A DNA stretch of 64,000 nucleotides from NCBI RefSeq assembly GCF_008274585.1, contig NZ_VTRT01000004.1, positions 248,001-312,000 of the forward strand, given 5' to 3'. Both the position numbers and the translations under genes were made by a program. How positions within the stretch are numbered: position 1 is the first letter of the stretch; every line of letters starts with the position of its first letter. Below, piece after piece: positions 1-64,000 of this stretch. Origin of the DNA: Pedobacter sp. BS3. Lineage in GTDB: Bacteria; Bacteroidota; Bacteroidia; Sphingobacteriales; Sphingobacteriaceae. The notes under the pieces were generated by a model. It was not told the DNA's origin. It was given only the letters and a program-made list of their open reading frames with translations, and did no database searches.

Positions 1-2066
1 TAAAACGGTTAATAGGCCCACGGGCCGATGATATTAAGCTGGCCGTCATACCTTCTGCCAGCGGCTATGATACCTTTGAGATAGAGGCCGCAAGCAACAC
101 ACTTACCATAAAAGGAAACAGCCCCGTTGCCATTTGCTCCGGATTTTATACTTACCTGAAAAAAGGCTGCAACGGGATGGTAAGCTGGAGCGGTAACCAT
201 ATCCCGGACTTGTCCGTATGGCCCGATTATAAAAAAGAGCGGGTAACCTCACCCTACCAATATCGTTACTTTTTAAATGTAGTAACATACGGCTATACCA
301 TGCCGTATTGGACATGGGAACGCTGGCAGAAAGAAATTGACTGGATGGCGTTGCATGGCATCAATATGCCGTTGGCCTTAGTGGCGCATGAAGCGATAGC
401 CTTACGCGTATGGCAAAAATTAGGATTGAAAAAAGACGATGTGAACCGGTTCTTTACCGGCCCCGCCTATTTGCCCTGGCACCGGATGGGAAATATAAAC
501 AGCTGGTCGGGGCCGTTAACCGATGCCTGGCATAACGATCAGCTCAAGCTGGAGCATCAGATCCTGAACCGGATGAAAGAGCTTGATTTTTCGCCCATTG
601 TTCCCGCTTTTGCGGGATTTGTACCTTTGGAGTTCAGGGAAAAATATCCCGATGTAAAATTGAGTGAGCTTAGCTGGGGCGGATTCCCGAAAGAAAATCA
701 TGCCTTTGTGCTTTCGCCCGATTCGCCCTGGTTTAAAAAGATCGGTCAGTTGTTTATCCAGGAGTGGGAGAAAGAGTTTGGTAAATGCAAATTCTACCTG
801 TCGGATACCTTTAACGAAATGGATGTGCCCGTTCCGGCAAATAACCCGGCAAAGAAATACGAAATACTGGCCGGTTATGGCAAATCTGTTTACGAATCCA
901 TCAAAGCCGGTAACCCGGATGCCGTCTGGGTAACCCAGGGCTGGACGTTTGGCTGGATGCATAAATTCTGGGATAAACCTTCGCTCAAGGCGATGCTGGG
1001 CGCTATCCCGAACGATAAAATGATGATCATCGATTTAGCCTGCGAGTACCCCGATTACGTATGGCACATTAACCCGGTGTGGCAAACTCACGAAGGCTTT
1101 TACGGTAAAGACTGGGTATACAGTTTTGTACCCAATTTCGGCGGCAAAACAGCGCTTACCGGTGTGCTGAAATTCTATGCCGAAAATCCCGCGAAAGCGC
1201 TGGCATCGCCGTACAGGAAAACCCTGAAAGGATTTGGTTCTGCGCCCGAAGGCATTGAAAATAACGAAGTGGTTTATGAGCTGCTGTCGGATCTCGGCTG
1301 GACAGATAAAGCGATTGATATCGATAGCTGGATAAACAATTACGCGTTATGCCGTTACGGAAACGTTCCTGCTAATATGAAAACCTCGTGGACAGAGTTG
1401 TTACAATCCTGTTATAACACCTTTGGCTCATATCCCCGTTTTGTATGGCAAACCATGGCCGAAGATACCCGCCGGAAAGGTAAGATCAACGACGACCCTA
1501 AGTTCCTGGATGCAGTGAAGCAGTTTTTAAGCTGTGCAGATTCGTTAAAGAATAACGCCCTGTATCGAAATGACGCCATTCAGTTATCCGCCATGTTTTT
1601 AGGTATCAAAGCCGATGAATTTTACCGTGTTGCCTTAATGGCCGATAAGAACAATGATGAGGTGCTTAAAAAAGCGAGCTTTGAAAAATCGGTTTACTTA
1701 TTACAGCAGGTAGATCGGTTGCTGGCCTCGCATCCGTTGGACAGGTTAGAACCCTGGGTAACTTATGCCCGGGCCCACGGCCAAAACACCGCACAAAAAA
1801 ATACTTATGAGGTCGATGCCAAACGTTTAATCACCATTTGGGGCGGACAGGTTGAAGATTACGCCGCCCGTGTATGGAGCGGACTGATCAGCGATTACTA
1901 TATTCCGCGAATGCAGCACTATTTGTATGGCGACAGGGCAACGCTTAACCAGTGGAAAGAAAATTGGATAGAAAAACCATATACTAATAACGTAAAACCA
2001 TTTGATGATCCGTTGCAGGAGGCGGCCCGGTTAGTGAACCAGTACGCATTACCCGTAGCGCAGTAA
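1..2066 (+). CDS. Alpha-N-acetylglucosaminidase, GH89 (5'-partial)
   Basis: The reading frame is open from base 3, so the start codon and signal peptide lie upstream of the window; 688 residues are visible. The first ~60 residues look like the N-terminal NAGLU domain, followed by the (beta/alpha)8 catalytic domain and the C-terminal helical domain. Family landmarks seen are the PYQYRYFLN and WERWQKEIDWMALHGINMPLA segments, the DTFNE motif (one catalytic Glu) and the PEGIE-N segment (second catalytic Glu). GH89 enzymes hydrolyse terminal alpha-linked GlcNAc, for example from heparan-type chains or mucin O-glycans. A second GH89 gene follows after 97 bp in the same direction, so the two are probably co-transcribed. 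The family is clear; the substrate is not. Confidence 0.93.
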   Translation, partial: KRLIGPRADDIKLAVIPSASGYDTFEIEAASNTLTIKGNSPVAICSGFYTYLKKGCNGMVSWSGNHIPDLSVWPDYKKERVTSPYQYRYFLNVVTYGYTMPYWTWERWQKEIDWMALHGINMPLALVAHEAIALRVWQKLGLKKDDVNRFFTGPAYLPWHRMGNINSWSGPLTDAWHNDQLKLEHQILNRMKELDFSPIVPAFAGFVPLEFREKYPDVKLSELSWGGFPKENHAFVLSPDSPWFKKIGQLFIQEWEKEFGKCKFYLSDTFNEMDVPVPANNPAKKYEILAGYGKSVYESIKAGNPDAVWVTQGWTFGWMHKFWDKPSLKAMLGAIPNDKMMIIDLACEYPDYVWHINPVWQTHEGFYGKDWVYSFVPNFGGKTALTGVLKFYAENPAKALASPYRKTLKGFGSAPEGIENNEVVYELLSDLGWTDKAIDIDSWINNYALCRYGNVPANMKTSWTELLQSCYNTFGSYPRFVWQTMAEDTRRKGKINDDPKFLDAVKQFLSCADSLKNNALYRNDAIQLSAMFLGIKADEFYRVALMADKNNDEVLKKASFEKSVYLLQQVDRLLASHPLDRLEPWVTYARAHGQNTAQKNTYEVDAKRLITIWGGQVEDYAARVWSGLISDYYIPRMQHYLYGDRATLNQWKENWIEKPYTNNVKPFDDPLQEAARLVNQYALPVAQ

Positions 2067-2094
2067 ATGCTTAAATAAAATGAATTGCTTTGCT

Positions 2095-2142
2095 CGGCGG
2101 GATTTGCAATCCCGCCGGTGATAATCCCGGATTTATAATCCG
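2095..2142. repeat. Pair of REP-like palindromes
   Basis: Two short palindromes lie in the gap between the GH89 genes. One at 2095-2117 has a 10-bp stem around a TGC-type centre (GGGATTTGCAATCCC core). The other at 2128-2142 has the core GGATTTATAATCC. The TTGCAA-like centre recurs in other intergenic palindromes of this window (7221-7269, 18071-18119, 38672-38798). Confidence 0.7.
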
Positions 2143-2163
2143 TTAATTAATTCAATAAAAACC

Positions 2164-4395
2164 ATGCAAAAATTACGATATATAGCGTTCATCACTTGCC
2201 TGCTCATCCATTTGCCGGGTGTTAAGGCACAAAATAATACGGTTAAACCCGATTTAACAGAAGCCGACAAGCTGATCCGGCGTATTTTAAAAGAAAGATC
2301 AGCTGCCTTTACTACGGCGTGGATCCCGCAGGAGAATGGAAAAGATGTGTTTGAGCTTGAAGCCAAAAACAATAAAATTGAGCTTCGCGGAAGCAATGCC
2401 CTTTCGGTGGCCAGCGCCCTGAATTATTATCTCAAATACATCGCCCATTGCGATATTACCTGGAACGGCACCAATCTAAACCTGCCAAATCCACTTCCGC
2501 TTCCCGCCGGTCTGGTGAGGAAAAGCACACCTTACCAATACCGGTATTACCTGAATTATTGCACCTTCAACTATACCATGAGCTGGTGGAACTGGGAGCG
2601 TTGGGAAAGGGAAATAGACTGGATGGCCCTGAATGGTATCAATATGCCGCTGGCATTAACCGGTCAGAATGCTATCTGGGATAAAGTGTACAAAAGCCTG
2701 GGCTTTACCGACGAAGATTTAAAAGGCTTTTTCAGCGGCCCTGCATATTTCAACTGGTTCTGGATGGGTAATTTAGACGGTTGGGGAGGCCCTTTACCGC
2801 AAAGCTGGATGAAAAGTCATCAGGAGCTGCAGAAAAAAATTCTCGAAAGAGAACGGGCCTTTGGTATGACGCCGGTGCTTCCGGCCTTTACCGGGCACGT
2901 GCCGCCATCGTTTAAAGATAAATTTCCACAGGTGAAGCTGAAGAAAACCAGCTGGGTAGGTTTTCCTGACGTATATATCCTCGATCCCAACGAGCCGATG
3001 TTTACAGAAATAGGCCGGAAATTTATTGAAGAAGAAACCAAAGTTTACGGAACCAACCATCTGTATTCAGCCGACACCTTCAACGAAAATACGCCGCCTG
3101 TCAACGATTCCATCTATCTGAATGATGTAAGTAAAAAAGTGTACCAGGCTATGGCCCTGGCCGACCCAAAAGCCACCTGGATCATGCAGGGATGGCTGTT
3201 TTACCACGGGGCGAAATTCTGGAAAGAAAAGCAGATAAAGGCCCTGCTGAATGCCGTTCCGAACGATAAAATGATTATCCTGGATTTATGGAGCGAACGC
3301 TATCCCGTATGGAGCCGTACCGAAGCCTATTACGGCAAACCCTGGATATGGTGCATGCTGCATAACTTTGGGCAAAATGTGAATATGTACGGTTTAATGG
3401 ATCGGGTTGCACAGCATCCTGCAGAGGCATTGCACAACCCGGCCGCAGGAAAATTATCAGGCATAGGTCTTACCATGGAAGGTATAGAGCAGAACCCGGT
3501 AATGTACGAGCTGATGCTGGAAAATGTGTGGAACGATCAGCCGGTAAACCTGGACGAATGGCTGAAAGGATACGTGCACCGGAGGTATGGTCAACCCAAT
3601 GAAAACGCCGATAAAGCCTGGAGCATACTTCGCAGAACCGCGTATGCCGATACCGTAACTTCCGGCGGCCCCGAATCTATAGTTACCGCACGTCCCACAT
3701 TCAAAGCCAATCCCGGAGGAACCACCACCACTAAGCTGGCCTATGATCCTGCCGAACTGTTAACAGCCTGGCAAAACCTGGTAGCCGCTGCCCCGGAGCT
3801 GAAAAACAGTGACGGTTTCCAGTATGATTTGGTCGACCTTACCCGGCAGGTGCTGGCCAACTATGCCAGCGTGTTACAGCAGCAGTTTGCGGCAGATTAT
3901 CAGAAAAAGAATACCCGCGATTTTAAAACCCACAGTCAGCAATTTTTAACCCTGATCAGCGATATGGATAAGCTGCTGGCTACCCGGAAAGATTTCCTGT
4001 TAGGTAACTGGCTGAATGCCGCAAAATCCTGGGGAACAAGCCCGGAAGAAACCGCATTGTATGAAAAAAACGCCCGTAATCTCATCACCTTATGGGGAGA
4101 TAAAGACAGCCGCTTACACGAATACGCCTGTAAACAGTGGAGCGGAATGCTTAATGGTTTTTATAGACCCCGTTGGCAGCAGTTTTTTGTTATGGTTAAC
4201 AAGGCCCTTGAACAGGGTAAAGAAGCCGATTTAAAGGCATTTGAAAAAGATATTAAAACCTGGGAATGGAATTGGGTGAATGGAAAGGAAACATACGCGA
4301 CCGTTCCCAATGGTAATGCTGTAACTATAGCTACCGCGATGTATAAAAAGTACTATCCGGTAATTGAAAGAGCATATCAGGAGAGTAAGAAGTAA
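2164..4395 (+). CDS. Alpha-N-acetylglucosaminidase, GH89
   Basis: Full-length 743-residue GH89 protein. It has a Sec signal peptide (residues 1-22, ending KAQ), an N-terminal NAGLU domain to about residue 115, a central barrel to about 460 and a C-terminal helical domain. The catalytic-type acids are E308 in DTFNE and E439/E442 in TMEGIEQN. It is clearly paralogous to the upstream GH89 protein, sharing the PYQYRYYLN and WERWEREIDWMALNGINMPLAL blocks. The ATG at 2164 is followed directly by a good signal peptide. It probably acts in the periplasm or on the outer surface, removing terminal alpha-GlcNAc. It may be transcribed with the upstream gene. Confidence 0.95.
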   Translation: MQKLRYIAFITCLLIHLPGVKAQNNTVKPDLTEADKLIRRILKERSAAFTTAWIPQENGKDVFELEAKNNKIELRGSNALSVASALNYYLKYIAHCDITWNGTNLNLPNPLPLPAGLVRKSTPYQYRYYLNYCTFNYTMSWWNWERWEREIDWMALNGINMPLALTGQNAIWDKVYKSLGFTDEDLKGFFSGPAYFNWFWMGNLDGWGGPLPQSWMKSHQELQKKILERERAFGMTPVLPAFTGHVPPSFKDKFPQVKLKKTSWVGFPDVYILDPNEPMFTEIGRKFIEEETKVYGTNHLYSADTFNENTPPVNDSIYLNDVSKKVYQAMALADPKATWIMQGWLFYHGAKFWKEKQIKALLNAVPNDKMIILDLWSERYPVWSRTEAYYGKPWIWCMLHNFGQNVNMYGLMDRVAQHPAEALHNPAAGKLSGIGLTMEGIEQNPVMYELMLENVWNDQPVNLDEWLKGYVHRRYGQPNENADKAWSILRRTAYADTVTSGGPESIVTARPTFKANPGGTTTTKLAYDPAELLTAWQNLVAAAPELKNSDGFQYDLVDLTRQVLANYASVLQQQFAADYQKKNTRDFKTHSQQFLTLISDMDKLLATRKDFLLGNWLNAAKSWGTSPEETALYEKNARNLITLWGDKDSRLHEYACKQWSGMLNGFYRPRWQQFFVMVNKALEQGKEADLKAFEKDIKTWEWNWVNGKETYATVPNGNAVTIATAMYKKYYPVIERAYQESKK

Positions 4396-4453
4396 TACAA
4401 ACAGTGAAGTTATTTGAGCTTTTAGAATGTAGCGTTAAACTGCATTTGTCTGT

Positions 4454-4506
4454 GTTTCGACAGGCTCAACATGACTAATGCGGTCAGCCTGAGCTCTGTC
4501 GAAGGC
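4454..4506. repeat. REP-like imperfect hairpin
   Basis: The left arm TTTCGACAGGCTCAACATGA and the right arm TCAGCCTGAGCTCTGTCGAA form an imperfect inverted repeat in the gap between the GH89 gene and the permease. From memory, CTTCGACAGGCTCAG-type elements are widely dispersed in Bacteroidota chromosomes. A role as transcription terminator or mRNA 3'-end stabiliser for the GH89 transcript is possible. Confidence 0.65.
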
Positions 4507-4597
4507 TATTTATGTGAAAAAATAAAAAGTTCAGATAACTTCAGTAACTATATTTGATATAATCAATAATTAAAAACCAACTTTAAGTTTTAAACCT

Positions 4598-5929
4598 TTG
4601 ACTTTCAACTTTCTATATCTGTTATGCTGCCTGTTGGCCGGTATTGGAATTATTGTACTGCTCACTACCAGGTACAGGATAACCGCCTTTTTCGCTTTGA
4701 TCATAGCTTCGTTTGTAGTAGGACTGGGTATGGGTATGCCCTTAGCCGGAGTGCTGCAAACGGTAAAGGATGGTTTCGGAAATATCCTGAAATCGCTGGC
4801 GCTGATTATTATCCTGGGAACAGTACTCGGAACTCTGCTTGAATATACCGGCAGTACCCGTGTGATGGCATCGTACATTCTGCGAAAAGTAGGCGAGCGG
4901 CGGTCGGCGCTGGCTATGAGCCTTACGGGATTTATTGTCGGTCTGCCCATTTTCTGCGATTCGGGATATATTGTGCTGAGTGGTCTTAATAATTCACTGG
5001 CTAAAAGAACAGGTATTTCCATTGCGGTAATGGCCGTTTCACTGGCTACAGGCTTATATGCTATTCACTGTATGATACCGCCGCATCCCGGAGCGGCCGC
5101 CGCAGCGGGCATTATACAGGTGGATGTAGGCCGGTTGGTTTTATTCGGGATTGTAGTTGCTGTTCCCGCAATGATTGCGGGACATTTATGGGCAAATTAT
5201 GCCGGCAAAAAAGCGAATGTAATTGCCGATGATACAAATCATATAGAAGTGACCGATAACCAATCTGGTCCCTCCGTAATACGAGCCTTCATGCCTATAT
5301 TGATCCCTATACTGCTGATAGCAATCAAATCCTTCTTTACAGTAGATCCCCTTGTAACCGGTAAATGGATCCAAGTCGTATTGATGGCAGGGGATCCGGT
5401 AATTGCCTTAACCATCGGTATCTTACTGGCTTTTAACAGCAAACGTGGCTGGAAAAAAGACACCGTAAGTAAACTATTGCATGACGGTGTGGAAAAGGCA
5501 GGCAGTATCTTGCTCATTATCGGTTCAGGCGGTGCTTTTGGCGCTGTGCTGGCCGCTGCTAAAATCGGTGAGCAATTTAGTGAGGCCTTGCCATTGGCAA
5601 GCCTGGGTTTATTGTTCCCTTTTTTAATTACATTTATTATAAAAACAGCGCAAGGTTCGTCTACGGTGGCTATTATAACTGCCGCATCCATCGTTCTGCC
5701 CTTGTTGCCTGCCCTGGGAATGGACAACGAAAGAGGTCATTTGCTGAGTGTACTGGCTATGGGCGCCGGTTCCATGATGATCTCTCATGCCAATGACGCC
5801 TATTTCTGGGTAATTGCCAAATTCTCGGGATTGGATATGCGGACCATGCTCAGGGTGTATTCCACGGCTACGCTGGTAATGGGGCTCACCTCGCTGCTGG
5901 TAGTCTATGTATTGTCGTTATTGCTATGA
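4598..5929 (+). CDS. GntP-family permease (gluconate/glycerate-type H+ symporter)
   Basis: A 443-residue, very hydrophobic protein with about 12-14 membrane segments. It has GntP-family features: the N-terminal helix pair ending in GLGMGMPLAGVLQTVKDGFG, the GLPIFCDSGYIVL motif, and IPPHPGAAAAAG. It imports sugar acids with protons across the inner membrane. The glycerate kinase gene starts 97 bp downstream, so glycerate is the most likely substrate. The start is a TTG at 4598. An in-frame TAA lies at 4571-4573 and there is no ATG before the first membrane helix, so a non-ATG start is needed. The length is normal for the family. Confidence 0.9.
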   Translation: MTFNFLYLLCCLLAGIGIIVLLTTRYRITAFFALIIASFVVGLGMGMPLAGVLQTVKDGFGNILKSLALIIILGTVLGTLLEYTGSTRVMASYILRKVGERRSALAMSLTGFIVGLPIFCDSGYIVLSGLNNSLAKRTGISIAVMAVSLATGLYAIHCMIPPHPGAAAAAGIIQVDVGRLVLFGIVVAVPAMIAGHLWANYAGKKANVIADDTNHIEVTDNQSGPSVIRAFMPILIPILLIAIKSFFTVDPLVTGKWIQVVLMAGDPVIALTIGILLAFNSKRGWKKDTVSKLLHDGVEKAGSILLIIGSGGAFGAVLAAAKIGEQFSEALPLASLGLLFPFLITFIIKTAQGSSTVAIITAASIVLPLLPALGMDNERGHLLSVLAMGAGSMMISHANDAYFWVIAKFSGLDMRTMLRVYSTATLVMGLTSLLVVYVLSLLL

Positions 5930-5989
5930 TGATACGACTAAATGTAAAAAGGTATATTGCTTAAATAAATAATATAAAATCAGTACAAG

Positions 5990-6010
5990 TCCCTCTCCTA
6001 AGGAGAGGGA
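5990..6010. repeat. Perfect hairpin before glycerate kinase
   Basis: A 10-bp perfect stem (TCCCTCTCCT / AGGAGAGGGA) around a single central A, followed by TTTAGGGAGAGG, lies 17-37 bp upstream of the kinase start codon. I recall CCCTCTCC...GGAGAGGG-type sequences as interspersed repeats in Bacteroidota. Lying in the leader, it could affect translation of the kinase. Confidence 0.6.
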
Positions 6011-6026
6011 TTTAGGGAGAGGCTTT

Positions 6027-7166
6027 ATGCACATACTCATAGCACCAAACGCGTATAAAAACAGCCTTACAGCGATAGAAGCTGCCGAAGCCATTCGTTT
6101 AGGTCTGGAACAAAGTGATCTGAACTGTACCAGCGAATGCTTCCCAGTAGGAGATGGCGGTGATGGAACAGGTAGCCTTATTGTGAGGCAATGCAGAGGT
6201 AAGGACATCCGGGTAACCGTACCCGATCCTTTTGGAAGAATGATTGAATCGTCATTCGGTCTGATTGATAACGAACAAACAGCGGTCATAGAAATGGCCA
6301 ATGCTTCCGGATTGCGACTATTGGCACAACACGAGCTTAATCCCTTGCGGGCATCATCAGCCGGAACAGGAGAGCTTATTCGTGCGGCGTTGGATAGGGG
6401 AGTGAAACGTATTGTTATCGGGATGGGTGGCTCGGCAACCGTAGACGGTGGTACAGGCATATTACAGGCGCTCGGTATCCGTTTTTTGGATGACCGGGGA
6501 CAGGTTTTATCCGGGATGCCCGAAAGTCTCGTCCGGCTGAATAAGGTTGATGCTTCCGGCCTGGATCCGAGGGTTGGGGAATGCGAATTTGTGGTGCTTT
6601 GCGATGTAGATAATCCCTTGCTGGGAAAGCAGGGGGCTGCAGCAGTTTTCGGGCCCCAAAAGGGAGCCAATCCCGATGATGTACAAAAGCTGGACGCTGC
6701 CCTTACGGTTTTCAGCGAGGTAACGTTAAAACAAACCGGTCGGGATATGGCGACGCTTATGTATGGCGGCACTGCCGGTGGGGCTGCTGCCGGGTTATGC
6801 GCCTGGCTCAATGCGAACCTGGTAAACGGCATTGACTATTTCTTGCAGCTTACCGGTTTTGATGCAGCGCTGCAACGAAGCGGCCTGCTGATTACCGGCG
6901 AAGGCAGCATCGATCTGCAAACGCTACAAGGAAAGGCTCCTGCCGGTGTGGCACGCAAAGCGAAAGAGCGGGGTCTTCCTGTTATAGCGTTTTCCGGCAG
7001 GGTTGAATTAGATAATCATGATCGCTTGAAACAGTGCTTTGATGTGGTGCTACCTATCGGAAACGAACCTTGCGATCTTCAGCAAGCAATGCGTTTAACC
7101 TCGGCTAACTTAACCCGCACCGCACGTGAACTTGGCAATTTGCTGGCATTGAATCCGGCCCGGTAA
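6027..7166 (+). CDS. glxK: Glycerate kinase (GlxK/GarK family)
   Basis: A 379-residue glycerate kinase, type 1 family. It starts MHILIAPNAYKNSLTA, with the typical APDSFK-like substrate loop at residues 5-13. It continues with FPVGDGGDGT, a GMGGSATVDGG glycine-rich motif near residue 133, the TGEGSIDLQT segment and IAFSGRVE near the C terminus. It phosphorylates D-glycerate to a phosphoglycerate in the cytoplasm. Pairing with the upstream GntP permease gives an uptake-and-phosphorylation module. The gene is convergent with the XRE-cupin regulator downstream. A hairpin repeat lies in its leader. Confidence 0.93.
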   Translation: MHILIAPNAYKNSLTAIEAAEAIRLGLEQSDLNCTSECFPVGDGGDGTGSLIVRQCRGKDIRVTVPDPFGRMIESSFGLIDNEQTAVIEMANASGLRLLAQHELNPLRASSAGTGELIRAALDRGVKRIVIGMGGSATVDGGTGILQALGIRFLDDRGQVLSGMPESLVRLNKVDASGLDPRVGECEFVVLCDVDNPLLGKQGAAAVFGPQKGANPDDVQKLDAALTVFSEVTLKQTGRDMATLMYGGTAGGAAAGLCAWLNANLVNGIDYFLQLTGFDAALQRSGLLITGEGSIDLQTLQGKAPAGVARKAKERGLPVIAFSGRVELDNHDRLKQCFDVVLPIGNEPCDLQQAMRLTSANLTRTARELGNLLALNPAR

Positions 7167-7220
7167 ACGGCTAAAGCCTATCGTAGTTGTTTGAACGTAG
7201 CAATGCATCTGCAAGTTAAA

Positions 7221-7269
7221 GCGATACAATCGCTATTTCATTTCATCCGCGTTACAAACGCGGACGATC
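7221..7269. repeat. 49-bp dispersed repeat, copy A
   Basis: This matches 18071-18119 at 47 of 49 positions. It holds two small palindromes, GCGATACAATCGC and CCGCGTTACAAACGCGG, and lies between the convergent glycerate kinase and XRE-cupin genes. REP-like; it may also serve as a bidirectional terminator. Confidence 0.75.
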
Positions 7270-7312
7270 CAAGTACTTTAAACTTATCACAGATGCACGC
7301 TCATCCTCAACT

Positions 7313-7900
7313 TCAGTACTTGGGTTCGTTAAATAAGTAAAATACCAGAATTGTTGCAGTTTGCTCGTATGGATTCCGGGGCACATGCGGAATATTACCA
7401 TCAAAAAACAGCGAATCGCCCTCATTCATATAGAATGTTTTATCGCCCAATACATATTCAATGCTGCCCGATATCAGGTAAATATATTCAAAGGCAAGTG
7501 TGCTTACCGTTTTGCGTTTTGCATCGGGCTCCAGGTGAAGCAATGAGATTTGCAGCGAGGAACCCTCTACCCGGTGTTCCAGGATAGAAAAATAATGGAA
7601 CCCCTTGGCATTCTCTTCCTTGACAAAATGGGTGTATTCGGCCTTGGGGATAAAGATATAACCCGGAAAAGAATCCTGTTCGCCAAGCTCGCTGAAAAAA
7701 GCGTCCGGTGTAACGCCCAGCGCCCCGATGATGGCAAATAAGGTAGGTATGGTCGGGATCATCCGGCCGTTTTCAATTTTAGAGAGCATAGCTATGCTCA
7801 CGCCTGATGTAGTGGCCAGTCCGGTTAGGCGCAGCTTTTTGCTTTTCCGGTATTTCCGGATAATCGCACCGATCTCATTATAGCTAAGTTTCTTTTCCAA
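7313..7900 (-). CDS. XRE-family regulator with C-terminal cupin domain
   Basis: A 195-residue two-domain regulator. An N-terminal HTH_3 domain spans about residues 10-65 (IRKYRKSKKLRLTGLATTSG, then SIAMLSKIENGRMIPTI). A C-terminal cupin spans about 100-190, with EYIYLISGSIEYVLGDK and GDSLFFDGNIPHVPRN. Such proteins bind an operator with the HTH and sense a small molecule with the cupin. It is convergent with glycerate kinase. On its promoter side lie the decayed MNT-HEPN pair and then the phosphonate operon, whose leader holds two identical 17-bp candidate operators. It may regulate either locus; the phosphonate link is inference. Family assignment is firm. Confidence 0.9.
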   Translation of the reverse strand: MEKKLSYNEIGAIIRKYRKSKKLRLTGLATTSGVSIAMLSKIENGRMIPTIPTLFAIIGALGVTPDAFFSELGEQDSFPGYIFIPKAEYTHFVKEENAKGFHYFSILEHRVEGSSLQISLLHLEPDAKRKTVSTLAFEYIYLISGSIEYVLGDKTFYMNEGDSLFFDGNIPHVPRNPYEQTATILVFYLFNEPKY

Positions 7901-8088
7901 GGATATACCATTTGATAGTGCAAAAATAGATTCAAATGTAAAAGTTGGAGAGAATATTGATAGAAAAATAAAAATGTATTAAAGAAGATTGGATGATTCG
8001 CAATAAAATTACAAGGCTGATACATCCCATGTTACAAACTCGGACAGTTATGAGTCTTTTTTGATATTGAAATCAGTGGGTAATTTAT

Positions 8089-8460
8089 CTAAAACCGTGG
8101 TTTTAATATAACAGCTATTTCATAGTATTCCCGGGCTTCAGCTGGTTCTGCGGCAATATAGTCATGAGGATAGCGGGCCCGTACGGCATAGAGATTTATA
8201 TTTTTCATATCTATACCGGTAAAGTCTTTGTCTAACTGGGAGCATAATTGCATCAGGTAATCCAGGTTATGCGTGAATATAAAATCCTGGTCATGATAAA
8301 TCAAGAATGCTTTTAGGTATTATTCAATTGCCTGCTGGCAATGAAAACAGGCGATATCAAGTATAAGTGGATCAGCTTCGATCAGAATATCTGCTGCAAT
8401 TAAATCGTGCTCTGCTTTAGTTAGCCATTGTAAAAGAATTTCCCCTTCTTCTTTTGTCAT
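8089..8460 (-). pseudogene. HEPN toxin (HepT-like) with internal stop codon
   Basis: Reading from the ATG at 8460 gives 46 codons ending CFHCQQAIE, then TAA at 8322-8320, then an uninterrupted in-frame continuation YLKAFLIYHDQD to the TAG at 8089. The joined product (about 123 residues) matches HEPN/HepT proteins, where Lys is expected at the stop (CQQAxEKYLKA). A single A-to-T change would explain it. The RNase motif R-x4-H-x-Y (RARYPHDY) is intact in the second part. The ATG overlaps the TGA of the MNT gene by ATGA, the usual antitoxin-toxin arrangement. The active-site half has no proper start, so the gene is probably dead. Confidence 0.82.
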
Positions 8461-8773
8461 AATTCTATGGTATCCTTTAGTGCATGGTAGATAATAAAAC
8501 CTTTGGCCTGTTTTTTTAAGTTAGCTTCTCCCTGGCTGTGGAGAAGAATATCAAAAGGGATATGGAGCGTGTAAACTAACGATTTGCTGATTTTACTTTC
8601 CATATCCATTTTTTCTTTAGGAGGAATAGGGTCCTTTGTAATTACCAGTACATCAAAGTCGCTGTTTTTGTGAAAATCACCACGGGCTTGTGATCCAAAA
8701 AGCAAAACTCTGGCATCCGGTAAAAAGAATGTATAGTGGTTTTAATTGTAGTTAAAACAGCATTATCATGCAT
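8457..8773 (-). pseudogene. MNT nucleotidyltransferase antitoxin (MntA-like), frameshifted
   Basis: The frame from 8705 to 8457 encodes LFGSQARGDFHKNSDFDVL, the GS-x10-DxD active-site signature of minimal nucleotidyltransferases. Only a TTG two codons before the motif could start it. Upstream, an ATG at 8773 opens MHDNAVLTTIKTTIHSF in another frame. Adding one T to the five-T run near 8727-8731 joins the two parts as IHSF-LPDARVLLFGS, which fits the family well. The gene therefore appears to have lost one base in a homopolymer. It is the antitoxin partner of the adjacent broken HEPN gene, which in intact systems it AMPylates. A sequencing error in the run is the alternative. Confidence 0.8.
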
Positions 8774-8938
8774 AACCCCTGTCTTTAATCACTCAAAGAT
8801 AACATATTTTGATTTTAATTTTATTTGGTTCCTTCTGTTGCCTGGAATTCATGTCATAGGTATAGCCCTTTACCTTTTCCCCTGTAATTCCAACGGTAAT
8901 AGCAGGTATATTTTTTTAGCACTTATTTTACAGCTTTA

Positions 8939-8955
8939 TTTTCATATTGAGAAAA
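8939..8955. promoter_or_regulatory. Candidate operator, copy 1
   Basis: TTTTCATATTGAGAAAA, an inverted repeat (TTTTC-N7-GAAAA, extending to 7-bp arms TATTTTC/GAAAATA). It is identical to the site at 9013-9029, with start positions 74 bp apart, about seven helical turns. It lies 138 bp upstream of the first phosphonate-operon gene. Confidence 0.55.
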
Positions 8956-9012
8956 TATTAATATTGCATTTTGTGGTTTTTTGGTCATATTAAATGTTTT
9001 TATTTTATTTAT

Positions 9013-9029
9013 TTTTCATATTGAGAAAA
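9013..9029. promoter_or_regulatory. Candidate operator, copy 2, overlapping the putative promoter
   Basis: The same TTTTCATATTGAGAAAA sequence. It ends 6 bp before a TATATTTA element resembling the Bacteroidota -7 box (TAnnTTTG), so it would cover the -33 region and spacer. That position suits a repressor. The nearby XRE-cupin regulator is the obvious candidate binder, by inference only. Confidence 0.55.
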
Positions 9030-9092
9030 ATAAGTATATTTACACCCACCAATAAGAAACCAGCCGGATAGCCGGTCCAAGTCAATAGAGTT

Positions 9093-10172
9093 ATGAAAAA
9101 ATTAAGTATTTTCTTTTTAATGATTGCGGGCATGCAGGTAATGGCCCAGCAGCAAAAAACAAAGAACCTGGTGGTTGTCACACTGGATGGTTACCGGTGG
9201 AAAGAGCTTTTTACCGGGGCCGATGAAGAGCTGATTAACAATAAGGCCTTTATCAAGCAAAAAGACGTTAAAGATAAATATTGGCGCAATACGCCCGAAG
9301 AGCGCCGCAAAGTGCTGATGCCGTTTTTCTGGAGCACGATTGCAGCAAAGGGGCAATTGTATGGAAACCGGACCGTAGGCAACAACATGAACGTGAAGAA
9401 CCCGTACTGGTTCTCATATCCCGGTTATAACGAAATGTTTACCGGTTATCCCGACACAATCGTTAATTCTAACGATTATCCGCCAAACCCGAATGTCAAT
9501 GTGTTCGAGTTTATCAATAAGCAGCCTGCATACCAGGGTAAGGTGGCTGTTTTTGCCGGCTGGAATGCCTATTACCGTATTCTCAATGAAAAGCGAAGCG
9601 GTCTGCCTATCAATGCCGGCTGGACGGAATTTAAAGGGCCGAATATCACTGAAACACAAAAATTCCTGAACTGGCAGCAGCAGTTTGTTCCGCAAATTTA
9701 TGGCCCGGATGAGCGTATTGATGCGGTTACTTATCCCATGGCCAAAGAATACCTCAAACAAAATCATCCCAAAGTATTGTACCTGGCATTTATCGATACC
9801 GATGCCTTTGGGCATCAGGGTAAATATGATCTGTATCTGGATGCTGCACATCGTACAGATACCTTTATTGGTGATTTGTGGAATTACCTGCAAAGCGATC
9901 CCTTCTACAAAGACCAAACAACCCTGCTGGTTACTACAGATCATGGCCGTGGCGATGGCGCTTCATGGAAATCGCATAAGCGGAGTATCCCGCATTGCGA
10001 CGAAGTATGGCTGGCAGCTATTGGGCCGGATAGCAAAGCACTGGGTGAGGTGCGGCAATCCGGACAGCTTTACCAGAACCAGATCGCAAAAACCATCGGC
10101 AGATTAATTGGCCTTGATTTTACCACCAAAAACCCAATGGGCGAACCTATTGAAAGCATCTTAAAAAAATAG
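9093..10172 (+). CDS. Secreted alkaline-phosphatase-superfamily hydrolase (phosphodiesterase/phosphonate-esterase-like)
   Basis: 359 residues with a Sec signal peptide (1-18, ending VMA-Q). Metal-ligand motifs of the AP superfamily are visible: D32 in VTLDGYRW, D/H in FIDTDAFGHQG near 236, DH in TTDHGRGDG near 290, and a last His in KSHKRSIPHC. The residue aligned with the catalytic Thr of PhnA-type enzymes appears to be S108 (PYWFSYPGYNEM). It is the first gene of the phosphonate operon, 13 bp before the dehydrogenase. Being exported, it may release phosphonates or phosphate from esters outside the inner membrane. A general phosphodiesterase or pyrophosphatase role is also possible. Confidence 0.8.
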   Translation: MKKLSIFFLMIAGMQVMAQQQKTKNLVVVTLDGYRWKELFTGADEELINNKAFIKQKDVKDKYWRNTPEERRKVLMPFFWSTIAAKGQLYGNRTVGNNMNVKNPYWFSYPGYNEMFTGYPDTIVNSNDYPPNPNVNVFEFINKQPAYQGKVAVFAGWNAYYRILNEKRSGLPINAGWTEFKGPNITETQKFLNWQQQFVPQIYGPDERIDAVTYPMAKEYLKQNHPKVLYLAFIDTDAFGHQGKYDLYLDAAHRTDTFIGDLWNYLQSDPFYKDQTTLLVTTDHGRGDGASWKSHKRSIPHCDEVWLAAIGPDSKALGEVRQSGQLYQNQIAKTIGRLIGLDFTTKNPMGEPIESILKK

Positions 10173-10185
10173 AATAACTATAACT

Positions 10186-11274
10186 ATGAGAACCGGGAAA
10201 CTGATTGCCTTTAACGGAAGCGGGCAGCCATTAGAATTAAAAGAATATCCGGTAGGGCCGTTGAAGACCGGGGAAATTTTGGTAAAAAATCGATATACCA
10301 CCCTTTGTGGAAGTGATATCCATACCTATTGCGGGGTGCGGCAGGAAGCATGTCCTACCGTGCTAGGGCACGAAATTGTTGGCGAGATCATAGAGATCGC
10401 TCCCGGGCATCCCGGTACAGATTATAATGGCGATAAGCTCCAGCCCGGCGATATCATCACCTGGTCTATCTTTTCCAGTGACCCCAACTCGACATTTTCC
10501 CTGGAAGGTATCCCGCAGAAAGGCGATAAGCTGTTTAAATACGGACATGCCCTCATTCGTGAAAACGATCCTTTTCATGGTGGTTTGGCCGAATATTGTG
10601 TGTTGCGTGCCGATACAGGCATCCTGAAAATACCGGCCTCGTTGCCCTTGCCTATTGCTGCAACACTTAATTGTGCAGTAGCTACGGTTGCCGGCGCCTT
10701 GCGGACAGCCGGCGGTCTGACCGGTAAAAATGTGCTCATTTTTGGTATGGGCATGCTGGGCGTAAGCTGTGCCGCCATGTGTAAGGAAGCCGGTGCGGCC
10801 TGGGTTGGCGCTGCCGATGTATCGGATAAGCGCCTGGAAGATGCATTAGCCTTTGGAGCCGACGAATTGATCAAGATGCATGAAGATAATACCGATGTGG
10901 TAGAATTACTGAAAAGTAAATTTCCTAAAAAGGGAGCCGACGTGGTTTTTGATATGAGCGGTTCGCCAGATGCCATGGAATTGGGTATGGATGTGCTGGC
11001 TATCGGCGGCTGCGCTGTATGGATCGGTGCGGTATTCAAAAACCGGAAGGTAGCGCTCGATGCCGAAAAAATAATACGTAACCTGCACACCATCAAAGGG
11101 CTTCACAATTACAATTTCGACGATTTTAAATACGCTCTTGATTTCCTGGAAAAAAGCTGGCAGAAATACCCGTTTGATACAGTAGTAGATGAAGAGTTTT
11201 CCCTGGAGGATGCGCAACAAGCCTTTGAATATGCCATTGCCTGCAAACCGCTTCGCGTAGGTATCAGAATTTAA
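10186..11274 (+). CDS. Zinc alcohol dehydrogenase, phosphonate-catabolism type (HpnZ-like)
   Basis: A 362-residue medium-chain dehydrogenase. The catalytic zinc region has C41 (TTLCGSDIHTY) and GHE at 61-63. A Rossmann segment NVLIFGMGMLGVSCAAMC follows near residues 183-200. It lacks the four-Cys structural zinc loop of classic ADHs. It resembles the proposed phosphonate-associated alcohol dehydrogenases (TIGR03366 type). Its place between an AP-superfamily hydrolase and PhnA/PhnY suggests oxidation of a phosphonate alcohol, such as 2-hydroxyethylphosphonate, to phosphonoacetaldehyde. The substrate is inferred from context. It lies 13 bp after the preceding gene and 35 bp before the transporter. 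Confidence 0.82.
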   Translation: MRTGKLIAFNGSGQPLELKEYPVGPLKTGEILVKNRYTTLCGSDIHTYCGVRQEACPTVLGHEIVGEIIEIAPGHPGTDYNGDKLQPGDIITWSIFSSDPNSTFSLEGIPQKGDKLFKYGHALIRENDPFHGGLAEYCVLRADTGILKIPASLPLPIAATLNCAVATVAGALRTAGGLTGKNVLIFGMGMLGVSCAAMCKEAGAAWVGAADVSDKRLEDALAFGADELIKMHEDNTDVVELLKSKFPKKGADVVFDMSGSPDAMELGMDVLAIGGCAVWIGAVFKNRKVALDAEKIIRNLHTIKGLHNYNFDDFKYALDFLEKSWQKYPFDTVVDEEFSLEDAQQAFEYAIACKPLRVGIRI

Positions 11275-11309
11275 ACTATCCTAAAACCAACCTCATACAC
11301 CTGAACGAA

Positions 11310-12563
11310 ATGAATACCAAAAACTTCCGGAAAGATCAGTGGCTTATGCTGCTTGTTACCATGTTCTGTTACCTGTTTTTCTATACCGGCCGGCACAATT
11401 TCGGTTGGGCAGCAAAAGATATGGCAGCAGAGCTTCAGGTACCTTACACTACCATTGGCTGGATCAGCTTTTCCATGCTCATCGGCTATGCCATCGGGCA
11501 ATTGGTAAACGGTAACCTCGCCGATCATTTCGGCGCCCGCAGGATGGTTCCGTTGGGAGCATTGCTTTCTATCAGCGCTAATATTGGTATCAGCTATGCC
11601 ACTAACATTTATGTGGTGTTTGTGCTTTGGGCCATGAACGGCTATTTCCAGTCTATGGCCTGGGCGCCCGGTAGCCGGCTTATTTCCAACTGGTGGAGCG
11701 CCAACGAAAGAGGAAAGGCATTTGGCCTTTATACTATGGCTGCGGGCTGCTCTTCGGTAATTACCTACCTGCTTTCTATCATCCTGTTGCAGCAGGATAT
11801 GTCGTGGCGGTATTTGTTCCGCCTGCCCGTATTATTATTACTGGTTGCAGCCACCATATTCTTTATTATAGCCCGTAACACACCGGCAGATAAAGGCTAT
11901 GAAAATCTTTCGGATGATACCGCTAAGCTGGAAAAAACATCCTGGCAGGAGCGGTATAAGGTAGTGCTCCGTAACCGGGGATTTCTTACGGCTTCGCTTG
12001 CCATCGGTTTTCAGAATATGGCACGTTACGGACTGATATTCTGGGTTCCGGTACATTTCCTTGGGCAGAACTGGAAAGATTCGCCGGAATACTTATGGGT
12101 TACCTTCCTGATGCCTATCGGTATGGCCATTGGTGCATTAACCTTTGGCAATATTTCCGATAGTATCTTCAAAGGCAACCGGCCGGCATCCATCGCAACC
12201 GGTATGTCGGTAAGCGCTGTTATTGCCCTGCTGATATTTTTTACCCATTCGCACAGTATTGTGGTAAACGGCATACTGATGTTCAGCGCCGGTTTTTTCG
12301 TATATGGCGTACAGGCCAATTTCTGGCCCATGAGTCCCGAATTACTGGGCGAAAAATACGTAGGAACAGGCATCGGTATTATGAATATGTGCGCTTACCT
12401 GTTTGCCGCTATGGGTGAGCCGTTGTTGGGCAGGGTGATTGATGTCACCCACAATACCCGTTACGTGTTTCTTGCCATCGCCATCATATCCTTTACCTGT
12501 GCGCTGATCATCTCATCGATCAAGTATAAGCATCATGTATCCTTACAAGTTTCAAATACATAA
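11310..12563 (+). CDS. MFS transporter, OPA (organophosphate:Pi antiporter) family
   Basis: 417 residues with about 12 membrane helices. The N-terminal LFFYTGRHNFGWAAKDM and GYAIGQLVNGNLADHFGARRM match the GlpT/UhpT/PgtP-type OPA family signature. These inner-membrane carriers exchange organophosphates for phosphate. In this operon the cargo is probably a phosphonate. No ABC phosphonate importer (PhnCDE) is present in the window, so this MFS protein would be the sole uptake route. The stop is 5 bp before the phnA start, indicating tight co-transcription. Confidence 0.88.
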   Translation: MNTKNFRKDQWLMLLVTMFCYLFFYTGRHNFGWAAKDMAAELQVPYTTIGWISFSMLIGYAIGQLVNGNLADHFGARRMVPLGALLSISANIGISYATNIYVVFVLWAMNGYFQSMAWAPGSRLISNWWSANERGKAFGLYTMAAGCSSVITYLLSIILLQQDMSWRYLFRLPVLLLLVAATIFFIIARNTPADKGYENLSDDTAKLEKTSWQERYKVVLRNRGFLTASLAIGFQNMARYGLIFWVPVHFLGQNWKDSPEYLWVTFLMPIGMAIGALTFGNISDSIFKGNRPASIATGMSVSAVIALLIFFTHSHSIVVNGILMFSAGFFVYGVQANFWPMSPELLGEKYVGTGIGIMNMCAYLFAAMGEPLLGRVIDVTHNTRYVFLAIAIISFTCALIISSIKYKHHVSLQVSNT

Positions 12564-12568
12564 TTTAT

Positions 12569-13810
12569 ATGAACTCAATATCCACAAACAGTTTTAAAGC
12601 GAATAATAAAACGTATTCTCCTTCGGCTAATCCCATTGTAGTTATCTGTATTGATGGCTCGGCCGATGACTATTTAGATGTTACGGCCGCTCATGGGCGT
12701 TTGCCTAACCTGGAGAAAATGAGCCGTACGGGTTACCGCGGAATGGTTCGGGGCGCATTGCCATCGTTTACCAATGTAAATAACTCATCCATTGTAACCG
12801 GTGTAGCTCCCGCGATACACGGCATATCGGGCAACTTTTTTTACGACACGGCCAAAGACGAGGAAGTAATGATGAATTCGTCGGCTTACCTGCGGGCAGA
12901 AACCATACTGGCGGCCGCGGCCAATGCAGGGCGCAAGGTAGCGGTAGTAACGGCTAAGGAAAAGCTGCGGGATATTTTATCGCATAAACTTACGGGTATA
13001 GCCATTTCTGCGGAGAAAGCTAACCAGGCAGTCAAAGAAACACACGGTATTGATGAGGTGGAAAAAGTAGTGGGTTATCCTACGCCAACCATCTACAGCG
13101 CCGATGCCAGCCTGTTTGTGCTGCGTGCCGGAACGGCATTGATACAGCAGGGACTGGCCGATTTTCTGTACCTGTCGTTAACCGATTATATGCAGCACAC
13201 TTATGCCCCTGATTCAGAAGAATCGCTGGCATTTTATGAAGAGATGGATAAGGAGATCGGTAAGATGCTGGCCCTCGGAGCGGTTATTGGTGCAACAGCC
13301 GATCATGGTATGAATGCTAAGATCAAAGCGGACGGAACACCAAATGTGCTGTTTGTTGAAGATATGCTCGAAGCGCAGTTCGGCGCCGGTTTCCGGGTGA
13401 TCTGTCCCATTACCGATCCCTATGTGAAGCATCATGGCGCTTTAGGTTCGTATGTCGTGGTGCATGTGGACGACAAATCCCGCATAACAGAAGTGAAAAA
13501 CTGGCTGGCTTTACAGTCCGGAATTACCGAAGTACACGATAAGGAGTCGGCGGTGCGTTTGCTGGAACAGCCGGAAGATCGCACCGGTGACCTGGTAGTA
13601 ATGTCAGGGCGGGACGTAGTAGTGGGTCGTAGGCCGCAGTATCATGACTTGTCGGCTTTAGACGGAACGTTACGTTCGCATGGTGGCCGGTATGAGGAAA
13701 TGGTTCCGATGGTGCTTTCACATCCGCTGAATGAAACTTACCGGATGAAGGCTGCCGGAGATCCCCGCAATTTTGACATTTTTGATTTTACCGTTAACGG
13801 AACACACTAA
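12569..13810 (+). CDS. phnA: Phosphonoacetate hydrolase
   Basis: A 413-residue AP-superfamily enzyme that cleaves the C-P bond of phosphonoacetate to acetate and phosphate. Residues match the known catalytic set of PhnA: D29 (VICIDGSADD), nucleophile T68 (PSFTNVNNSSIVTG), D206 and H210 (SLTDYMQHTY), D245-H246 (TADHGMN) and H371 (LRSHGGRYEE). There is no signal peptide, so it is cytoplasmic. It follows the transporter by 5 bp and precedes the dehydrogenase that makes its substrate. The complete motif set and operon context make this one of the firmest assignments in the window. Confidence 0.94.
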   Translation: MNSISTNSFKANNKTYSPSANPIVVICIDGSADDYLDVTAAHGRLPNLEKMSRTGYRGMVRGALPSFTNVNNSSIVTGVAPAIHGISGNFFYDTAKDEEVMMNSSAYLRAETILAAAANAGRKVAVVTAKEKLRDILSHKLTGIAISAEKANQAVKETHGIDEVEKVVGYPTPTIYSADASLFVLRAGTALIQQGLADFLYLSLTDYMQHTYAPDSEESLAFYEEMDKEIGKMLALGAVIGATADHGMNAKIKADGTPNVLFVEDMLEAQFGAGFRVICPITDPYVKHHGALGSYVVVHVDDKSRITEVKNWLALQSGITEVHDKESAVRLLEQPEDRTGDLVVMSGRDVVVGRRPQYHDLSALDGTLRSHGGRYEEMVPMVLSHPLNETYRMKAAGDPRNFDIFDFTVNGTH

Positions 13811-13921
13811 ACGATGTACGATTTTAGATTGACGAATTACGGTTGGGGGCCGCTGCCGGTTCAGGTGCTGGTCTGTCACGTAAATCTTAAATCGTAATTC
13901 GTAAATATTCACATATATGTT
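13811..13921. repeat. Inverted repeat in the phnA-phnY gap
   Basis: The gap contains ACGAATTACGG near 13838 and its inverse CGTAATTCGT near 13892, flanked by related ATTTTAGATT / AAATCTTAAAT sequence. The resulting stem-loop could process or stabilise the operon mRNA, or be a decayed dispersed repeat. Confidence 0.45.
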
Positions 13922-15364
13922 ATGAAAGAACAAATAATAGAAGAGGAAATAATCAATGCTACCTGTTATGTGGCCGGGGAACCGGTGCAGGGAAATAATA
14001 AGCTGGAAGTAAGGAGCCCATATAATAAGCGGCTGGTTGGAACGGTTGCTCTGGCAGATGCTAACGATACAGAGGCTGCCGTGCGGGCGGCATTAAATAA
14101 TAAACCGGTTTTGTCCAAGTATGAGCGTTACGCTATATTAGATAAAGCCCGGAACCTGCTGATGGAGCGGAAAGAGGAGTTTGCGCAAACCATCAGCGCC
14201 GAATCCGGTCTTGCCATCCGCGAAGCGTATTACGAAACCGGGCGGGCGCATGATGTACTGTTTTTTGCAGCTATGGAATGCCTGAAAGACGACGGACAGA
14301 TTTTCTCCTGCGACATATCGCCGCAAGGCAAAGCCCGCAAAATATTTACCCAGCGTGAATCGCTGAACCTGGCGGTATGCATTACGCCGTTCAATCACCC
14401 GCTGAACCAGGTGGTGCACAAAATAGCGCCTGCCATAGCGGCCGGAACGCCGGTTATCCTGAAACCGTCGGAGAAAACACCGCTTACTGCCATTAAAATA
14501 GTTGAGGTACTGTACGAAGCCGGTTTGCCTCCAAATATGATAAGCGTGTTGCTGGGCTCTACAGCAGAAGTGGCCGAACCGTTGGTTAAAGATTCGCGGG
14601 TGGATATTGTATCGTTTACCGGAAGCGTGGCTGTAGGTAAAAAGATTGCTTCAACGGCCGGATACAAAAAAGTTATCCTGGAGCTGGGCGGTAATGACCC
14701 GCTGATCATTATGGAAGATGCCGATTTGGATACAGCAGTTTACCTGGCGGCCGAAGGCTCGTTCCGCAACAGCGGACAACGTTGTACGGCTGTAAAACGT
14801 ATTTTGGTGCACGAGAAGATTAAACCAGCGTTTGTTGAAAAGCTGGTAGCAAAGGCCCGTGAATATACCTGTGGTAATCCTGCCGACCCGGAAACACGGG
14901 TGGGAACAGTGATAGATGAAGCTGCGGCTATTTACCTGGAAGATGTGGTGAAAAAAGCGGTAGCCCAGGGCGCTAAGGTATTGCTGGGCGGAAAACGTAA
15001 CGGCGCTTTGTTAGAGCCAACAGTAATTGACAATGTGCCCCGCAATGCTGATATGGTTGTTCATGAATCGTTCGGACCGCTGGCGCCGGTACTCACGTTT
15101 AAGGATATTGACGATGCTATTGCTTTATCCAACTCAACCGCTTACGGTTTGTCATCAGGCATTGTAACCAATAATATGCAATACGCTACCCGCTTTATCA
15201 AAGAGCTTAAAGTGGGCACGGTGAATATCAATGAGGTTCCGGGTTATCGTATAGAAAGCTCGCCTTTCGGCGGAATTAAGGATTCTGGCCTCGGAATAAA
15301 GGAAGGCGTTATCGAAGCAATCAAGTGTTTTACTTTTGTGAAGACCTTTTCGATGCCGTGGTAG
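13922..15364 (+). CDS. phnY: Phosphonoacetaldehyde dehydrogenase
   Basis: A 480-residue aldehyde dehydrogenase with catalytic C288 (NSGQRCTAVKRI), general base E254 (ILELGGNDPLI) and the CITPFNHPLNQVVHKIAPA segment with its cofactor-binding residues. The close match to PhnY-type sequences (SSPFGGIKDSGLGIKEG near the C terminus) and adjacency to phnA support NAD-dependent oxidation of phosphonoacetaldehyde to phosphonoacetate. It is cytoplasmic. It is the last gene of the operon, followed by a hairpin with a T-tract. Confidence 0.93.
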   Translation: MKEQIIEEEIINATCYVAGEPVQGNNKLEVRSPYNKRLVGTVALADANDTEAAVRAALNNKPVLSKYERYAILDKARNLLMERKEEFAQTISAESGLAIREAYYETGRAHDVLFFAAMECLKDDGQIFSCDISPQGKARKIFTQRESLNLAVCITPFNHPLNQVVHKIAPAIAAGTPVILKPSEKTPLTAIKIVEVLYEAGLPPNMISVLLGSTAEVAEPLVKDSRVDIVSFTGSVAVGKKIASTAGYKKVILELGGNDPLIIMEDADLDTAVYLAAEGSFRNSGQRCTAVKRILVHEKIKPAFVEKLVAKAREYTCGNPADPETRVGTVIDEAAAIYLEDVVKKAVAQGAKVLLGGKRNGALLEPTVIDNVPRNADMVVHESFGPLAPVLTFKDIDDAIALSNSTAYGLSSGIVTNNMQYATRFIKELKVGTVNINEVPGYRIESSPFGGIKDSGLGIKEGVIEAIKCFTFVKTFSMPW

Positions 15365-15371
15365 CATCATC

Positions 15372-15394
15372 CAGACTTTCGAAGTCTGTCTTTT
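15372..15394 (+). terminator. Rho-independent terminator of the phosphonate operon
   Basis: A 7-bp stem CAGACTT / AAGTCTG with a TCG loop, followed by TCTTTT, begins 8 bp after the phnY stop codon. A second perfect 12-bp stem (TTTACCGGAATA / TATTCCGGTAAA) lies at 15403-15437, between the convergent genes. Confidence 0.7.
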
Positions 15395-15455
15395 AATATC
15401 AGTTTACCGGAATATCACCATAGTATATTCCGGTAAATGATAGCTTTCGGTACAA

Positions 15456-17630
15456 TTACAGCTTTAATTTAATGCCACCGTTGATCAAAAATCCGTCAAG
15501 GGGAGCGTAAATATCCCTGAATACAGGATGGGTTATGGTACCTCTGTAAATGGAATCGAACCGTGTTTGCCGGGCATCCAGGAAGTTCTCGAAATTGATG
15601 TATACCGAAAATTTATCCCACAGTTTTTCCAGCATAAAGCCGCAAAGTACGTATGATCTGCCGGTTGTGCCATCGGTTAGATGCTGCCTGCTGAAAAAAT
15701 AGGCTTCCAGTCCGGCTTTCCATTTGTCTTCAACCTCATACATCAGTACGGAATTGATCCGGTGTTTGGGAGTAAGCGGTGCCGTTGTCATCAAATCGTT
15801 TTGATGTAAACGGGCATCGGTAAATGTGTAACCCAGAAACAATTTGAAATCCTCATAACCAAACTTGGCATTTGTTTCAGTTCCCCGCGTATCGATATGG
15901 CCACCGGTGTTAATAAATTGATACCATCCATTGGGCTGGGCATTCAACAAAAGCGGATTATCTAACCGGGTGTAAAAGAAAAGCTGGTTGATGCTAAACG
16001 TTAGCTTTTCGCCAAAGACCGTGCGGTAATTGAAATCGATATTGCCGCCGTAACTGCGCTCGAGCTTATTCCGGTTTTTGTCAATGGGCAATACATCCCG
16101 GTATTGTATACGTTCGCTTTCCTCGGTAAAAATGGTCGGCGTTTTATAGCCGAATCCGCCGCCAAGGCGTGAGGAAAATTTGTCGCTTATTTTGAATAAG
16201 GCCGAAACTCTGGGTAAAAGGGCAAAGCCGTAATCCATAACATAGTCTGTTCTGAAGCCGGTTTCCAGGTTGAGCCAGGGCGTGGTTTTCCAGGTGTTCT
16301 GAACGAAGGCGCCGAAAATGAGCTGACTATAATTTCTTAACGGAAACGTACTAAGCCGGGCTTCGCGGAAGTCATCCGTCCAGAGATTAACACCCATAAT
16401 CCACTCGGATTGTTCTTTGGATGTGACATAACTTGCTTCGCTGAAAGTAGCGGTTTGTGTACCATTGAATTGGTAGCCCGGAATACTGATTTTCCTGTTA
16501 AAGTAACTTACGCTGTTCTTAAAATGGAATGCGTTACTGTTATTCAGAATGTGGTCAGCCGCCAGTTGCGTAGAGTAGCGTTGGGTTTGGTTTTTTTCAA
16601 AATAGCTGTGGGTAGCATCGCCCTGACCCTGTATGTAATGAATATCGCCGCCAATACGGTTTTCAACAGTTGTGTTTACCCCGAAGTTGAGTTTGGTTTT
16701 ATCACTGAAGTAAACAAATATTTTGGGGTTGAAAACGTATCGTTCAAACCTGGGAATGGCGGTAAGATCAATATTTGCCGGATCGTAGGCCCAGTTGCGA
16801 CTATGCGATGCAAAAATGGTTGTGCCTGTTTTGTTAAACTTCTGACTATAAAAGCCATTTAGGTCAAATCCTTTGCCCGAGCTGCCGTTCAGGTGAAAGC
16901 TGAGCTCCCGTTCCGGCCCCGGTGTTTTTGAGATCAGGTTTACCAGCCCGGCAATTGCTCCGCCGCCGTAAAGGGTAGAGGCGGAACCTTTAATTACTTC
17001 CACTTGTTTTAAATCCAGCGGAGGTGTTTGCAGCAGTCCCAAGCCGCTTGCCGCTCCCGCATACAGCGGGAATCCGTCTTTAAGAATCTGGGTATAGCGT
17101 CCGTCAAGTCCCTGAATGCGGATGGACGCGTTGGCCGATGTAGCCGACGTTTGCTGGGTTTGTATGCCCGTACTTTCGCTCAAAAGCATACGGATGTCAC
17201 CGGCTTTCATATTGGCTTTTTCTTCTAATTCTTCACCGGCAATAAATTCAACCCTGGTGGGAATGTCCTTAATGGTTCTTGAGCTCCGCGTAGACGAAAT
17301 AACGATCTCGTCCAGTTCGCCGGCCTGCGGTGTGAGCAAAATCTCAACCGGTATGGCATTAGCCAATGGAAATAAGAACGTATCTTTCCGGGTTTCATAA
17401 CCTACATAACGGAACTCGATAACTTGTTTGCCACCCGGGATATTGGCTAAGGTAACCAGTCCGTTTGTATCGGTGCTTGAGCCTTTGGTGGTTCCGGTTA
17501 AAATAGCTGTTACCCCGACCAATGGTTCACGGGTTTTACTGTCTTTTACAAATGCTTTAAATAGATGTTGTCCTGATACCGTATGTATCTGCAATGCGGC
17601 CATGAATAGCAGCATGAAGCGTAATTTCAT
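15456..17630 (-). CDS. TonB-dependent outer-membrane receptor
   Basis: 724 residues: a signal peptide (1-20), a carboxypeptidase-regulatory-like domain (~22-108), a plug (~115-230; DIPTRVEFIAGEEL, SIRIQGLDGRYTQILKDGFPL, ASTLYGGGAIAGLVNLISK) and a 22-strand barrel ending in Leu. It is not of SusC length and has no SusD partner. It resembles ferric-siderophore, vitamin B12 or metal-type receptors. A small Cys-rich protein is encoded 74 bp upstream in the same direction, suggesting a metal-related cargo. The ligand cannot be named from sequence. Confidence 0.92.
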   Translation of the reverse strand: MKLRFMLLFMAALQIHTVSGQHLFKAFVKDSKTREPLVGVTAILTGTTKGSSTDTNGLVTLANIPGGKQVIEFRYVGYETRKDTFLFPLANAIPVEILLTPQAGELDEIVISSTRSSRTIKDIPTRVEFIAGEELEEKANMKAGDIRMLLSESTGIQTQQTSATSANASIRIQGLDGRYTQILKDGFPLYAGAASGLGLLQTPPLDLKQVEVIKGSASTLYGGGAIAGLVNLISKTPGPERELSFHLNGSSGKGFDLNGFYSQKFNKTGTTIFASHSRNWAYDPANIDLTAIPRFERYVFNPKIFVYFSDKTKLNFGVNTTVENRIGGDIHYIQGQGDATHSYFEKNQTQRYSTQLAADHILNNSNAFHFKNSVSYFNRKISIPGYQFNGTQTATFSEASYVTSKEQSEWIMGVNLWTDDFREARLSTFPLRNYSQLIFGAFVQNTWKTTPWLNLETGFRTDYVMDYGFALLPRVSALFKISDKFSSRLGGGFGYKTPTIFTEESERIQYRDVLPIDKNRNKLERSYGGNIDFNYRTVFGEKLTFSINQLFFYTRLDNPLLLNAQPNGWYQFINTGGHIDTRGTETNAKFGYEDFKLFLGYTFTDARLHQNDLMTTAPLTPKHRINSVLMYEVEDKWKAGLEAYFFSRQHLTDGTTGRSYVLCGFMLEKLWDKFSVYINFENFLDARQTRFDSIYRGTITHPVFRDIYAPLDGFLINGGIKLKL

Positions 17631-17704
17631 GTTTAAATAATTTTGTTAATATCTACATTAAATGAAAGCGGATGTGCGACAGCACATCATGGAATAAAGA
17701 GATA

Positions 17705-18016
17705 TTAGCTTATTTTGGGAGGCTGCCAGATGGAAGGTGAAAATTCTGTGATAAAGCTTTTCTGCCAGGTTACAGGCCTGCTGTTGATGGAGTTATGAAA
17801 GGGTTGCGTGATATAGCAGCCGGCCAGGCAAACAAACCCATTACAGGTATGACAGTTTAAAAACGGCGAGCAGCAATTCCGGCAATCCGCGTTACTTTGA
17901 TTGGTGTGATTTTGCTTGGTATATGCTATTTCGTTAATACAATTGTCTTTTAAATAGCCGGGAGCTGTTGCCAAAAACAGTACGTATAAGCTAAGTATGC
18001 ACGACAAGTATTTCAC
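17705..18016 (-). CDS. Small Cys/His-containing protein (DUF6660-like)
   Basis: 103 residues from a GTG at 18016 (VKYLSCILSLYVLFLATAP), a start that places a signal or anchor helix at the N terminus. The open frame extends further upstream but without such a feature. The mature part has a Cys-rich cluster CRNCCSPFLNCHTCNGFVC near residues 55-75. It resembles small Bacteroidota proteins encoded next to TonB receptors and metal efflux genes, which I recall as DUF6660. It is co-directional with the receptor downstream. A periplasmic metal-binding role is inference. Confidence 0.65.
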   Translation of the reverse strand: MKYLSCILSLYVLFLATAPGYLKDNCINEIAYTKQNHTNQSNADCRNCCSPFLNCHTCNGFVCLAGCYITQPFHNSINSRPVTWQKSFITEFSPSIWQPPKIS

Positions 18017-18070
18017 AGGGCAAAGGTAGTAAATGTTGGATAATTGCAATATATGTGGTATTTGTGAATG

Positions 18071-18119
18071 GCGATACAATCGCTATTTCACTTCATCCGG
18101 GTTACAAACGCGGACGATC
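18071..18119. repeat. 49-bp dispersed repeat, copy B
   Basis: This differs from 7221-7269 at two positions, one of which breaks the second palindrome (CCGGGTTACAAACGCGG). A small extra hairpin CTAAGC-TCCG-GCTTAG follows at 18146-18161, in the gap downstream of the HTCS gene. Confidence 0.75.
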
Positions 18120-18212
18120 ATTGCTTGCCACTTAACCCGATATCGCTAAGCTCCGGCTTAGTGCTATTGTTACAGCTTTAATTGAATGTATACAGGTGAA
18201 CAAACGGTTGAA

Positions 18213-21200
18213 TCAGGCGTTATAGCTACTGTAATTTTCCTGGGCATTTCTTTTATATTCAGACGGAGTTACTTTAAAGAACTCTTTAAAGCACTCCCGG
18301 AAATACTTTAAATCATTAAACCCAACTTCGTACGCAATCTGGGAGACATTCATGTTTGTTTGCGTTATCATCAGACCGGCTTTCTTTAGTCTGATAGTTC
18401 TGATGAATGTAGACAGGTTTTGTCCTGTTAGTGCTTTAAGCTTGGTGTAAACTACCGTGCGGCTCATGTTCATCTGATCTATGAACATGCCTGCATTAAA
18501 ATCGGGATTGGTAATATTTTGCTCAACCATATTAATTGCTTTTTCCAAAAAGATCTCGTCCGGAGATGTTATTGTTAGTTTCTTAGGCTCCAAAATGGTA
18601 TCCTGTTTAAACTTGCGGATCAAGCTGGCCCTGGTTTTTAATAAGTTATCTACCCTGATTTCTAAAATGGACGCGTTAAACGGTTTGGTAATGTAGGCAT
18701 CTGCTCCCGTGTAGTATCCTTTTTCCTGATGTATTGAGGATGTTTTTGCGGTGAGTAAAATAACGGGAATATGGCTGGTTAATAAAGTGGTTTTAATGTG
18801 ATGGCATAGCTCAAAACCGTCCATAACGGGCATTTGTATGTCGCTGATAATTAAATCAATGGCATTTTGATGGGCTATGGTAATTGCCTGTTCCCCGTTG
18901 CCGGCAACAAAGACATTGTATTTATCTATAAATATTTCTTTAATGAAACGCTGCAGGTCTGCATTGTCTTCTACGATCAATAAGCTTTGAATGTCTTCCC
19001 TATATGTATTTACGGATGATATGCTTTGCCCGGTTTCAGGCTGGTTATCAGATGCTGTATCTATCTGAAACACATTGTCTTCGTCAACAAATTCAGGTTC
19101 ATTGATACATTCGCCGGCAGAAAGATGTTCATTACCTAATCTAAGCAGGATACTGAAACGGGTTCCCTTTGCTTCAGAGCTTTTTGCCGTAATCTTGCCT
19201 TTATGGAGCTCTACCAATCGTTTGGTTAAAGAGAGGCCTATCCCGGAACCTAAGCTCTTCTTTTTATTATCCAGCTGATAAAACTGGTCAAATATAAGGT
19301 GGATGTGTTCTTCGGGAATAACGCTGCCAAAATTGACAACGCTTATTTTGACGTAATTTACAAGCTTTGAATTGATTTTTTTTGAGGTAGTGGAAATTGT
19401 GATCGTAACCTCGCTATCATCATCACTAAACTTAAATGCGTTAGATAACAGGTTGAACAAAATGTTTTTTAGCTTCGGTTTATCAAACCACACCTGAATA
19501 TTTTCATGGTTGGTAATGAGCTGGTATTTGATATTCTTCTTTTCGGCTAACGCATCAAAGGACCTCTTGATCTCTTTTGTAAATAAAACAATATTGTTTT
19601 TTGACGCCTGAAGGGTAAGCTTGCCGGATTCACTTTTTCTGAAATCGAGAATTTGATTAACCAGTTGAAGCAGCATCCGGGCATTTTTTAACATGATCTC
19701 GTGCTGTTGCCTGATGTAACTATTGCCAAGATTTTCACGGATCATTTTTTCAAGCGGACCAATGATCAATGTTAATGGCGTACGAAAATCATGAGATACA
19801 TCTGTAAATAGCTGTAATCTTAACTGGTTGATCTGTTCTGACTTTTCTTTTTCTTTCCTTTCTTTTATTCTTAACAGGATGAGTTTTCTGATGTAAAGAA
19901 ATATGCCACCGCATACTGTGAGATAGATAAGATATGCCCACCAGGTTCTCCACGGGGCGGGTAATACTTTTATATGTATAGCATCTCCTGTCTCGTTCCA
20001 TACACCATCGTTGTTCGTTCCTTTTACCTTAAAGACGTAGTTTCCTGCTTTTATATTGGTGTATACTGCCTTTCTCTGGGTTCCTACATAATTCCATTTT
20101 TTATCATTGCCTTCCAATATGTAGGCGAACTCATTTTTTTCAGGATGCATGTAGCTTAAAGCCGTAAAGTCTATGCTGAAATTGTTCTCATTATAGTTTA
20201 GGGTGATGGTTGAGACTGAGTCTGTAATTTTTGTGTAGGGTGTATTATTGACTTCGATATTGGTTATATCAATTTGGGGTACGAATGCGTTTTTCCTGAT
20301 ATCGTTAGGATTAAAGTATGTTAACCCGTTAGTACCTCCAAAAAACAGCTTTTTGTCCCTGGTTTTAAAAAAAGAACCGTAATTAAACTCGTTTCCCTGG
20401 AGCCCGTCGAATTGATTGTAATTTTTTATGCTGTTCGATTCGACATTTAGTCTGCTGATACCATTGTTGGTGCTGATCCAGATATTCCCATTATTATCAG
20501 CTAAAATACCGTATATGATATCGTTTGGTAATCCTTCCTTAATTCCATAAGTTTTTGTTTTTCTATGTTTAGGATCGTACATGTAAACGCCCTCGCCCTC
20601 GGTGCCAACCCAGTAATTGTTAAAGTTGTCTACAAAAATGCAGTTTACGTATGGAGGCGGATTATCCTTCGACGTTTTTTTTAGCGTGATCTTATTTCTT
20701 GTTTTAGTATGTATGTTTACAGTCTCCAGCCCGCTGTCTCCGCCAATAAGCAATATATCCGGATCTTCAGTTTGCACAATGCTCATAATGCTTTTGATAT
20801 CTTTATCTATTTTAGATAAGAGTTGCTGACGAACATCGTAAAAAATGAGCCCTCCGGTTAATGTTCCGATCCAGATATTCCCGTTTTTATCTTCTAATAA
20901 TGTTAAAACTTTATACTCCTTTAACGGAACATTACTTGCTTTGGGAAAGTCGATTTTTTTGAATTCAAAAGGTTTTTTGCCGGGGTTTAAGAAGTTTAGG
21001 CCTCCGTCGTGAATTCCGATCCAGATATTCTGGTTATGATCTATAATTACTGATTTTACGTTATTTGCACTTAAGCTGTTGCTGTTGTTCGGATCATTTT
21101 TATAGTAGGTCAATCGTTGAGTTTTTCTGTTATAGAAATTCAGCCCGCCTCCTTCAGTACCTATCCATAAATTTCCATTCAGATCCTCTGCCATACCGCT

Positions 21201-22307
21201 AACCACCCTATAGTTTAACTTATTATCGGTATTGCCAAAAGAAATGGTCTTAAAGGCTTCGTTGTCTCTGTTATAATAATTGAGACCGTCTGCCCAGGTA
21301 CCCAGCCACATATCGCCCCTGGAATCGCGGATAATTTTATAGATGGAGTTTTGACTTAAACTGTTTGAATTGTTATCGTCGTGCACCAGGTGTTTTAATT
21401 CGGAATGTTCAGGGTTTAATATGTAAAGTCCCGAATAACTTCCTATCCATAAGTTTCCCGAAAGGTCTTCGCAGATACTCCGCACGGCGGTGGTAATTGC
21501 TTTTTCGCCCTTGAATTTGAAGTCTACAAAACTCCGGGTTTGGTTATCATATAAGGCCAATCCCTGTTCATAGCCTAACCATATCGTATTTTTCTGGTCT
21601 ACGTATAGTGTAGGCAAATCATTGAGATGAATATTATTGTTTTCCTCAGGGTAATTCAGGTGCCTGAAAGTTTTGTTATTCGGGTTGTAGATATCGATAT
21701 ACCTTGTGCTGCATATCCAAATGTTATTGTCCCTGGTTTTCAGAAAGTAACGGGTTTTATCATCGCTTAACGAGTTGGAATTATTGCTTTGATGCTTTAT
21801 CCGCTTAATTTCATTGGTCTTGATGTTGATTTGAATAATACCATTATTGGTTGCAGCCCATAGCAGGTTGTTGTTAATCTGCATTATTCCCCGTATAATA
21901 TTGTCTGTAATGTTATTCTGTCCGTCCGAGTGTTTATACCGGATGAACTTATCAGTCTTGGGATTGTATTTATTTAAGCCGATCTGGGTGCCTATCCATA
22001 AATTACCATAGCTGTCTTCATAAATAGCATGAATGTTGTTGTTGCTTAAACTTTCAGGATCGCTTAAAATATGTTTATAGACTATAAATTTATTGCCATC
22101 AAATTTGTTAAGTCCGTCTCTGGTGCCAAACCATAAATAGCCTTTTTTATCCTGAAGAATAGCCATTACAGAACGTTGGGATAGTCCGTTGGCTGATGTA
22201 AAGTGTTGAAATTTAAAGTCGTTCTGTATACTCGCTATATCCTGGGCTAATAGGCATGGAATACCCCCTAAGATAAATAGAACACAAAAAATGAAACGAG
22301 CTTTCAT
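18213..22307 (-). CDS. Hybrid two-component system sensor/regulator (HTCS) of the PUL
   Basis: A 1364-residue one-protein phosphorelay. It has a signal peptide (1-21) and a periplasmic sensor of about 14 Reg_prop propeller repeats (GYLWFGTRDGLNKF-type, ~30-680). A Y_Y_Y domain (~695-770), one membrane helix (~780-800), HisKA with H839 (VSHDFRTPLTLI) and an HATPase (~940-1050) follow. A receiver domain has its phospho-Asp near 1155 (LIISDIQMPVMDG), and the protein ends in an AraC-type HTH (~1260-1360). HTCS proteins sense polysaccharide fragments in the periplasm and activate the adjacent PUL. The inverted site pair at 29080-29227 is its likely target. The full domain set is intact. Confidence 0.95.
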   Translation of the reverse strand: MKARFIFCVLFILGGIPCLLAQDIASIQNDFKFQHFTSANGLSQRSVMAILQDKKGYLWFGTRDGLNKFDGNKFIVYKHILSDPESLSNNNIHAIYEDSYGNLWIGTQIGLNKYNPKTDKFIRYKHSDGQNNITDNIIRGIMQINNNLLWAATNNGIIQINIKTNEIKRIKHQSNNSNSLSDDKTRYFLKTRDNNIWICSTRYIDIYNPNNKTFRHLNYPEENNNIHLNDLPTLYVDQKNTIWLGYEQGLALYDNQTRSFVDFKFKGEKAITTAVRSICEDLSGNLWIGSYSGLYILNPEHSELKHLVHDDNNSNSLSQNSIYKIIRDSRGDMWLGTWADGLNYYNRDNEAFKTISFGNTDNKLNYRVVSGMAEDLNGNLWIGTEGGGLNFYNRKTQRLTYYKNDPNNSNSLSANNVKSVIIDHNQNIWIGIHDGGLNFLNPGKKPFEFKKIDFPKASNVPLKEYKVLTLLEDKNGNIWIGTLTGGLIFYDVRQQLLSKIDKDIKSIMSIVQTEDPDILLIGGDSGLETVNIHTKTRNKITLKKTSKDNPPPYVNCIFVDNFNNYWVGTEGEGVYMYDPKHRKTKTYGIKEGLPNDIIYGILADNNGNIWISTNNGISRLNVESNSIKNYNQFDGLQGNEFNYGSFFKTRDKKLFFGGTNGLTYFNPNDIRKNAFVPQIDITNIEVNNTPYTKITDSVSTITLNYNENNFSIDFTALSYMHPEKNEFAYILEGNDKKWNYVGTQRKAVYTNIKAGNYVFKVKGTNNDGVWNETGDAIHIKVLPAPWRTWWAYLIYLTVCGGIFLYIRKLILLRIKERKEKEKSEQINQLRLQLFTDVSHDFRTPLTLIIGPLEKMIRENLGNSYIRQQHEIMLKNARMLLQLVNQILDFRKSESGKLTLQASKNNIVLFTKEIKRSFDALAEKKNIKYQLITNHENIQVWFDKPKLKNILFNLLSNAFKFSDDDSEVTITISTTSKKINSKLVNYVKISVVNFGSVIPEEHIHLIFDQFYQLDNKKKSLGSGIGLSLTKRLVELHKGKITAKSSEAKGTRFSILLRLGNEHLSAGECINEPEFVDEDNVFQIDTASDNQPETGQSISSVNTYREDIQSLLIVEDNADLQRFIKEIFIDKYNVFVAGNGEQAITIAHQNAIDLIISDIQMPVMDGFELCHHIKTTLLTSHIPVILLTAKTSSIHQEKGYYTGADAYITKPFNASILEIRVDNLLKTRASLIRKFKQDTILEPKKLTITSPDEIFLEKAINMVEQNITNPDFNAGMFIDQMNMSRTVVYTKLKALTGQNLSTFIRTIRLKKAGLMITQTNMNVSQIAYEVGFNDLKYFRECFKEFFKVTPSEYKRNAQENYSSYNA

Positions 22308-22531
22308 TGGTTAAAGTAGTTCACCAAATTTAATAAAATATGTTCCTCTGTATGGTTGCTGCCGATTTAAATTTATTGGATAGTGCTGTTGCGATAAAAA
22401 GATTTTTAGTTGGTTTTTGACAAGTGAAGCGCTTATAGAATGATATTGAATAGACGCTATGAGAGTTGGGTCTGACAAAAAGTCAAAGGCACCGTCCTTA
22501 AATGGTCGCATACGCGTCAAGTTCAGAGCTA

Positions 22532-22653
22532 AAAAAACCTGGCCGTCATTCCGCCCCGAGTACTCGGGTATCCGGAAGTCCCTAAATAGTAGTATAAACG
22601 TCGCTTTAAGACCCTGAAATAAATTCAGGGTGACGGGGTTCCGGGCTTTTTAG
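22532..22653. repeat. MITE-like imperfect inverted repeat
   Basis: The left end AAAAAACCTGGCCGTCATTCC and the right end GGGTGACGGGGTTCCGGGCTTTTT are roughly inverse to each other (CCGTCA at 22543-22548, TGACGG at 22631-22636). Internal hairpins include ACCCTGAA-N5-TTCAGGGT and CCCGAGTACTCGGG. This CCGTCATTCC...AGGGTGACGG layout is familiar as a dispersed bacterial repeat. Confidence 0.55.
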
Positions 22654-22773
22654 TTCCGTTTGTACTTTTTTTAATGCATCATAAATATTTAATTGTCATT
22701 TTGTTATATAAAGTTTAGTTTGACTTGATGCGAAGAACTGGGCTTTTTCCATACATACGGCATTCAACTTTTG

Positions 22774-22801
22774 ACTTTATACTTTGAACTTTATACTTTG
22801 A
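22774..22801. repeat. Tandem 14-bp repeat (ACTTTATACTTTGA x2)
   Basis: Two perfect copies followed by a partial third (ACTTAA), ending just before the GH88 stop codon. Similar CTTTAAACTTT-like low-complexity sequence lies at 4581-4613, at the GntP start. Confidence 0.7.
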
Positions 22802-22809
22802 ACTTAACA

Positions 22810-23988
22810 CTACAACCCTTTCTCTTTTAAGCGTGTAAGTGCTTCAATATAATAATAATCGGCATAGTTTAAAGGTACGTTTATTTCATTTCCGTGGGGG
22901 AGGCTTCCAACGCTGTGCATTAATATAAAATTTCCGTTTTCTCTGGGTTTGGCAGTATAGGCATCGCCTGACAGTGAGTTTAAAATATGTGTTGCGTTGT
23001 GCAGGTATTTATTGCCGGTATAATTGCTTAGCTCCAGCAGTGCTGATGCTATGATGGCCCCGGAGGAAGCGTCCCTGGGTTCATTCGGAATATTTGGCGC
23101 ATTGAAATCCCAGTACGGAACCCCGTCTTCCGGATAGTTAGGATGGTTCAGGATAAAGTTTGCAATCTTTTCAGCGAAATCAAGATACTTTTTATCTTTT
23201 GTGTACCTGTAGCACATGGTATAGGCATATAAGCCCCAGGCCTGGCCGCGGGACCAGGCACTTTCATCGGCATAGCCTTGTGCCGTGACCTTGCTCACAA
23301 CTTCACCGGTTTCAGGGTTGTAATCCAATACATGATAAGAGCTGCCATCCGGCCTGAAATGATTCCTCATGGTAGTATTGGCATGAGTTATGGCAATGTT
23401 TCTATAAATGCTGTCTCCGGTAATGTTTGATACTTCGAATAATAGTTCCAGGTTCATCATGTTGTCTATAATTACAGGAAACTTCCAGCCCCGTTCCGCC
23501 TGCCAGTTACCCACCACGTCCCAGCTTTGGATGCAGCCTACGTTTTTATTAAAGCGTGTGATCAATGAATTTGCTGCGTCTATCATTACCTGTTTGTACT
23601 CATTTTCCCCGGTTATTCTGTAGGCTTTTCCATAAGAATTGTTGAAAATGAATCCCAGGTCATGGTCGTTTGTGAGATTTTTATGGTGTTTAAATATTTT
23701 CTGCATGGTAATAGCCGCTTCTTTCCATTTCTCATCCTTTGTTCTTTCGTATATCATCCAGCAGGTTCCCGGCCAGAAGCCTTCTGTCCAGTCATACGGA
23801 GTTTCTATCCAGCGGATTGCTCCGTTTTTGTCAACGCTTCTGGGGATGTTGTTTGCTTTCATTGAAAGTGTACGCAGGCCGGTCAATTGTCGCTCACTTT
23901 TTTCTAATCGTATTTCGCTGTCGGTTTTTGATTTACAAGCTAAAATGGTTAGGGAAAGTAATAGTAAGGTGGATTTAATAATGTTCAT
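22810..23988 (-). CDS. Unsaturated glucuronyl hydrolase, GH88 lipoprotein
   Basis: A 392-residue (alpha/alpha)6-barrel enzyme. A lipobox LTILAC gives lipidation at C18, so it is membrane anchored. Catalytic-type aspartates are D110 (NDHDLGFIF) and D175 (IIDNMMNLELLF), matching the two Asp residues of characterised GH88 proteins. WSRGQAWGLYAY and LPLNYADYYYIEALTR are further family blocks. It hydrates and removes the 4,5-unsaturated uronic acid from oligosaccharides made by polysaccharide lyases. It fits the two heparinase II/III-type lyases of this locus and lies between the HTCS and the first lyase, 70 bp after the lyase gene. Confidence 0.94.
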   Translation of the reverse strand: MNIIKSTLLLLSLTILACKSKTDSEIRLEKSERQLTGLRTLSMKANNIPRSVDKNGAIRWIETPYDWTEGFWPGTCWMIYERTKDEKWKEAAITMQKIFKHHKNLTNDHDLGFIFNNSYGKAYRITGENEYKQVMIDAANSLITRFNKNVGCIQSWDVVGNWQAERGWKFPVIIDNMMNLELLFEVSNITGDSIYRNIAITHANTTMRNHFRPDGSSYHVLDYNPETGEVVSKVTAQGYADESAWSRGQAWGLYAYTMCYRYTKDKKYLDFAEKIANFILNHPNYPEDGVPYWDFNAPNIPNEPRDASSGAIIASALLELSNYTGNKYLHNATHILNSLSGDAYTAKPRENGNFILMHSVGSLPHGNEINVPLNYADYYYIEALTRLKEKGL

Positions 23989-24058
23989 TGCAATAGCTAT
24001 GTATAATGTATGTTGTTTTGTGTTTAATTATTTGAGGAGCGATACTTTGACTGATATT

Positions 24059-27000
24059 TTATTGTTTTATTAATTTTTTTGTAGTTGTAATTCCGTTGCT
24101 GTTGGTAACCTGAATGATATATACACCTGTTTTCACCTGTTGTAAATCCAGGGTAATGGTAGCCGTTTTGTAGGTTTTATCTAAAATGCAGGTCCCGGTG
24201 CTGTTGTATAGTTTAAGGTTTGCCGCCTCCTGGGCCGGGTTAATATTTTGTAAGGTAAGCGTTTCTGTAAAAGGGTTAGGGTATATGATAGCTTGCCGCC
24301 CTGTTTTTGGCATTGCCTTTTCAGTGCTTTCGGGATATTGAATGGAAAGCGGTTGTTCGGTATAGATCACCTTGAACACAAAACCGGTAACCCTGATGTT
24401 CCCCGAACTTCCGCTGTTGAATACGGAAGCCAGGTCGTCATCCGTTTGGCCGCCAGGTAAGATGATATTAAGGTCTTCAACGTTTACAAAGCCCGAGCCT
24501 GAAGAAAGGATTACATTGGCGGAAGAACTTGGACCACCAAATGTTTTTTTCTTCGAGGTGTCATTCCTGTTTACAACGGTGCCTATCCTGTTGCCGGTGG
24601 CTAAGTTTACCTTTATTTTTGCCAGTTGCATATCCACTGTCTCAGGCAAGTACAGCGTGTTTAATCCTAAGCGGTATCCTTCATTAGGGTCTATACCGTT
24701 ACTGGCGCCGCCCCTGATACCAAGTTCTCCGGTAGCGCTTCTGTCTATGCCTGCCGCAGTAAGCAAATTACCATAATTCGCACCCGTGGTAGTATTGGTA
24801 GTTCCCATTCCCGCCCATTTGAAATAGAATTTTTTGTTCATGGCGGTGGCGATATCTGTTCCACCGTACACGTTCCACGCGTACTCGGTAGAAATACCGC
24901 CTATGCTGGCCTTTCCCGAAGCGTCTGTATGTAATTCTGAAGTATCGTAGTACAAGGCATCGCCTTCTTTGCCCGTAACCGGATTAGGCAGTTCCAGCAG
25001 GATGTAATTGACCGGCTCTACAGATGATGGAGGTACTTCGGCACCATCTGTTAGCTTTACGGTAAAAGTTACGGTTTGGTTAGCAGGTATGGTGGCCTCA
25101 AACCCAACCATTACTGAGCCTGGATTTTTGCGTTCGTAAGTGGCAGATGGAAAGTACGTTACAGGGTCTGTTGAGCGGTTGGCAGCCAGGGTAAACGTAA
25201 CCGCCGGGTTGGAGCAAAGCACCTCCAGCTCTACCGTTTTACCACCTTGCGTAAGTTTTAATTTAGATGAGCTCAGGGTTTCAACCAGTGCAGTTGTTGC
25301 CATATTCCAATACAGGTTTATGGGTTGTGCGCCATTATCAATATGGTCTTTGATCTCCAGGTATGCGTTATTTACAAGGTAAATGCTTCTGTCTATGGCA
25401 TTTAATTCATTGTTTAATCCTATCAGACCTTTTAAATCCAGTTTAGCGCCCCGTTTTGCATCAGTATCGTAAGTTTCTGTTATAACAGCTTTACCGTTGG
25501 CCTTGTGGTGCTGCCAGGTGCTTTCTGTAGTTTTTTTAATAGACAGGGTGTTGTGGCTCAGGTTGCTTATCCTGAAAATATTCCACCTGGCCGAATTTTG
25601 AGAAAAGTCATTATCGGCGCCCGGAGGAGTTATGCCTGCTTTTATCGCATCGTAATCTTCTTTTCCAAAATCTGTTGTCCAGCGTAACCCTTGCGAATCA
25701 TATACAAAAGATCCCCCGTCCATGTGGGCATGACTGTAGTTAGGAGTGCCCGCCTTTACACCCATGTATTTTCCATTGGAACCTTGCCACGCTGTACGAA
25801 CTAATGCTACCGGTTGGGTTCCATACCCGTACCATAATTTTGATTGGGGAGATGCCAGGTTATCCAGGCTGATATCTTTTCCATAGATCAGGGTTATGGG
25901 CAGAAACCGGGAATCCTCTGAAAAATCGCTGGCATATCGCCCGCTTTGCATAAGCTCTTTTTCTGTAGACAGAATAGATGGGTTGTTCAGTTTTTTTGCC
26001 ATCCATAGCGTGGGAGGGAGAGGAGTACGTTTGTCTGTACAATCACTGTAGTTGAAATATAAGGATGACGTACCTGTTACGTATTGCATGTATTCTGCAG
26101 ACTCTAAGAAACCGGGTGTGTATGTTAACCGCTTGATGCCTTCATGATTCTGGCCATAAATTCTCTCAAGCGCCGATAGCATCAAAACTTCGTAGGTAGT
26201 GCCATAAGACCAATACATGGCGCCTTCCTGATAATTACCATTGGCATAGGTATCCATAGCATTAGGGTTTTTTATCAGGATCCTGTTAAGGATATATTTT
26301 GCTTCGGTATCCATTTGCGTTGTTCCATCGCCTAAAATGGCCAATGCCCCATACGTTAGTCCGCTAATACACACCTGGTTCCAATTGGAAGTCATATCCC
26401 AAAATGCACTTGTTTTTTGGGTAAGGAAAGCATAGTTCAGTATTTTTTCACGGGCTTTTTGCCGTGTAGTTGCCGATAGATCGTTGTACAGCCAATCGTA
26501 CCCGATAGAAACGGCAAAGCACATTTCTGCAACATCTAAACTATAGGTTACCCAATCCGGAAAATTGCAAACGGTGTTTATTACACTTTCAGCTTTGGTT
26601 AGATACGAAGTATTATGCGTCATCCTGTAAGCATAAGACAAATAGAATATCTGTTTAATTGCATCTCTGGAAGTTTCCAGTATCCTGTTGCTGCTGTTGG
26701 GACTGTACACCAGCGTAGGTGCCGATAAAAAAGCGCTGGCTTGCGCCATAATATAAGCATGAACGGAGCTATACTCGGGTGATTGGGCTATAAGCGTCTG
26801 GATAGCTGTTTCTTCCCCCTGCTTAAGTAATAGTCTTGGGTGAGACAGATTAGTAATAACAGCGGGATTGAAAATATTGGTCAGTACTTTCAGCTCTACC
26901 TGTGTAATTCTGAAGCCACTGGGAATGGTTGAATTACCAAAGACTGATACAATGGCATCGTTAACCTCTCCGCCGGTAACGTACAGGTTAAAAGAGGATA

Positions 27001-27625
27001 CATCAATAATCCCGGCACCACTTGTAAGAGCGTAATCTATTCCCGGGATTCCGGAATTGCCGAAAATAATCCGTTTGGAAGGATTTAACCGGCTCACGAT
27101 CATCCCTGTTTCATTGGCCGCATTCAGATCGGTTACTCCGATTTTAGTAATTTGTATAGCCGCTGTAGAATTCAGGTTGGTTAAGTCGAGCCCGAAATAA
27201 AAACCTTCGCCCGGATCTATGCCGTTGCCTCCTCCTCCGCGTATTCCTAACTGGCCGCCAGCGGCTCTGTCTATTCCCGCGGGAGAAAGCATTTTTCCAA
27301 AGTCATTGCCTTCAGTAGTATTAACACTGGCCATGCCTCCAAACGTTATTGCAAACGTTTTGTTCAATGCGCCTGTTGGGGTAACCGTAGATGCCGCGAC
27401 ACTCCAATCATCGCTGCTATTGCTATTGTAATAAGAAGTATTACCCGAAGCGTCTATCTGGAGTACAGAAGCATCGGTATACCAGGAGTCTCCCTCAGAC
27501 CCTCCGGGTAAAGGCGTAAGCGTAATGGTGTTTTGCGCATATCCTGTACAAATAAGCAGAAAGAAGAAAAACATCGTCATTAACAGATATTTTTCTTCAA
27601 GACTGTTGGTAATGTTCTTTTTCAT
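24059..27625 (-). CDS. Heparinase II/III-type polysaccharide lyase with two flanking modules and T9SS signal
   Basis: A 1188-residue multidomain protein. Order: signal peptide (~1-30), module A (~32-246), alpha/alpha toroid (~262-600; HPRLLLKQGEE, MTSNWNQVCISGL, YQEGAMYWSYGTTYE), heparinase II/III beta-sandwich (~615-870) with NYSHAHMDGGSFVYD (catalytic His region near 632), module B (~876-1085) and a type A T9SS sorting domain (YPNPF..., ~1115-1188). It should be exported across the outer membrane by the type IX system and cleave uronic-acid polymers by beta-elimination. Modules A and B are homologous to each other and to parts of two other PUL proteins. The exact PL family cannot be settled by eye. 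Confidence 0.88.
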   Translation of the reverse strand: MKKNITNSLEEKYLLMTMFFFFLLICTGYAQNTITLTPLPGGSEGDSWYTDASVLQIDASGNTSYYNSNSSDDWSVAASTVTPTGALNKTFAITFGGMASVNTTEGNDFGKMLSPAGIDRAAGGQLGIRGGGGNGIDPGEGFYFGLDLTNLNSTAAIQITKIGVTDLNAANETGMIVSRLNPSKRIIFGNSGIPGIDYALTSGAGIIDVSSFNLYVTGGEVNDAIVSVFGNSTIPSGFRITQVELKVLTNIFNPAVITNLSHPRLLLKQGEETAIQTLIAQSPEYSSVHAYIMAQASAFLSAPTLVYSPNSSNRILETSRDAIKQIFYLSYAYRMTHNTSYLTKAESVINTVCNFPDWVTYSLDVAEMCFAVSIGYDWLYNDLSATTRQKAREKILNYAFLTQKTSAFWDMTSNWNQVCISGLTYGALAILGDGTTQMDTEAKYILNRILIKNPNAMDTYANGNYQEGAMYWSYGTTYEVLMLSALERIYGQNHEGIKRLTYTPGFLESAEYMQYVTGTSSLYFNYSDCTDKRTPLPPTLWMAKKLNNPSILSTEKELMQSGRYASDFSEDSRFLPITLIYGKDISLDNLASPQSKLWYGYGTQPVALVRTAWQGSNGKYMGVKAGTPNYSHAHMDGGSFVYDSQGLRWTTDFGKEDYDAIKAGITPPGADNDFSQNSARWNIFRISNLSHNTLSIKKTTESTWQHHKANGKAVITETYDTDAKRGAKLDLKGLIGLNNELNAIDRSIYLVNNAYLEIKDHIDNGAQPINLYWNMATTALVETLSSSKLKLTQGGKTVELEVLCSNPAVTFTLAANRSTDPVTYFPSATYERKNPGSVMVGFEATIPANQTVTFTVKLTDGAEVPPSSVEPVNYILLELPNPVTGKEGDALYYDTSELHTDASGKASIGGISTEYAWNVYGGTDIATAMNKKFYFKWAGMGTTNTTTGANYGNLLTAAGIDRSATGELGIRGGASNGIDPNEGYRLGLNTLYLPETVDMQLAKIKVNLATGNRIGTVVNRNDTSKKKTFGGPSSSANVILSSGSGFVNVEDLNIILPGGQTDDDLASVFNSGSSGNIRVTGFVFKVIYTEQPLSIQYPESTEKAMPKTGRQAIIYPNPFTETLTLQNINPAQEAANLKLYNSTGTCILDKTYKTATITLDLQQVKTGVYIIQVTNSNGITTTKKLIKQ
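24370..25000 (-). other. Repeated ~210-residue module, copy B (inside lyase)
   Basis: Encodes residues ~876-1085 of the lyase. Conserved core: EGDALYYDTSELHTDASG near the start, then AGIDRSATGELGIRGG, NGIDPNEGYRLGL and a final FKV strand. Related copies lie at 26888-27532, 28272-28900 and 38018-38635. Confidence 0.8.
26888..27532 (-). other. Repeated ~210-residue module, copy A (lyase N terminus)
   Basis: Encodes residues ~32-246. It shows EGDSWYTDASVLQIDASG, AGIDRAAGGQLGIRGG, NGIDPGEGFYFGLDL and a final ELKV strand. It is most like the standalone copy at 28272-28900. Confidence 0.8.
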
Positions 27626-27680
27626 GGTGTTTATTTTTTTGGCTAGTGCGGTAAGGAATATTATCCGGTTTTCTACAGGA

Positions 27681-27713
27681 AGGATGTCTAAATGATCACG
27701 TTTTAGACATCCT
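27681..27713. repeat. 12-bp-stem hairpin between two PUL genes
   Basis: AGGATGTCTAAA and TTTAGACATCCT flank a 9-nt loop, 13 bp after the stop of the upstream minus-strand gene (27726-28982) and 56 bp before the lyase start codon. There is no T-tract, so it is more likely an mRNA stability or attenuation element, or a protein site, than a terminator. Confidence 0.65.
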
Positions 27714-27725
27714 CTTTGAGCTTAG

Positions 27726-28982
27726 CTACCTCTTAATTAGCTTATGAACTTCAGAAACGCCTTCTCCCTGCAGTTTAACCAGGTAAATGCCAGGTGTATA
27801 ATGGCGTAAATTGATTGTTCCTTGGGTGGCATTTTGATCCACCGGAGTAGTTTGTAATAGTTTACCCTGCATATTTGTTAAAGCAAGTGTATGGTAAATA
27901 CCTTCTTGGAATAGTACGTTTACCTCGTTATCAGTTGGGTTAGGAAATATGTTGAAAGTTGAGGTTTGAACGTTAAACGTTGCCGTTTTGACGCCTAATT
28001 CTGTTTGTTTGCCATCGTTATCAACCTGTACCAGCTTGTAATAATTAATGCCGTTTAGCGCCTTTCGGTCGTAAAATCCGTATGATTTCGGTGTGTTGCT
28101 GCTGCCTGCGCCCGGTAAGGTCGCAATGGAAGTAAATGTGCTGCCATCGCTGCTGCGCAACACCGTAAATTCTTTGTTGTTTTGTTCAGATAGCGTTTCC
28201 CACTGTAGCTTAACGCCCTGTGCCTGGGTAGTTGCTGTAAAGCTGGCAAGGCCAACAGGAAGCGAGCTTAGGGCTACTACCTTTAGTTCCAGCTTTGTAA
28301 TTCGCCAATTGCTGGCCAATTCTGCTGGCGTATTATTAAATACCGAGACAATAGCGCTATTAGCGCTTCCGCCTGCTACGTACAGGTGTAACGAGGATAC
28401 ATCCAGCGTTCCTGCACCACCTGTAAGGGTGCTGTTTCCAAAATTAATCCGCTGAGCAGGATCTAACAGGCTTACCACGATGCCTGTTTCGCCGCTCGCC
28501 GCCAACTGTGCTACTGAAATTTTGGTAATCTGTACGGCAACGTCGGCGCCCAGGTTACTTAGATCAAACCCGAAATAATAGCCTTCGTTATTGTCTATGC
28601 CATTAGTTGTGCCGCGTATTCCCAACAAGCCACTCCCGTCTCTGTCTATGCCTCCGGCGGTAAGCATTTTGCCATAGTTACTGCCCTCGGTGGTATTAAC
28701 CGTTGCCATGCCTCCCCAATTAATTGTAAAGGTTTTATTCAGCGCACCGGTCTGGGTAATGGTTTCGGCCGATACAGTCCAATCATCGCTGCCACTGCTG
28801 TTATAGTAAGAAACCACACCCGAAGCATTTACCTGAAGTGTGGAAGCATCGGTATAAAGGGCGTCGGCTTCTGAACCTGTAGCTGAAGGTGTAAGCGTAA
28901 TGGTCTGGGCATTACTTTGAGCTATGCCGCTAAAAAGAAAAGCAATAGCAACAATTAGTTTTGGTGTGTAGTTTTTTTTCAT
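27726..28982 (-). CDS. T9SS-secreted accessory protein with the repeated module
   Basis: 418 residues: a signal peptide (~1-26), one copy of the repeated module (~28-237; EADALYTDASTLQVNASG, GGIDRDGSGLLGIRG, NGIDNNEGYYFGFDL), an FnIII-like linker domain (~240-335; VGLASFTATTQAQGVKLQWET, YYKLVQVDNDGK) and a T9SS sorting domain (~340-418; FNIFPNPTDNEVNV). There is no catalytic domain. It is the first gene of the minus-strand arm of the PUL, 100 bp upstream of the lyase. The likely role is polymer binding at the cell surface or in the medium. I do not recognise the module as a named family. Confidence 0.82.
   Translation of the reverse strand: MKKNYTPKLIVAIAFLFSGIAQSNAQTITLTPSATGSEADALYTDASTLQVNASGVVSYYNSSGSDDWTVSAETITQTGALNKTFTINWGGMATVNTTEGSNYGKMLTAGGIDRDGSGLLGIRGTTNGIDNNEGYYFGFDLSNLGADVAVQITKISVAQLAASGETGIVVSLLDPAQRINFGNSTLTGGAGTLDVSSLHLYVAGGSANSAIVSVFNNTPAELASNWRITKLELKVVALSSLPVGLASFTATTQAQGVKLQWETLSEQNNKEFTVLRSSDGSTFTSIATLPGAGSSNTPKSYGFYDRKALNGINYYKLVQVDNDGKQTELGVKTATFNVQTSTFNIFPNPTDNEVNVLFQEGIYHTLALTNMQGKLLQTTPVDQNATQGTINLRHYTPGIYLVKLQGEGVSEVHKLIKR
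28272..28900 (-). other. Repeated ~210-residue module, standalone copy C
   Basis: Encodes residues ~28-237 of the T9SS accessory protein. Here the module stands without a lyase, which argues for an autonomous folding and binding domain rather than a structural part of the lyase. Confidence 0.8.
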
Positions 28983-29079
28983 ATCCTTTAGGTTTAATAT
29001 TTGGTTAAGCGTCTGCTGTATTCACAAAGTTTTCAGCAGATTATTCTACGCAAAGTAGTATGTTTCCCAAAGCTAAAGC

Positions 29080-29096
29080 GGGGAATAAGCGTCTAA
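29080..29096 (+). promoter_or_regulatory. Candidate HTCS binding site, left copy
   Basis: GGGGAATAAGCGTCTAA, 98 bp upstream of the start codon of the minus-strand accessory gene (28982). It is inverted relative to the right copy at 29210-29227, from which it differs by one missing T. The mirror-like placement between divergent PUL operons suggests binding sites of the PUL regulator. Confidence 0.6.
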
Positions 29097-29209
29097 ATGT
29101 GGGGTGTAGAATGTCTGATTAAATAGTTGTTGATGTAGCGTTTCAGGCGTTCTTTATAAATTTGGGCTTTTAAGTTGAAAGGATAGCTTTATTCAAAATA
29201 CCCCCTTAA

Positions 29210-29227
29210 TTAAGACGCTTATTCCCC
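29210..29227 (-). promoter_or_regulatory. Candidate HTCS binding site, right copy
   Basis: TTAAGACGCTTATTCCCC, the inverse of the left copy, 95 bp upstream of the ATG at 29322. HTCS proteins characterised in Bacteroides bind repeated sites upstream of PUL promoters, so the position is typical. Confidence 0.6.
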
Positions 29228-29321
29228 TTATTTAAAGTTCTCATATTTTGATTTTTGTGTAAACGCATAATTATAAACCTAAAAGCCATAACCAGGGCTT
29301 TACCTTATTAAATGATGAAGT

Positions 29322-30911
29322 ATGAAAAATAAACAGCTACTTTTATTACTATTTTGTTACCTGGCAATAGTTTCATGTAAAGATGCTCTTAAAGCAGATT
29401 TAGAGAGTATTCGTAATCCCTCAGATTTAAAATATGTAGAGATTACTGATGCAAGAGAAAGCAGAGCGATTACTACCGCTGCCCCTACCGTTCAAACCGG
29501 CGGGCTTATTCCCACATTCGAATTAGTTAGTATTGTTAAAAGCGATGGTACGGTGCTGGATCAATCGTATTTACAGTATGTAACTATCGGACAAGCCACC
29601 ACTAAAAGCATAGCGGTTGATGAGGGAATGGTAGATGCCAATGGAAACCCGTTAACCTCGGTAAATGTAACCAACTCGGCCAGTAACGGCATTATTACCA
29701 TTGCCGCCGGGCATAATTTTACTGCGGGCGATTATTACTTTACCATTAAGGTTACTACCCAGGCCAATGGGCAGGTATATTCAACCGTATTTGACAAAGC
29801 CTTTCATTTACATATTGGCCCGCTGTTGCCCTCTAACTTAATTTATTCCCCCAAAAACCAAAACCTGGTGTATGGCGCAGGCAGTAAAACAAGCGCTCCG
29901 ATACTGCCCAACTCAAACCCCGATGTATACTTTGAACTTGGAAATTATACGGATAAGCTAAGCATTGATAAACAAACGGGCGTTATTTCGCTTGCCTCAA
30001 ACTATGTATATACTGCCCGCGAAGTTTTACAACCAACAGTAAGAGTGGTAAGCAATATAAGCGGCGAGGCCATTGCGTTTGAAAACAAGTTAACCGTGGT
30101 AATTACTGATACACCAGAGGTAATGCCTGTAGAAACCATTTATGTTTTCTATCCTACGCTTAATGTAAACGCGGCATATCCCACCGGCGGTGTTGGCTAT
30201 ACAGTACAAACAGATATCGCGGGTCTGTCAACAAGAATCTGGGGCAATAGAACCAATTCAATTGCTTCTTATTTAGTAGCGCCTACAGAACGGCCTGCCA
30301 CTAACACCGGGCAAACTATTCTGGAAACATGTACTTTCTCATCGGCATCAGCTACTAACCCCGTCAGTGCCTGGATGGTAACCACTACGCAGGATCTCAC
30401 TCCTTATCAATACGGCTATCAGTTGTCTTTTAACTATTATTATATGCCTGCTTACCAAACCTATATGGCAGACGGACGTACACCAACAGATCTGGAGGTG
30501 TATATATCAACTGATTATACCGGTGGTGATATCCAGGATGCGAATGGTAACTGGCTAAACGGTACATGGACGAAAGTAAATGCCAGTATGAAATGTCAGC
30601 GGTCAGAAGGTCGTAGCGGTAGCAACTCGATAGGCGCTCCCTGGGGCACTGAATTTATAGGAACACCTTACCCCGGCGACCAGAAAGGCGCTGATCCTGA
30701 TGGCAGAAAAAATCTTGCTGCCGGAACATTCTATAATATATGGGTAAAATGCTCTTACGATATCAGTGTCTCCCAGCTTTCAAAAAACTTTACAGTAGCA
30801 TTTAAAGTGGCGTCTTATTTTGAGGGAGGCCTGCTGAATAATACAACAGCACCCGGAAGAGGAGGGTCTTATTTCATTTCAGATTTTTATTATAAAGCGG
30901 TTGAACATTAA
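29322..30911 (+). CDS. PUL surface lipoprotein (glycan-binding, DUF4958-like)
   Basis: 529 residues with a lipoprotein signal (YLAIVSC, Cys19 followed by KDA). It has all-beta composition, with at least two Ig-like segments: ~55-165 (a strand pattern ending AFHLHIGPLLP) and ~170-270 (NLVYGAGSKTSAPILPNSNP, LSIDKQTGVISLASNY). A C-terminal domain of ~270-529 is rich in Tyr and Trp. Similar proteins head SusCD operons of heparinase-containing PULs, which I recall as DUF4958. It probably sits on the cell surface and captures the polymer for SusCD. It is the first gene of the plus-strand arm, 174 bp before susC, with a small hairpin at 30925-30942 in that gap. Confidence 0.75.
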   Translation: MKNKQLLLLLFCYLAIVSCKDALKADLESIRNPSDLKYVEITDARESRAITTAAPTVQTGGLIPTFELVSIVKSDGTVLDQSYLQYVTIGQATTKSIAVDEGMVDANGNPLTSVNVTNSASNGIITIAAGHNFTAGDYYFTIKVTTQANGQVYSTVFDKAFHLHIGPLLPSNLIYSPKNQNLVYGAGSKTSAPILPNSNPDVYFELGNYTDKLSIDKQTGVISLASNYVYTAREVLQPTVRVVSNISGEAIAFENKLTVVITDTPEVMPVETIYVFYPTLNVNAAYPTGGVGYTVQTDIAGLSTRIWGNRTNSIASYLVAPTERPATNTGQTILETCTFSSASATNPVSAWMVTTTQDLTPYQYGYQLSFNYYYMPAYQTYMADGRTPTDLEVYISTDYTGGDIQDANGNWLNGTWTKVNASMKCQRSEGRSGSNSIGAPWGTEFIGTPYPGDQKGADPDGRKNLAAGTFYNIWVKCSYDISVSQLSKNFTVAFKVASYFEGGLLNNTTAPGRGGSYFISDFYYKAVEH

Positions 30912-31085
30912 GCGTCTTTCATGATCAGGATACTGATCCTGAAAAGTTCAATGATGGATTAATCCACTTCGGCAATATACCAAACAGATATTGTCGAAGC
31001 AGGATTAACTGAGAAAGTAATATATAAATAAACGTTTAGACAGGTAAAGAAGCCTGCAGATTTAGTAAAATCTAATTTTAGAAGT

Positions 31086-34000
31086 ATGAAATTTATCAAA
31101 TTATTATTGCTCTTATTCTTTATTTCCACATTGCCAGCTCTTGCACAGAAAAGTGTAAAAGGTAATGTTAAAGACGCTGAAGGTGTGCCTCTTGCCGGTG
31201 TTAATGTTACGGTAAAAGGTACTGCCCGGGGAACCTCGACCAATGGGGACGGAAATTATGTGATTAATAATGTAAAGCCATCTGATATTCTGGTGTTCTC
31301 TTACCTTGGGTTTCAAACCCTTGAAAAGATGGTGATAGAACAACAAACAATTAACGTTACGCTTAAAATGGAAGATGTAAAGCTGGGAGAGGTTGTTGTT
31401 GTTGGATACGATGTTGTTAGAAAAAGCGATTTGACAGGCGCTGTATCTGTAGTAAACCCGAAAGATCTGGCTGCTACGGCTACGGCTAACTTTGACCAGG
31501 CTCTGGCGGGCAGGGTTGCCGGTGTACAGGTTACATCGAGCGACGGCACGCCCGGAAGCCCTCTTAATATTGTGATCAGGGGTGGAAACTCTATAACGGG
31601 CGATAACTCGCCATTATATGTTGTTGATGGAGTTCCTCTTGAGGATTTTGATCCGTCAAGTATCAATACACGTGATATTAAGACCTTTGATATTTTAAAG
31701 GATGCCTCGGCAACAGCCATTTACGGGTCTCGCGGTGCTAACGGTGTGGTGGTAATTACTACCCAGGGCGGCCGGAATGACGGGAAAACAGACATCAATG
31801 TAGGTGTATCATCCTGGATACAAACAATTCCAAACAGGCTGGAAGTAATGACCCCTTACCAGTACGTAAAATATCAGCAAACGCTGGCTTATGCTAACGA
31901 TAGCTATGTACCTGCTACCAATGTGGGTTTGTTTGCCAATAAATGGGGCGACCCTGAACTATACAGAAACGCTGCCGGTATCAATTGGCAGGATGAGATT
32001 TTTCAGACAGCCCTTGCAAACAATTATGTAGCTTCTTTGAGGGCAGGCAATAAAAAAACTACTCTGTTTTATAGCGGTAACTATCTGAAACAGGAAGGAA
32101 CGCTTATCACCACCGATTTTAGAAAGATAAATAACAGGCTGAAATTTACCCATAAACTTAACGATAATTTAGAAGCCAATGGTCAGGTAGAATACAGCCA
32201 TAACAATTACAACGGTTTGGTGGTCTCGGGTAATACCAGAAATTCTGTTATCAGGGATGCCGTATCTTTCAGACCGGTAAATCCTGTAAACTGGAGCGCC
32301 GATGATGAGGATGAAGACGAAGAATTAATCTCCAGTCAGGATCCCTATTTGTATGACCCGGTAAAAACATTAACCAACACCGACCGTACACGTACAGACG
32401 ACATACTTTCAGGAACGTTGGGGTTGAATTATAAGTTTCTGAAGAAATTCGATTTGAGCGTAATGGGGAATTATAGAACATCAATGACAGAAAGTACGCT
32501 CTTCTATAAACAAAATACACAGGAGGCTACCAGAACGAACAGGGGGATAAACGGCTCAATAACTGATACCAGATATAATATTTTATCTACCTCTAACACC
32601 TTACGGTTCAAAGACCAGAAAGGTAAACATAATTACAGCGCTTTGGTAGGGTTTGAAGCTCAATACAGAGGGTTTAGAGCTTCTTCATTACAAAATACCA
32701 ATTTACCAACCGACGAATTTGGTGTTGATAACCTTGGTATTGCAACAACATCTACCATAGCAACTTCCAATGCTTCAAGAAACTCTCTATTGTCCTTTTT
32801 TGGAAGAGTGAACTATACATACAACGATCGGTATTTAGCAACTGTCAACTTTAGGGCTGATGGATCTTCTAAATTTAGAAAAGAGAACCGGTGGGGATAT
32901 TTTCCATCGTTCTCATTTGCCTGGAGACTGTCGGAAGAAGATTTTTTAAAACCGGTTAACGCGATCTCTGATCTGAAGTTAAGAGCGGGCTGGGGAATGA
33001 CCGGAAATAACCGTATTGGTGATTTTGACGCGTATAATTTATTTACGGTTAATTCAACAAGTGGATATGTTTTAGGCGAGAACCAGACCTATTCGCCGGG
33101 AGCTTATCAAAGCAATATGGCTGTGCCTGATTTACGCTGGGAAACTACAGCTCAGACTAACGTAGGATTAGATTTAGAGTTGCTCAAACGGTTTAACCTT
33201 ACCGTAGATTACTACAACAAAAACACAAAAGATCTCCTGTTAAATGCTGAGATGGCACCAAGTACAGGTTTTGACAGGGTACAACAGAACGTAGGAAAAG
33301 TCTCCAATCGAGGTATGGAATTCACTTTTACTTCTCAGAACATCAAAAACAAAAATTTCGGATGGACTACTAATTTTAATATTTCCTTCAACAAAACAAA
33401 AACCCTCAAATTAAACAGCGGTCAAACGGAAATGCTGACAGACCCGGGATGGGATCTACAGTTTATGCAAACGGAGTACCAGTATGTTACAAGGGTAGGA
33501 CAGCCTGTTGGTATGATGTATGGTTTGGTGTTTGATGGTATTTACCAATTGGATGATTTTGTACAGGCAAATGGTGTTTACCAATTAAAAGACGGTGTGC
33601 CTTCCTATCAGACGACAATGAGACCCGGAATGGTGAAGTTTAAGGATATTTCGGGGCCAAACGGCGTTCCCGATGGTCTGATAAACAATTATGATCGCAC
33701 TATTATCGGTAACCCATACCCGAAACACACCGGGGGCTTGTTCAACACGTTCAGGTATAAATCCTTTGATTTTCAGTTTTTGCTACAATGGGCGTATGAT
33801 TTTGATATCCTGAACGGCAATAAATCAGAATTTGGAAATATTTATCAGCAAGGCCGGAACGGATTAACCTCACTCGCCAGCATTTGGACACCCACCAATA
33901 CCGAAACCTCTGTCGGTGGCATGCGGTATGATGGCGTTAACTTATTAACACCCTTTGGTTACAGATTAGATTCACGCGATATTGATGATGGCTCATATCT

Positions 34001-34235
34001 GAAGCTGAAAACGGTAGTTTTAGGGTACAATTTACCTGGCAAATTGTTGAGGAAGCTTAACCTCAAAAAATGCAGGTTATTTGTCTCTGCCCAGAACCTG
34101 TATACCTGGACAAAATACGAAGGATATGATCCGGATGTTTCTGTTGGAAGGTACGGCGCATTAACCCCCAGGTTAGATTATTCCGCATACCCGCAAAGCT
34201 TAACGGTATCCGGGGGAATAGACGTTACATTTTAA
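31086..34235 (+). CDS. SusC/RagA-type TonB-linked outer-membrane transporter
   Basis: 1049 residues: a signal peptide (1-20), a carboxypeptidase-D-regulatory-like domain (~22-98), a plug (~115-230; VVVGYDVVRKSDLTGAVSVV, LNIVIRGGNSITGDNSPLYVVDG, ATAIYGSRGANGVVVITT) and a long beta-barrel ending ...SGGIDVTF. The length and motifs are typical of SusC. It imports oligosaccharides through the outer membrane with TonB energy and pairs with the SusD encoded 31 bp downstream. An acidic DDEDEDEE stretch lies near residue 405. Confidence 0.97.
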   Translation: MKFIKLLLLLFFISTLPALAQKSVKGNVKDAEGVPLAGVNVTVKGTARGTSTNGDGNYVINNVKPSDILVFSYLGFQTLEKMVIEQQTINVTLKMEDVKLGEVVVVGYDVVRKSDLTGAVSVVNPKDLAATATANFDQALAGRVAGVQVTSSDGTPGSPLNIVIRGGNSITGDNSPLYVVDGVPLEDFDPSSINTRDIKTFDILKDASATAIYGSRGANGVVVITTQGGRNDGKTDINVGVSSWIQTIPNRLEVMTPYQYVKYQQTLAYANDSYVPATNVGLFANKWGDPELYRNAAGINWQDEIFQTALANNYVASLRAGNKKTTLFYSGNYLKQEGTLITTDFRKINNRLKFTHKLNDNLEANGQVEYSHNNYNGLVVSGNTRNSVIRDAVSFRPVNPVNWSADDEDEDEELISSQDPYLYDPVKTLTNTDRTRTDDILSGTLGLNYKFLKKFDLSVMGNYRTSMTESTLFYKQNTQEATRTNRGINGSITDTRYNILSTSNTLRFKDQKGKHNYSALVGFEAQYRGFRASSLQNTNLPTDEFGVDNLGIATTSTIATSNASRNSLLSFFGRVNYTYNDRYLATVNFRADGSSKFRKENRWGYFPSFSFAWRLSEEDFLKPVNAISDLKLRAGWGMTGNNRIGDFDAYNLFTVNSTSGYVLGENQTYSPGAYQSNMAVPDLRWETTAQTNVGLDLELLKRFNLTVDYYNKNTKDLLLNAEMAPSTGFDRVQQNVGKVSNRGMEFTFTSQNIKNKNFGWTTNFNISFNKTKTLKLNSGQTEMLTDPGWDLQFMQTEYQYVTRVGQPVGMMYGLVFDGIYQLDDFVQANGVYQLKDGVPSYQTTMRPGMVKFKDISGPNGVPDGLINNYDRTIIGNPYPKHTGGLFNTFRYKSFDFQFLLQWAYDFDILNGNKSEFGNIYQQGRNGLTSLASIWTPTNTETSVGGMRYDGVNLLTPFGYRLDSRDIDDGSYLKLKTVVLGYNLPGKLLRKLNLKKCRLFVSAQNLYTWTKYEGYDPDVSVGRYGALTPRLDYSAYPQSLTVSGGIDVTF

Positions 34236-34266
34236 AAAAAGCATTCGTTTTTAAATTATAATTACA

Positions 34267-35994
34267 ATGAAAAAAGAGAATCTATATATCGCGGCAGCTT
34301 TTTTAATCATTTTTACTTTGGCTGGCTGTAATAAATTTTTGGAGTTAGACCCGCAATCTTCCTGGAAAGATGAGTCTTTTTATGCTACTAAAGCGCAGGC
34401 AAATTTAGCTTTATCGGGAATTTATAACCAATTGGCTAAGACGGATGGTATATATGCGTACAAGTTCAACGTAACTTTAGAAGGCGGAACAGATGAATGC
34501 TATACCAATGATCCGGGTACAAGCTGGAACTCGGCAAAATACATGTATACTTCTTCGAGCGATGAAATTAAAATTACGTGGTTGGGATTTTATAGCTGCA
34601 TTCAATTAGTTAATCAGTTTGAGAAAAATCTGAAACCGGGTATTTTTACCACAGAAGAATATAATAAGCTGTTAGCCAAGGCCCGTTTTATGAGAGCTTT
34701 CGCCTATTTTAATCTGGCTAACTGGTTTGGGCCTGTTCCTTTAAGGTTAACCCCAAGCTCTTCACAGGAAGATAATAATCTGGCGCCGTCTCCGGTTTTT
34801 GACGTTTACAAGCAGGTAGAAAAAGATTTTTTATTTGCGGCAGAACATTTAAGCCATTCAAAAGATGCTGATTATATACCCGGCGAACCTAATAAAATGG
34901 CAGCACATGGTTTGTTAGCCCGTCTTTATTTAAAAATGGGCGGATATCAGCCATATTTATCGAATAATGAGGCTGCCTGTTATTTCGAGAACCCTCAGCA
35001 ATATTTTGATAAAGCCAGAGAGCAGTGTGAGATCATTATAAACGATGGCTGGCATCATATTGTGCCTTACGCTACAGACCCGAACAGCTACAGGAACCAT
35101 TTTTTATCCTACTTGCAAGACAAATACGATTTAAGAGAGTCGCTGTATGAAATTTCATTTGGAAACTTATACAGCTCAGGGATACAGGTTAGCGGTAGGT
35201 TAGGCAATATCAATGGCGTCGAGTTTGTAGGCACAGCAGGTATTCCCAGAGGCTTTGCTAATTTTAATGTGGGACTTCCGGTGTATCAGGTCTACTCGCT
35301 GGAAGATGCCAGAAGAACGTGGAGTATTGCAGGCTATAAGAATAATTATACCTCTGCTACAGCACAGTTTACCATGAAGTACATCTTCGATAATCCTTTA
35401 GACCAGGAATATGGCATTGGAAAATTCAGGAGATGGGAACCCACAGATATTGCTACCTTAAAATCAAAGGGAAGTATCGTGAATGCAGGCTACACCATTC
35501 TTAACAATACATCAGGGTCTGATACCGATCCTAATTTTACCAGCATTAATTTCCCGATTTTAAGATATTCGGATGTATTGTTGATGCACGCGGAAGCAAT
35601 CATCGGCGGCAGGTTTGGTACCGCCGATGCCAACGGGGAGGCGGTAAATAGCCTTAATATTGTAAGGGAGAGAGCCGGGTTAGATCCTTACAGTGGCAGT
35701 CTGAGCCATAATGATTTCTTTAAAGAACTTGTGGATGAGCGGTTGAGAGAGCTTTGTTTTGAAGGGCTTCGGAAGCAGGATCTGATCAGGTGGGATTTGC
35801 TGGAGGATAAATTACAGGAAACCAATGCTGCCATTAAAGGTTTCGCTACATATATTCCTACCAGTCAGTATCATCAAACATATTTAACGCCCGGAAATAA
35901 TTTTGACAGGTCAAAGCACTTACAATTACCTTATCCTTTACAGGAAACACAAATAAACACCAGTCTTCATCAAAGAACAGGCTCGGGCTGGTAA
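34267..35994 (+). CDS. SusD/RagB-family glycan-binding lipoprotein
   Basis: 575 residues with lipobox LAGC (Cys21) and the NKFLELDPQSSWKDESFYAT start typical of SusD. It carries TPR-like helices (LLAKARFMRAFAYFNLANWFG) and the C-terminal SusD motifs ILRYSDVLLMHAEA and ELVDERLRELCFEGLRKQDLIRW. It forms the lid of the SusC transporter on the cell surface and selects the oligosaccharide. It is followed after 22 bp by a lyase gene in the same operon. Confidence 0.97.
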   Translation: MKKENLYIAAAFLIIFTLAGCNKFLELDPQSSWKDESFYATKAQANLALSGIYNQLAKTDGIYAYKFNVTLEGGTDECYTNDPGTSWNSAKYMYTSSSDEIKITWLGFYSCIQLVNQFEKNLKPGIFTTEEYNKLLAKARFMRAFAYFNLANWFGPVPLRLTPSSSQEDNNLAPSPVFDVYKQVEKDFLFAAEHLSHSKDADYIPGEPNKMAAHGLLARLYLKMGGYQPYLSNNEAACYFENPQQYFDKAREQCEIIINDGWHHIVPYATDPNSYRNHFLSYLQDKYDLRESLYEISFGNLYSSGIQVSGRLGNINGVEFVGTAGIPRGFANFNVGLPVYQVYSLEDARRTWSIAGYKNNYTSATAQFTMKYIFDNPLDQEYGIGKFRRWEPTDIATLKSKGSIVNAGYTILNNTSGSDTDPNFTSINFPILRYSDVLLMHAEAIIGGRFGTADANGEAVNSLNIVRERAGLDPYSGSLSHNDFFKELVDERLRELCFEGLRKQDLIRWDLLEDKLQETNAAIKGFATYIPTSQYHQTYLTPGNNFDRSKHLQLPYPLQETQINTSLHQRTGSGW

Positions 35995-36016
35995 CCATAT
36001 AAAAAAACAAATTGAA

Positions 36017-38638
36017 ATGATAGATATTCCGTCAAAAAAACAAAGAATACAACGTGTGGTAAAATATGCTTTCATTATAGGTGTCTCGCTATGCTGCATC
36101 CGGGTAAATGCGCAAACTGCCGCCGTTACACAGTCATATAATTATTCAAAAATAGCAGCGCATCCCAGGCTTTTATTAAGCAAAGGAGAGGAAAAGGATA
36201 TCAAAGCGTCGATTCAAAGAAACCCGGAGTTTAAAAAAATAGATACTTATATCATGCAGGTATCCGATCAGTTGCTCTCCGAACCGCCTTTGGTATATAA
36301 AAAAGAGGGCAAAAGACTGCTCGCTGTATCCAGGAAAGCGCTTACAAGGCTATACTATTTATCATACAGCTATCGGATGACCGGGGATAAAAAATATCTC
36401 GACCGGGCAGAACAGGAACTGAACGCCGTATGTGCGTTTGAGAACTGGAACCCATCGCACTTTTTAGACGTGGGAGAGATGTGTATGGCGGTTTCCATCG
36501 CTTATGACTGGCTGTATGATGATTTAAAGGAAACCACCCGGAAAAATGTTCGCAAAGCGATTATAGAAAAGGCCTTTGCCCCATCGTATGATCCAAAGGA
36601 TGCTAATGGGCAGCAAGCGGAAATTGCGGCGAAGTATTTACACGGCAATAACGATAACTGGTTTCTGGAAGCGCACAACAATTGGAACTCGGTTTGTAAC
36701 GCGGGTTTGGCAGTAGGCGCATTAGCCATTCTGGAAGATGATAAACAGGAATCCATTGCCATTATTGAGCGGACGTTAAAATCCAACCAGTTAGCGTTAA
36801 AGTCGTATGCCCCCAACGGAAACTACCCGGAAGGGCCGGGGTACTGGAACTATGGCACTTCATTCCAGGTAATGCTTATCGCGGCGTTAGAAAGCGCCCT
36901 GGGTTCTGACAACGGGCTGTCGAAATCGCCGGGCTTTATGGAATCTGCCAATTACATGACGTTTGCTGCCGGCATATCGGGGAAATATTTCAATTATTAC
37001 GATTGTGGGTCATCTGCCGAGCCAAGTTCATCCATGTTCTGGTTTGCAAATAAAATGCATGATCCATCTTTGGTATTTTTAGAAATTCCGATGATCGATA
37101 AAGGAGCCTATACGCGGCATGACGCTTCTGATGCAGAAAGGTTTTTGCCCGGTACACTTGTTTTTGGCAAAGACCTCACACTATCTAAAACCCAGTCTCC
37201 AACTAAAAAAGTATTTACAGGCAAGGGAATTACACCGGTATGTATTGTCCGCACAAGCTGGAAAGCAGGCGAAGGCCAATATTTTGGGATAAAAGGCGGA
37301 ATGGCCGGTGATCCGCATGGCCACATGGATGCGGGAACTTTTGTATATGATACCGGGAACCTGAGATGGGCTATGGATTTTGGTATGCAAAGCTACTCTA
37401 CGTTGGAATCTAAAGGCGTAGATTTATGGAACATGGATCAAAATTCTCAAAGATGGGATATTTTCAGGTATAATAACCTGAACCATAATACGCTAACAAT
37501 AAATAATCAACGGTATAACGTTAAAGGGAAAGCGGAGATTATAGAAACCTTTGACAGCAAAAAAGAAACAGGCGCCAAAGTCGACCTTAAACCGGTTTTA
37601 AACCTTGCCGACGAGTTAAAAACGGCGACCAGGAAAGCGGTGATAGTAGAAGATGCTTATCTTAAAATAGAGGATTTTATTGAAACTAATGCTAAGCCTG
37701 TTGATTTAAGGTGGAACATGGTTACGCCGGCCTCCGCAGAGATTGTAGATAAAAACACCATCAGGCTTTCCCAGCAGGGCAAAACCATGTTGTTGAAATT
37801 TAACTCCGATATTCCGTTTAAACTGGTTATAAGACCCTCGGAAAACCCTAAAGAGTATAAATGCGAATATGGTAATTATAAATACGGCGATTATAACCTG
37901 CCAAACAAAGGGACTGTAATGGTAGGCTTTGACGCTAAAATTCCGGCAAACAAAGCCGGAAAATTTACGGTGACTTTTGCAGAAGGTAAACAAGAGCTAT
38001 TATTAAATAAAAATACATTTATTCTTGATGCTCCCAACCCAAGCTCAGCATCAGAAGGCGATCAGGTATTTCATGATATTTCACCAATAGGCATTAGTAG
38101 TTCAGGCGTTTTATTTCCCCTTGAAAACCCGGATTGGATTCCTTATGGAGAGACAACCATCAAAAAACTGTTAGATAAATCATTTAAGTTCAGGATTGAT
38201 GCTAAGAGGATAACCCCAACAGGCCTGGCAGATGCCGGTATAGACAGGTCTGCTGACGGGCAGTTAGGCGTTAGGGGAGGAGAAAGTAGTGGGATAGATA
38301 AAAATGAAGGATATATATTAGGCCTGGATTTAACAGGATTAGATCCGTCTGTACAATTCGGGCTTACAAAGGTGGCCTTCACTTTTTTAGATGCGGAGGA
38401 ATCATGTACCCTTGTGAATCGCCAGGTTCCGGGGAAGATGATGATCTATAAAGGAAGTGATAAAAAGGTAACTCAGGAAGTTAAGATGACTTCAAATAAT
38501 AGCAGGCAGTTTGTTGATGTTTCAAGCTTAGGTATTTCCCTTAAAGGAGGAAAAAACTACACTGAGATTTTGTCTTTATTTAATACGAGTGCGGGTGGCA
38601 GCTTTAGAATTGCCGGTTTTGAGCTTGTTGCGAAATAA
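36017..38638 (+). CDS. Heparinase II/III-type polysaccharide lyase with C-terminal module
   Basis: 873 residues. A basic N terminus and hydrophobic stretch (~15-33) form the signal peptide. The alpha/alpha toroid (~45-395) has NNWNSVCNAG (221-230) and YPEGPGYWNYG (Tyr276/Tyr279). The heparinase II/III beta-sandwich (~400-665) has GDPHGHMDAGTF (H434, H436), Tyr460 and LNHNTL (H490). A copy of the repeated module (~667-872) ends the protein. The Asn, Tyr and His sets match the catalytic scheme of this fold. It is homologous to the lyase at 24059-27625 but has no N-terminal module and no T9SS tail, so it is probably periplasmic or anchored differently. It is the last gene of the susCD operon. 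Confidence 0.9.
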   Translation: MIDIPSKKQRIQRVVKYAFIIGVSLCCIRVNAQTAAVTQSYNYSKIAAHPRLLLSKGEEKDIKASIQRNPEFKKIDTYIMQVSDQLLSEPPLVYKKEGKRLLAVSRKALTRLYYLSYSYRMTGDKKYLDRAEQELNAVCAFENWNPSHFLDVGEMCMAVSIAYDWLYDDLKETTRKNVRKAIIEKAFAPSYDPKDANGQQAEIAAKYLHGNNDNWFLEAHNNWNSVCNAGLAVGALAILEDDKQESIAIIERTLKSNQLALKSYAPNGNYPEGPGYWNYGTSFQVMLIAALESALGSDNGLSKSPGFMESANYMTFAAGISGKYFNYYDCGSSAEPSSSMFWFANKMHDPSLVFLEIPMIDKGAYTRHDASDAERFLPGTLVFGKDLTLSKTQSPTKKVFTGKGITPVCIVRTSWKAGEGQYFGIKGGMAGDPHGHMDAGTFVYDTGNLRWAMDFGMQSYSTLESKGVDLWNMDQNSQRWDIFRYNNLNHNTLTINNQRYNVKGKAEIIETFDSKKETGAKVDLKPVLNLADELKTATRKAVIVEDAYLKIEDFIETNAKPVDLRWNMVTPASAEIVDKNTIRLSQQGKTMLLKFNSDIPFKLVIRPSENPKEYKCEYGNYKYGDYNLPNKGTVMVGFDAKIPANKAGKFTVTFAEGKQELLLNKNTFILDAPNPSSASEGDQVFHDISPIGISSSGVLFPLENPDWIPYGETTIKKLLDKSFKFRIDAKRITPTGLADAGIDRSADGQLGVRGGESSGIDKNEGYILGLDLTGLDPSVQFGLTKVAFTFLDAEESCTLVNRQVPGKMMIYKGSDKKVTQEVKMTSNNSRQFVDVSSLGISLKGGKNYTEILSLFNTSAGGSFRIAGFELVAK
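38018..38635 (+). other. Repeated ~210-residue module, copy D (lyase C terminus)
   Basis: Encodes residues ~667-872: FILDAPNPSSASEGDQVFHD, AGIDRSADGQLGVRGG, SGIDKNEGYILGLDL, then FRIAGFELVAK. It is the most diverged of the four copies in its first third. Confidence 0.8.
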
Positions 38639-38639
38639 A

Positions 38640-38839
38640 TTAACGTGAGTTTGGGTTAAGGCGCAGGCTCGTCCCGATTTGCAATCGGGATGCCATGAAA
38701 CGGCGTTTGCAACGCCGCAATATTGCTTAAGACAATCAAAGGCAGCTATTATCGGCGTTACAAACGCCGGAGATTGATGCACTCGTTTTGCAAACGAGCG
38801 CAAACAGGTTGTGCGTTTCCTATCCCAAGCTCACGTTAA
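38640..38839. mobile_element. 200-bp MITE/REPIN-like element with terminal inverted repeats
   Basis: Ends: TTAACGTGAGTTTGGG at 38640-38655 and CCCAAGCTCACGTTAA at 38824-38839, inverse with one mismatch. Inside are four short palindromes with TTGCAA or TTACAA centres, at 38672-38690, 38701-38717, 38753-38769 and 38782-38798. It fills the whole gap between convergent genes, starting 2 bp after the lyase stop and ending 1 bp before the AraC stop. There is no transposase, so it would be non-autonomous. It may also terminate both transcripts. Confidence 0.72.
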
Positions 38840-38840
38840 G

Positions 38841-39710
38841 TTATAATTTTTGCCTGAAGTTTTTCCGGTAAGCAAGTGGGCTGATCTTCATTTTAGCCCG
38901 GAACAGCTTATGGAAATGAGAGACGTCCGAGAATCCACTGTCAAAGCAAATTTGCGATACAGGCTTGTTGCTGTAAGCCAGTTGCTGCGAAGCATAATTA
39001 ATTCTATAATCAATGACCATTTCCATGAAGGTTTTCCGGGTGGCCTTCTTAAAGTATTTGCAAAAAGCATTTGGAGACATATTGGCAACTGCAGCAGCTT
39101 CATTTAAAGAAACCCGCTGCCTGAAATGTTCAACCAGGTAAGCAAATACCCGGTTAATTCTTTGTTGCTCCTCGGGCGACTGTTGCGCCGTGTAAGTATA
39201 GTTATTCAACACCACAACAGAATCGGAGACCGCTAACGAATGTAAAATCTCCAGTAAAGAGATAAGCCGTTTAAAGTTATCATTTTCCGTTGCCAGGGTC
39301 ATCATTTTATCGCAAACCAACTCCTGCGTTTTATTGGTGAACCGTAATCCACCGGCGCTGCGCAGTAAAAGATGGTTAATAGATAGACATTCCGGTTTAG
39401 ACAAAAAATGCTCGCCTAAGAAATTATCCTGAAATTGTACAACAACCGAGTGGGCATTAATCTCACCCTCAATAGCATCCTCTGTTTTCCAGCAATGAGG
39501 TAAGTTGGCCCCTAACAGCACCAGGTCTCCACTCTGGTAATTTTCCATATTGCTGCCTACAAAACGTTTTCCCATTCCTTTTACAATAAAAGTCAGTTCA
39601 TACTCCGGATGAAAGTGATAGGGGGCACTAAAAGCATGTTCTTTAAAATCCCTTAAAAGAAATGAATGATTTCCAGGCGTTCCTAATGCTTCAAAAGAAG
39701 GTTTGATCAT
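38841..39710 (-). CDS. AraC-family regulator with N-terminal cupin sensor
   Basis: 289 residues: a cupin/AraC-binding domain (~15-110; HAFSAPYHFHPEYELTFIVKG, DLVLLGANLPHCWKT) and a C-terminal double HTH (~185-287; VSLNEAAAVANMSPNAFCKYFKKATRKTF, VSQICFDSGFSDVSHFHKLFRAKMKISPLAYRK). It is divergent from the phytanoyl-CoA-dioxygenase-like gene, with 129 bp between start codons, so it probably controls that gene. It sits at the right edge of the PUL. Family assignment is firm; the effector is unknown. Confidence 0.93.
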   Translation of the reverse strand: MIKPSFEALGTPGNHSFLLRDFKEHAFSAPYHFHPEYELTFIVKGMGKRFVGSNMENYQSGDLVLLGANLPHCWKTEDAIEGEINAHSVVVQFQDNFLGEHFLSKPECLSINHLLLRSAGGLRFTNKTQELVCDKMMTLATENDNFKRLISLLEILHSLAVSDSVVVLNNYTYTAQQSPEEQQRINRVFAYLVEHFRQRVSLNEAAAVANMSPNAFCKYFKKATRKTFMEMVIDYRINYASQQLAYSNKPVSQICFDSGFSDVSHFHKLFRAKMKISPLAYRKNFRQKL

Positions 39711-39839
39711 TGTTTATTTTAATATGAAAATCAAATTTATGCCTTATTATGGATAAAATACTCCCTGAAATGGTTAAGTTATTCATTTTTTGAAGAATGT
39801 AAACAACCTAATATTGAGTAACAAAACCAATATATAAAT

Positions 39840-40664
39840 ATGGAAAAGCTAATGGAAAAATTGCCGGTCTTAGATGATAGTTTCACAGCATTGTCCCATG
39901 AGCAGGTAAATGAATTTCGAAAAAACGGGCATACACTCATTCAGGGCCTGTTACATGCCGATGAAGTAGCCGCGTATCGCCGTGTCATAACCCATGCCGC
40001 AGAAAAGTACAATACAGAAAAACGTAAGCTGGAAGACCGGGATACTTATGGAAAAGCATTTCTGCAAATTATGAATTTGTGGCGTTCAGACAACCTGGTA
40101 CAGCAATTTGTTATGAGTAAGCGTTTTGCCCGGGTAGCAGCAGATTTGCTGGGTGTAGAGAATGTCCGGATTTATCACGATCAGGCACTGTTTAAAGAGC
40201 CGGGAGGCGGTCCGACACCCTGGCATCAGGATCAGTACTACTGGCCGGTTGATACACATCATACCGTAACAATGTGGATGCCCTTAGTTGATATTGACGC
40301 CGCTATGGGCATGCTTACCTTTGCCTCCGGGTCGCATAAAAAAGGATATGTGTTTAATAACGAAATATCCGATGAATCGCAGGATAAATTTGATGAATAC
40401 ATTCAGCAACACAACTTTCCAGTGGTAAGAGCTGCTGCAATGAAAGCTGGCGATGCGACCTTTCATTACGGTTATACCATACACAATGCACCGGCCAACC
40501 AGTCGCAAAAGATGCGGGAAGTAATGACAATTATCTATGTGGCAGATGGCGCCAGGGTAATAAAACCACAGCATAAATGGCAGGAAAATGATCACAAGAC
40601 CTGGTTAATGGGGTTGCCGGAAGGCGAGCTGGTAACTTCAGAATTAAACCCGCTGGTGCTCTGA
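39840..40664 (+). CDS. Phytanoyl-CoA dioxygenase (PhyH) family Fe(II)/2-oxoglutarate oxygenase
   Basis: A 274-residue cytoplasmic protein with the Fe-binding facial triad H129-x-D131 (TPWHQDQYYW) and H215 (YTIHNAPANQS), and R226 positioned for 2-oxoglutarate. Bacterial PhyH proteins hydroxylate diverse small molecules and rarely act on phytanoyl-CoA. It is transcribed divergently from an AraC-cupin regulator, a pairing that suggests inducible small-molecule catabolism. Whether it belongs functionally to the PUL is unknown. A hairpin at 40820-40848 follows the gene. Confidence 0.9.
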   Translation: MEKLMEKLPVLDDSFTALSHEQVNEFRKNGHTLIQGLLHADEVAAYRRVITHAAEKYNTEKRKLEDRDTYGKAFLQIMNLWRSDNLVQQFVMSKRFARVAADLLGVENVRIYHDQALFKEPGGGPTPWHQDQYYWPVDTHHTVTMWMPLVDIDAAMGMLTFASGSHKKGYVFNNEISDESQDKFDEYIQQHNFPVVRAAAMKAGDATFHYGYTIHNAPANQSQKMREVMTIIYVADGARVIKPQHKWQENDHKTWLMGLPEGELVTSELNPLVL

Positions 40665-40819
40665 AAACATTGGCCGTATTCAGGTATTAAGTCAGATCAC
40701 CTTTTCCCAGGTTCCGGCTCAAACTGTCTGTACAGTTTCCCGAAAGGTTCTGCGGATGAATGCATAGAAAAGCCTCTACGGACTCTTAATTACTCATATT
40801 AATCCCAAAGTTTCGGGAT

Positions 40820-40848
40820 GGGGCTGACGAGAGCTTTTGGTCAGCCCC
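40820..40848. repeat. Palindromic dispersed repeat
   Basis: A stem of GGGGCTGAC / GTCAGCCCC around AGAGCTTTTG-like sequence. Its reverse complement recurs almost exactly at 61346-61369 (GGGCTGACCAAAAAGCTCTCGTCA without the closing arm). It may act as terminator for the PhyH gene. Confidence 0.65.
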
Positions 40849-40948
40849 GGAGTGATAAAAAAACAGGTTTTTTAAACGCTCTTATACTATTCGGATAACT
40901 CCGGATAAGCAGACAAGGATTTGCTGCTAAACAGGTATAATACCTTTT

Positions 40949-41208
40949 TTAATCCTTTACTATCCTGATGGCATTATAGCCGGCTATTTTTAATATATAT
41001 ACGCCTGTATTCAAAAGGCCTAAATCAAGGGTGCTTGTATTATTGTTAATATTTCCCCTGCTTACTACAGCCCCGTTGGCGGCGTATACAGAATAAGCTA
41101 AAGTTTTCTTTATTTCTTCCTTAAGATGTATGGCTGCCCAACGTAGCCTTTAAAAGTCCCGGCGGGCGGATAGTTCTTATTGTGCTGAATAAAAGTGCGC
41201 AACCAAGA
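40949..41208 (-). pseudogene. Remnant of a T9SS-sorted secreted protein
   Basis: On the minus strand, a frame ending TAA at 40949 encodes EEIKKTLAYSVYAANGAVVS, then NTSTLDLGLLNTGVYILKIA and GYNAIRIVKD. This is the C-terminal half of a type A T9SS sorting domain. Its frame is closed upstream by an in-frame TAA. A neighbouring frame carries NKNYPPAGTFKGYVGQPYIL up to about 41125, which joins it with one frameshift, and is itself closed by TGA at 41211-41209. There is no start or signal peptide. It is a decayed gene end; the original function is not recognisable. Confidence 0.7.
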
Positions 41209-41561
41209 TCAGTTGCTTTGGCAATACCGGGTAACCCCGTTATACAAGCCTGCCTGAATCCCGGGGCCGCAGGCACGTTTGTGTGGTAAACAATAATAGG
41301 AGGGGGGAGGAAAAGACAAGCTGTTATATTGAAGCTGTTATTCAATTTCTGTGTAAACGCACTAAAAAAACCGGACAAAGCAGTATTATAATCCAAAAAG
41401 AAAAAGCACCGGCAGATCTAAAAAGCTCGGACCTCGTCACCCTCCGAAGGGGTACTTTGTCCATAGGACTCCTTTGGAGAAGCAATCTGTTCATAATCAA
41501 CCAAATAACAATCAAACTTAGGTTATAACATTTAAACGCTTGCTTAACCTCTCAACAAAAA

Positions 41562-41590
41562 AGCCCGGCAGACAAAAAGTCTGCCGGGCT
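41562..41590 (-). terminator. Rho-independent terminator of the PafA-type phosphatase
   Basis: A perfect 12-bp stem AGCCCGGCAGAC / GTCTGCCGGGCT with an AAAAA loop. On the minus strand it is followed by a T-run (genomic A's at 41557-41562). It lies 58 bp after the phosphatase stop codon. Confidence 0.85.
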
Positions 41591-41647
41591 TCTGGTTATT
41601 TTTAAACCTTATATGTTTTAAAAACCTATAAGGTTTGGACATAAACT

Positions 41648-43297
41648 TTATTTCGCCGGGCCTGCCATTACCTCCCCAATAGCTTTGCCTATGCAACCAC
41701 TTGGCATTTGAATGTGTAATAATGCTGCAATGGTTGGTGCAATATCGGTCATAGAATACGTATTAACAGATGCGCCGTGCCGGATGCCCCATCCCATAAA
41801 TACCAATGGAATATGCGTGTCAAATGGGTTCCACTGCCCGTGTGATGTACCGGTTTTACCACCGTCAAACCATCCCGGCTGCGGCACAAAGCCTACATCA
41901 CCGCAACGTTTTGAGTTGTACCCGTTGATGAGCTTCTCGCGGATCACTACCGGAACAGATGTATCGCCGATTTTATTCATATCAGCAGCAAACTGTATTC
42001 CCGGCTGCCTTCTTAAAAACTCAACCGATACCTGTTTAACAGCATCGTAGCTCAACCCGGCCTTGGCAATCTTATCCACATCAAAGCTGATATAAGCGCT
42101 GGAAGAACCTTTTATAATATTCTGTACATTGTATTTACCTGCCAGATAAGTATTCAGATCTTTAACCACAGTTTTGCTTTTCAGGAAGTCGCTGGGCAGA
42201 TTATGCGCCTGCATAAATGGAATAGAGTGCGCAGCGCCATGATCGGCTGTCAGAAAAACCGTATAGTTTCCCTTACCCGCCTTTTTATCCAGGTAGCTGA
42301 AGAAATCCGCCAGATCCCTATCCAGTCGCAGGTAAGTATCTTCTACTTCAATAGAATTCGGGCCATAAAAATGTCCCACGTAATCGGTCGAAGCGCAATT
42401 GATGGTCAGGAAGTTGGTTGCCGGGCCATTAGCCAGGTCGTAGCCATCGACAGCAGCTTTTGCAAATTCCAGCGTTAAGGTATTGCCATAAGGCGTTCTG
42501 CGGAAATTAACGTGATCCTTGTTATAAGCTACAGCTATATCGTGCGGGAATACCGGCTGTTTCTCGCCCGGAAATTTACCTTCCCAGGCCACGTTATCCG
42601 GAGTGCTCTGCACATACGTATTAACAGGATATAAGGTAGTCCAGGGTTTTGAGATCATTTTCGCAATTTCCTTACGGGCGTTGAACTGCTTTACCCAATC
42701 GGGCAGATCTTTCATGTAAAACGTGCTGGTTATAAAATTACCGCTGTCATCATCCATCCAGAATGCGCCGGTAGGAGTGTGGCCCGCAGGCAGGATAGCT
42801 GCACGGTCTTTTAAGGAAACACCTATAATTTTGGCCCTGAAATTGGTTGCCAGCGCCAACTCATCGGTTACGGTAGATGCCAGCAGGTTCCTTGGCGACA
42901 TTTGTCCGGCAACAGATGTACTGCCCACGGTTTTTTCAACGGTATCTTCGGTACAATACCAGTTTTTCCAGGTAAGCTGGTCTGTCCAGTTATTGCCAAC
43001 AATGCCATGAATAGCAGGAACAGAACCAGTAAAAATGGTTGAGTGCCCCACCGCAGTATGAGCAGGTAAATGGGTAATGAAAGTATTCTGACATGAAAAC
43101 CCTTCATTCAGCAGGCGTTTGAAACCACCCGCCTGGTACCGGTCATAATAACGGTACAAATAATCCCAGCGCATCTGGTCAATAACAATGCCCACCACCA
43201 GCTTTGGACGCGGAACCGCATCTGAAGCTTTTTGGGCATAAACAGCGCACGATAAAAAAACAACAAGGGGAAGTAAGAGCAAAGATATTCTTTTCAT
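41648..43297 (-). CDS. pafA: PafA-type alkaline phosphatase
   Basis: A 549-residue AP-superfamily phosphatase with a Sec signal peptide (1-21). Key residues match PafA: nucleophile T81 (LPAHTAVGHSTIFTG), N102, and K163/R165 (VSLKDRAAILPAGH). Metal ligands appear at D40 (GIVIDQMRWD), STDYVGHFYG near 306-315, and TADHGAAH near 350. PafA is a periplasmic, phosphate-insensitive monoesterase of Bacteroidota. A later domain contains GKTGTSHGQWNPFDTHIPLVFMG with the last His ligand. The gene is followed by its own terminator and is separated by 68 bp from the lytic transglycosylase gene upstream. Confidence 0.93.
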   Translation of the reverse strand: MKRISLLLLPLVVFLSCAVYAQKASDAVPRPKLVVGIVIDQMRWDYLYRYYDRYQAGGFKRLLNEGFSCQNTFITHLPAHTAVGHSTIFTGSVPAIHGIVGNNWTDQLTWKNWYCTEDTVEKTVGSTSVAGQMSPRNLLASTVTDELALATNFRAKIIGVSLKDRAAILPAGHTPTGAFWMDDDSGNFITSTFYMKDLPDWVKQFNARKEIAKMISKPWTTLYPVNTYVQSTPDNVAWEGKFPGEKQPVFPHDIAVAYNKDHVNFRRTPYGNTLTLEFAKAAVDGYDLANGPATNFLTINCASTDYVGHFYGPNSIEVEDTYLRLDRDLADFFSYLDKKAGKGNYTVFLTADHGAAHSIPFMQAHNLPSDFLKSKTVVKDLNTYLAGKYNVQNIIKGSSSAYISFDVDKIAKAGLSYDAVKQVSVEFLRRQPGIQFAADMNKIGDTSVPVVIREKLINGYNSKRCGDVGFVPQPGWFDGGKTGTSHGQWNPFDTHIPLVFMGWGIRHGASVNTYSMTDIAPTIAALLHIQMPSGCIGKAIGEVMAGPAK

Positions 43298-43365
43298 TCA
43301 GCTATAGTTTGAGATGCAATAAAGATATCCGGTTTTTCAGAATGTTTTATTCCCTGACAGGATTG

Positions 43366-44742
43366 TTACAATTCGTTAGTGCTGATCTTTAAGATCATCC
43401 CCGGCTTTAGCGAAGTTGATACCAGGCTATTATTTGCTTTAATATCGGCAACGCTGCTTCCTGCAAAACGTTCCACAATATTGGCCAATGTGTCGCCTGC
43501 CTTAACCCGGTATGCAATGTAGGTTTTGATTACCGGTGAAACCGTTTTTTCTGGCATAGCCGGTAATATTCTCAATATTTGTCCGGGTAGCAATGTGCCT
43601 TTCAGGTTGTTCCATACTTTCAGATCCTGAACCTCAACGCCATATTTATTGGCTATAGCTGCTATATTTTCGCCCTGCTTTACGCGATGAAATCTAACCT
43701 TGGCTGTACCATCGGCCACAGCCACTGTCTGCATCTCACCATCTGTACTATTCAAGGCCTGGTATAGTGCAGTATAATTGGATTTATCGGTTTGCGGCAA
43801 TATTACCTGTTTCGGCGCCGCAGCCGAGCCATTGATAATTGCCTTTTTATAGGCCGGGTTAAGAATAGCAAGGTATTCGCTATCTATACCGGCAAGTTTG
43901 GCAATACTGGCCAGCGATATGGTTTTGCTTACCGGCAAAATATCGGTGCGAACCGGGAAGCCCGGATCCCGTGCCACAATCCCGTGCTTCTCATAATTGT
44001 TCATCAGGTACACGGTTGCAATAAAGGCAGGTACGTAATTGCGTGTTTCTAACGGCAGGTACGACCGTATGGCCCAGAAATCGGCTATACCGCCGGCCCT
44101 GGTTATTGCCCGGCTAACGGCGCCCATGCCGCAATTGTATGATGCAATGGCAAGCAGCCAGTCGCCAAACTGGTTAAAGGCATCCCTGAAGTAAGTGGCG
44201 GCCGCATAGCATGCCGATACGGGGTCTTTGCGTTCATCCACATAATTGTCAATGGTTAAGCCATACCCTTTGGCCGTGGTGTACATAAACTGCCAGGGGC
44301 CGGTTGCCCCGGAACGTGAAACCGCATTGGGATTCAAGGAAGATTCTACCACCGATACATATTTCAGCTCCTGCGGCACATTCATCTCCTTTAATATTTG
44401 CTCGTATATTGGGAAATAATAGTTTGATAATCCGATGATCCGGCCGAAATCTTCCTTACGGCGATCCAGGTACACATCAATAAAATACTGGGTATGCTCG
44501 TTATACGTTAACGGAATGGTTTGGCGCAATGAATCTAAGCGCTGCTTATAAACAATGTTCTGGAAAGAGCTTACCGGAGTTTCTTCTGCCGGAATAGTAA
44601 ACAACGAATCGGGCAGATAAACACTTGACCGTGTAAGTGCCTTGGCCTTGGTTGAATCCGCACTCTCCGTACCTGTATATGCGTTTGCTGTTAATGTGCA
44701 GGCAGCTATCCCCATAGCTACCGCCATGATTTTTCTCATCAT
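43366..44742 (-). CDS. Lytic transglycosylase with two LysM domains (MltD-like)
   Basis: 458 residues: a signal peptide (~1-21), an SLT domain (~105-260) with catalytic E133 (YVSVVESSLNPNAVSRSGATGPWQFM region), and two LysM repeats (~353-397 HRVKQGENIAAIANKYGV; ~410-456 YRVKAGDTLANIVERF). It cleaves peptidoglycan glycan strands to 1,6-anhydroMurNAc ends in the periplasm, tethered by LysM. The start ATG at 44742 is followed by a second ATG, and either is possible. It lies 33 bp downstream of gatA in the same direction. Confidence 0.94.
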   Translation of the reverse strand: MMRKIMAVAMGIAACTLTANAYTGTESADSTKAKALTRSSVYLPDSLFTIPAEETPVSSFQNIVYKQRLDSLRQTIPLTYNEHTQYFIDVYLDRRKEDFGRIIGLSNYYFPIYEQILKEMNVPQELKYVSVVESSLNPNAVSRSGATGPWQFMYTTAKGYGLTIDNYVDERKDPVSACYAAATYFRDAFNQFGDWLLAIASYNCGMGAVSRAITRAGGIADFWAIRSYLPLETRNYVPAFIATVYLMNNYEKHGIVARDPGFPVRTDILPVSKTISLASIAKLAGIDSEYLAILNPAYKKAIINGSAAAPKQVILPQTDKSNYTALYQALNSTDGEMQTVAVADGTAKVRFHRVKQGENIAAIANKYGVEVQDLKVWNNLKGTLLPGQILRILPAMPEKTVSPVIKTYIAYRVKAGDTLANIVERFAGSSVADIKANNSLVSTSLKPGMILKISTNEL

Positions 44743-44775
44743 ACGCTGTTCTTCTGGAGTATTTCCCCCTTTTTG

Positions 44776-46233
44776 TTATTGCTGAATATAGTGATCGCTT
44801 TTTACAGTATCTAACATATATTTTGAAAACGCCAAAAGTTCCCCCTCTCCAAAACGTTTCCCTAACAATTGTAATCCTAACGGTAATCCCTTTGAATTAT
44901 TGCCCGCGGGTATCGAAATGGCAGGTATTCCGGCCAGCGAAGCCTGTACCGTAAAAATATCCGCCAGGTACATCACTACAGGATCATCCGTTTTTTCGCC
45001 AATGCCGAATGCCGGTGTCGGCGTGGTTGGCATCAGGATAAAATCGTATTCGGCAAGAATTTCTTCTGTTTTCCTGCGTATCAGTTGTCGCACTTTCTGG
45101 GCTTTACCATAATAAGCATCGTAATAACCGGCGCTTAACACAAACGTCCCCAGCATAATGCGGCGCTTCACTTCGGGCCCAAATCCTTCCGACCGCGATT
45201 GTTTATACGTACTTTCCAGACCGTGAGCGCCGGGACTGCGATACCCGTAATGTACCCCATCATACCGTGCCAGGTTTGATGATGCTTCGGCCATGGTCAA
45301 TATATAATACGTAGGCACTACATATTCCAGATACGGAAATGATACGGGCTCTACCGTATGTCCTTCTTCACGGAGCTTCTGGATGGCATGTTCCGTCAGT
45401 TCCTGAACTTCCGGATCCAGGCCGTCGGCATTAAGCACTTCGGTTAAGTAGGCTATTTTTTTACTGCCCGAAGTATGTAGAAGCGCTGAGTATGAAGGAA
45501 CCAACTGTTGTGCCGCGGTACTGTCGTACTCATCAGGGCCGGCAATAATTTCCAGCAGCAAGGCAGCGTCTTCTACCGAGTTGGTAATGGGGCCAACCTG
45601 GTCAAACGAAGAAGCGTACGCAATAATTCCATGCCGCGATACCCGTCCATACGTTGGTTTAACGCCAACTACCCCGCAAAACGCGGCTGGCTGACGTACA
45701 GAGCCACCCGTATCTGTTCCCAACGCCGCCAGGCAAAGCCCGGCCTGAACAGCTACAGCCGAACCACCCGAAGAGCCTCCGGCCACTTTGGTATAGTCGG
45801 CAAAGTTTTTTACCGGGCCGTAACAGGAGTTTTCGTTAGAGCCACCCATGGCAAACTCATCACAGTTCAGCCGGCCGATAATAATAGCATCTTCGGCCAG
45901 GATGCGCTCTACTACTGTAGATGAATAAATGGAACAGTAATTTTCTAATATGCGTGAGCAAACGGACACCTTATGGTCTTTATAGGCAATAATGTCCTTT
46001 AGCCCGATAACCATTCCGGCCAGGCGCCCGGCAGTTCCGTTCCTGATTTTTTGCTGTATTTCTATCGCTTTTTCACGAACATCGCCGGCGAAAACCTCTA
46101 TAAAAGCATTAAGCTCCGCATACTCATCAATACGCTGTAAGTAATGCTCAACTAAGTTTGGTAACGTGATAACTCCTGCCTGCAGATCTTCCTGTACTTC
46201 TGATAATGTGTAGTATCTTCTCACCTGTAACAT
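44776..46233 (-). CDS. gatA: Asp-tRNA(Asn)/Glu-tRNA(Gln) amidotransferase subunit A
   Basis: 485 residues. The amidase-signature triad is visible: K79 (IGLKDII), S154 (AGGSSGGSAVAVQ) and S178 (GTDTGGSVRQPAAF). GatA releases ammonia from glutamine for transamidation of misacylated Glu-tRNA(Gln) or Asp-tRNA(Asn) together with GatB and GatC. These partners are not in the window, as is common in Bacteroidota. The VMYLADIFTVQASLAGIPAISIP block is typical of GatA rather than of other amidases. Confidence 0.95.
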   Translation of the reverse strand: MLQVRRYYTLSEVQEDLQAGVITLPNLVEHYLQRIDEYAELNAFIEVFAGDVREKAIEIQQKIRNGTAGRLAGMVIGLKDIIAYKDHKVSVCSRILENYCSIYSSTVVERILAEDAIIIGRLNCDEFAMGGSNENSCYGPVKNFADYTKVAGGSSGGSAVAVQAGLCLAALGTDTGGSVRQPAAFCGVVGVKPTYGRVSRHGIIAYASSFDQVGPITNSVEDAALLLEIIAGPDEYDSTAAQQLVPSYSALLHTSGSKKIAYLTEVLNADGLDPEVQELTEHAIQKLREEGHTVEPVSFPYLEYVVPTYYILTMAEASSNLARYDGVHYGYRSPGAHGLESTYKQSRSEGFGPEVKRRIMLGTFVLSAGYYDAYYGKAQKVRQLIRRKTEEILAEYDFILMPTTPTPAFGIGEKTDDPVVMYLADIFTVQASLAGIPAISIPAGNNSKGLPLGLQLLGKRFGEGELLAFSKYMLDTVKSDHYIQQ

Positions 46234-46315
46234 TTAGAATTTGTAAAAGTAATAAATTGATTTTATTATGACTACCTCAATTCCAAATGTCTTCATGATC
46301 AGCAAGTCATCGATG

Positions 46316-46362
46316 TATTTTTTGAAAAGCAAAGCCGGTAGCGCTTCGGCTCAGATAGTCCC
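46316..46362 (-). repeat. 47-bp diverged inverted repeat, left copy
   Basis: Its reverse complement begins GGGACTAT and ends TGCTTTTCAAAAAATA with 23 bp between. The sequence at 48967-49013 has the same ends with the same spacing on the plus strand. About 12 of the 23 inner positions also match. Confidence 0.5.
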
Positions 46363-46466
46363 GTTTTTCGCTCATACGCCTGCAAGCATTACGCACAAGG
46401 CCGGTATCCGCTACACCCGGGTTTAATGATGAGTGGCTGTGCAACTATCTTTACAATTAACAAGAC

Positions 46467-46604
46467 CTGCAACAAAGAGGCTTTTGGGTTATATAGCTTT
46501 GACAACTTTTTAAAAGTTGTCAAAGTTCAAAGTTCAGAACAGGGGATACGGAGAATCAGGCTTTTTAGGCATCCTTTACAGGCGATTAATAGCAGTACTT
46601 GCCT
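46467..46604. repeat. Direct repeat flanking the NAGPA gene, left copy
   Basis: Positions 46467-46525 (starting CTGCAACAAAGAGGCTTTTG) and 46575-46604 (TTTACAGGCGATTAATAGCA...) match 48818-48876 and 48877-48906 almost exactly. This copy has about 48 extra bases between the two parts. It includes a 14-bp-stem hairpin (46497-46525, CTTTGACAACTTTT / AAAAGTTGTCAAAG). Confidence 0.8.
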
Positions 46605-46612
46605 AACCTGCC

Positions 46613-46645
46613 AACGCTGACAGGGTTCAAAACCCTGTCAGCGTT
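46613..46645. repeat. Perfect 15-bp-stem hairpin
   Basis: AACGCTGACAGGGTT and AACCCTGTCAGCGTT around CAA. There is no strong T-tract, and both neighbouring genes point away from it, so it is more likely a dispersed REP-type repeat than a terminator. Confidence 0.7.
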
Positions 46646-46809
46646 TCTGCATTCAGGCACAGTCTCTCCATTCGCAACAAAAGCGAAGAACAAAACCCAT
46701 AAATAACCAATAAAGCACAATAAAAAGAAACAAACTGATTTGTTTTTGAAAACATTTTATTACTTTGGCAGCAACTAATCATTTACGTATACCTACAACT
46801 ACTTAAATC

Positions 46810-48813
46810 ATGAAAAAATTTACTATCCTGGTCACACTCGTTATCGTAGTGCTGCAATGCTGTAAAAAAGACAAAGCAACAACCCAAACATCCATTCCCG
46901 AAATAGTTTCAATAACCCCTTCAAGCGCCGCGGTAGGAGAAGAAGTATTGCTTGCCGGCAAGAACTTCGGGAATGCCCCTGAAGTTTACTTCGGCGATGC
47001 AAAAGCTCAGATAACCTCAAAATCAGCAACCGAAATCAAGGTGGTTGTACCTGCGGGCACAGGCACCGTTGAAGTCTATGTAAAAAACGGAAGCGACAAA
47101 ACAAAGAGTGTAAGCTTTACTTATATAGCAGGGGATCCGCAGGCACCGGTGCTGACTTCTGTTAAGCCCAGGTCGGCCATTACAGGCGACACGCTGGTTA
47201 TTTCGGGAAAAAATTTCAATGCCGGCACGAAGGTATTATTCGCCACCACAGAAGTGCAGCCTGTTTTCTTCACTGCTACTGCTGTAACAGTTATCATCCC
47301 TCCCGGCTCGGGTACGGTAAAGTTAACGGCACAAAACATCATCAACGGTGCTGTTAAACCTTCTAACCAGATCGACTTTACGTATGCGCAGATTGCCAAC
47401 AATAATTACGGCACAATTACCCTTACGGGAGTAACTTATAAAATAGACACGCTGTCGTATTTCGAAATTGCTCCCGGCACATTCTACATGGCGCTCAACC
47501 TCACCGAATCGAGCGGCGGCAAGCCATTAAAGGCTTTTATTACAACGGTTGACGGTACCAATCAGTATATGAACTTTAAACCGGTAATAGGGCGGGACTC
47601 CGTTTCGAATAATGAACGTCCGTCGGCTATGGCTGCCAGAAAATCATCGCCCGGCAACCGGTATGTGGTTGGCACAAACAGTGACTTTTTTGACGTGACA
47701 AACGGAACCGGATACCAGAGAAATGCAAATATGGTTGACGGCGTGCTGGCATCTATAGGTGACAATAAGGCCATTAAAGGAAGCGAATACCCGGGTAATG
47801 CCATTTTCGATGCGCAAAAAAGAATGTATATCGATAACCTGAAATACAGTGCATCGGTAAGCTTTGGGTCGCAGACCATGGAGATCGATACCATTAACTA
47901 TTATAAATACCTCAATACCAACAAGCTCACCTTCTTTAATATTTACTGTGGCAAAACCACGGGAACCAACAATGACCGTACCGAGGTTGCTATTACCCCT
48001 GTTAATGGTTCCTGGAATTACCTGGGTGAAACCGATGTGAAAGTGGTTAATGTATATCCCAATAAGGGCGATCACGCGGTAAGCAACTCTATTTCCTACC
48101 TGTCGGGAGCTACAGGGGCAGCGGCTAATTTTCTGAACCAGCTCAAAAAGGATGATGTTTTGAAGCTGAAATTCAGCCTTGTACCACGAAGTGGTATCAG
48201 TGTTACACCGTATAACATTACCGGTGGCCGCCAGATCATTATGCGTAACGGTACCATTTTACCTGACATCTGGAACGGGCCTGAGAAACATCCCCGTACC
48301 GGTATCGGCTATTCAAACAGTGGTAAAAAGGTATATTTCTGTGTTATCGACGGGCGGAGCACTGCATCGGTTGGCGTATATACTTCTGAAATGGCGCAGA
48401 TCATGAAATATTTTGGAGCAACGGATGCTCTAAACTTTGACGGAGGCGGCTCTACGGTAATGTACCTTGATAAGATCGGTATTGTCAATACGCCCAGCGA
48501 TGGAAGCGAACGGGCTGTGGTTTCGGGTATGTTTGCTGTTTCTTCTGCGCCAGACGATAATCAGATAGCCAAAATTGTCCCTAAGCAATATATTGTCAGG
48601 CTTAATAAAGGCGATGTGTTTACGCCTGTTTTTTACGGGCTTAACAAATATGGGCAGGTTGTGAATACCAATGTTTCGGGCGTTACAGTTCAAACAAACG
48701 GGCTGGGAACCTATACCGACAAAAAATTTACAGCGGGTAACCAAAGCATATTCGGTTACATAACAGCAAAATATCAGAACCTAAGTACCCGGATCAAAGT
48801 ATTTGTACAATAG
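46810..48813 (+). CDS. Lipoprotein with two IPT/TIG domains and a NAGPA (phosphodiester glycosidase) domain
   Basis: 667 residues. A signal peptide with lipobox-like LQCC (Cys17/18, then KKDK) suggests a surface lipoprotein. Two IPT/TIG immunoglobulin-like domains occupy ~30-107 and ~112-191 (ITPSSAAVGEEVLLAGKNF; VKPRSAITGDTLVISGKNF). The NAGPA-type domain (~210-580) carries RTGIGYSNSGKKVYFCVIDGR and ALNFDGGGSTVMY. A C-terminal beta domain of about 80 residues ends the protein. NAGPA-family proteins cleave N-acetylglucosamine-1-phosphodiesters or related bonds in cell-surface polymers. The target here is unknown. The gene is flanked by direct repeats of 90-140 bp. Confidence 0.87.
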   Translation: MKKFTILVTLVIVVLQCCKKDKATTQTSIPEIVSITPSSAAVGEEVLLAGKNFGNAPEVYFGDAKAQITSKSATEIKVVVPAGTGTVEVYVKNGSDKTKSVSFTYIAGDPQAPVLTSVKPRSAITGDTLVISGKNFNAGTKVLFATTEVQPVFFTATAVTVIIPPGSGTVKLTAQNIINGAVKPSNQIDFTYAQIANNNYGTITLTGVTYKIDTLSYFEIAPGTFYMALNLTESSGGKPLKAFITTVDGTNQYMNFKPVIGRDSVSNNERPSAMAARKSSPGNRYVVGTNSDFFDVTNGTGYQRNANMVDGVLASIGDNKAIKGSEYPGNAIFDAQKRMYIDNLKYSASVSFGSQTMEIDTINYYKYLNTNKLTFFNIYCGKTTGTNNDRTEVAITPVNGSWNYLGETDVKVVNVYPNKGDHAVSNSISYLSGATGAAANFLNQLKKDDVLKLKFSLVPRSGISVTPYNITGGRQIIMRNGTILPDIWNGPEKHPRTGIGYSNSGKKVYFCVIDGRSTASVGVYTSEMAQIMKYFGATDALNFDGGGSTVMYLDKIGIVNTPSDGSERAVVSGMFAVSSAPDDNQIAKIVPKQYIVRLNKGDVFTPVFYGLNKYGQVVNTNVSGVTVQTNGLGTYTDKKFTAGNQSIFGYITAKYQNLSTRIKVFVQ

Positions 48814-48817
48814 TATG

Positions 48818-48906
48818 CTGCAACAAAGAGGCTTTTGGGTTATATAGCTTTGACAACTTTCTAAAAGTTGTCAAAGTTTACAGGCGATTAATAGCAGTAC
48901 TTGCCT
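48818..48906. repeat. Direct repeat flanking the NAGPA gene, right copy
   Basis: It begins 4 bp after the stop codon. It contains a 13-bp-stem hairpin (48848-48876) that may terminate the gene, followed by the TTTACAGGCGATTAATAGCA segment. The contiguous, shorter version of the left copy. Confidence 0.8.
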
Positions 48907-48966
48907 TGCTTTATAAACCCGGCAGCAGTGGCAGCCCCGATTGCAATGAGGGCTACAGCGGATGAT

Positions 48967-49013
48967 GGGACTATGGTTACCGATGCACTACTGCAACTGC
49001 TTTTCAAAAAATA
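48967..49013 (+). repeat. 47-bp diverged inverted repeat, right copy
   Basis: GGGACTAT, 23 bp, TGCTTTTCAAAAAATA. Inverse counterpart of 46316-46362, lying outside the direct repeat on the right side. Confidence 0.5.
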
Positions 49014-49038
49014 ATGATCGCGGCATAAAAACAAAAAA

Positions 49039-49059
49039 GGTGAGACTGTTCATCTCACC
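49039..49059 (-). terminator. Rho-independent terminator of the small tatA gene
   Basis: Stem GGTGAGA / TCTCACC with a 7-nt loop. On the minus strand it is followed by TTTTTTG (genomic A's at 49033-49038). It lies 41 bp after the tatA stop codon. Confidence 0.8.
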
Positions 49060-49100
49060 GTTCAATCATTGGCATTTTAGCCAATACTAATGGTTTTGAG

Positions 49101-49262
49101 TTATGCGTTCTTATGGTCTTCAGAAGCCGGATCGCCATCTTTAGCGTCTTTGAACTCTTTTACACCGCGGCCAAGACCTCGCATTAATTCCGGAATTTTT
49201 TTACCGCCAAACAGCAAAAGAATTACAATAACAATAATGATAATTTCTGGGGTTCCTAACAT
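49101..49262 (-). CDS. tatA: TatA/E-family twin-arginine translocase protein, short
   Basis: A 53-residue protein from the ATG at 49262: [20 protein letters not shown], then the amphipathic helix with [20 protein letters not shown]. One N-terminal membrane helix followed by the FGxxKxPELxRGLGxGxxEFK pattern is diagnostic of TatA/E. These subunits polymerise to form the conduit for folded proteins through the inner membrane. It lies 27 bp downstream of a second, longer TatA gene, and its transcript ends at a terminator at 49039-49059. No tatC is seen in the window. Confidence 0.93.
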
Positions 49263-49289
49263 GATAATATCTTTTAAATGAGTAATAAG

Positions 49290-49604
49290 TTAATTTGCAG
49301 GATGTTCATTTTTAGTGTGCTCCTCAACCGGAGATTCAGGAGCTGAGGGTTCAGTTGTTTTACTGGTGTTTGAATGGGTATCTGAATCCAGATCGACATT
49401 CAGATCATCATTTATAGCGTTAATGTTACGGTGAATCTCCCGTTTTACCCCCTCGGATGCATCTTTAAACTCACGCATTCCTTTTCCTAACCCACGGGCA
49501 AGCTCAGGGAGCTTGCTGCCACCAAACAACAGCAGCACGACCAGCATAATGAGCATAAGCTCCGGCGTACCGATGTTGAGAAATAATAACATGGATGTAT
49601 ACAT
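49290..49604 (-). CDS. TatA/E-family twin-arginine translocase protein, long
   Basis: 104 residues from the ATG at 49604 (MYTSMLLFLNIGTPELM). The frame extends upstream only to a TTG, and a start at 49592 (MLLFLN) is also possible. A membrane helix (LMLIMLVVLLLFGG) and an amphipathic helix SKLPELARGLGKGMREFKDA are followed by an acidic, Ser/Thr-rich tail of about 65 residues. It is paralogous to the short TatA protein encoded downstream. Two TatA-type subunits in tandem suggest TatA plus TatB/E-like specialisation. The translocation partner TatC must lie elsewhere. Confidence 0.9.
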   Translation of the reverse strand: MYTSMLLFLNIGTPELMLIMLVVLLLFGGSKLPELARGLGKGMREFKDASEGVKREIHRNINAINDDLNVDLDSDTHSNTSKTTEPSAPESPVEEHTKNEHPAN

Positions 49605-49659
49605 TGTTTTACAATTAATTAAGTGCAAATATAGACATTTTTATATGCCAATGGTTTAT

Positions 49660-50925
49660 TTAATTTGCCAGCCAGCTTTGCGGATTCATTGGCTCGGCGC
49701 CCTTACGTATTTCAAAATGCAATTGTGTGGTACCGTCATCAGAATCGGTTAAAACCGTACCGATGGTTTGCTTTACACTTACCTTTTGCCCCTTAGATAC
49801 GCTTGCCGAGCGTAAATTGGAGTAAACGGTAAAGTATTCGCCATGCCTGATCAGTACGGCATACATGCCGCCGATATTCTGAACCGTGCTTACCTCGCCG
49901 GAGAACACGGCCCGCACCGCAGCGCCTTCTGATGTTTTAATATCCACACCATTGTTGAACGTATTTACATTTACACCATAACTATGGTTACCAAAATCTT
50001 CTACGATAGTTCCAACCGCTACCGGCCAGGGTAATCTGCCGCGGTTGCTTAAAAAGTCGGATGACAGCTTTGCTGCTTCGGGTGTTGCAGCAAGAACGCT
50101 TGATCCCTTGGCTACGGGTTTTTCAGGAACCGCCGTACCGGTGGCAGCTTTAGCCCGTGCCGCTGCTGCACGTGCTTCTTCTTCGGCCTTACGTTTGGCA
50201 GCCTCTATTTCCCGGTTAATCGCATCGCGAATGGCACGGTTTAAACGGGCGGCCTCTTTTTGCTTTTGCGAAAGCTCTGCACGCAGGTTTTTCTCCTGCC
50301 TGGTAAGACTGGTCAATACTTTAGATTGTTTTGTCTTTTCTTTACCCAGCGTCTGCTTTTCGTTTTCCTCGTCAGAAAGCAAACCGCTCTTTTCTTTTTT
50401 ATGATGATCGAGCTCTTTGATTTTTGCGTTAAGATCACGCTGGGTTTCCTGTATATATTTGGCTTGCTTCTGCCGGTACTCGCCGAACTGCTGCAGGTAT
50501 TTTAATCGCTTATAAGCCTGGTTAAAGTCTTTGGCTGCAAAAATAAACATCAGCTTACTGTAGGCGCTTTGGTTCCTGAACGCAAAAAGCACCATACCGG
50601 CATACTCTTTTTTCAGCTTATTGAGCTGGCTTTGCAGGGAATGTACCGTATTGGTATTATCTGATATCTGGTTATCCAGCAAACGGATTTCTGAGTTAAT
50701 GGTATTGATCTTTTGCTCACGCAAGCGTATCTGGGCATTTAATACGTTGATTTGCTTTAACGACAGGCGTTTGCTGCTTGAGGTTTTGTTCAGGCTGCTG
50801 TTCAGCATATTGATTTCGCGGGTTAACGCTTCCTTACGGCGTTTCAGCTCGGCACTGCTTTGCCCAAAAGTGTGCACGGTACAAAGTATGATGGAAAAAA
50901 ACAGTAATCCTCTAACTAAACTCAT
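49660..50925 (-). CDS. EnvC-like murein hydrolase activator (degenerate M23 domain)
   Basis: 421 residues: a signal peptide (1-21), a long coiled coil (~25-260; Lys/Glu/Gln/Ala-rich, ending AAKRKAEEEARAAAARAKAA) and a LytM/M23 domain (~300-421). The zinc ligands expected in active M23 enzymes appear lost: NNGVDIKTSEG where HxGxD-type is usual, and QLHFEIRKG where HLHFEIR is usual. The protein is therefore probably an activator of cell-wall amidases, like EnvC, acting at the division site. It lies downstream of the DUF4292 and TPR genes in the same direction, a common order in this phylum. Confidence 0.9.
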   Translation of the reverse strand: MSLVRGLLFFSIILCTVHTFGQSSAELKRRKEALTREINMLNSSLNKTSSSKRLSLKQINVLNAQIRLREQKINTINSEIRLLDNQISDNTNTVHSLQSQLNKLKKEYAGMVLFAFRNQSAYSKLMFIFAAKDFNQAYKRLKYLQQFGEYRQKQAKYIQETQRDLNAKIKELDHHKKEKSGLLSDEENEKQTLGKEKTKQSKVLTSLTRQEKNLRAELSQKQKEAARLNRAIRDAINREIEAAKRKAEEEARAAAARAKAATGTAVPEKPVAKGSSVLAATPEAAKLSSDFLSNRGRLPWPVAVGTIVEDFGNHSYGVNVNTFNNGVDIKTSEGAAVRAVFSGEVSTVQNIGGMYAVLIRHGEYFTVYSNLRSASVSKGQKVSVKQTIGTVLTDSDDGTTQLHFEIRKGAEPMNPQSWLAN

Positions 50926-50966
50926 AGGGGCAAATCTATCTAAAACCTTTAAATAATCCGAATTAC

Positions 50967-51731
50967 TTAATTAACAGTTGTAAACCGTTGCGGCACTGAA
51001 AAGGGCAGATCTACCGGTTCATTAATAATTACCCTATTATAAGATAAGTCGATAGCTACAGTATGGCTTTCAACACCTGAATGAATTTGCACGGTATGTG
51101 GAAAAAACAAAGCTCCTTCGGGGCTGTAATCGTTATAATCTACCTTGAGCTCCTGGCTGGCAGCATCGTCTGTAATTTTGGTTTGCGTTACCTTGAACCG
51201 GGTGTTGAGATCGGTCGAATAAGCCAAATCCTGTAACATTCCCGCCAGGTTTATGCCAGATCCATTCGTATTAATTGTAGATGACGGGCTGATAAATTCC
51301 TGCACGCAATTACCTACTAAAATAGATTGCAATGTCTGAAAGTTGACCTGCTTATTGGCATAATTGTATATGAAGCTAAATGGCTTGACCGTATAGGTAC
51401 TTTGCAGCCGGTTTAATACTTTGATGCTATCGGGTGTGATCAATGCTCTTGCTCCTTCTATTCCAAACATGGACACAGAAACCCAAATGGCTTCATTTTT
51501 CCGGATGCGCAGGTTCATACCGACATCATAGCTTTTACTGCTGATATCAAGATTAGCTTTTGCTTTTATATTGAGGGTTTTAAAATCCGACTGGTTCTCG
51601 CTGATGCTGTCTAATAACCGTTTTTTGGACAAGCTTGTTATATCTGTGGCTCCGCCTGTTTTTATGAGATCTTTTTTAGGCTTGCAGGCAAATACCAGCA
51701 GGGCCATACAGCACAATAGCAAAGGGCGCAT
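50967..51731 (-). CDS. DUF4292 lipoprotein
   Basis: 254 residues from the ATG at 51731 (MRPLLLCCMALLVFACKPKK), which gives a clean lipoprotein signal with Cys17. The open frame continues upstream into the TPR gene, but that extension would cross two hairpins and bury the signal peptide. The mature protein is beta-rich, with KAKANLDISSKSYDVGMNLRI and NEAIWVSVSMFGIEGARALIT typical of DUF4292. The fold is probably related to LolA/LolB lipid carriers; this is inference. It lies between TPR and EnvC-like genes, so a role in the cell envelope is likely. Confidence 0.88.
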   Translation of the reverse strand: MRPLLLCCMALLVFACKPKKDLIKTGGATDITSLSKKRLLDSISENQSDFKTLNIKAKANLDISSKSYDVGMNLRIRKNEAIWVSVSMFGIEGARALITPDSIKVLNRLQSTYTVKPFSFIYNYANKQVNFQTLQSILVGNCVQEFISPSSTINTNGSGINLAGMLQDLAYSTDLNTRFKVTQTKITDDAASQELKVDYNDYSPEGALFFPHTVQIHSGVESHTVAIDLSYNRVIINEPVDLPFSVPQRFTTVN

Positions 51732-51743
51732 GTCAAATTTTAG

Positions 51744-51802
51744 CCGGTTGGTGGAGACACCAACCGGGGTAGCCCGTCGTGGGCAGTGTGAACACTGCCC
51801 AC
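51744..51802. repeat. Two intercistronic hairpins (REP-like)
   Basis: Two perfect 10-bp stems with tetraloops: CCGGTTGGTG-GAGA-CACCAACCGG at 51744-51767 and GTGGGCAGTG-TGAA-CACTGCCCAC at 51779-51802. They lie between the TPR stop and the DUF4292 start. The segment GCCGGTTGGTGGAGA recurs at 61266-61280. Confidence 0.8.
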
Positions 51803-51855
51803 AAACAGTGTGATAATGCGAAAATTTGAAATGTACCCCAACAGCAAATAGCAAT

Positions 51856-53580
51856 TTATTCAAAGTATTTTTTCTCATTAATTTTACGTTGTAGCAATTC
51901 TGATTTTTCGCCATATTTTTGTGCCTGCAACCACTGTTTAACAGCTAATTCCGTTTCACCAAGTTTATACAAAATATCTCCGTAATGCTCGGCCTGAATG
52001 GCGCTGTTTTGACGGTCGTGGCTAATTGCCTTTTCCATCCAGATACGGGCCTGTTCATATTTTTGCTGTTTAAATAGTATCCAGGCGTATGTATCTTCAA
52101 AAGATGCATTATCTTTTTCAAGCCGGTTTGACTTGAGCGACATTTGCTCGGCCTTATCCAGCTTTTCATTTCTTAACGATAAATAATACGCATAATTGTT
52201 TAAGGCATAGGTATTTTCTCCATCTGTTTCCAGGGCTTTATCATAAGCCTGGTCTGATTCGGCAAATTTCTTTAAGGCATTATAGCTATCGCCTAATGTG
52301 GAGTATATTTGCGATAGCAGCGCCTTGTTATCCGGCTGCAGATCCAGGGCGTTGTTGAGGTACGAAATTGCTTTTTCATAATTTTTTTCCTGGCTGTAGC
52401 CAACGGCGGTATAAAAATACAGCACCGGCTGGTTAGGGAATAGTGACAGGGCTTCCTCACCATCGGCAATCACATCGCTGAAACTGCGCTGTCCCATTTC
52501 CAGGCGTATGAGCTGCTCCCACACCATGTACACACGCTTATTCAATGCTAATGCCTGCTTATAAGCCGCAATGGCTTCGGGATATTTTTGCTGCTGAAAC
52601 AACACATCGCCGTACAGGGCAAAACCTTTGGCATCCTGCGGATGAACCTGGGTAATGATATAGGATAGTTCTTCCGCCTCGGCACGTACCTCGGTAATTT
52701 TAAAATCAGGGAAAAACGAAAGCACGATCCGCACCTTGGAATCAATGTCCATATCGGTGCTGTTAAATGCAGCTTTGAGCTCAATAAACGCATCGGCAGT
52801 TTTGTTCTGCACACGGTAGGCATCGGCCAGCGACAAACGGATATAAGGATTATCCGGATTTTCTTTTTTTGCTGTGGTAAGCAATTTCACCGCTTTATCG
52901 CTTTGCCGGGCTTTGATGTATTGCTCGCTTAGCTCCAGGTAACCGGCAATATCCTGCGGATTTTCTTTAACCTGCTTTTCAAGCTCGTTAATGGCTTTTT
53001 GGCCTCCCGCCTTCTGGTGTATGCGCTTGCGGGCATTCACAAGGTCGTCGCTTAGCCCAAAGTTTTTTTCTATGGTATCATAAACTTTATCTGCGTCGGC
53101 TGTTTTTTGCTGCAGAAACAAGGCGTTGGCCTTGTCAAAGTAATAATCTTCTTTTTGCGGCGACAATTTTATCAGCTCATCAAATACCGGAACCAGCGCC
53201 TGCATATTACCGGTCTGTTTGTAAATATCGGCCAGCAATATCCAATACCATTCATTCTCTGGCTTTACGGTTACCGCCTTGCGAATGAGAGCTTCGGCTT
53301 CCTGCTCCTTATTTTCGGCATGACGGATATTGGCCAGCTCATACAGGGCGGCATCATTGGCCGGGTCTGTTTTTAAAACGCGATCAAAAAAATCGGCGGC
53401 AAGCTGAAAATTCTGAACAGTTTTTGCCTGTAATCCCGAAAGAAATAATTCTTTTACCAGCATGCTGTCGGGAGCGCTTAATACCCGGCCGGGCACAATA
53501 ATAGCCTGAGGCGGATTGTTATCCTGCCCCATACAAACCTGCGCCAGCAGGCAAAAACCGATAAAAATAACCTTTTTCAA
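51856..53580 (-). CDS. Tetratricopeptide-repeat protein
   Basis: 574 residues with a signal peptide (1-18, QVCMGQ) and about 12 TPR units over ~45-560 (for example AVGYSQEKNYEKAISYLNNALDLQPDN, TLGDSYNALKKFAESDQAYDKAL). The start is a TTG at 53580. The only codons between the in-frame TGA, which is also the dUTPase stop, and the body are TCG, GCA and TTG. TPRs mediate protein-protein contacts; here probably periplasmic or at the outer membrane. It is co-directional with dut (6 bp upstream) and the DUF4292 gene. Confidence 0.9.
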   Translation of the reverse strand: MKKVIFIGFCLLAQVCMGQDNNPPQAIIVPGRVLSAPDSMLVKELFLSGLQAKTVQNFQLAADFFDRVLKTDPANDAALYELANIRHAENKEQEAEALIRKAVTVKPENEWYWILLADIYKQTGNMQALVPVFDELIKLSPQKEDYYFDKANALFLQQKTADADKVYDTIEKNFGLSDDLVNARKRIHQKAGGQKAINELEKQVKENPQDIAGYLELSEQYIKARQSDKAVKLLTTAKKENPDNPYIRLSLADAYRVQNKTADAFIELKAAFNSTDMDIDSKVRIVLSFFPDFKITEVRAEAEELSYIITQVHPQDAKGFALYGDVLFQQQKYPEAIAAYKQALALNKRVYMVWEQLIRLEMGQRSFSDVIADGEEALSLFPNQPVLYFYTAVGYSQEKNYEKAISYLNNALDLQPDNKALLSQIYSTLGDSYNALKKFAESDQAYDKALETDGENTYALNNYAYYLSLRNEKLDKAEQMSLKSNRLEKDNASFEDTYAWILFKQQKYEQARIWMEKAISHDRQNSAIQAEHYGDILYKLGETELAVKQWLQAQKYGEKSELLQRKINEKKYFE

Positions 53581-53586
53581 TGCCGA

Positions 53587-54021
53587 TCAAACTCCTGTAT
53601 GCCCATATCCTCCGGCGCCCCGCACGGTTTCGCTTAGCTCCTCTGCCTCGCTCCAGATCACTTTCTCATGTCTTGCTACAATCATCTGCGCAATGCGGTC
53701 GCCATGATTAATAACAAAATCCTGGTCGGATAGGTTGACCAGCAGCACCTTTATTTCTCCACGGTAATCCGCATCAATAGTTCCGGGTGCATTGACAATA
53801 GATATCCCATGCTTGTAGGCCAATCCGCTGCGTGGACGAATCTGAGCTTCGTAGCCTACCGGTAATTCAATAGATAATCCCGTAGGGATCAGCAGGCGTT
53901 GCAAGGGTTTCAGCGTAAGCGGGCCTTCTTCTAAATTGGCACGCAGATCCATCCCGGCCGATGCTTCTGTTTCATACGCCGGCAGCACATTCGACGAACG
54001 ATTGATAATCCGTATATTCAT
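53587..54021 (-). CDS. dut: dUTP diphosphatase
   Basis: A 144-residue trimeric dUTPase with the five conserved motifs: AGMDLRANL (1), [10 protein letters not shown] (2), [20 protein letters not shown] (3), GDRIAQMIV (4) and [11 protein letters not shown] (5). It hydrolyses dUTP to dUMP and pyrophosphate, limiting uracil in DNA and feeding dTMP synthesis. The ATG at 54021 directly abuts the stop of the flippase gene, implying one transcript. Confidence 0.97.
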
Positions 54022-55515
54022 TTATTTCTTCAGTAAAGCGGTTAACTCTTTTCTTTCGGCATACAATGTACCGATAATATATATCATCAGTAAAATATTT
54101 CCAATAACCAGGTTACGGCCAAATACCTGGAACGATAAAAATACCAAAACAATTGCACTAATAATATATGCCAGGTTTTTCTTTAGCCGGTAAGGTATAG
54201 GATATTTTTTCTGCCCAAGAATATAAGATAAGATCATCATGACGGCATAAGCGGCAAGCGATACCCAGGCGGCCGCCATATAGCTATATTTCGGGATAAG
54301 CATCATGTTTAATACAATGGTCAGTACGGCGCCTACTCCCGAAATGTACAGGCCGTACCGTGTCTGATCCGACAATTTATACCATATAGAGAGGTTCATG
54401 TATATGCCCAAACAAACGTAACCGAACAACAAAATGGGAACAACCGGAATGCCCGACCAGTACAGCAATTGGTCTGTGGCGTTTTTGCCTTTTATAAAAT
54501 ATTTCAATATTTCTATGTTGGCTACCAGTCCCAGGAATATGATACAGATCATGATGATGAAATAATTCATGATACGGGCATACGTTTCGCCGGCATTTTT
54601 ATTTTTTGCATGACTGAAAAAGAACGGCTCGGCCCCCAAACGGAAGGCCTGTACAAAAATGCTCAGGAACACCGCGATCTTACAGCAGGCGCCATAAATA
54701 CCCACGTCCTGCTGCTGGCTAAGCGGCAACAGCTTGGGCATCATCATTTTATCAATATTTTCATTGATGATAAAGGATATGTTTGCCACCAGAACCGGGA
54801 AGCTGTACGACAGCATATCGACAACCAGCGCACTGCTAAAATCAAATTTTAACTGTAATAATTCCGGTAGCAACATCAGCAAGGTTATAACGCTGGCTAT
54901 GAGGTTTGAGATAAAGACATAGCCTACCCAAACCGGCTTATACCAGCTTGCCAGACTATCAGCGCCGATAAGGTGATGTTTAATGATGTATGGGATAACA
55001 AACAGGAAGAACAGGTTTCCGCCAACGAAGGTGAAAATATTGATGAGCTTTATCATCCCGAACCGCAACGGGCGACCGTCGGCACGCACCTTAGCAAAGG
55101 GAATTACAGCCAGCGCATCAACTACCAGGATCCAGATAAAGTATTTCACGTACAGCACATGGTCGGGCTGCACCTCACCTTTTTGAAGCCACGAAGCAAT
55201 GTTCGGTGCAAAAAAATAAGTGGCCAGCAAAAACGTAAACGCAATGACCGCTATGATGATAAAGGTATTACCGTAAACTTTGGCTTTATTGTTACCCGGT
55301 TTGTTCAGGTACCTGAAAAAGGTTGTTTCCATACCAAAGGCAAGCACCGCGTTAAGCAACGATGCCCAGCTGTACATATAGGTAAATATGCTGTATATTT
55401 TTGGCGGATATACTCTTACAAATAATGGCGTAAGTATAAAGTTCAGTACGCGGGATATGACCGTGCTTACCCCATAAATAGCTGTTTGCCCGGCGAATTT
55501 CTTAATGGAAGACAC
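54022..55515 (-). CDS. Polysaccharide flippase (Wzx/MATE-like, PST family)
   Basis: About 497 residues with 14 predicted membrane helices. I chose the GTG at 55515 (VSSIKKFAGQTAIYGVSTVISR), which matches the usual N terminus of the family. The open frame reaches 55581 but through low-complexity GTATTGGGTATTG-like repeats. Blocks such as GMETTFFRYLN and NIDKMMMPKLLPLSQQQDVGIYGACCKIAVF fit flippases that move lipid-linked oligosaccharides across the inner membrane. It has no glycosyltransferase neighbours here. Its stop abuts dut. Confidence 0.88.
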   Translation of the reverse strand: MSSIKKFAGQTAIYGVSTVISRVLNFILTPLFVRVYPPKIYSIFTYMYSWASLLNAVLAFGMETTFFRYLNKPGNNKAKVYGNTFIIIAVIAFTFLLATYFFAPNIASWLQKGEVQPDHVLYVKYFIWILVVDALAVIPFAKVRADGRPLRFGMIKLINIFTFVGGNLFFLFVIPYIIKHHLIGADSLASWYKPVWVGYVFISNLIASVITLLMLLPELLQLKFDFSSALVVDMLSYSFPVLVANISFIINENIDKMMMPKLLPLSQQQDVGIYGACCKIAVFLSIFVQAFRLGAEPFFFSHAKNKNAGETYARIMNYFIIMICIIFLGLVANIEILKYFIKGKNATDQLLYWSGIPVVPILLFGYVCLGIYMNLSIWYKLSDQTRYGLYISGVGAVLTIVLNMMLIPKYSYMAAAWVSLAAYAVMMILSYILGQKKYPIPYRLKKNLAYIISAIVLVFLSFQVFGRNLVIGNILLMIYIIGTLYAERKELTALLKK

Positions 55516-55626
55516 GGAAAGGGTATTGAGTATTGGGTATTGGGTATTGAGTTGTAAGCAATACGCAGTGTACAGCCACAAAACTTCGGGATAGCGTATG
55601 GTGTGATGTATGATGTGTTGTTGGAT

Positions 55627-55911
55627 TTACCATAACAGGTTCTTTTTTACCACTTCAAAGTTACGATAGTTTTTCATTTCACCTTCGGTGGATGTTACGC
55701 TGTCGACACGGGCCTTTTCGGGGCCTTCATGGCACCATTCCAGGAACGATTCCAGCGAAAAATCATCGCCTTCGGCTTCGATGTAAACAGAACCATCCGG
55801 CTGATTTCTCACAAATCCCTTCACGCCTAACTGGTCGGCAACAGCTTTGGTTGCTGCCCGGAAGAAAACGCCCTGTACTTTTCCTGTAACGGTTATATTA
55901 AGATGTTTCAT
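55627..55911 (-). CDS. acyP: Acylphosphatase
   Basis: A 94-residue small alpha/beta enzyme with the catalytic pair R18 (GKVQGVFFRAATK) and N36 (VKGFVRNQPDGSVYIEAEG). It hydrolyses acyl phosphates such as 1,3-bisphosphoglycerate or acetyl phosphate in the cytoplasm. The length is standard. It lies about 110 bp upstream of the flippase gene in the same direction. Confidence 0.95.
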   Translation of the reverse strand: MKHLNITVTGKVQGVFFRAATKAVADQLGVKGFVRNQPDGSVYIEAEGDDFSLESFLEWCHEGPEKARVDSVTSTEGEMKNYRNFEVVKKNLLW

Positions 55912-56107
55912 GTATGCTGAGATTTTAGAAGTGAGATGATAGACGTGAGATTAGATTGTTGAATTGCCAAATTGTTCTATTGTTATTCATTGCTTGCCTA
56001 AACCTTGTGTTGTACTTTGCTCCTTATCTTGTTTCTCGCTATTCCTTCCGGACTTTCGGTCTTCCCAACTTTCGGACTATTTACTATGAACCATACGCCA
56101 CAAAATC

Positions 56108-57049
56108 TCATATCTCACTAAGCAAACGCTTTTTCTCCTCCTGAAATTGTTGCCAGATCTCCCCGACAATAATTGCCGCAGGCTGGATATTATGAATCAA
56201 AGCCGATACCTGGCCTATTTCCAGCTCGCCATTTTCCATATCGCCGTTAAACATTCCTGCTTTAGCACGACCGATACCTAACAATTCTTTTAACTTTCCG
56301 GTATCGGCTCCATCCTGCTCGGCCTGCTGAACCCGTTCGGCAAACGGGTTTTTCAGCAAACGTACCGGAACCAGCTTTTTCATGCTCAGGCGGGTATCGC
56401 CTTCATCGGCAGCAACAATAGCCTCTTTAAAGTGCTGGTGCGCCGATGATTCGACACTTGCAGCGAAACGGGAGCCTATTTGTACTCCATCCGCACCTAA
56501 AGCCATCGCGGCCAGCATGGCTTTACCGCTGCCAATACCTCCGGCCGCAATTACCGGCACAGAAATCACTTCTTTTATAGCCGGAACCAAACACATCGTT
56601 GTGGTTTCTTCGCGTCCGTTATGACCACCGGCTTCAAAACCTTCAGCTACAACAGCATCCACGCCGCTATCTTCGGCCTTTTTAGCAAACTTTTTATTAG
56701 CCACCACATGCACCACTGTAATGCCTTTTTCTTTCAGATAACCCGTCCAGGTAGCCGGGTTACCAGCCGAAGTAAAAACGATCTTTACACCTTCATCAAC
56801 AACTATCTGTATATGCTTATCTATTTCCGGGTAAAGCAACGGAATATTCACCCCAAAAGGATACGGTGTTGCCAGCCTGCATTTACGAATATGCTCCCGC
56901 AAGGTTTCGGGATACATGGAACCGGAGCCGATCATGCCCAGCGCCCCGGCATTAGAAACCGCCGAAGCCAGTCGCCAGCCGCTGCACCAAACCATGCCGG
57001 CCTGTATGATAGGATATCGTATCCCCAAAAGGGCACAAATAGTATTCAT
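56108..57049 (-). CDS. Nitronate monooxygenase / 2-nitropropane dioxygenase-like FMN enzyme
   Basis: 313 residues from the ATG at 57049 (a GTG one codon earlier is also possible). TIM-barrel flavoenzyme motifs: RYPIIQAGMVWCSG, EGFEAGGHNGREE (with the catalytic-type His), VPVIAAGGIGSGKAMLAAMALGADGVQIGSRF. Members include nitronate monooxygenases and FabK enoyl-ACP reductases. By sequence alone I favour the NPD/NMO group. It oxidises nitronates or an unknown substrate using FMN. It lies 63 bp downstream of the amidohydrolase gene. Confidence 0.85.
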   Translation of the reverse strand: MNTICALLGIRYPIIQAGMVWCSGWRLASAVSNAGALGMIGSGSMYPETLREHIRKCRLATPYPFGVNIPLLYPEIDKHIQIVVDEGVKIVFTSAGNPATWTGYLKEKGITVVHVVANKKFAKKAEDSGVDAVVAEGFEAGGHNGREETTTMCLVPAIKEVISVPVIAAGGIGSGKAMLAAMALGADGVQIGSRFAASVESSAHQHFKEAIVAADEGDTRLSMKKLVPVRLLKNPFAERVQQAEQDGADTGKLKELLGIGRAKAGMFNGDMENGELEIGQVSALIHNIQPAAIIVGEIWQQFQEEKKRLLSEI

Positions 57050-57111
57050 CACCGTAAAAGTGATATTTTAATTGCAAACGGGCAATAGAAAATGAGGATT
57101 AAGATGTTAAT

Positions 57112-58287
57112 TTACACCAGCTTCTGAACTTCCGATTCGGCAGTCAGTTCCATACCATCGGTGCGGGTAATCAGGTTCAGTCCGGGTTTTTTACCTTTTT
57201 CTATGCTTCCAATAGTATCATCAATTTTCAGGAAACGGGCACCGTTCAGGGTAGCCCAAACAATGGTATCGGCAAATTTAAGTGAAGGAAAATGCTGATG
57301 CAGCGTCTTCAATTCAGACAAAATACACAATGCATCATTTGAAGCCAGGCTGTCTGTGCCAACAGTAATGTCAAAACCTTCTCTTATAAATAATTCCACT
57401 TTGGGCAAACGCCCACCGATATAGAGGTTCGCATTGGGACAAAAGCACCAGGTAATATCCTTGTCTAAACGCTTTAGAAAGTAAATATCCTTCAGGTTGG
57501 TATAAATATTATGCACCAGCAGGATACGTTGTTCCGGTGGCAGCAATGGCGTAATGCTTTGTAATGAATTGCGTGCCTGTGGCCTGAAAAAGTCAAGACT
57601 GATACCTAATTTTTTGTAAAGACCAATAAACTCCCCGGTTTTATAGCGGTATAGCTTGTTCTCTTCTTCGGTTTCCTGGTTATGTATGGAAATGGGATTC
57701 TGATCTGTTTTGCAGAAATGGGCAATAAACCTGAACAGCTCTTTACACACACTGTACGGTGCATGCGGTACTATCGATGTGGATAATTCTCCAAATTTTT
57801 CCTTTATTTCTATCGCGTTTCTGAATACCTCTTTCGCGTCATCGGGCTTAAAGCAGAGCGTTTCGATGTAGGTATGATAAAATAACCGGCTGGCCTTTTT
57901 TACCGACTTTGAAATGCTTTGATTGGAGATATCGCCAACAGCAACAATCCCATTTTTATACATTTCCTCATCTGCCTGCTGCATAGCCTGCACAATGTTA
58001 TCGGCTGCAGCGTTGCGGTTGGCAATTACCTGCTGAATAAAATTGAGCAGCCCCTGTTCGCGTTTAAAACGTCCTCTGAGATGCGATAGCTCTAAATGGC
58101 AGTGCGAATTTACAAAGCCCGGGACTATAATTCCCTGCATCCTTTTAATATCCAGACCGAGCTTATCTGCTGCTATTGCAGTGTATATCTCCGTTACCAA
58201 CCCATCCCCGTCAACGGCAACTACGCCATTTTTTATGGGAGCTGATGTAACGGGGAATATATAATCTGCCGAGTAATAATTAACCAT
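57112..58287 (-). CDS. Amidohydrolase (TRZ/ATZ, aminohydrolase superfamily)
   Basis: 391 residues from the ATG at 58287 (MVNYYSADYIFPVTSAPIKNG), where the family's N-terminal beta domain begins; upstream codons look non-genic. Metal-site motifs: FVNSHCHLELSHL (HxH), SIHNQETEEE (His), VHNIYTN (His) and VGTDSLASND (Asp). This pattern is that of deaminases and chlorohydrolases such as aminofutalosine, guanine or cytosine-type deaminases. The substrate cannot be told from sequence. It is divergent from rlmN, with 138 bp between starts. Confidence 0.87.
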   Translation of the reverse strand: MVNYYSADYIFPVTSAPIKNGVVAVDGDGLVTEIYTAIAADKLGLDIKRMQGIIVPGFVNSHCHLELSHLRGRFKREQGLLNFIQQVIANRNAAADNIVQAMQQADEEMYKNGIVAVGDISNQSISKSVKKASRLFYHTYIETLCFKPDDAKEVFRNAIEIKEKFGELSTSIVPHAPYSVCKELFRFIAHFCKTDQNPISIHNQETEEENKLYRYKTGEFIGLYKKLGISLDFFRPQARNSLQSITPLLPPEQRILLVHNIYTNLKDIYFLKRLDKDITWCFCPNANLYIGGRLPKVELFIREGFDITVGTDSLASNDALCILSELKTLHQHFPSLKFADTIVWATLNGARFLKIDDTIGSIEKGKKPGLNLITRTDGMELTAESEVQKLV

Positions 58288-58413
58288 AATTAGATTTAAT
58301 GTAATAGCAGCAAGTTTTATTGAAACCGTGGCAAGATAAAATTTTGCTGTTATAACAACAATTTTTATGACAAATTGTAACAAACCTTCTCTGTTTCAAG
58401 GCAAAAGAATTAA

Positions 58414-58421
58414 TACCTTTG
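58414..58421 (+). promoter_or_regulatory. Putative rlmN -7 element; near-leaderless transcript
   Basis: TACCTTTG matches the Bacteroidota -7 consensus TAnnTTTG. It ends only 4 bp before the GTG start of rlmN, so transcription would begin close to the start codon. A clear -33 TTTG partner is not seen, so this is tentative. Confidence 0.4.
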
Positions 58422-58425
58422 CATT

Positions 58426-59475
58426 GTGAAGGTATCTATTAAGAAAATTGATATACGTGAGATTTGTTTTGATGATTTGAAGAAAAACGTCGTTGAAATG
58501 GGCGAGCAGGCTTTCAGGGCAAAACAGATATGGGAATGGTTGTGGGCTAAATCAGCGCAAAACTTTGACGAAATGAGCAACCTTTCAAAGGCTCTTCGCG
58601 ATAAGCTGAGCAGCAGGTTTTCCATTAATAGCGTAGCCATCAGCCAATCGCAACTGAGCGCCGATAAAACCATTAAAAATACATTCCGGCTGCATGACAA
58701 TCATATTATTGAGGGTGTTCTGATACCAACTCCTGAACGTATGACCGCTTGCGTGAGCTCGCAGGTAGGATGCAGCTTAACCTGCAAATTCTGCGCTACC
58801 GGTTATATGGAGCGCAAACGGAATCTTACCGCTGCCGAGATTTACGACCAGGTGGTACTTATCGACAAACAGTCTAAACAACATTATAACCAGCCCTTAA
58901 CCAATATTGTGTATATGGGCATGGGCGAGCCTTTGCTGAATTATGCCAATGTACTGCGGTCAGTTGAGCGCATTACTGCCGACGACGGCCTGAACATGGC
59001 AGCGAAACGCATCACCGTATCGACGGCCGGCATTGCCAAAATGATAAAGAAGCTGGGCGATGACCAGGTAAAGTTTAATCTGGCCCTCTCTTTACATGCG
59101 GCAAACGACAGTAAACGGAATGAGATCATGCCTATCAATGAGCAAAATTCATTAAGGGCTTTGGCCGAAGCGCTGAAATATTATTACGCCAAAACCAAAA
59201 ATCCGGTAACATACGAATATATCATATTCGACAACTTTAACGACGGTTTAACCGATGCTATGGAACTAGCTAAGTTCTGCAAGCATTTACCCTGCAAGGT
59301 CAATATCATTGAATATAACCCTATCTCGTTTGCATCATTTCAGAATGCGGAACAGGACAAAACAGAAATATTTGCGGAATACCTGCGGAAACAGGGAATT
59401 ATTACCAATATCCGCAGAAGTCGCGGTAAAGATATTGATGCCGCCTGCGGGCAACTGGCTGTAAAGGAAAAGTAG
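58426..59475 (+). CDS. rlmN: 23S rRNA/tRNA adenine-C2 methyltransferase, radical SAM
   Basis: A 349-residue radical SAM enzyme with the cluster motif C116-x3-C120-x2-C123 (VGCSLTCKFCATG), GMGEPLLNY (SAM binding), and C343 near the C terminus (DIDAACGQL), the Cys that forms the methyl-carrier adduct. It methylates A2503 of 23S rRNA and A37 of some tRNAs. The start is a GTG at 58426 (VKVSIKKIDIRE), chosen because the usual N-terminal helix follows at once. It is divergently transcribed from the amidohydrolase. Confidence 0.95.
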   Translation: MKVSIKKIDIREICFDDLKKNVVEMGEQAFRAKQIWEWLWAKSAQNFDEMSNLSKALRDKLSSRFSINSVAISQSQLSADKTIKNTFRLHDNHIIEGVLIPTPERMTACVSSQVGCSLTCKFCATGYMERKRNLTAAEIYDQVVLIDKQSKQHYNQPLTNIVYMGMGEPLLNYANVLRSVERITADDGLNMAAKRITVSTAGIAKMIKKLGDDQVKFNLALSLHAANDSKRNEIMPINEQNSLRALAEALKYYYAKTKNPVTYEYIIFDNFNDGLTDAMELAKFCKHLPCKVNIIEYNPISFASFQNAEQDKTEIFAEYLRKQGIITNIRRSRGKDIDAACGQLAVKEK

Positions 59476-59537
59476 GTTAGTAAATTGGTGTTATTTCAAC
59501 AATACGTTAAATAACACCAATTCTAATACTTGAAATA

Positions 59538-59756
59538 CTATTTTAAAATAGCAAAAACAGCTTTGAAGCCCAGTATAACACCTATAATAAACAGGATGTT
59601 AGATACGATGGCCAGTGCATGGCTCTCTGAAGCAAAACGCAATAAAACACCGGTTATCCCGATAATTACGCTGATGGTCATTAATACATAATGAGCCGGT
59701 TGATTAGCCTCTTTTACGCTTTCGCTTGGAGTATATGTTTTAGATTCTTCTGACAT
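59538..59756 (-). CDS. Small two-helix membrane protein
   Basis: 72 residues from the ATG at 59756 (MSEESKTYTPSES). The polar N terminus is followed by two hydrophobic helices, HYVLMTISVIIGITGVLLRF and LAIVSNILFIIGVILGFKAV. I do not recognise the family. It stands alone between rlmN (convergent) and the aldo/keto reductase gene. A hypothetical inner-membrane protein. Confidence 0.72.
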   Translation of the reverse strand: MSEESKTYTPSESVKEANQPAHYVLMTISVIIGITGVLLRFASESHALAIVSNILFIIGVILGFKAVFAILK

Positions 59757-59817
59757 GACTAAAATTTTGGCGCTAAAATACAATTCGTGACCGAACTATT
59801 CAACAATTTCAGAGAAT

Positions 59818-60816
59818 TTAAGCCAGGTCTAATTGCAATTTATCCAATTCTGATGTAATGAAGCTCATTTCATCTTCCGAAAGCTTTACTTGTATTGCCC
59901 GTGCATTCTGAACAGCCTGTTCTGCATTACGTGCCCCGACTAACGCAATGGTAATGCCCGGCCGTTGTACGGTCCACCGGATGACCAGTTGGCCCAAGGT
60001 CGCGTTCTTGCTGTCGGCAAGCGGCTTAATAGCATTTAAAAAGGCATCGGTGCGCCGGATATTTTCGTCGGTATAATATTTCAGTCCTGCACGGTGATCG
60101 CCTTCAGCAAATACATGACCAGGTTTTATTTTACCGGTAAGCACTCCACGTTCCAGCGGACTATATGCAATGATAGATTTATTATTTTCGATACAATATG
60201 GAACCACATCATTTTCAATATCGCGTTTAAGCATACTGTACGGAACCTGGTTAGAAGCCAGCTTAATGGTCTTTTCTGCCTCCTGCATTTGCTGTACACT
60301 ATAGTTACAAACCCCGGCGGCACGAACTTTCCCCTGTTCAATCAGGCGGGCAACGGTCTCCATTGTTTCATCAATAGGAGTGGTTACATCCGGCCAGTGA
60401 ATCTGGTAAAGGTCGATATAGTCTGTCCCCAAACGTTTCAGGCTATTCTCGCATTCCTGAATAATACTGTCTTTACCGGCATATTTGTAAATGTTAATAT
60501 CCTGCCCGGCATTATTCTTACTGCGAAAAGCCAGGCTGCCTTTTGTCAAGTCCCAGCGCATACCGAATTTGGTAAGAATTTGCAGCTTGTCGCGATTTAT
60601 TCCGCGAATGGCCTTACCCACAATTTCCTCACTGGCCCCCTGCCCGTAAATCGGGGCGGTATCGATAGTAGTTACACCTTCATCGTATGCCGCTTTTATC
60701 GCTTCTATGGCAGCATTACTGTCGGCCCCGCCCCACATCCAGCCGCCCGCTGCCCAGGCGCCAAATGTAATAACCGACGCCTGTATATCTGTTTCTCCTA
60801 ATTTCCTGTATTCCAT
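59818..60816 (-). CDS. Aldo/keto reductase
   Basis: 332 residues from the ATG at 60816 (MEYRKLGETDIQASVITFG), the usual start for the family; an upstream TTG is less likely. Catalytic residues of the (beta/alpha)8 AKR fold are visible: Asp and Tyr in IDTAPIYGQG, Lys in ILTKFGMRW and His in LYQIHWPDV. The C-terminal NADPH-binding stretch reads IALVGARNAEQAVQNARA. It reduces aldehydes or ketones with NADPH in the cytoplasm; the substrate is unknown. Confidence 0.94.
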   Translation of the reverse strand: MEYRKLGETDIQASVITFGAWAAGGWMWGGADSNAAIEAIKAAYDEGVTTIDTAPIYGQGASEEIVGKAIRGINRDKLQILTKFGMRWDLTKGSLAFRSKNNAGQDINIYKYAGKDSIIQECENSLKRLGTDYIDLYQIHWPDVTTPIDETMETVARLIEQGKVRAAGVCNYSVQQMQEAEKTIKLASNQVPYSMLKRDIENDVVPYCIENNKSIIAYSPLERGVLTGKIKPGHVFAEGDHRAGLKYYTDENIRRTDAFLNAIKPLADSKNATLGQLVIRWTVQRPGITIALVGARNAEQAVQNARAIQVKLSEDEMSFITSELDKLQLDLA

Positions 60817-60942
60817 AACCTGATCATTTGTGTCCAAAAGTAACCTATATCATGTTGGCATTAAAGTAATCCGTAAATTCTTAACACTAATTTTACGATG
60901 CGTTGTTCATTAATACATGTTATCTATAAAAACGTTTTTATT

Positions 60943-61119
60943 ATGGCAAAGTATTCTGAAAAAGCCCAGGAAAAAGTGCATAAAACCATGCACGAGATGA
61001 AAGAGGGCAAATTAAAATCCGGATCGGGAAAGAAGGTAACTTCTAAAAAACAGGCGGTAGCTATCGGCCTCTCGGAGGCCCGTAAAGCCGGAGCTAAGGT
61101 TCCGAAAAAGAAATCCTGA
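60943..61119 (+). CDS. DUF6496 small basic protein
   Basis: 58 residues from the ATG at 60943 (MAKYSEKAQEKVHKTMHEMK). Very Lys-rich, with KLKSGSGKKVTSKKQAVAIG and LSEARKAGAKVPKKKS. This KSGSGxxVTSxxQAIAIGLSEARxxGxKVP pattern is a small conserved family I know as DUF6496, often annotated hypothetical. A nucleic-acid association is plausible from charge only. The upstream part of the open frame is not needed. Confidence 0.85.
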   Translation: MAKYSEKAQEKVHKTMHEMKEGKLKSGSGKKVTSKKQAVAIGLSEARKAGAKVPKKKS

Positions 61120-61571
61120 TCAGAGAACCCCTGAGCTCGGTTAATAGCTCTGCTTAAAACAGGGATTAATAAAGGGTCACTTTCCTGTGTGTGCGAGATA
61201 CCTGCTCGTTCCCGATTCCTGACATCCGGAATCGGGAACGAAAGCAGGTGCGTTATTGGTGATCTGCCGGTTGGTGGAGAAGCAACCCTGCAATTGATGA
61301 CGGGATCATTGCGCCACAATCCCAACGTCCCGCATTTAAAATTAAGGGCTGACCAAAAAGCTCTCGTCAATATTAGGGTTACATCGTGTTTGATTAGGGC
61401 GCTCTTGAAGTGTCCCGGCGCCTCCGGACAAGCTATGCGATGTGAGAGCCATACCGCCTGCCGGCAGCCGGGCAAACTGTAGCTTGATTGATCAGTGTCT
61501 TGGGCAGCCTGCTCCTGAATTATATAGCAACGAACAACGGAAAACGAACAATTTTCTGCTATCTTAGCGTG
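61120..61571. other. Repeat-rich gap without a gene
   Basis: About 450 bp. It contains a hairpin with a 13-bp inner stem (CGTTCCCGATTCC / GGAATCGGGAACG, 61207-61240, extended by CCTGCT/AGCAGG), a fragment shared with the DUF4292 leader (61266-61280), a fragment shared with 40820-40848 (61346-61369), and a small CTGCCGGCAG palindrome near 61458. It looks like stacked remnants of dispersed repeats. Confidence 0.6.
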
Positions 61572-61919
61572 ATGATTGTATACGGAATAAAAAACTGCAA
61601 CACGGTTAAAAAAGCGCTCGACTGGCTAAACGGGCATCATATTGATTACCAGTTTCATGATTTTAAGAAGCTTGGCGTTACCAAAAACAAGCTGGCTGAA
61701 TGGGCTGAAAAAGCAGGTTACGAAACCTTGCTGAATAAACGTGGTACAACCTGGAAACAGCTTGATGCCGCTACACAGGCATCTATAACATCAGAAGATG
61801 CAGCATTTGAGCTGATGCAGCAAAAAACCAGCGTGATCAAACGGCCGGTTATCGAATACGATAAGGGCATCCTGATCGGTTTTGACGAGAAAGCCTATGA
61901 AAATAAACTTCTTAAGTAG
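61572..61919 (+). CDS. ArsC/Spx-family reductase-like protein (YffB type)
   Basis: 115 residues from the ATG at 61572 (MIVYGIKNCNTVKKALDWLN). It has a thioredoxin-like fold with a single N-terminal Cys9 in the NCNTVKKA motif, typical of YffB/ArsC-like proteins rather than of CxxC Spx. The middle has LNKRGTTWKQL and the end has VIKRPVIEYDKGILIGFDEK, both family blocks. It may act as a glutathione- or thiol-dependent reductase; true arsenate reductase activity is uncertain. The start 28 codons into the open frame is chosen because homologues begin here. Confidence 0.9.
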   Translation: MIVYGIKNCNTVKKALDWLNGHHIDYQFHDFKKLGVTKNKLAEWAEKAGYETLLNKRGTTWKQLDAATQASITSEDAAFELMQQKTSVIKRPVIEYDKGILIGFDEKAYENKLLK

Positions 61920-61984
61920 TAAAGGGCCTTTTTCTGGCTCTTTCTTTATAATATAGCGTTGAATAATTTCCAATAACTAATTTT

Positions 61985-63970
61985 ATGAGCAAATTGAAGT
62001 TTTTTATCCCGGCAGTTTTACTATGCTTCATGGCAAGTATAAGTGTAGCACAAAACGGGATGTCGGGTCAATCTGACGGAATATATGATTATAACGAGGT
62101 GTTTAAACCCATGTTTTACACTAAAGACGGTAACGAGTTGCGTTCTGCGAGTGGTAAGCCCGGGCCGAAATACTGGCAAAATAAAGCCGATTATCAGCTG
62201 CGGGCTACACTGCACGAAGATATCAATGAAATTGCAGGTACTGAAATATTGACGTACACCAATAACAGCCCGGATGAACTATCATTTTTGTGGATGAACC
62301 TGGATCAAAACCTGTTCAAAGACAATTCACGCGGTGAAGCTATTGTGCCCATAACCGGCAGCCGTAACGGGCATCACGGTCAGCAGTTCAATGGCGGATT
62401 TAATATAAAGTCGGTGACATTGCTTGGTGCAGGAAAAAATCAGGCCGAAACACCGCTCAAATATCTTATTGACGATACCCGGATGCAGGTTTTTCTGCCA
62501 TCGTTGCTGAAAAGCAGGGGTGGCCAACTGAAGTTAAAAATAGAGTTTTCCTTCATTTCGCCCGATTACGGTTCAGACCGGATGGGCGTAGTTCAAACCG
62601 CCAATGGTAAAATATTTACGGTAGCCCAGTGGTATCCGCGGATGTGTGTGTACGACGATATCTCAGGCTGGAATACGATTCCGTACACCGGCCCCAGCGA
62701 ATTTTACCTGGAATACGGCGATTTTGATATGTACATTACTGCGCCGGCAAATCACATTGTGGTAGGTTCGGGTCAATTGCAAAACCCGGAAGAAGTTTAC
62801 ACCACGCAGCAGCTGCAACGCTGGAAACAGGCAGCACAAAGCGATAAAACCGTACTTGTGCGTTCTGCGTCGGAAGTTACCCAGGCATCATCGCGTCCTG
62901 CCGGAAAAAAGCAATTAACCTGGCATTTTAAGGTCAGCAATGCCCGCGATGCTTCCTGGGCGTCATCGCCGGCCTTTGTGATCGATGCAGCCAGAATTAA
63001 CCTGCCAAGCGGTAAAAAATCACTGGCTATTTCAGCATACCCGGTTGAGAGCGCTACCGATACTGCCTGGAATCGCTCTACCGAATACACCAAAAAAAGC
63101 ATTGAATATAACTCGGCCAAATGGTATGAATATCCGTACCCGGCGGCTACGAATGTGGCGGGCAATGAAAATGGTATGGAATATCCCGGCATTGTTTTCT
63201 GTAATCTGAGATCGTCTAAAGCACGCTTATGGGGCGTAACCGATCATGAATTCGGGCATACCTGGTTCCCGATGATCGTTGGCTCGAACGAGCGCTTATA
63301 TGGCTGGATGGACGAAGGCTTTAATACTTTTATTAACTCATTGAGCACCGATAATTTTAATAATGGCGAATATCGCGATCCCGAAATTGACATGCATAAA
63401 GCTGCCCGGGTATATTGTAATCCGGTACTGGAGCCAATAATGAGCAGTCCCGATAATATGAAAGAAAAGCATATTGGTACGTTGTGCTATCGAAAACCTG
63501 CTGCCGGGCTAACCTTGCTGCGGGAACAGATACTGGGAACAGAGCGGTTTGACCGGGCATTTAAAACCTATATTGAGCAATGGGCATACAAGCATCCTGC
63601 GCCCGATGATTTTTTCCGTACCATAGAAAATGTGGCCGGCGAGAACCTGAGCTGGTTCTGGCGTGGCTGGTTCTATAATAACTGGAAGCTCGACCAGGCT
63701 GTCAGGCAGGTAAATTACGTTAACGATGACCCGAAGCAGGGAGCGCTGATAGCTATTGATAACCTGGAAAAAATGGCTATGCCGGTTATTATAGAGATTA
63801 AAACGGTTTCCGGGAAAGTTAACAGGGTTACCTTACCCGTTGAGATCTGGGAGCGTAATAGTACCTGGACATTTAAATATCCTTCACAGGAGCCGGTCTC
63901 GTCGGTAGTTATTGACCCGGATCATGTTTTCCCGGATTATAATTCTGAAAATAATACGTGGAGCAGGTAG
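61985..63970 (+). CDS. M1-family metallopeptidase
   Basis: 661 residues with a signal peptide (1-19, SISVAQ). The gluzincin motif is complete: H421-E422-F-G-H425 ([11 protein letters not shown]) and E444 ([10 protein letters not shown]), giving HExxH-x18-E. The exopeptidase loop GxMEN is present in the variant form [11 protein letters not shown]. The N-terminal beta domain covers ~60-250 and the catalytic domain ~330-560, with a shorter C-terminal part. It is likely a periplasmic zinc aminopeptidase for peptide uptake. The stop lies 30 bp before the window end. Confidence 0.93.
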
Positions 63971-64000
63971 TGCTAAGTAAAAATTCAAAACTCAAAAGTT

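Follow-up and report, generated by a model that had tools for sequence, protein, structure and literature searches.

A probable CBM-like module with a predicted beta-sandwich fold, tied to one kind of PL35 polysaccharide utilization locus

A module of about 210 residues is present in four copies, in three proteins of a single polysaccharide utilization locus (PUL), within the window, which is the whole stretch of 64,000 nucleotides that was analysed. The module is probably a beta-sandwich family resembling carbohydrate-binding modules (CBMs), unnamed in Pfam, NCBIfam and the PDB sequences, tied to one kind of PL35 locus and putatively engaged in binding. Most likely this putative binder helps PL35 lyases to hold acidic sugar chains. 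It would be a new CBM family if dbCAN agrees, the collections from which it is set apart here being Pfam, NCBIfam and the PDB sequences only, and no prior description of it was found in the open-licence PMC literature. The PUL is divergent, with P0002, P0001, a GH88 hydrolase and a hybrid regulator encoded on the minus strand and a surface protein, SusC, SusD and P0003 on the plus strand, as listed below.

18213 to 22307, minus strand: hybrid two-component regulator of the PUL (family scan)
22810 to 23988, minus strand: GH88 unsaturated glucuronyl hydrolase (PF07470; best PDB match 3wiw, E 1.2e-102)
24059 to 27625, minus strand: P0001, 1188 aa, consisting of module, PL35-like lyase, module and T9SS tail
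24062 to 24286, minus strand: T9SS type A sorting tail of P0001, residues 1114-1188 (PF18962 / TIGR04183)
24359 to 25012, minus strand: module copy 2, C-terminal, P0001 residues 872-1089
25022 to 26860, minus strand: PL35-like lyase core of P0001, residues 256-868, with the 8khv match at 261-866 and the active-site residues
26882 to 27529, minus strand: module copy 1, N-terminal, P0001 residues 33-248
27726 to 28982, minus strand: P0002, standalone module, 418 aa, with a linker region of about 100 residues and a T9SS tail at 345-418
28269 to 28907, minus strand: module copy 3, in the standalone T9SS protein P0002, residues 26-238 (AlphaFold2 model 1)
28581 to 28652, minus strand: conserved core of copy 3, GIDRxxxGxLGIRG..NGIDxxEG, P0002 residues 111-134 (conservation over 21 copies)
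29322 to 30911, plus strand: surface protein of glycan-binding type (resembles SGBP_BT4661, with a Pfam match under the cut-off; role deduced from its place in the locus)
31086 to 34235, plus strand: SusC-like transporter (named from sequence, place and synteny)
34267 to 35994, plus strand: SusD-like protein (named from sequence, place and synteny)
36017 to 38638, plus strand: P0003, 873 aa, PL35-like lyase (core 41-660) with a C-terminal module
38000 to 38635, plus strand: module copy 4, C-terminal end of P0003, residues 662-873 (AlphaFold2 model 2)

A search of the whole genome with one copy returned exactly these four (E 5.3e-138 for the query itself, then 1.3e-71, 2.1e-37 and 1.1e-21), the other three being 63, 40 and 38 % identical to the query. 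The initial annotation had placed four copies of this size in these proteins, and both their positions and their N-terminal, C-terminal or standalone placement relative to the lyase cores were borne out by the domain architecture. The same holds for the sorting tails it implied: a type A C-terminal sorting domain marks P0001 and P0002 as T9SS cargo, and none was found on P0003 at E ≤ 1. The P0003 lyase is probably located in the periplasm.

In total, 21 module copies were found in 8 genomes, at pairwise identities of 25-81 %, with four in the window's genome, three each in G491, G916, G918 and G1068, two each in G495 and G917, and one in G1070. All 21 have SusC, SusD and PL35 genes as neighbours. 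GH88 was present in the fetched stretches of 7 of the 8 module-bearing genomes, and sulfatase genes in those of 4 of the 8 (G916, G917, G1068 and G1070). Genomes were scored with the module profile at E ≤ 0.001, in samples that overlap and that each count the genome at their centre. On this basis the module was present in 1 of 395 genomes of a phylum sample and 1 of 395 of a class sample (the window's own genome both times), 3 of 299 relatives, 4 of 149 genomes related to G916, 1 of 149 related to G918, 4 of 198 related to G1070 (which added no new one) and 1 of 18 genomes in the genus of G491. At E ≤ 1 the class sample yielded 13 of 395 genomes; the 12 further ones (E 0.015-0.57) were taken as chance, with no core-motif pattern and with frames read for 10 of the 12. 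Scanning the GTDB contig collection by pattern yielded 50 stretches, among them three relatives, two from Sinomicrobium and one from Mariniphaga anaerophila. Other candidates were rejected: 38 pattern stretches in viral contigs included no relative, a single phage match to the C-terminal copy (E about 1) was disregarded, as was the best PHROGs match (E 0.0059, a tail fibre family, for 1 of 16 copies), and the 20 plasmid records listed of 26 matching P0002 did so only over residues 227-418, which are linker and T9SS tail. The two modules of P0001 on their own matched nothing in the plasmids at E ≤ 10.

Alignment of the 21 copies upheld most of the proposed core motif. In GIDR, all four residues are present in 21/21 copies; in LG[IV]R, G is present in 21/21 and L and R in 20/21; and in GID..EG, the G, I, E and final G are invariant. 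The D of GID..EG falls below 90 %, being kept in the N-terminal (N) and C-terminal (C) classes but not in the P3 class. In the proposed start SEGD..Y.D, the E (19/21) and the last D (20/21) held, and the D of SEGD is less than 90 % conserved. It had also been suggested that LGV..G..N-ID patterns occur in other phyla, for which PDB sequences, Pfam and plasmids gave no support; searches with a peptide of the consensus core brought up neither a PDB chain at E ≤ 10 nor a Pfam family.

The module is an add-on to a lyase core that is complete without it, and not a part of the enzyme, since related syntenic lyases end where it starts. The P0003-type lyases of G431, G555, G558 and Sino2 (Sinomicrobium G917) end 0-4 residues past the core, and those of G431, G555 and G558 adjoin the same surface-protein, SusC and SusD genes, in genomes with no module at E ≤ 1. 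No module remnant was detected downstream of the four module-less lyase genes, the best chance match having E 0.09. As is asked of a CBM, the module is a contiguous, discrete domain separable from the catalytic domain; the existence of syntenic PULs without it counts against the preferred CBM-like reading. On a tree of PL35 cores, the label 'module' requires three changes; this fits one gain and two losses, other three-change histories being possible. The tree comprises 43 proteins, 19 of them taken from loci that bear the module or are syntenic and 24 from other loci of the family; it leaves out further, mostly weaker, matches and has long branches outside the module clade. In a tree of the 21 module copies, the eight P3-type copies group together (support 100/99), as do the six C-terminal copies (86/94) and the five N-terminal copies (96/92) of P1-type lyases, and the two standalone copies fall with the N-terminal group (100/98), the Mariniphaga copy being a long branch of unsure placement. 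There are thus three position classes and a standalone form. The Mariniphaga P1-type lyase has no N-terminal module, and a standalone protein is encoded nearby with one gene between; fusion or splitting of the standalone protein and the P1-type lyase would be the simplest account.

Both lyase cores are of PL35 type by sequence comparison, PL35 being a family shown elsewhere to cleave glycosaminoglycans (GAGs). The best PDB chain for each was GAGase II of PL35 (8khv), with E 2.4e-150 for P0003, aligned over the core length, and 5.6e-115 for P0001. Judged by the catalytic and Mn-site residues given for PL35 in the part of PMC12088678 that describes them, P0003 keeps catalytic N221, N222, Y276 and H434 and Mn-site H436, D438, D454 and H490, and P0001 keeps N414, Y471, H632, H634, D636, D652 and H691. 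Changes in P0001 are S413 for Asn191 (the first of the Asn pair), Y361 for His136, N313 for Arg87 and K662 for Glu431, and because of S413, Y361 and the other active-site changes its specificity may differ. The P1-type lyases of L005, L006 and L020, read by eye, also have SNWNQ, and that of L007 has NNWNQ.

The substrate of the PUL is likely a GAG, as suggested by the sulfatase matches of related loci. Three sulfatase genes flank the PL35 PUL in the related loci of G916, G917 and G1068 (L084, L085, L087, L088), and the three of G916 were the ones compared with the PDB. The best PDB row of the first was 'Arylsulfatase' 6hhm, which we take to be an ulvan sulfatase, followed by iduronate-2-sulfatases; that of the second was a GalNAc-6-sulfatase; and that of the third was 'Arylsulfatase A', with S1_15 sulfatases further down. 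The window itself has no sulfatase match between 17 and 42 kb. Elsewhere in the window, a phosphodiesterase-type gene at 41648-43297 has a weak Sulfatase match (E 3.4e-7), and a single gene at 46810-48813 encodes TIG domains and a NAGPA-type phosphodiester glycosidase. At 2164-4395, about 14 kb from the PUL regulator, a gene for a NAGLU-type alpha-N-acetylglucosaminidase carries all three NAGLU domains and could fit heparan sulfate use. A TIG-GH43 protein is encoded in three PULs, two without the module and one with it (L069 8361-9905, from a Pfam scan; L070 8518-10062 and L089 3633-5159, both by similarity), and this neighbour hints at a substrate other than plain GAG.

No known family was recovered for the module. 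In a Pfam/NCBIfam scan of 16 of the 21 copies every family stayed above E 0.01 (best values 0.048 and 0.045), and a profile of 16 copies matched nothing among PDB sequences at E ≤ 10, solved members of CBM15, CBM22, CBM35, CBM6 and CBM29 included. The fold was predicted to be a beta-sandwich in two AlphaFold2 models. Model 1, of the P0002 copy, was built from 11 sequences and reached pLDDT 85 and pTM 0.86 (five runs, pLDDT 64 to 85, only two of the five at 83 or above). Model 2, of the P0003 copy, was built from 6 sequences without the clade of the first copy and reached pLDDT 73 and pTM 0.73 (runs from 54 to 73). Its poor spot is the conserved core, with pLDDT 58 and 51 over residues 81-100. 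The two models share the order of the main strands, by eye and from the listed secondary structure, so that the folds of the copies agree in this respect; also by eye, model 2 differs in one additional short strand and in a short helix close to the core.

In Foldseek searches with both models, the viral structure library included, no match reached E 0.001; CBM15 (1gny) was the first row for model 1 (E 2.5e-3) and ranked 50 for model 2 (E 0.16). The VIA list of model 1 is headed by 9q5u (Z 10.8, 145 residues aligned, rmsd 2.9 A, 12 % identity), the one match that stands out, followed by Ape1 and CBM15 at Z 7.7 and others from 7.5 down to 6.0. That of model 2 is headed by CBM15 1gny at Z 7.4, with 9q5u missing from the 50 listed rows. 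Titles naming a CBM or carbohydrate-binding domain make up 14 of the 50 rows listed for model 1 and 18 of the 50 for model 2, and the nearest folds beyond 9q5u include CBM15, 22 and 35, all below Z 8. Values of Z 6-7.7 are in the range that the tool calls common and may be due to chance, and since phage tail proteins and toxin domains, like esterases, appear at Z values similar to those of CBMs, these values alone say little beyond beta-sandwich. The absence of a fold family from the VIA lists does not exclude that family.

The module might instead belong to a CBM family already named in CAZy and missing from Pfam, NCBIfam and the PDB sequence set, which we consider rather unlikely. A table of PMC11122601 includes families CBM90 to CBM99, for almost all of which the fold is given as unknown, and a reference entry in PMC11943901 points to a chondroitin sulfate-specific CBM100. 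Against a named family stand the lack of any Pfam, NCBIfam or PDB-sequence match and the rarity of the module, which at E ≤ 0.001 was confined to the window's genome among the 395 of each broad sample. CBM100, for its part, is known from a PL29 lyase.

Conservation over the 21 copies points to a candidate site. Polar residues present in 20/21 or 21/21 copies (P0002 numbering) are D45, D113, R114, R123, E133, D140 and R227, and E38 is present in 19/21; four conserved polar residues lie in one glycine-rich stretch that spans three predicted strands. W68 is the sole aromatic residue at 21/21, with F85 and F215 at 20/21, and D130 and N127 are invariant within the N and C classes but not beyond them. 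The calculated pI is 4.1-5.2 for N-, C- and standalone-class modules and 4.5-7.0 for the P3 class. An acidic pI makes the module unlike a basic polyanion groove, and a metal-assisted site is a possible alternative to such a groove. The CBM reading of the initial annotation is favoured by the architecture and weakly by the fold, and disfavoured by the acidic character of the N-, C- and standalone classes.

Under the preferred CBM-like reading, the module would bind the acidic polysaccharide of the locus or the lyase products, with the conserved polar cluster of D113, R114, R123, E133, D140 and R227 (P0002 numbering) as candidate binding site, possibly holding a metal ion. Three proteins would in this way stay attached to the chain while it is digested by PL35 cleavage and then by GH88: the lyase exported by the T9SS, the likewise exported binder and the other lyase, which is probably periplasmic. 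A narrower proposal, which we regard as doubtful, is that the module founds a new CBM family whose members recognize uronic acids by a site that is acidic and metal-assisted, not by a basic groove, and that the locus deploys it in three ways. Its ligand would then perhaps be the unsaturated ends made by the lyases; the module would be carried by the exported lyase, the probably periplasmic lyase and an exported enzyme-free binder; and this binder would have become fused to, or split from, the exported lyase.

In the main non-sugar rival, the module would serve as a spacer, for stability or for protein docking, holding the lyases to other PUL proteins with no sugar contact. The acidic composition is compatible with such a role, and many of the conserved residues are glycines, which would allow a structural role for the core motif. 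There are precedents in DUF1735 of PULs, proposed as a spacer in the relevant part of PMC11216935, and in the GAG lyase RiPL8, whose additional N-terminal domain had no effect on binding or activity according to PMC13027841. However, G1070 has one copy (in a possibly incomplete genome) and G495 only two copies of P3 type, which precludes docking among different module-bearing proteins as a general role; T9SS and non-T9SS lyases both carry the module with no obvious partner that they would share, and a spacer hardly explains the exported standalone form. A spacer or docking role, weakened by G1070 and G495, is judged improbable. A second catalytic or product-modifying domain, for which the conserved cluster with Asp, Arg and Glu might speak, is very improbable given that no enzyme family matched in sequence and that the module is absent from related lyases in syntenic loci.

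Few CBMs for GAG chains are on record, CBM70 and CBM100 being those listed in PMC11122601. Being small, separable and also found on its own in nature, this module of PL35 lyases is a candidate for use as a probe or for the tuning of broad GAG lyases, and the syntenic loci with and without it provide a natural test of what an accessory module contributes to a complete enzyme.

Among known systems, the best structural match of model 1 is 9q5u of Aeromonas salmonicida, with the PDB title 'putative carbohydrate binding module and split domain'; it has no sequence match to the module, is absent from the model 2 listing and is itself only a putative CBM. No paper describing it was found. CBM15 (1gny, ranked third by VIA for model 1) and the jelly-roll CBMs 22, 35, 6, 29 and 86 share the beta-sandwich predicted for the module, but at 4-15 % identity, with no sequence match and at Z 5.7-7.7, possibly a mere common arrangement, and their listed single-domain chains have about 127-159 residues as against 210 for the module. 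PMC12077191 describes an A. hydrophila adhesin that carries a fucose-binding CBM; the passages on it do not name A. salmonicida, and this CBM was set aside. CBM70 and CBM100, binders of hyaluronan and chondroitin sulfate, are beta-sandwich GAG binders according to the table of PMC11122601; the module profile matched none of the PDB chains, which may include CBM70 and CBM100 entries. Solved PL35 chains, of 593-618 residues, align to the lyase cores only and leave the module uncovered, and the PL35 GAGases 8khv and 8khw and the chondroitinase 9o3q match both lyase cores of the locus, with the active site largely conserved.
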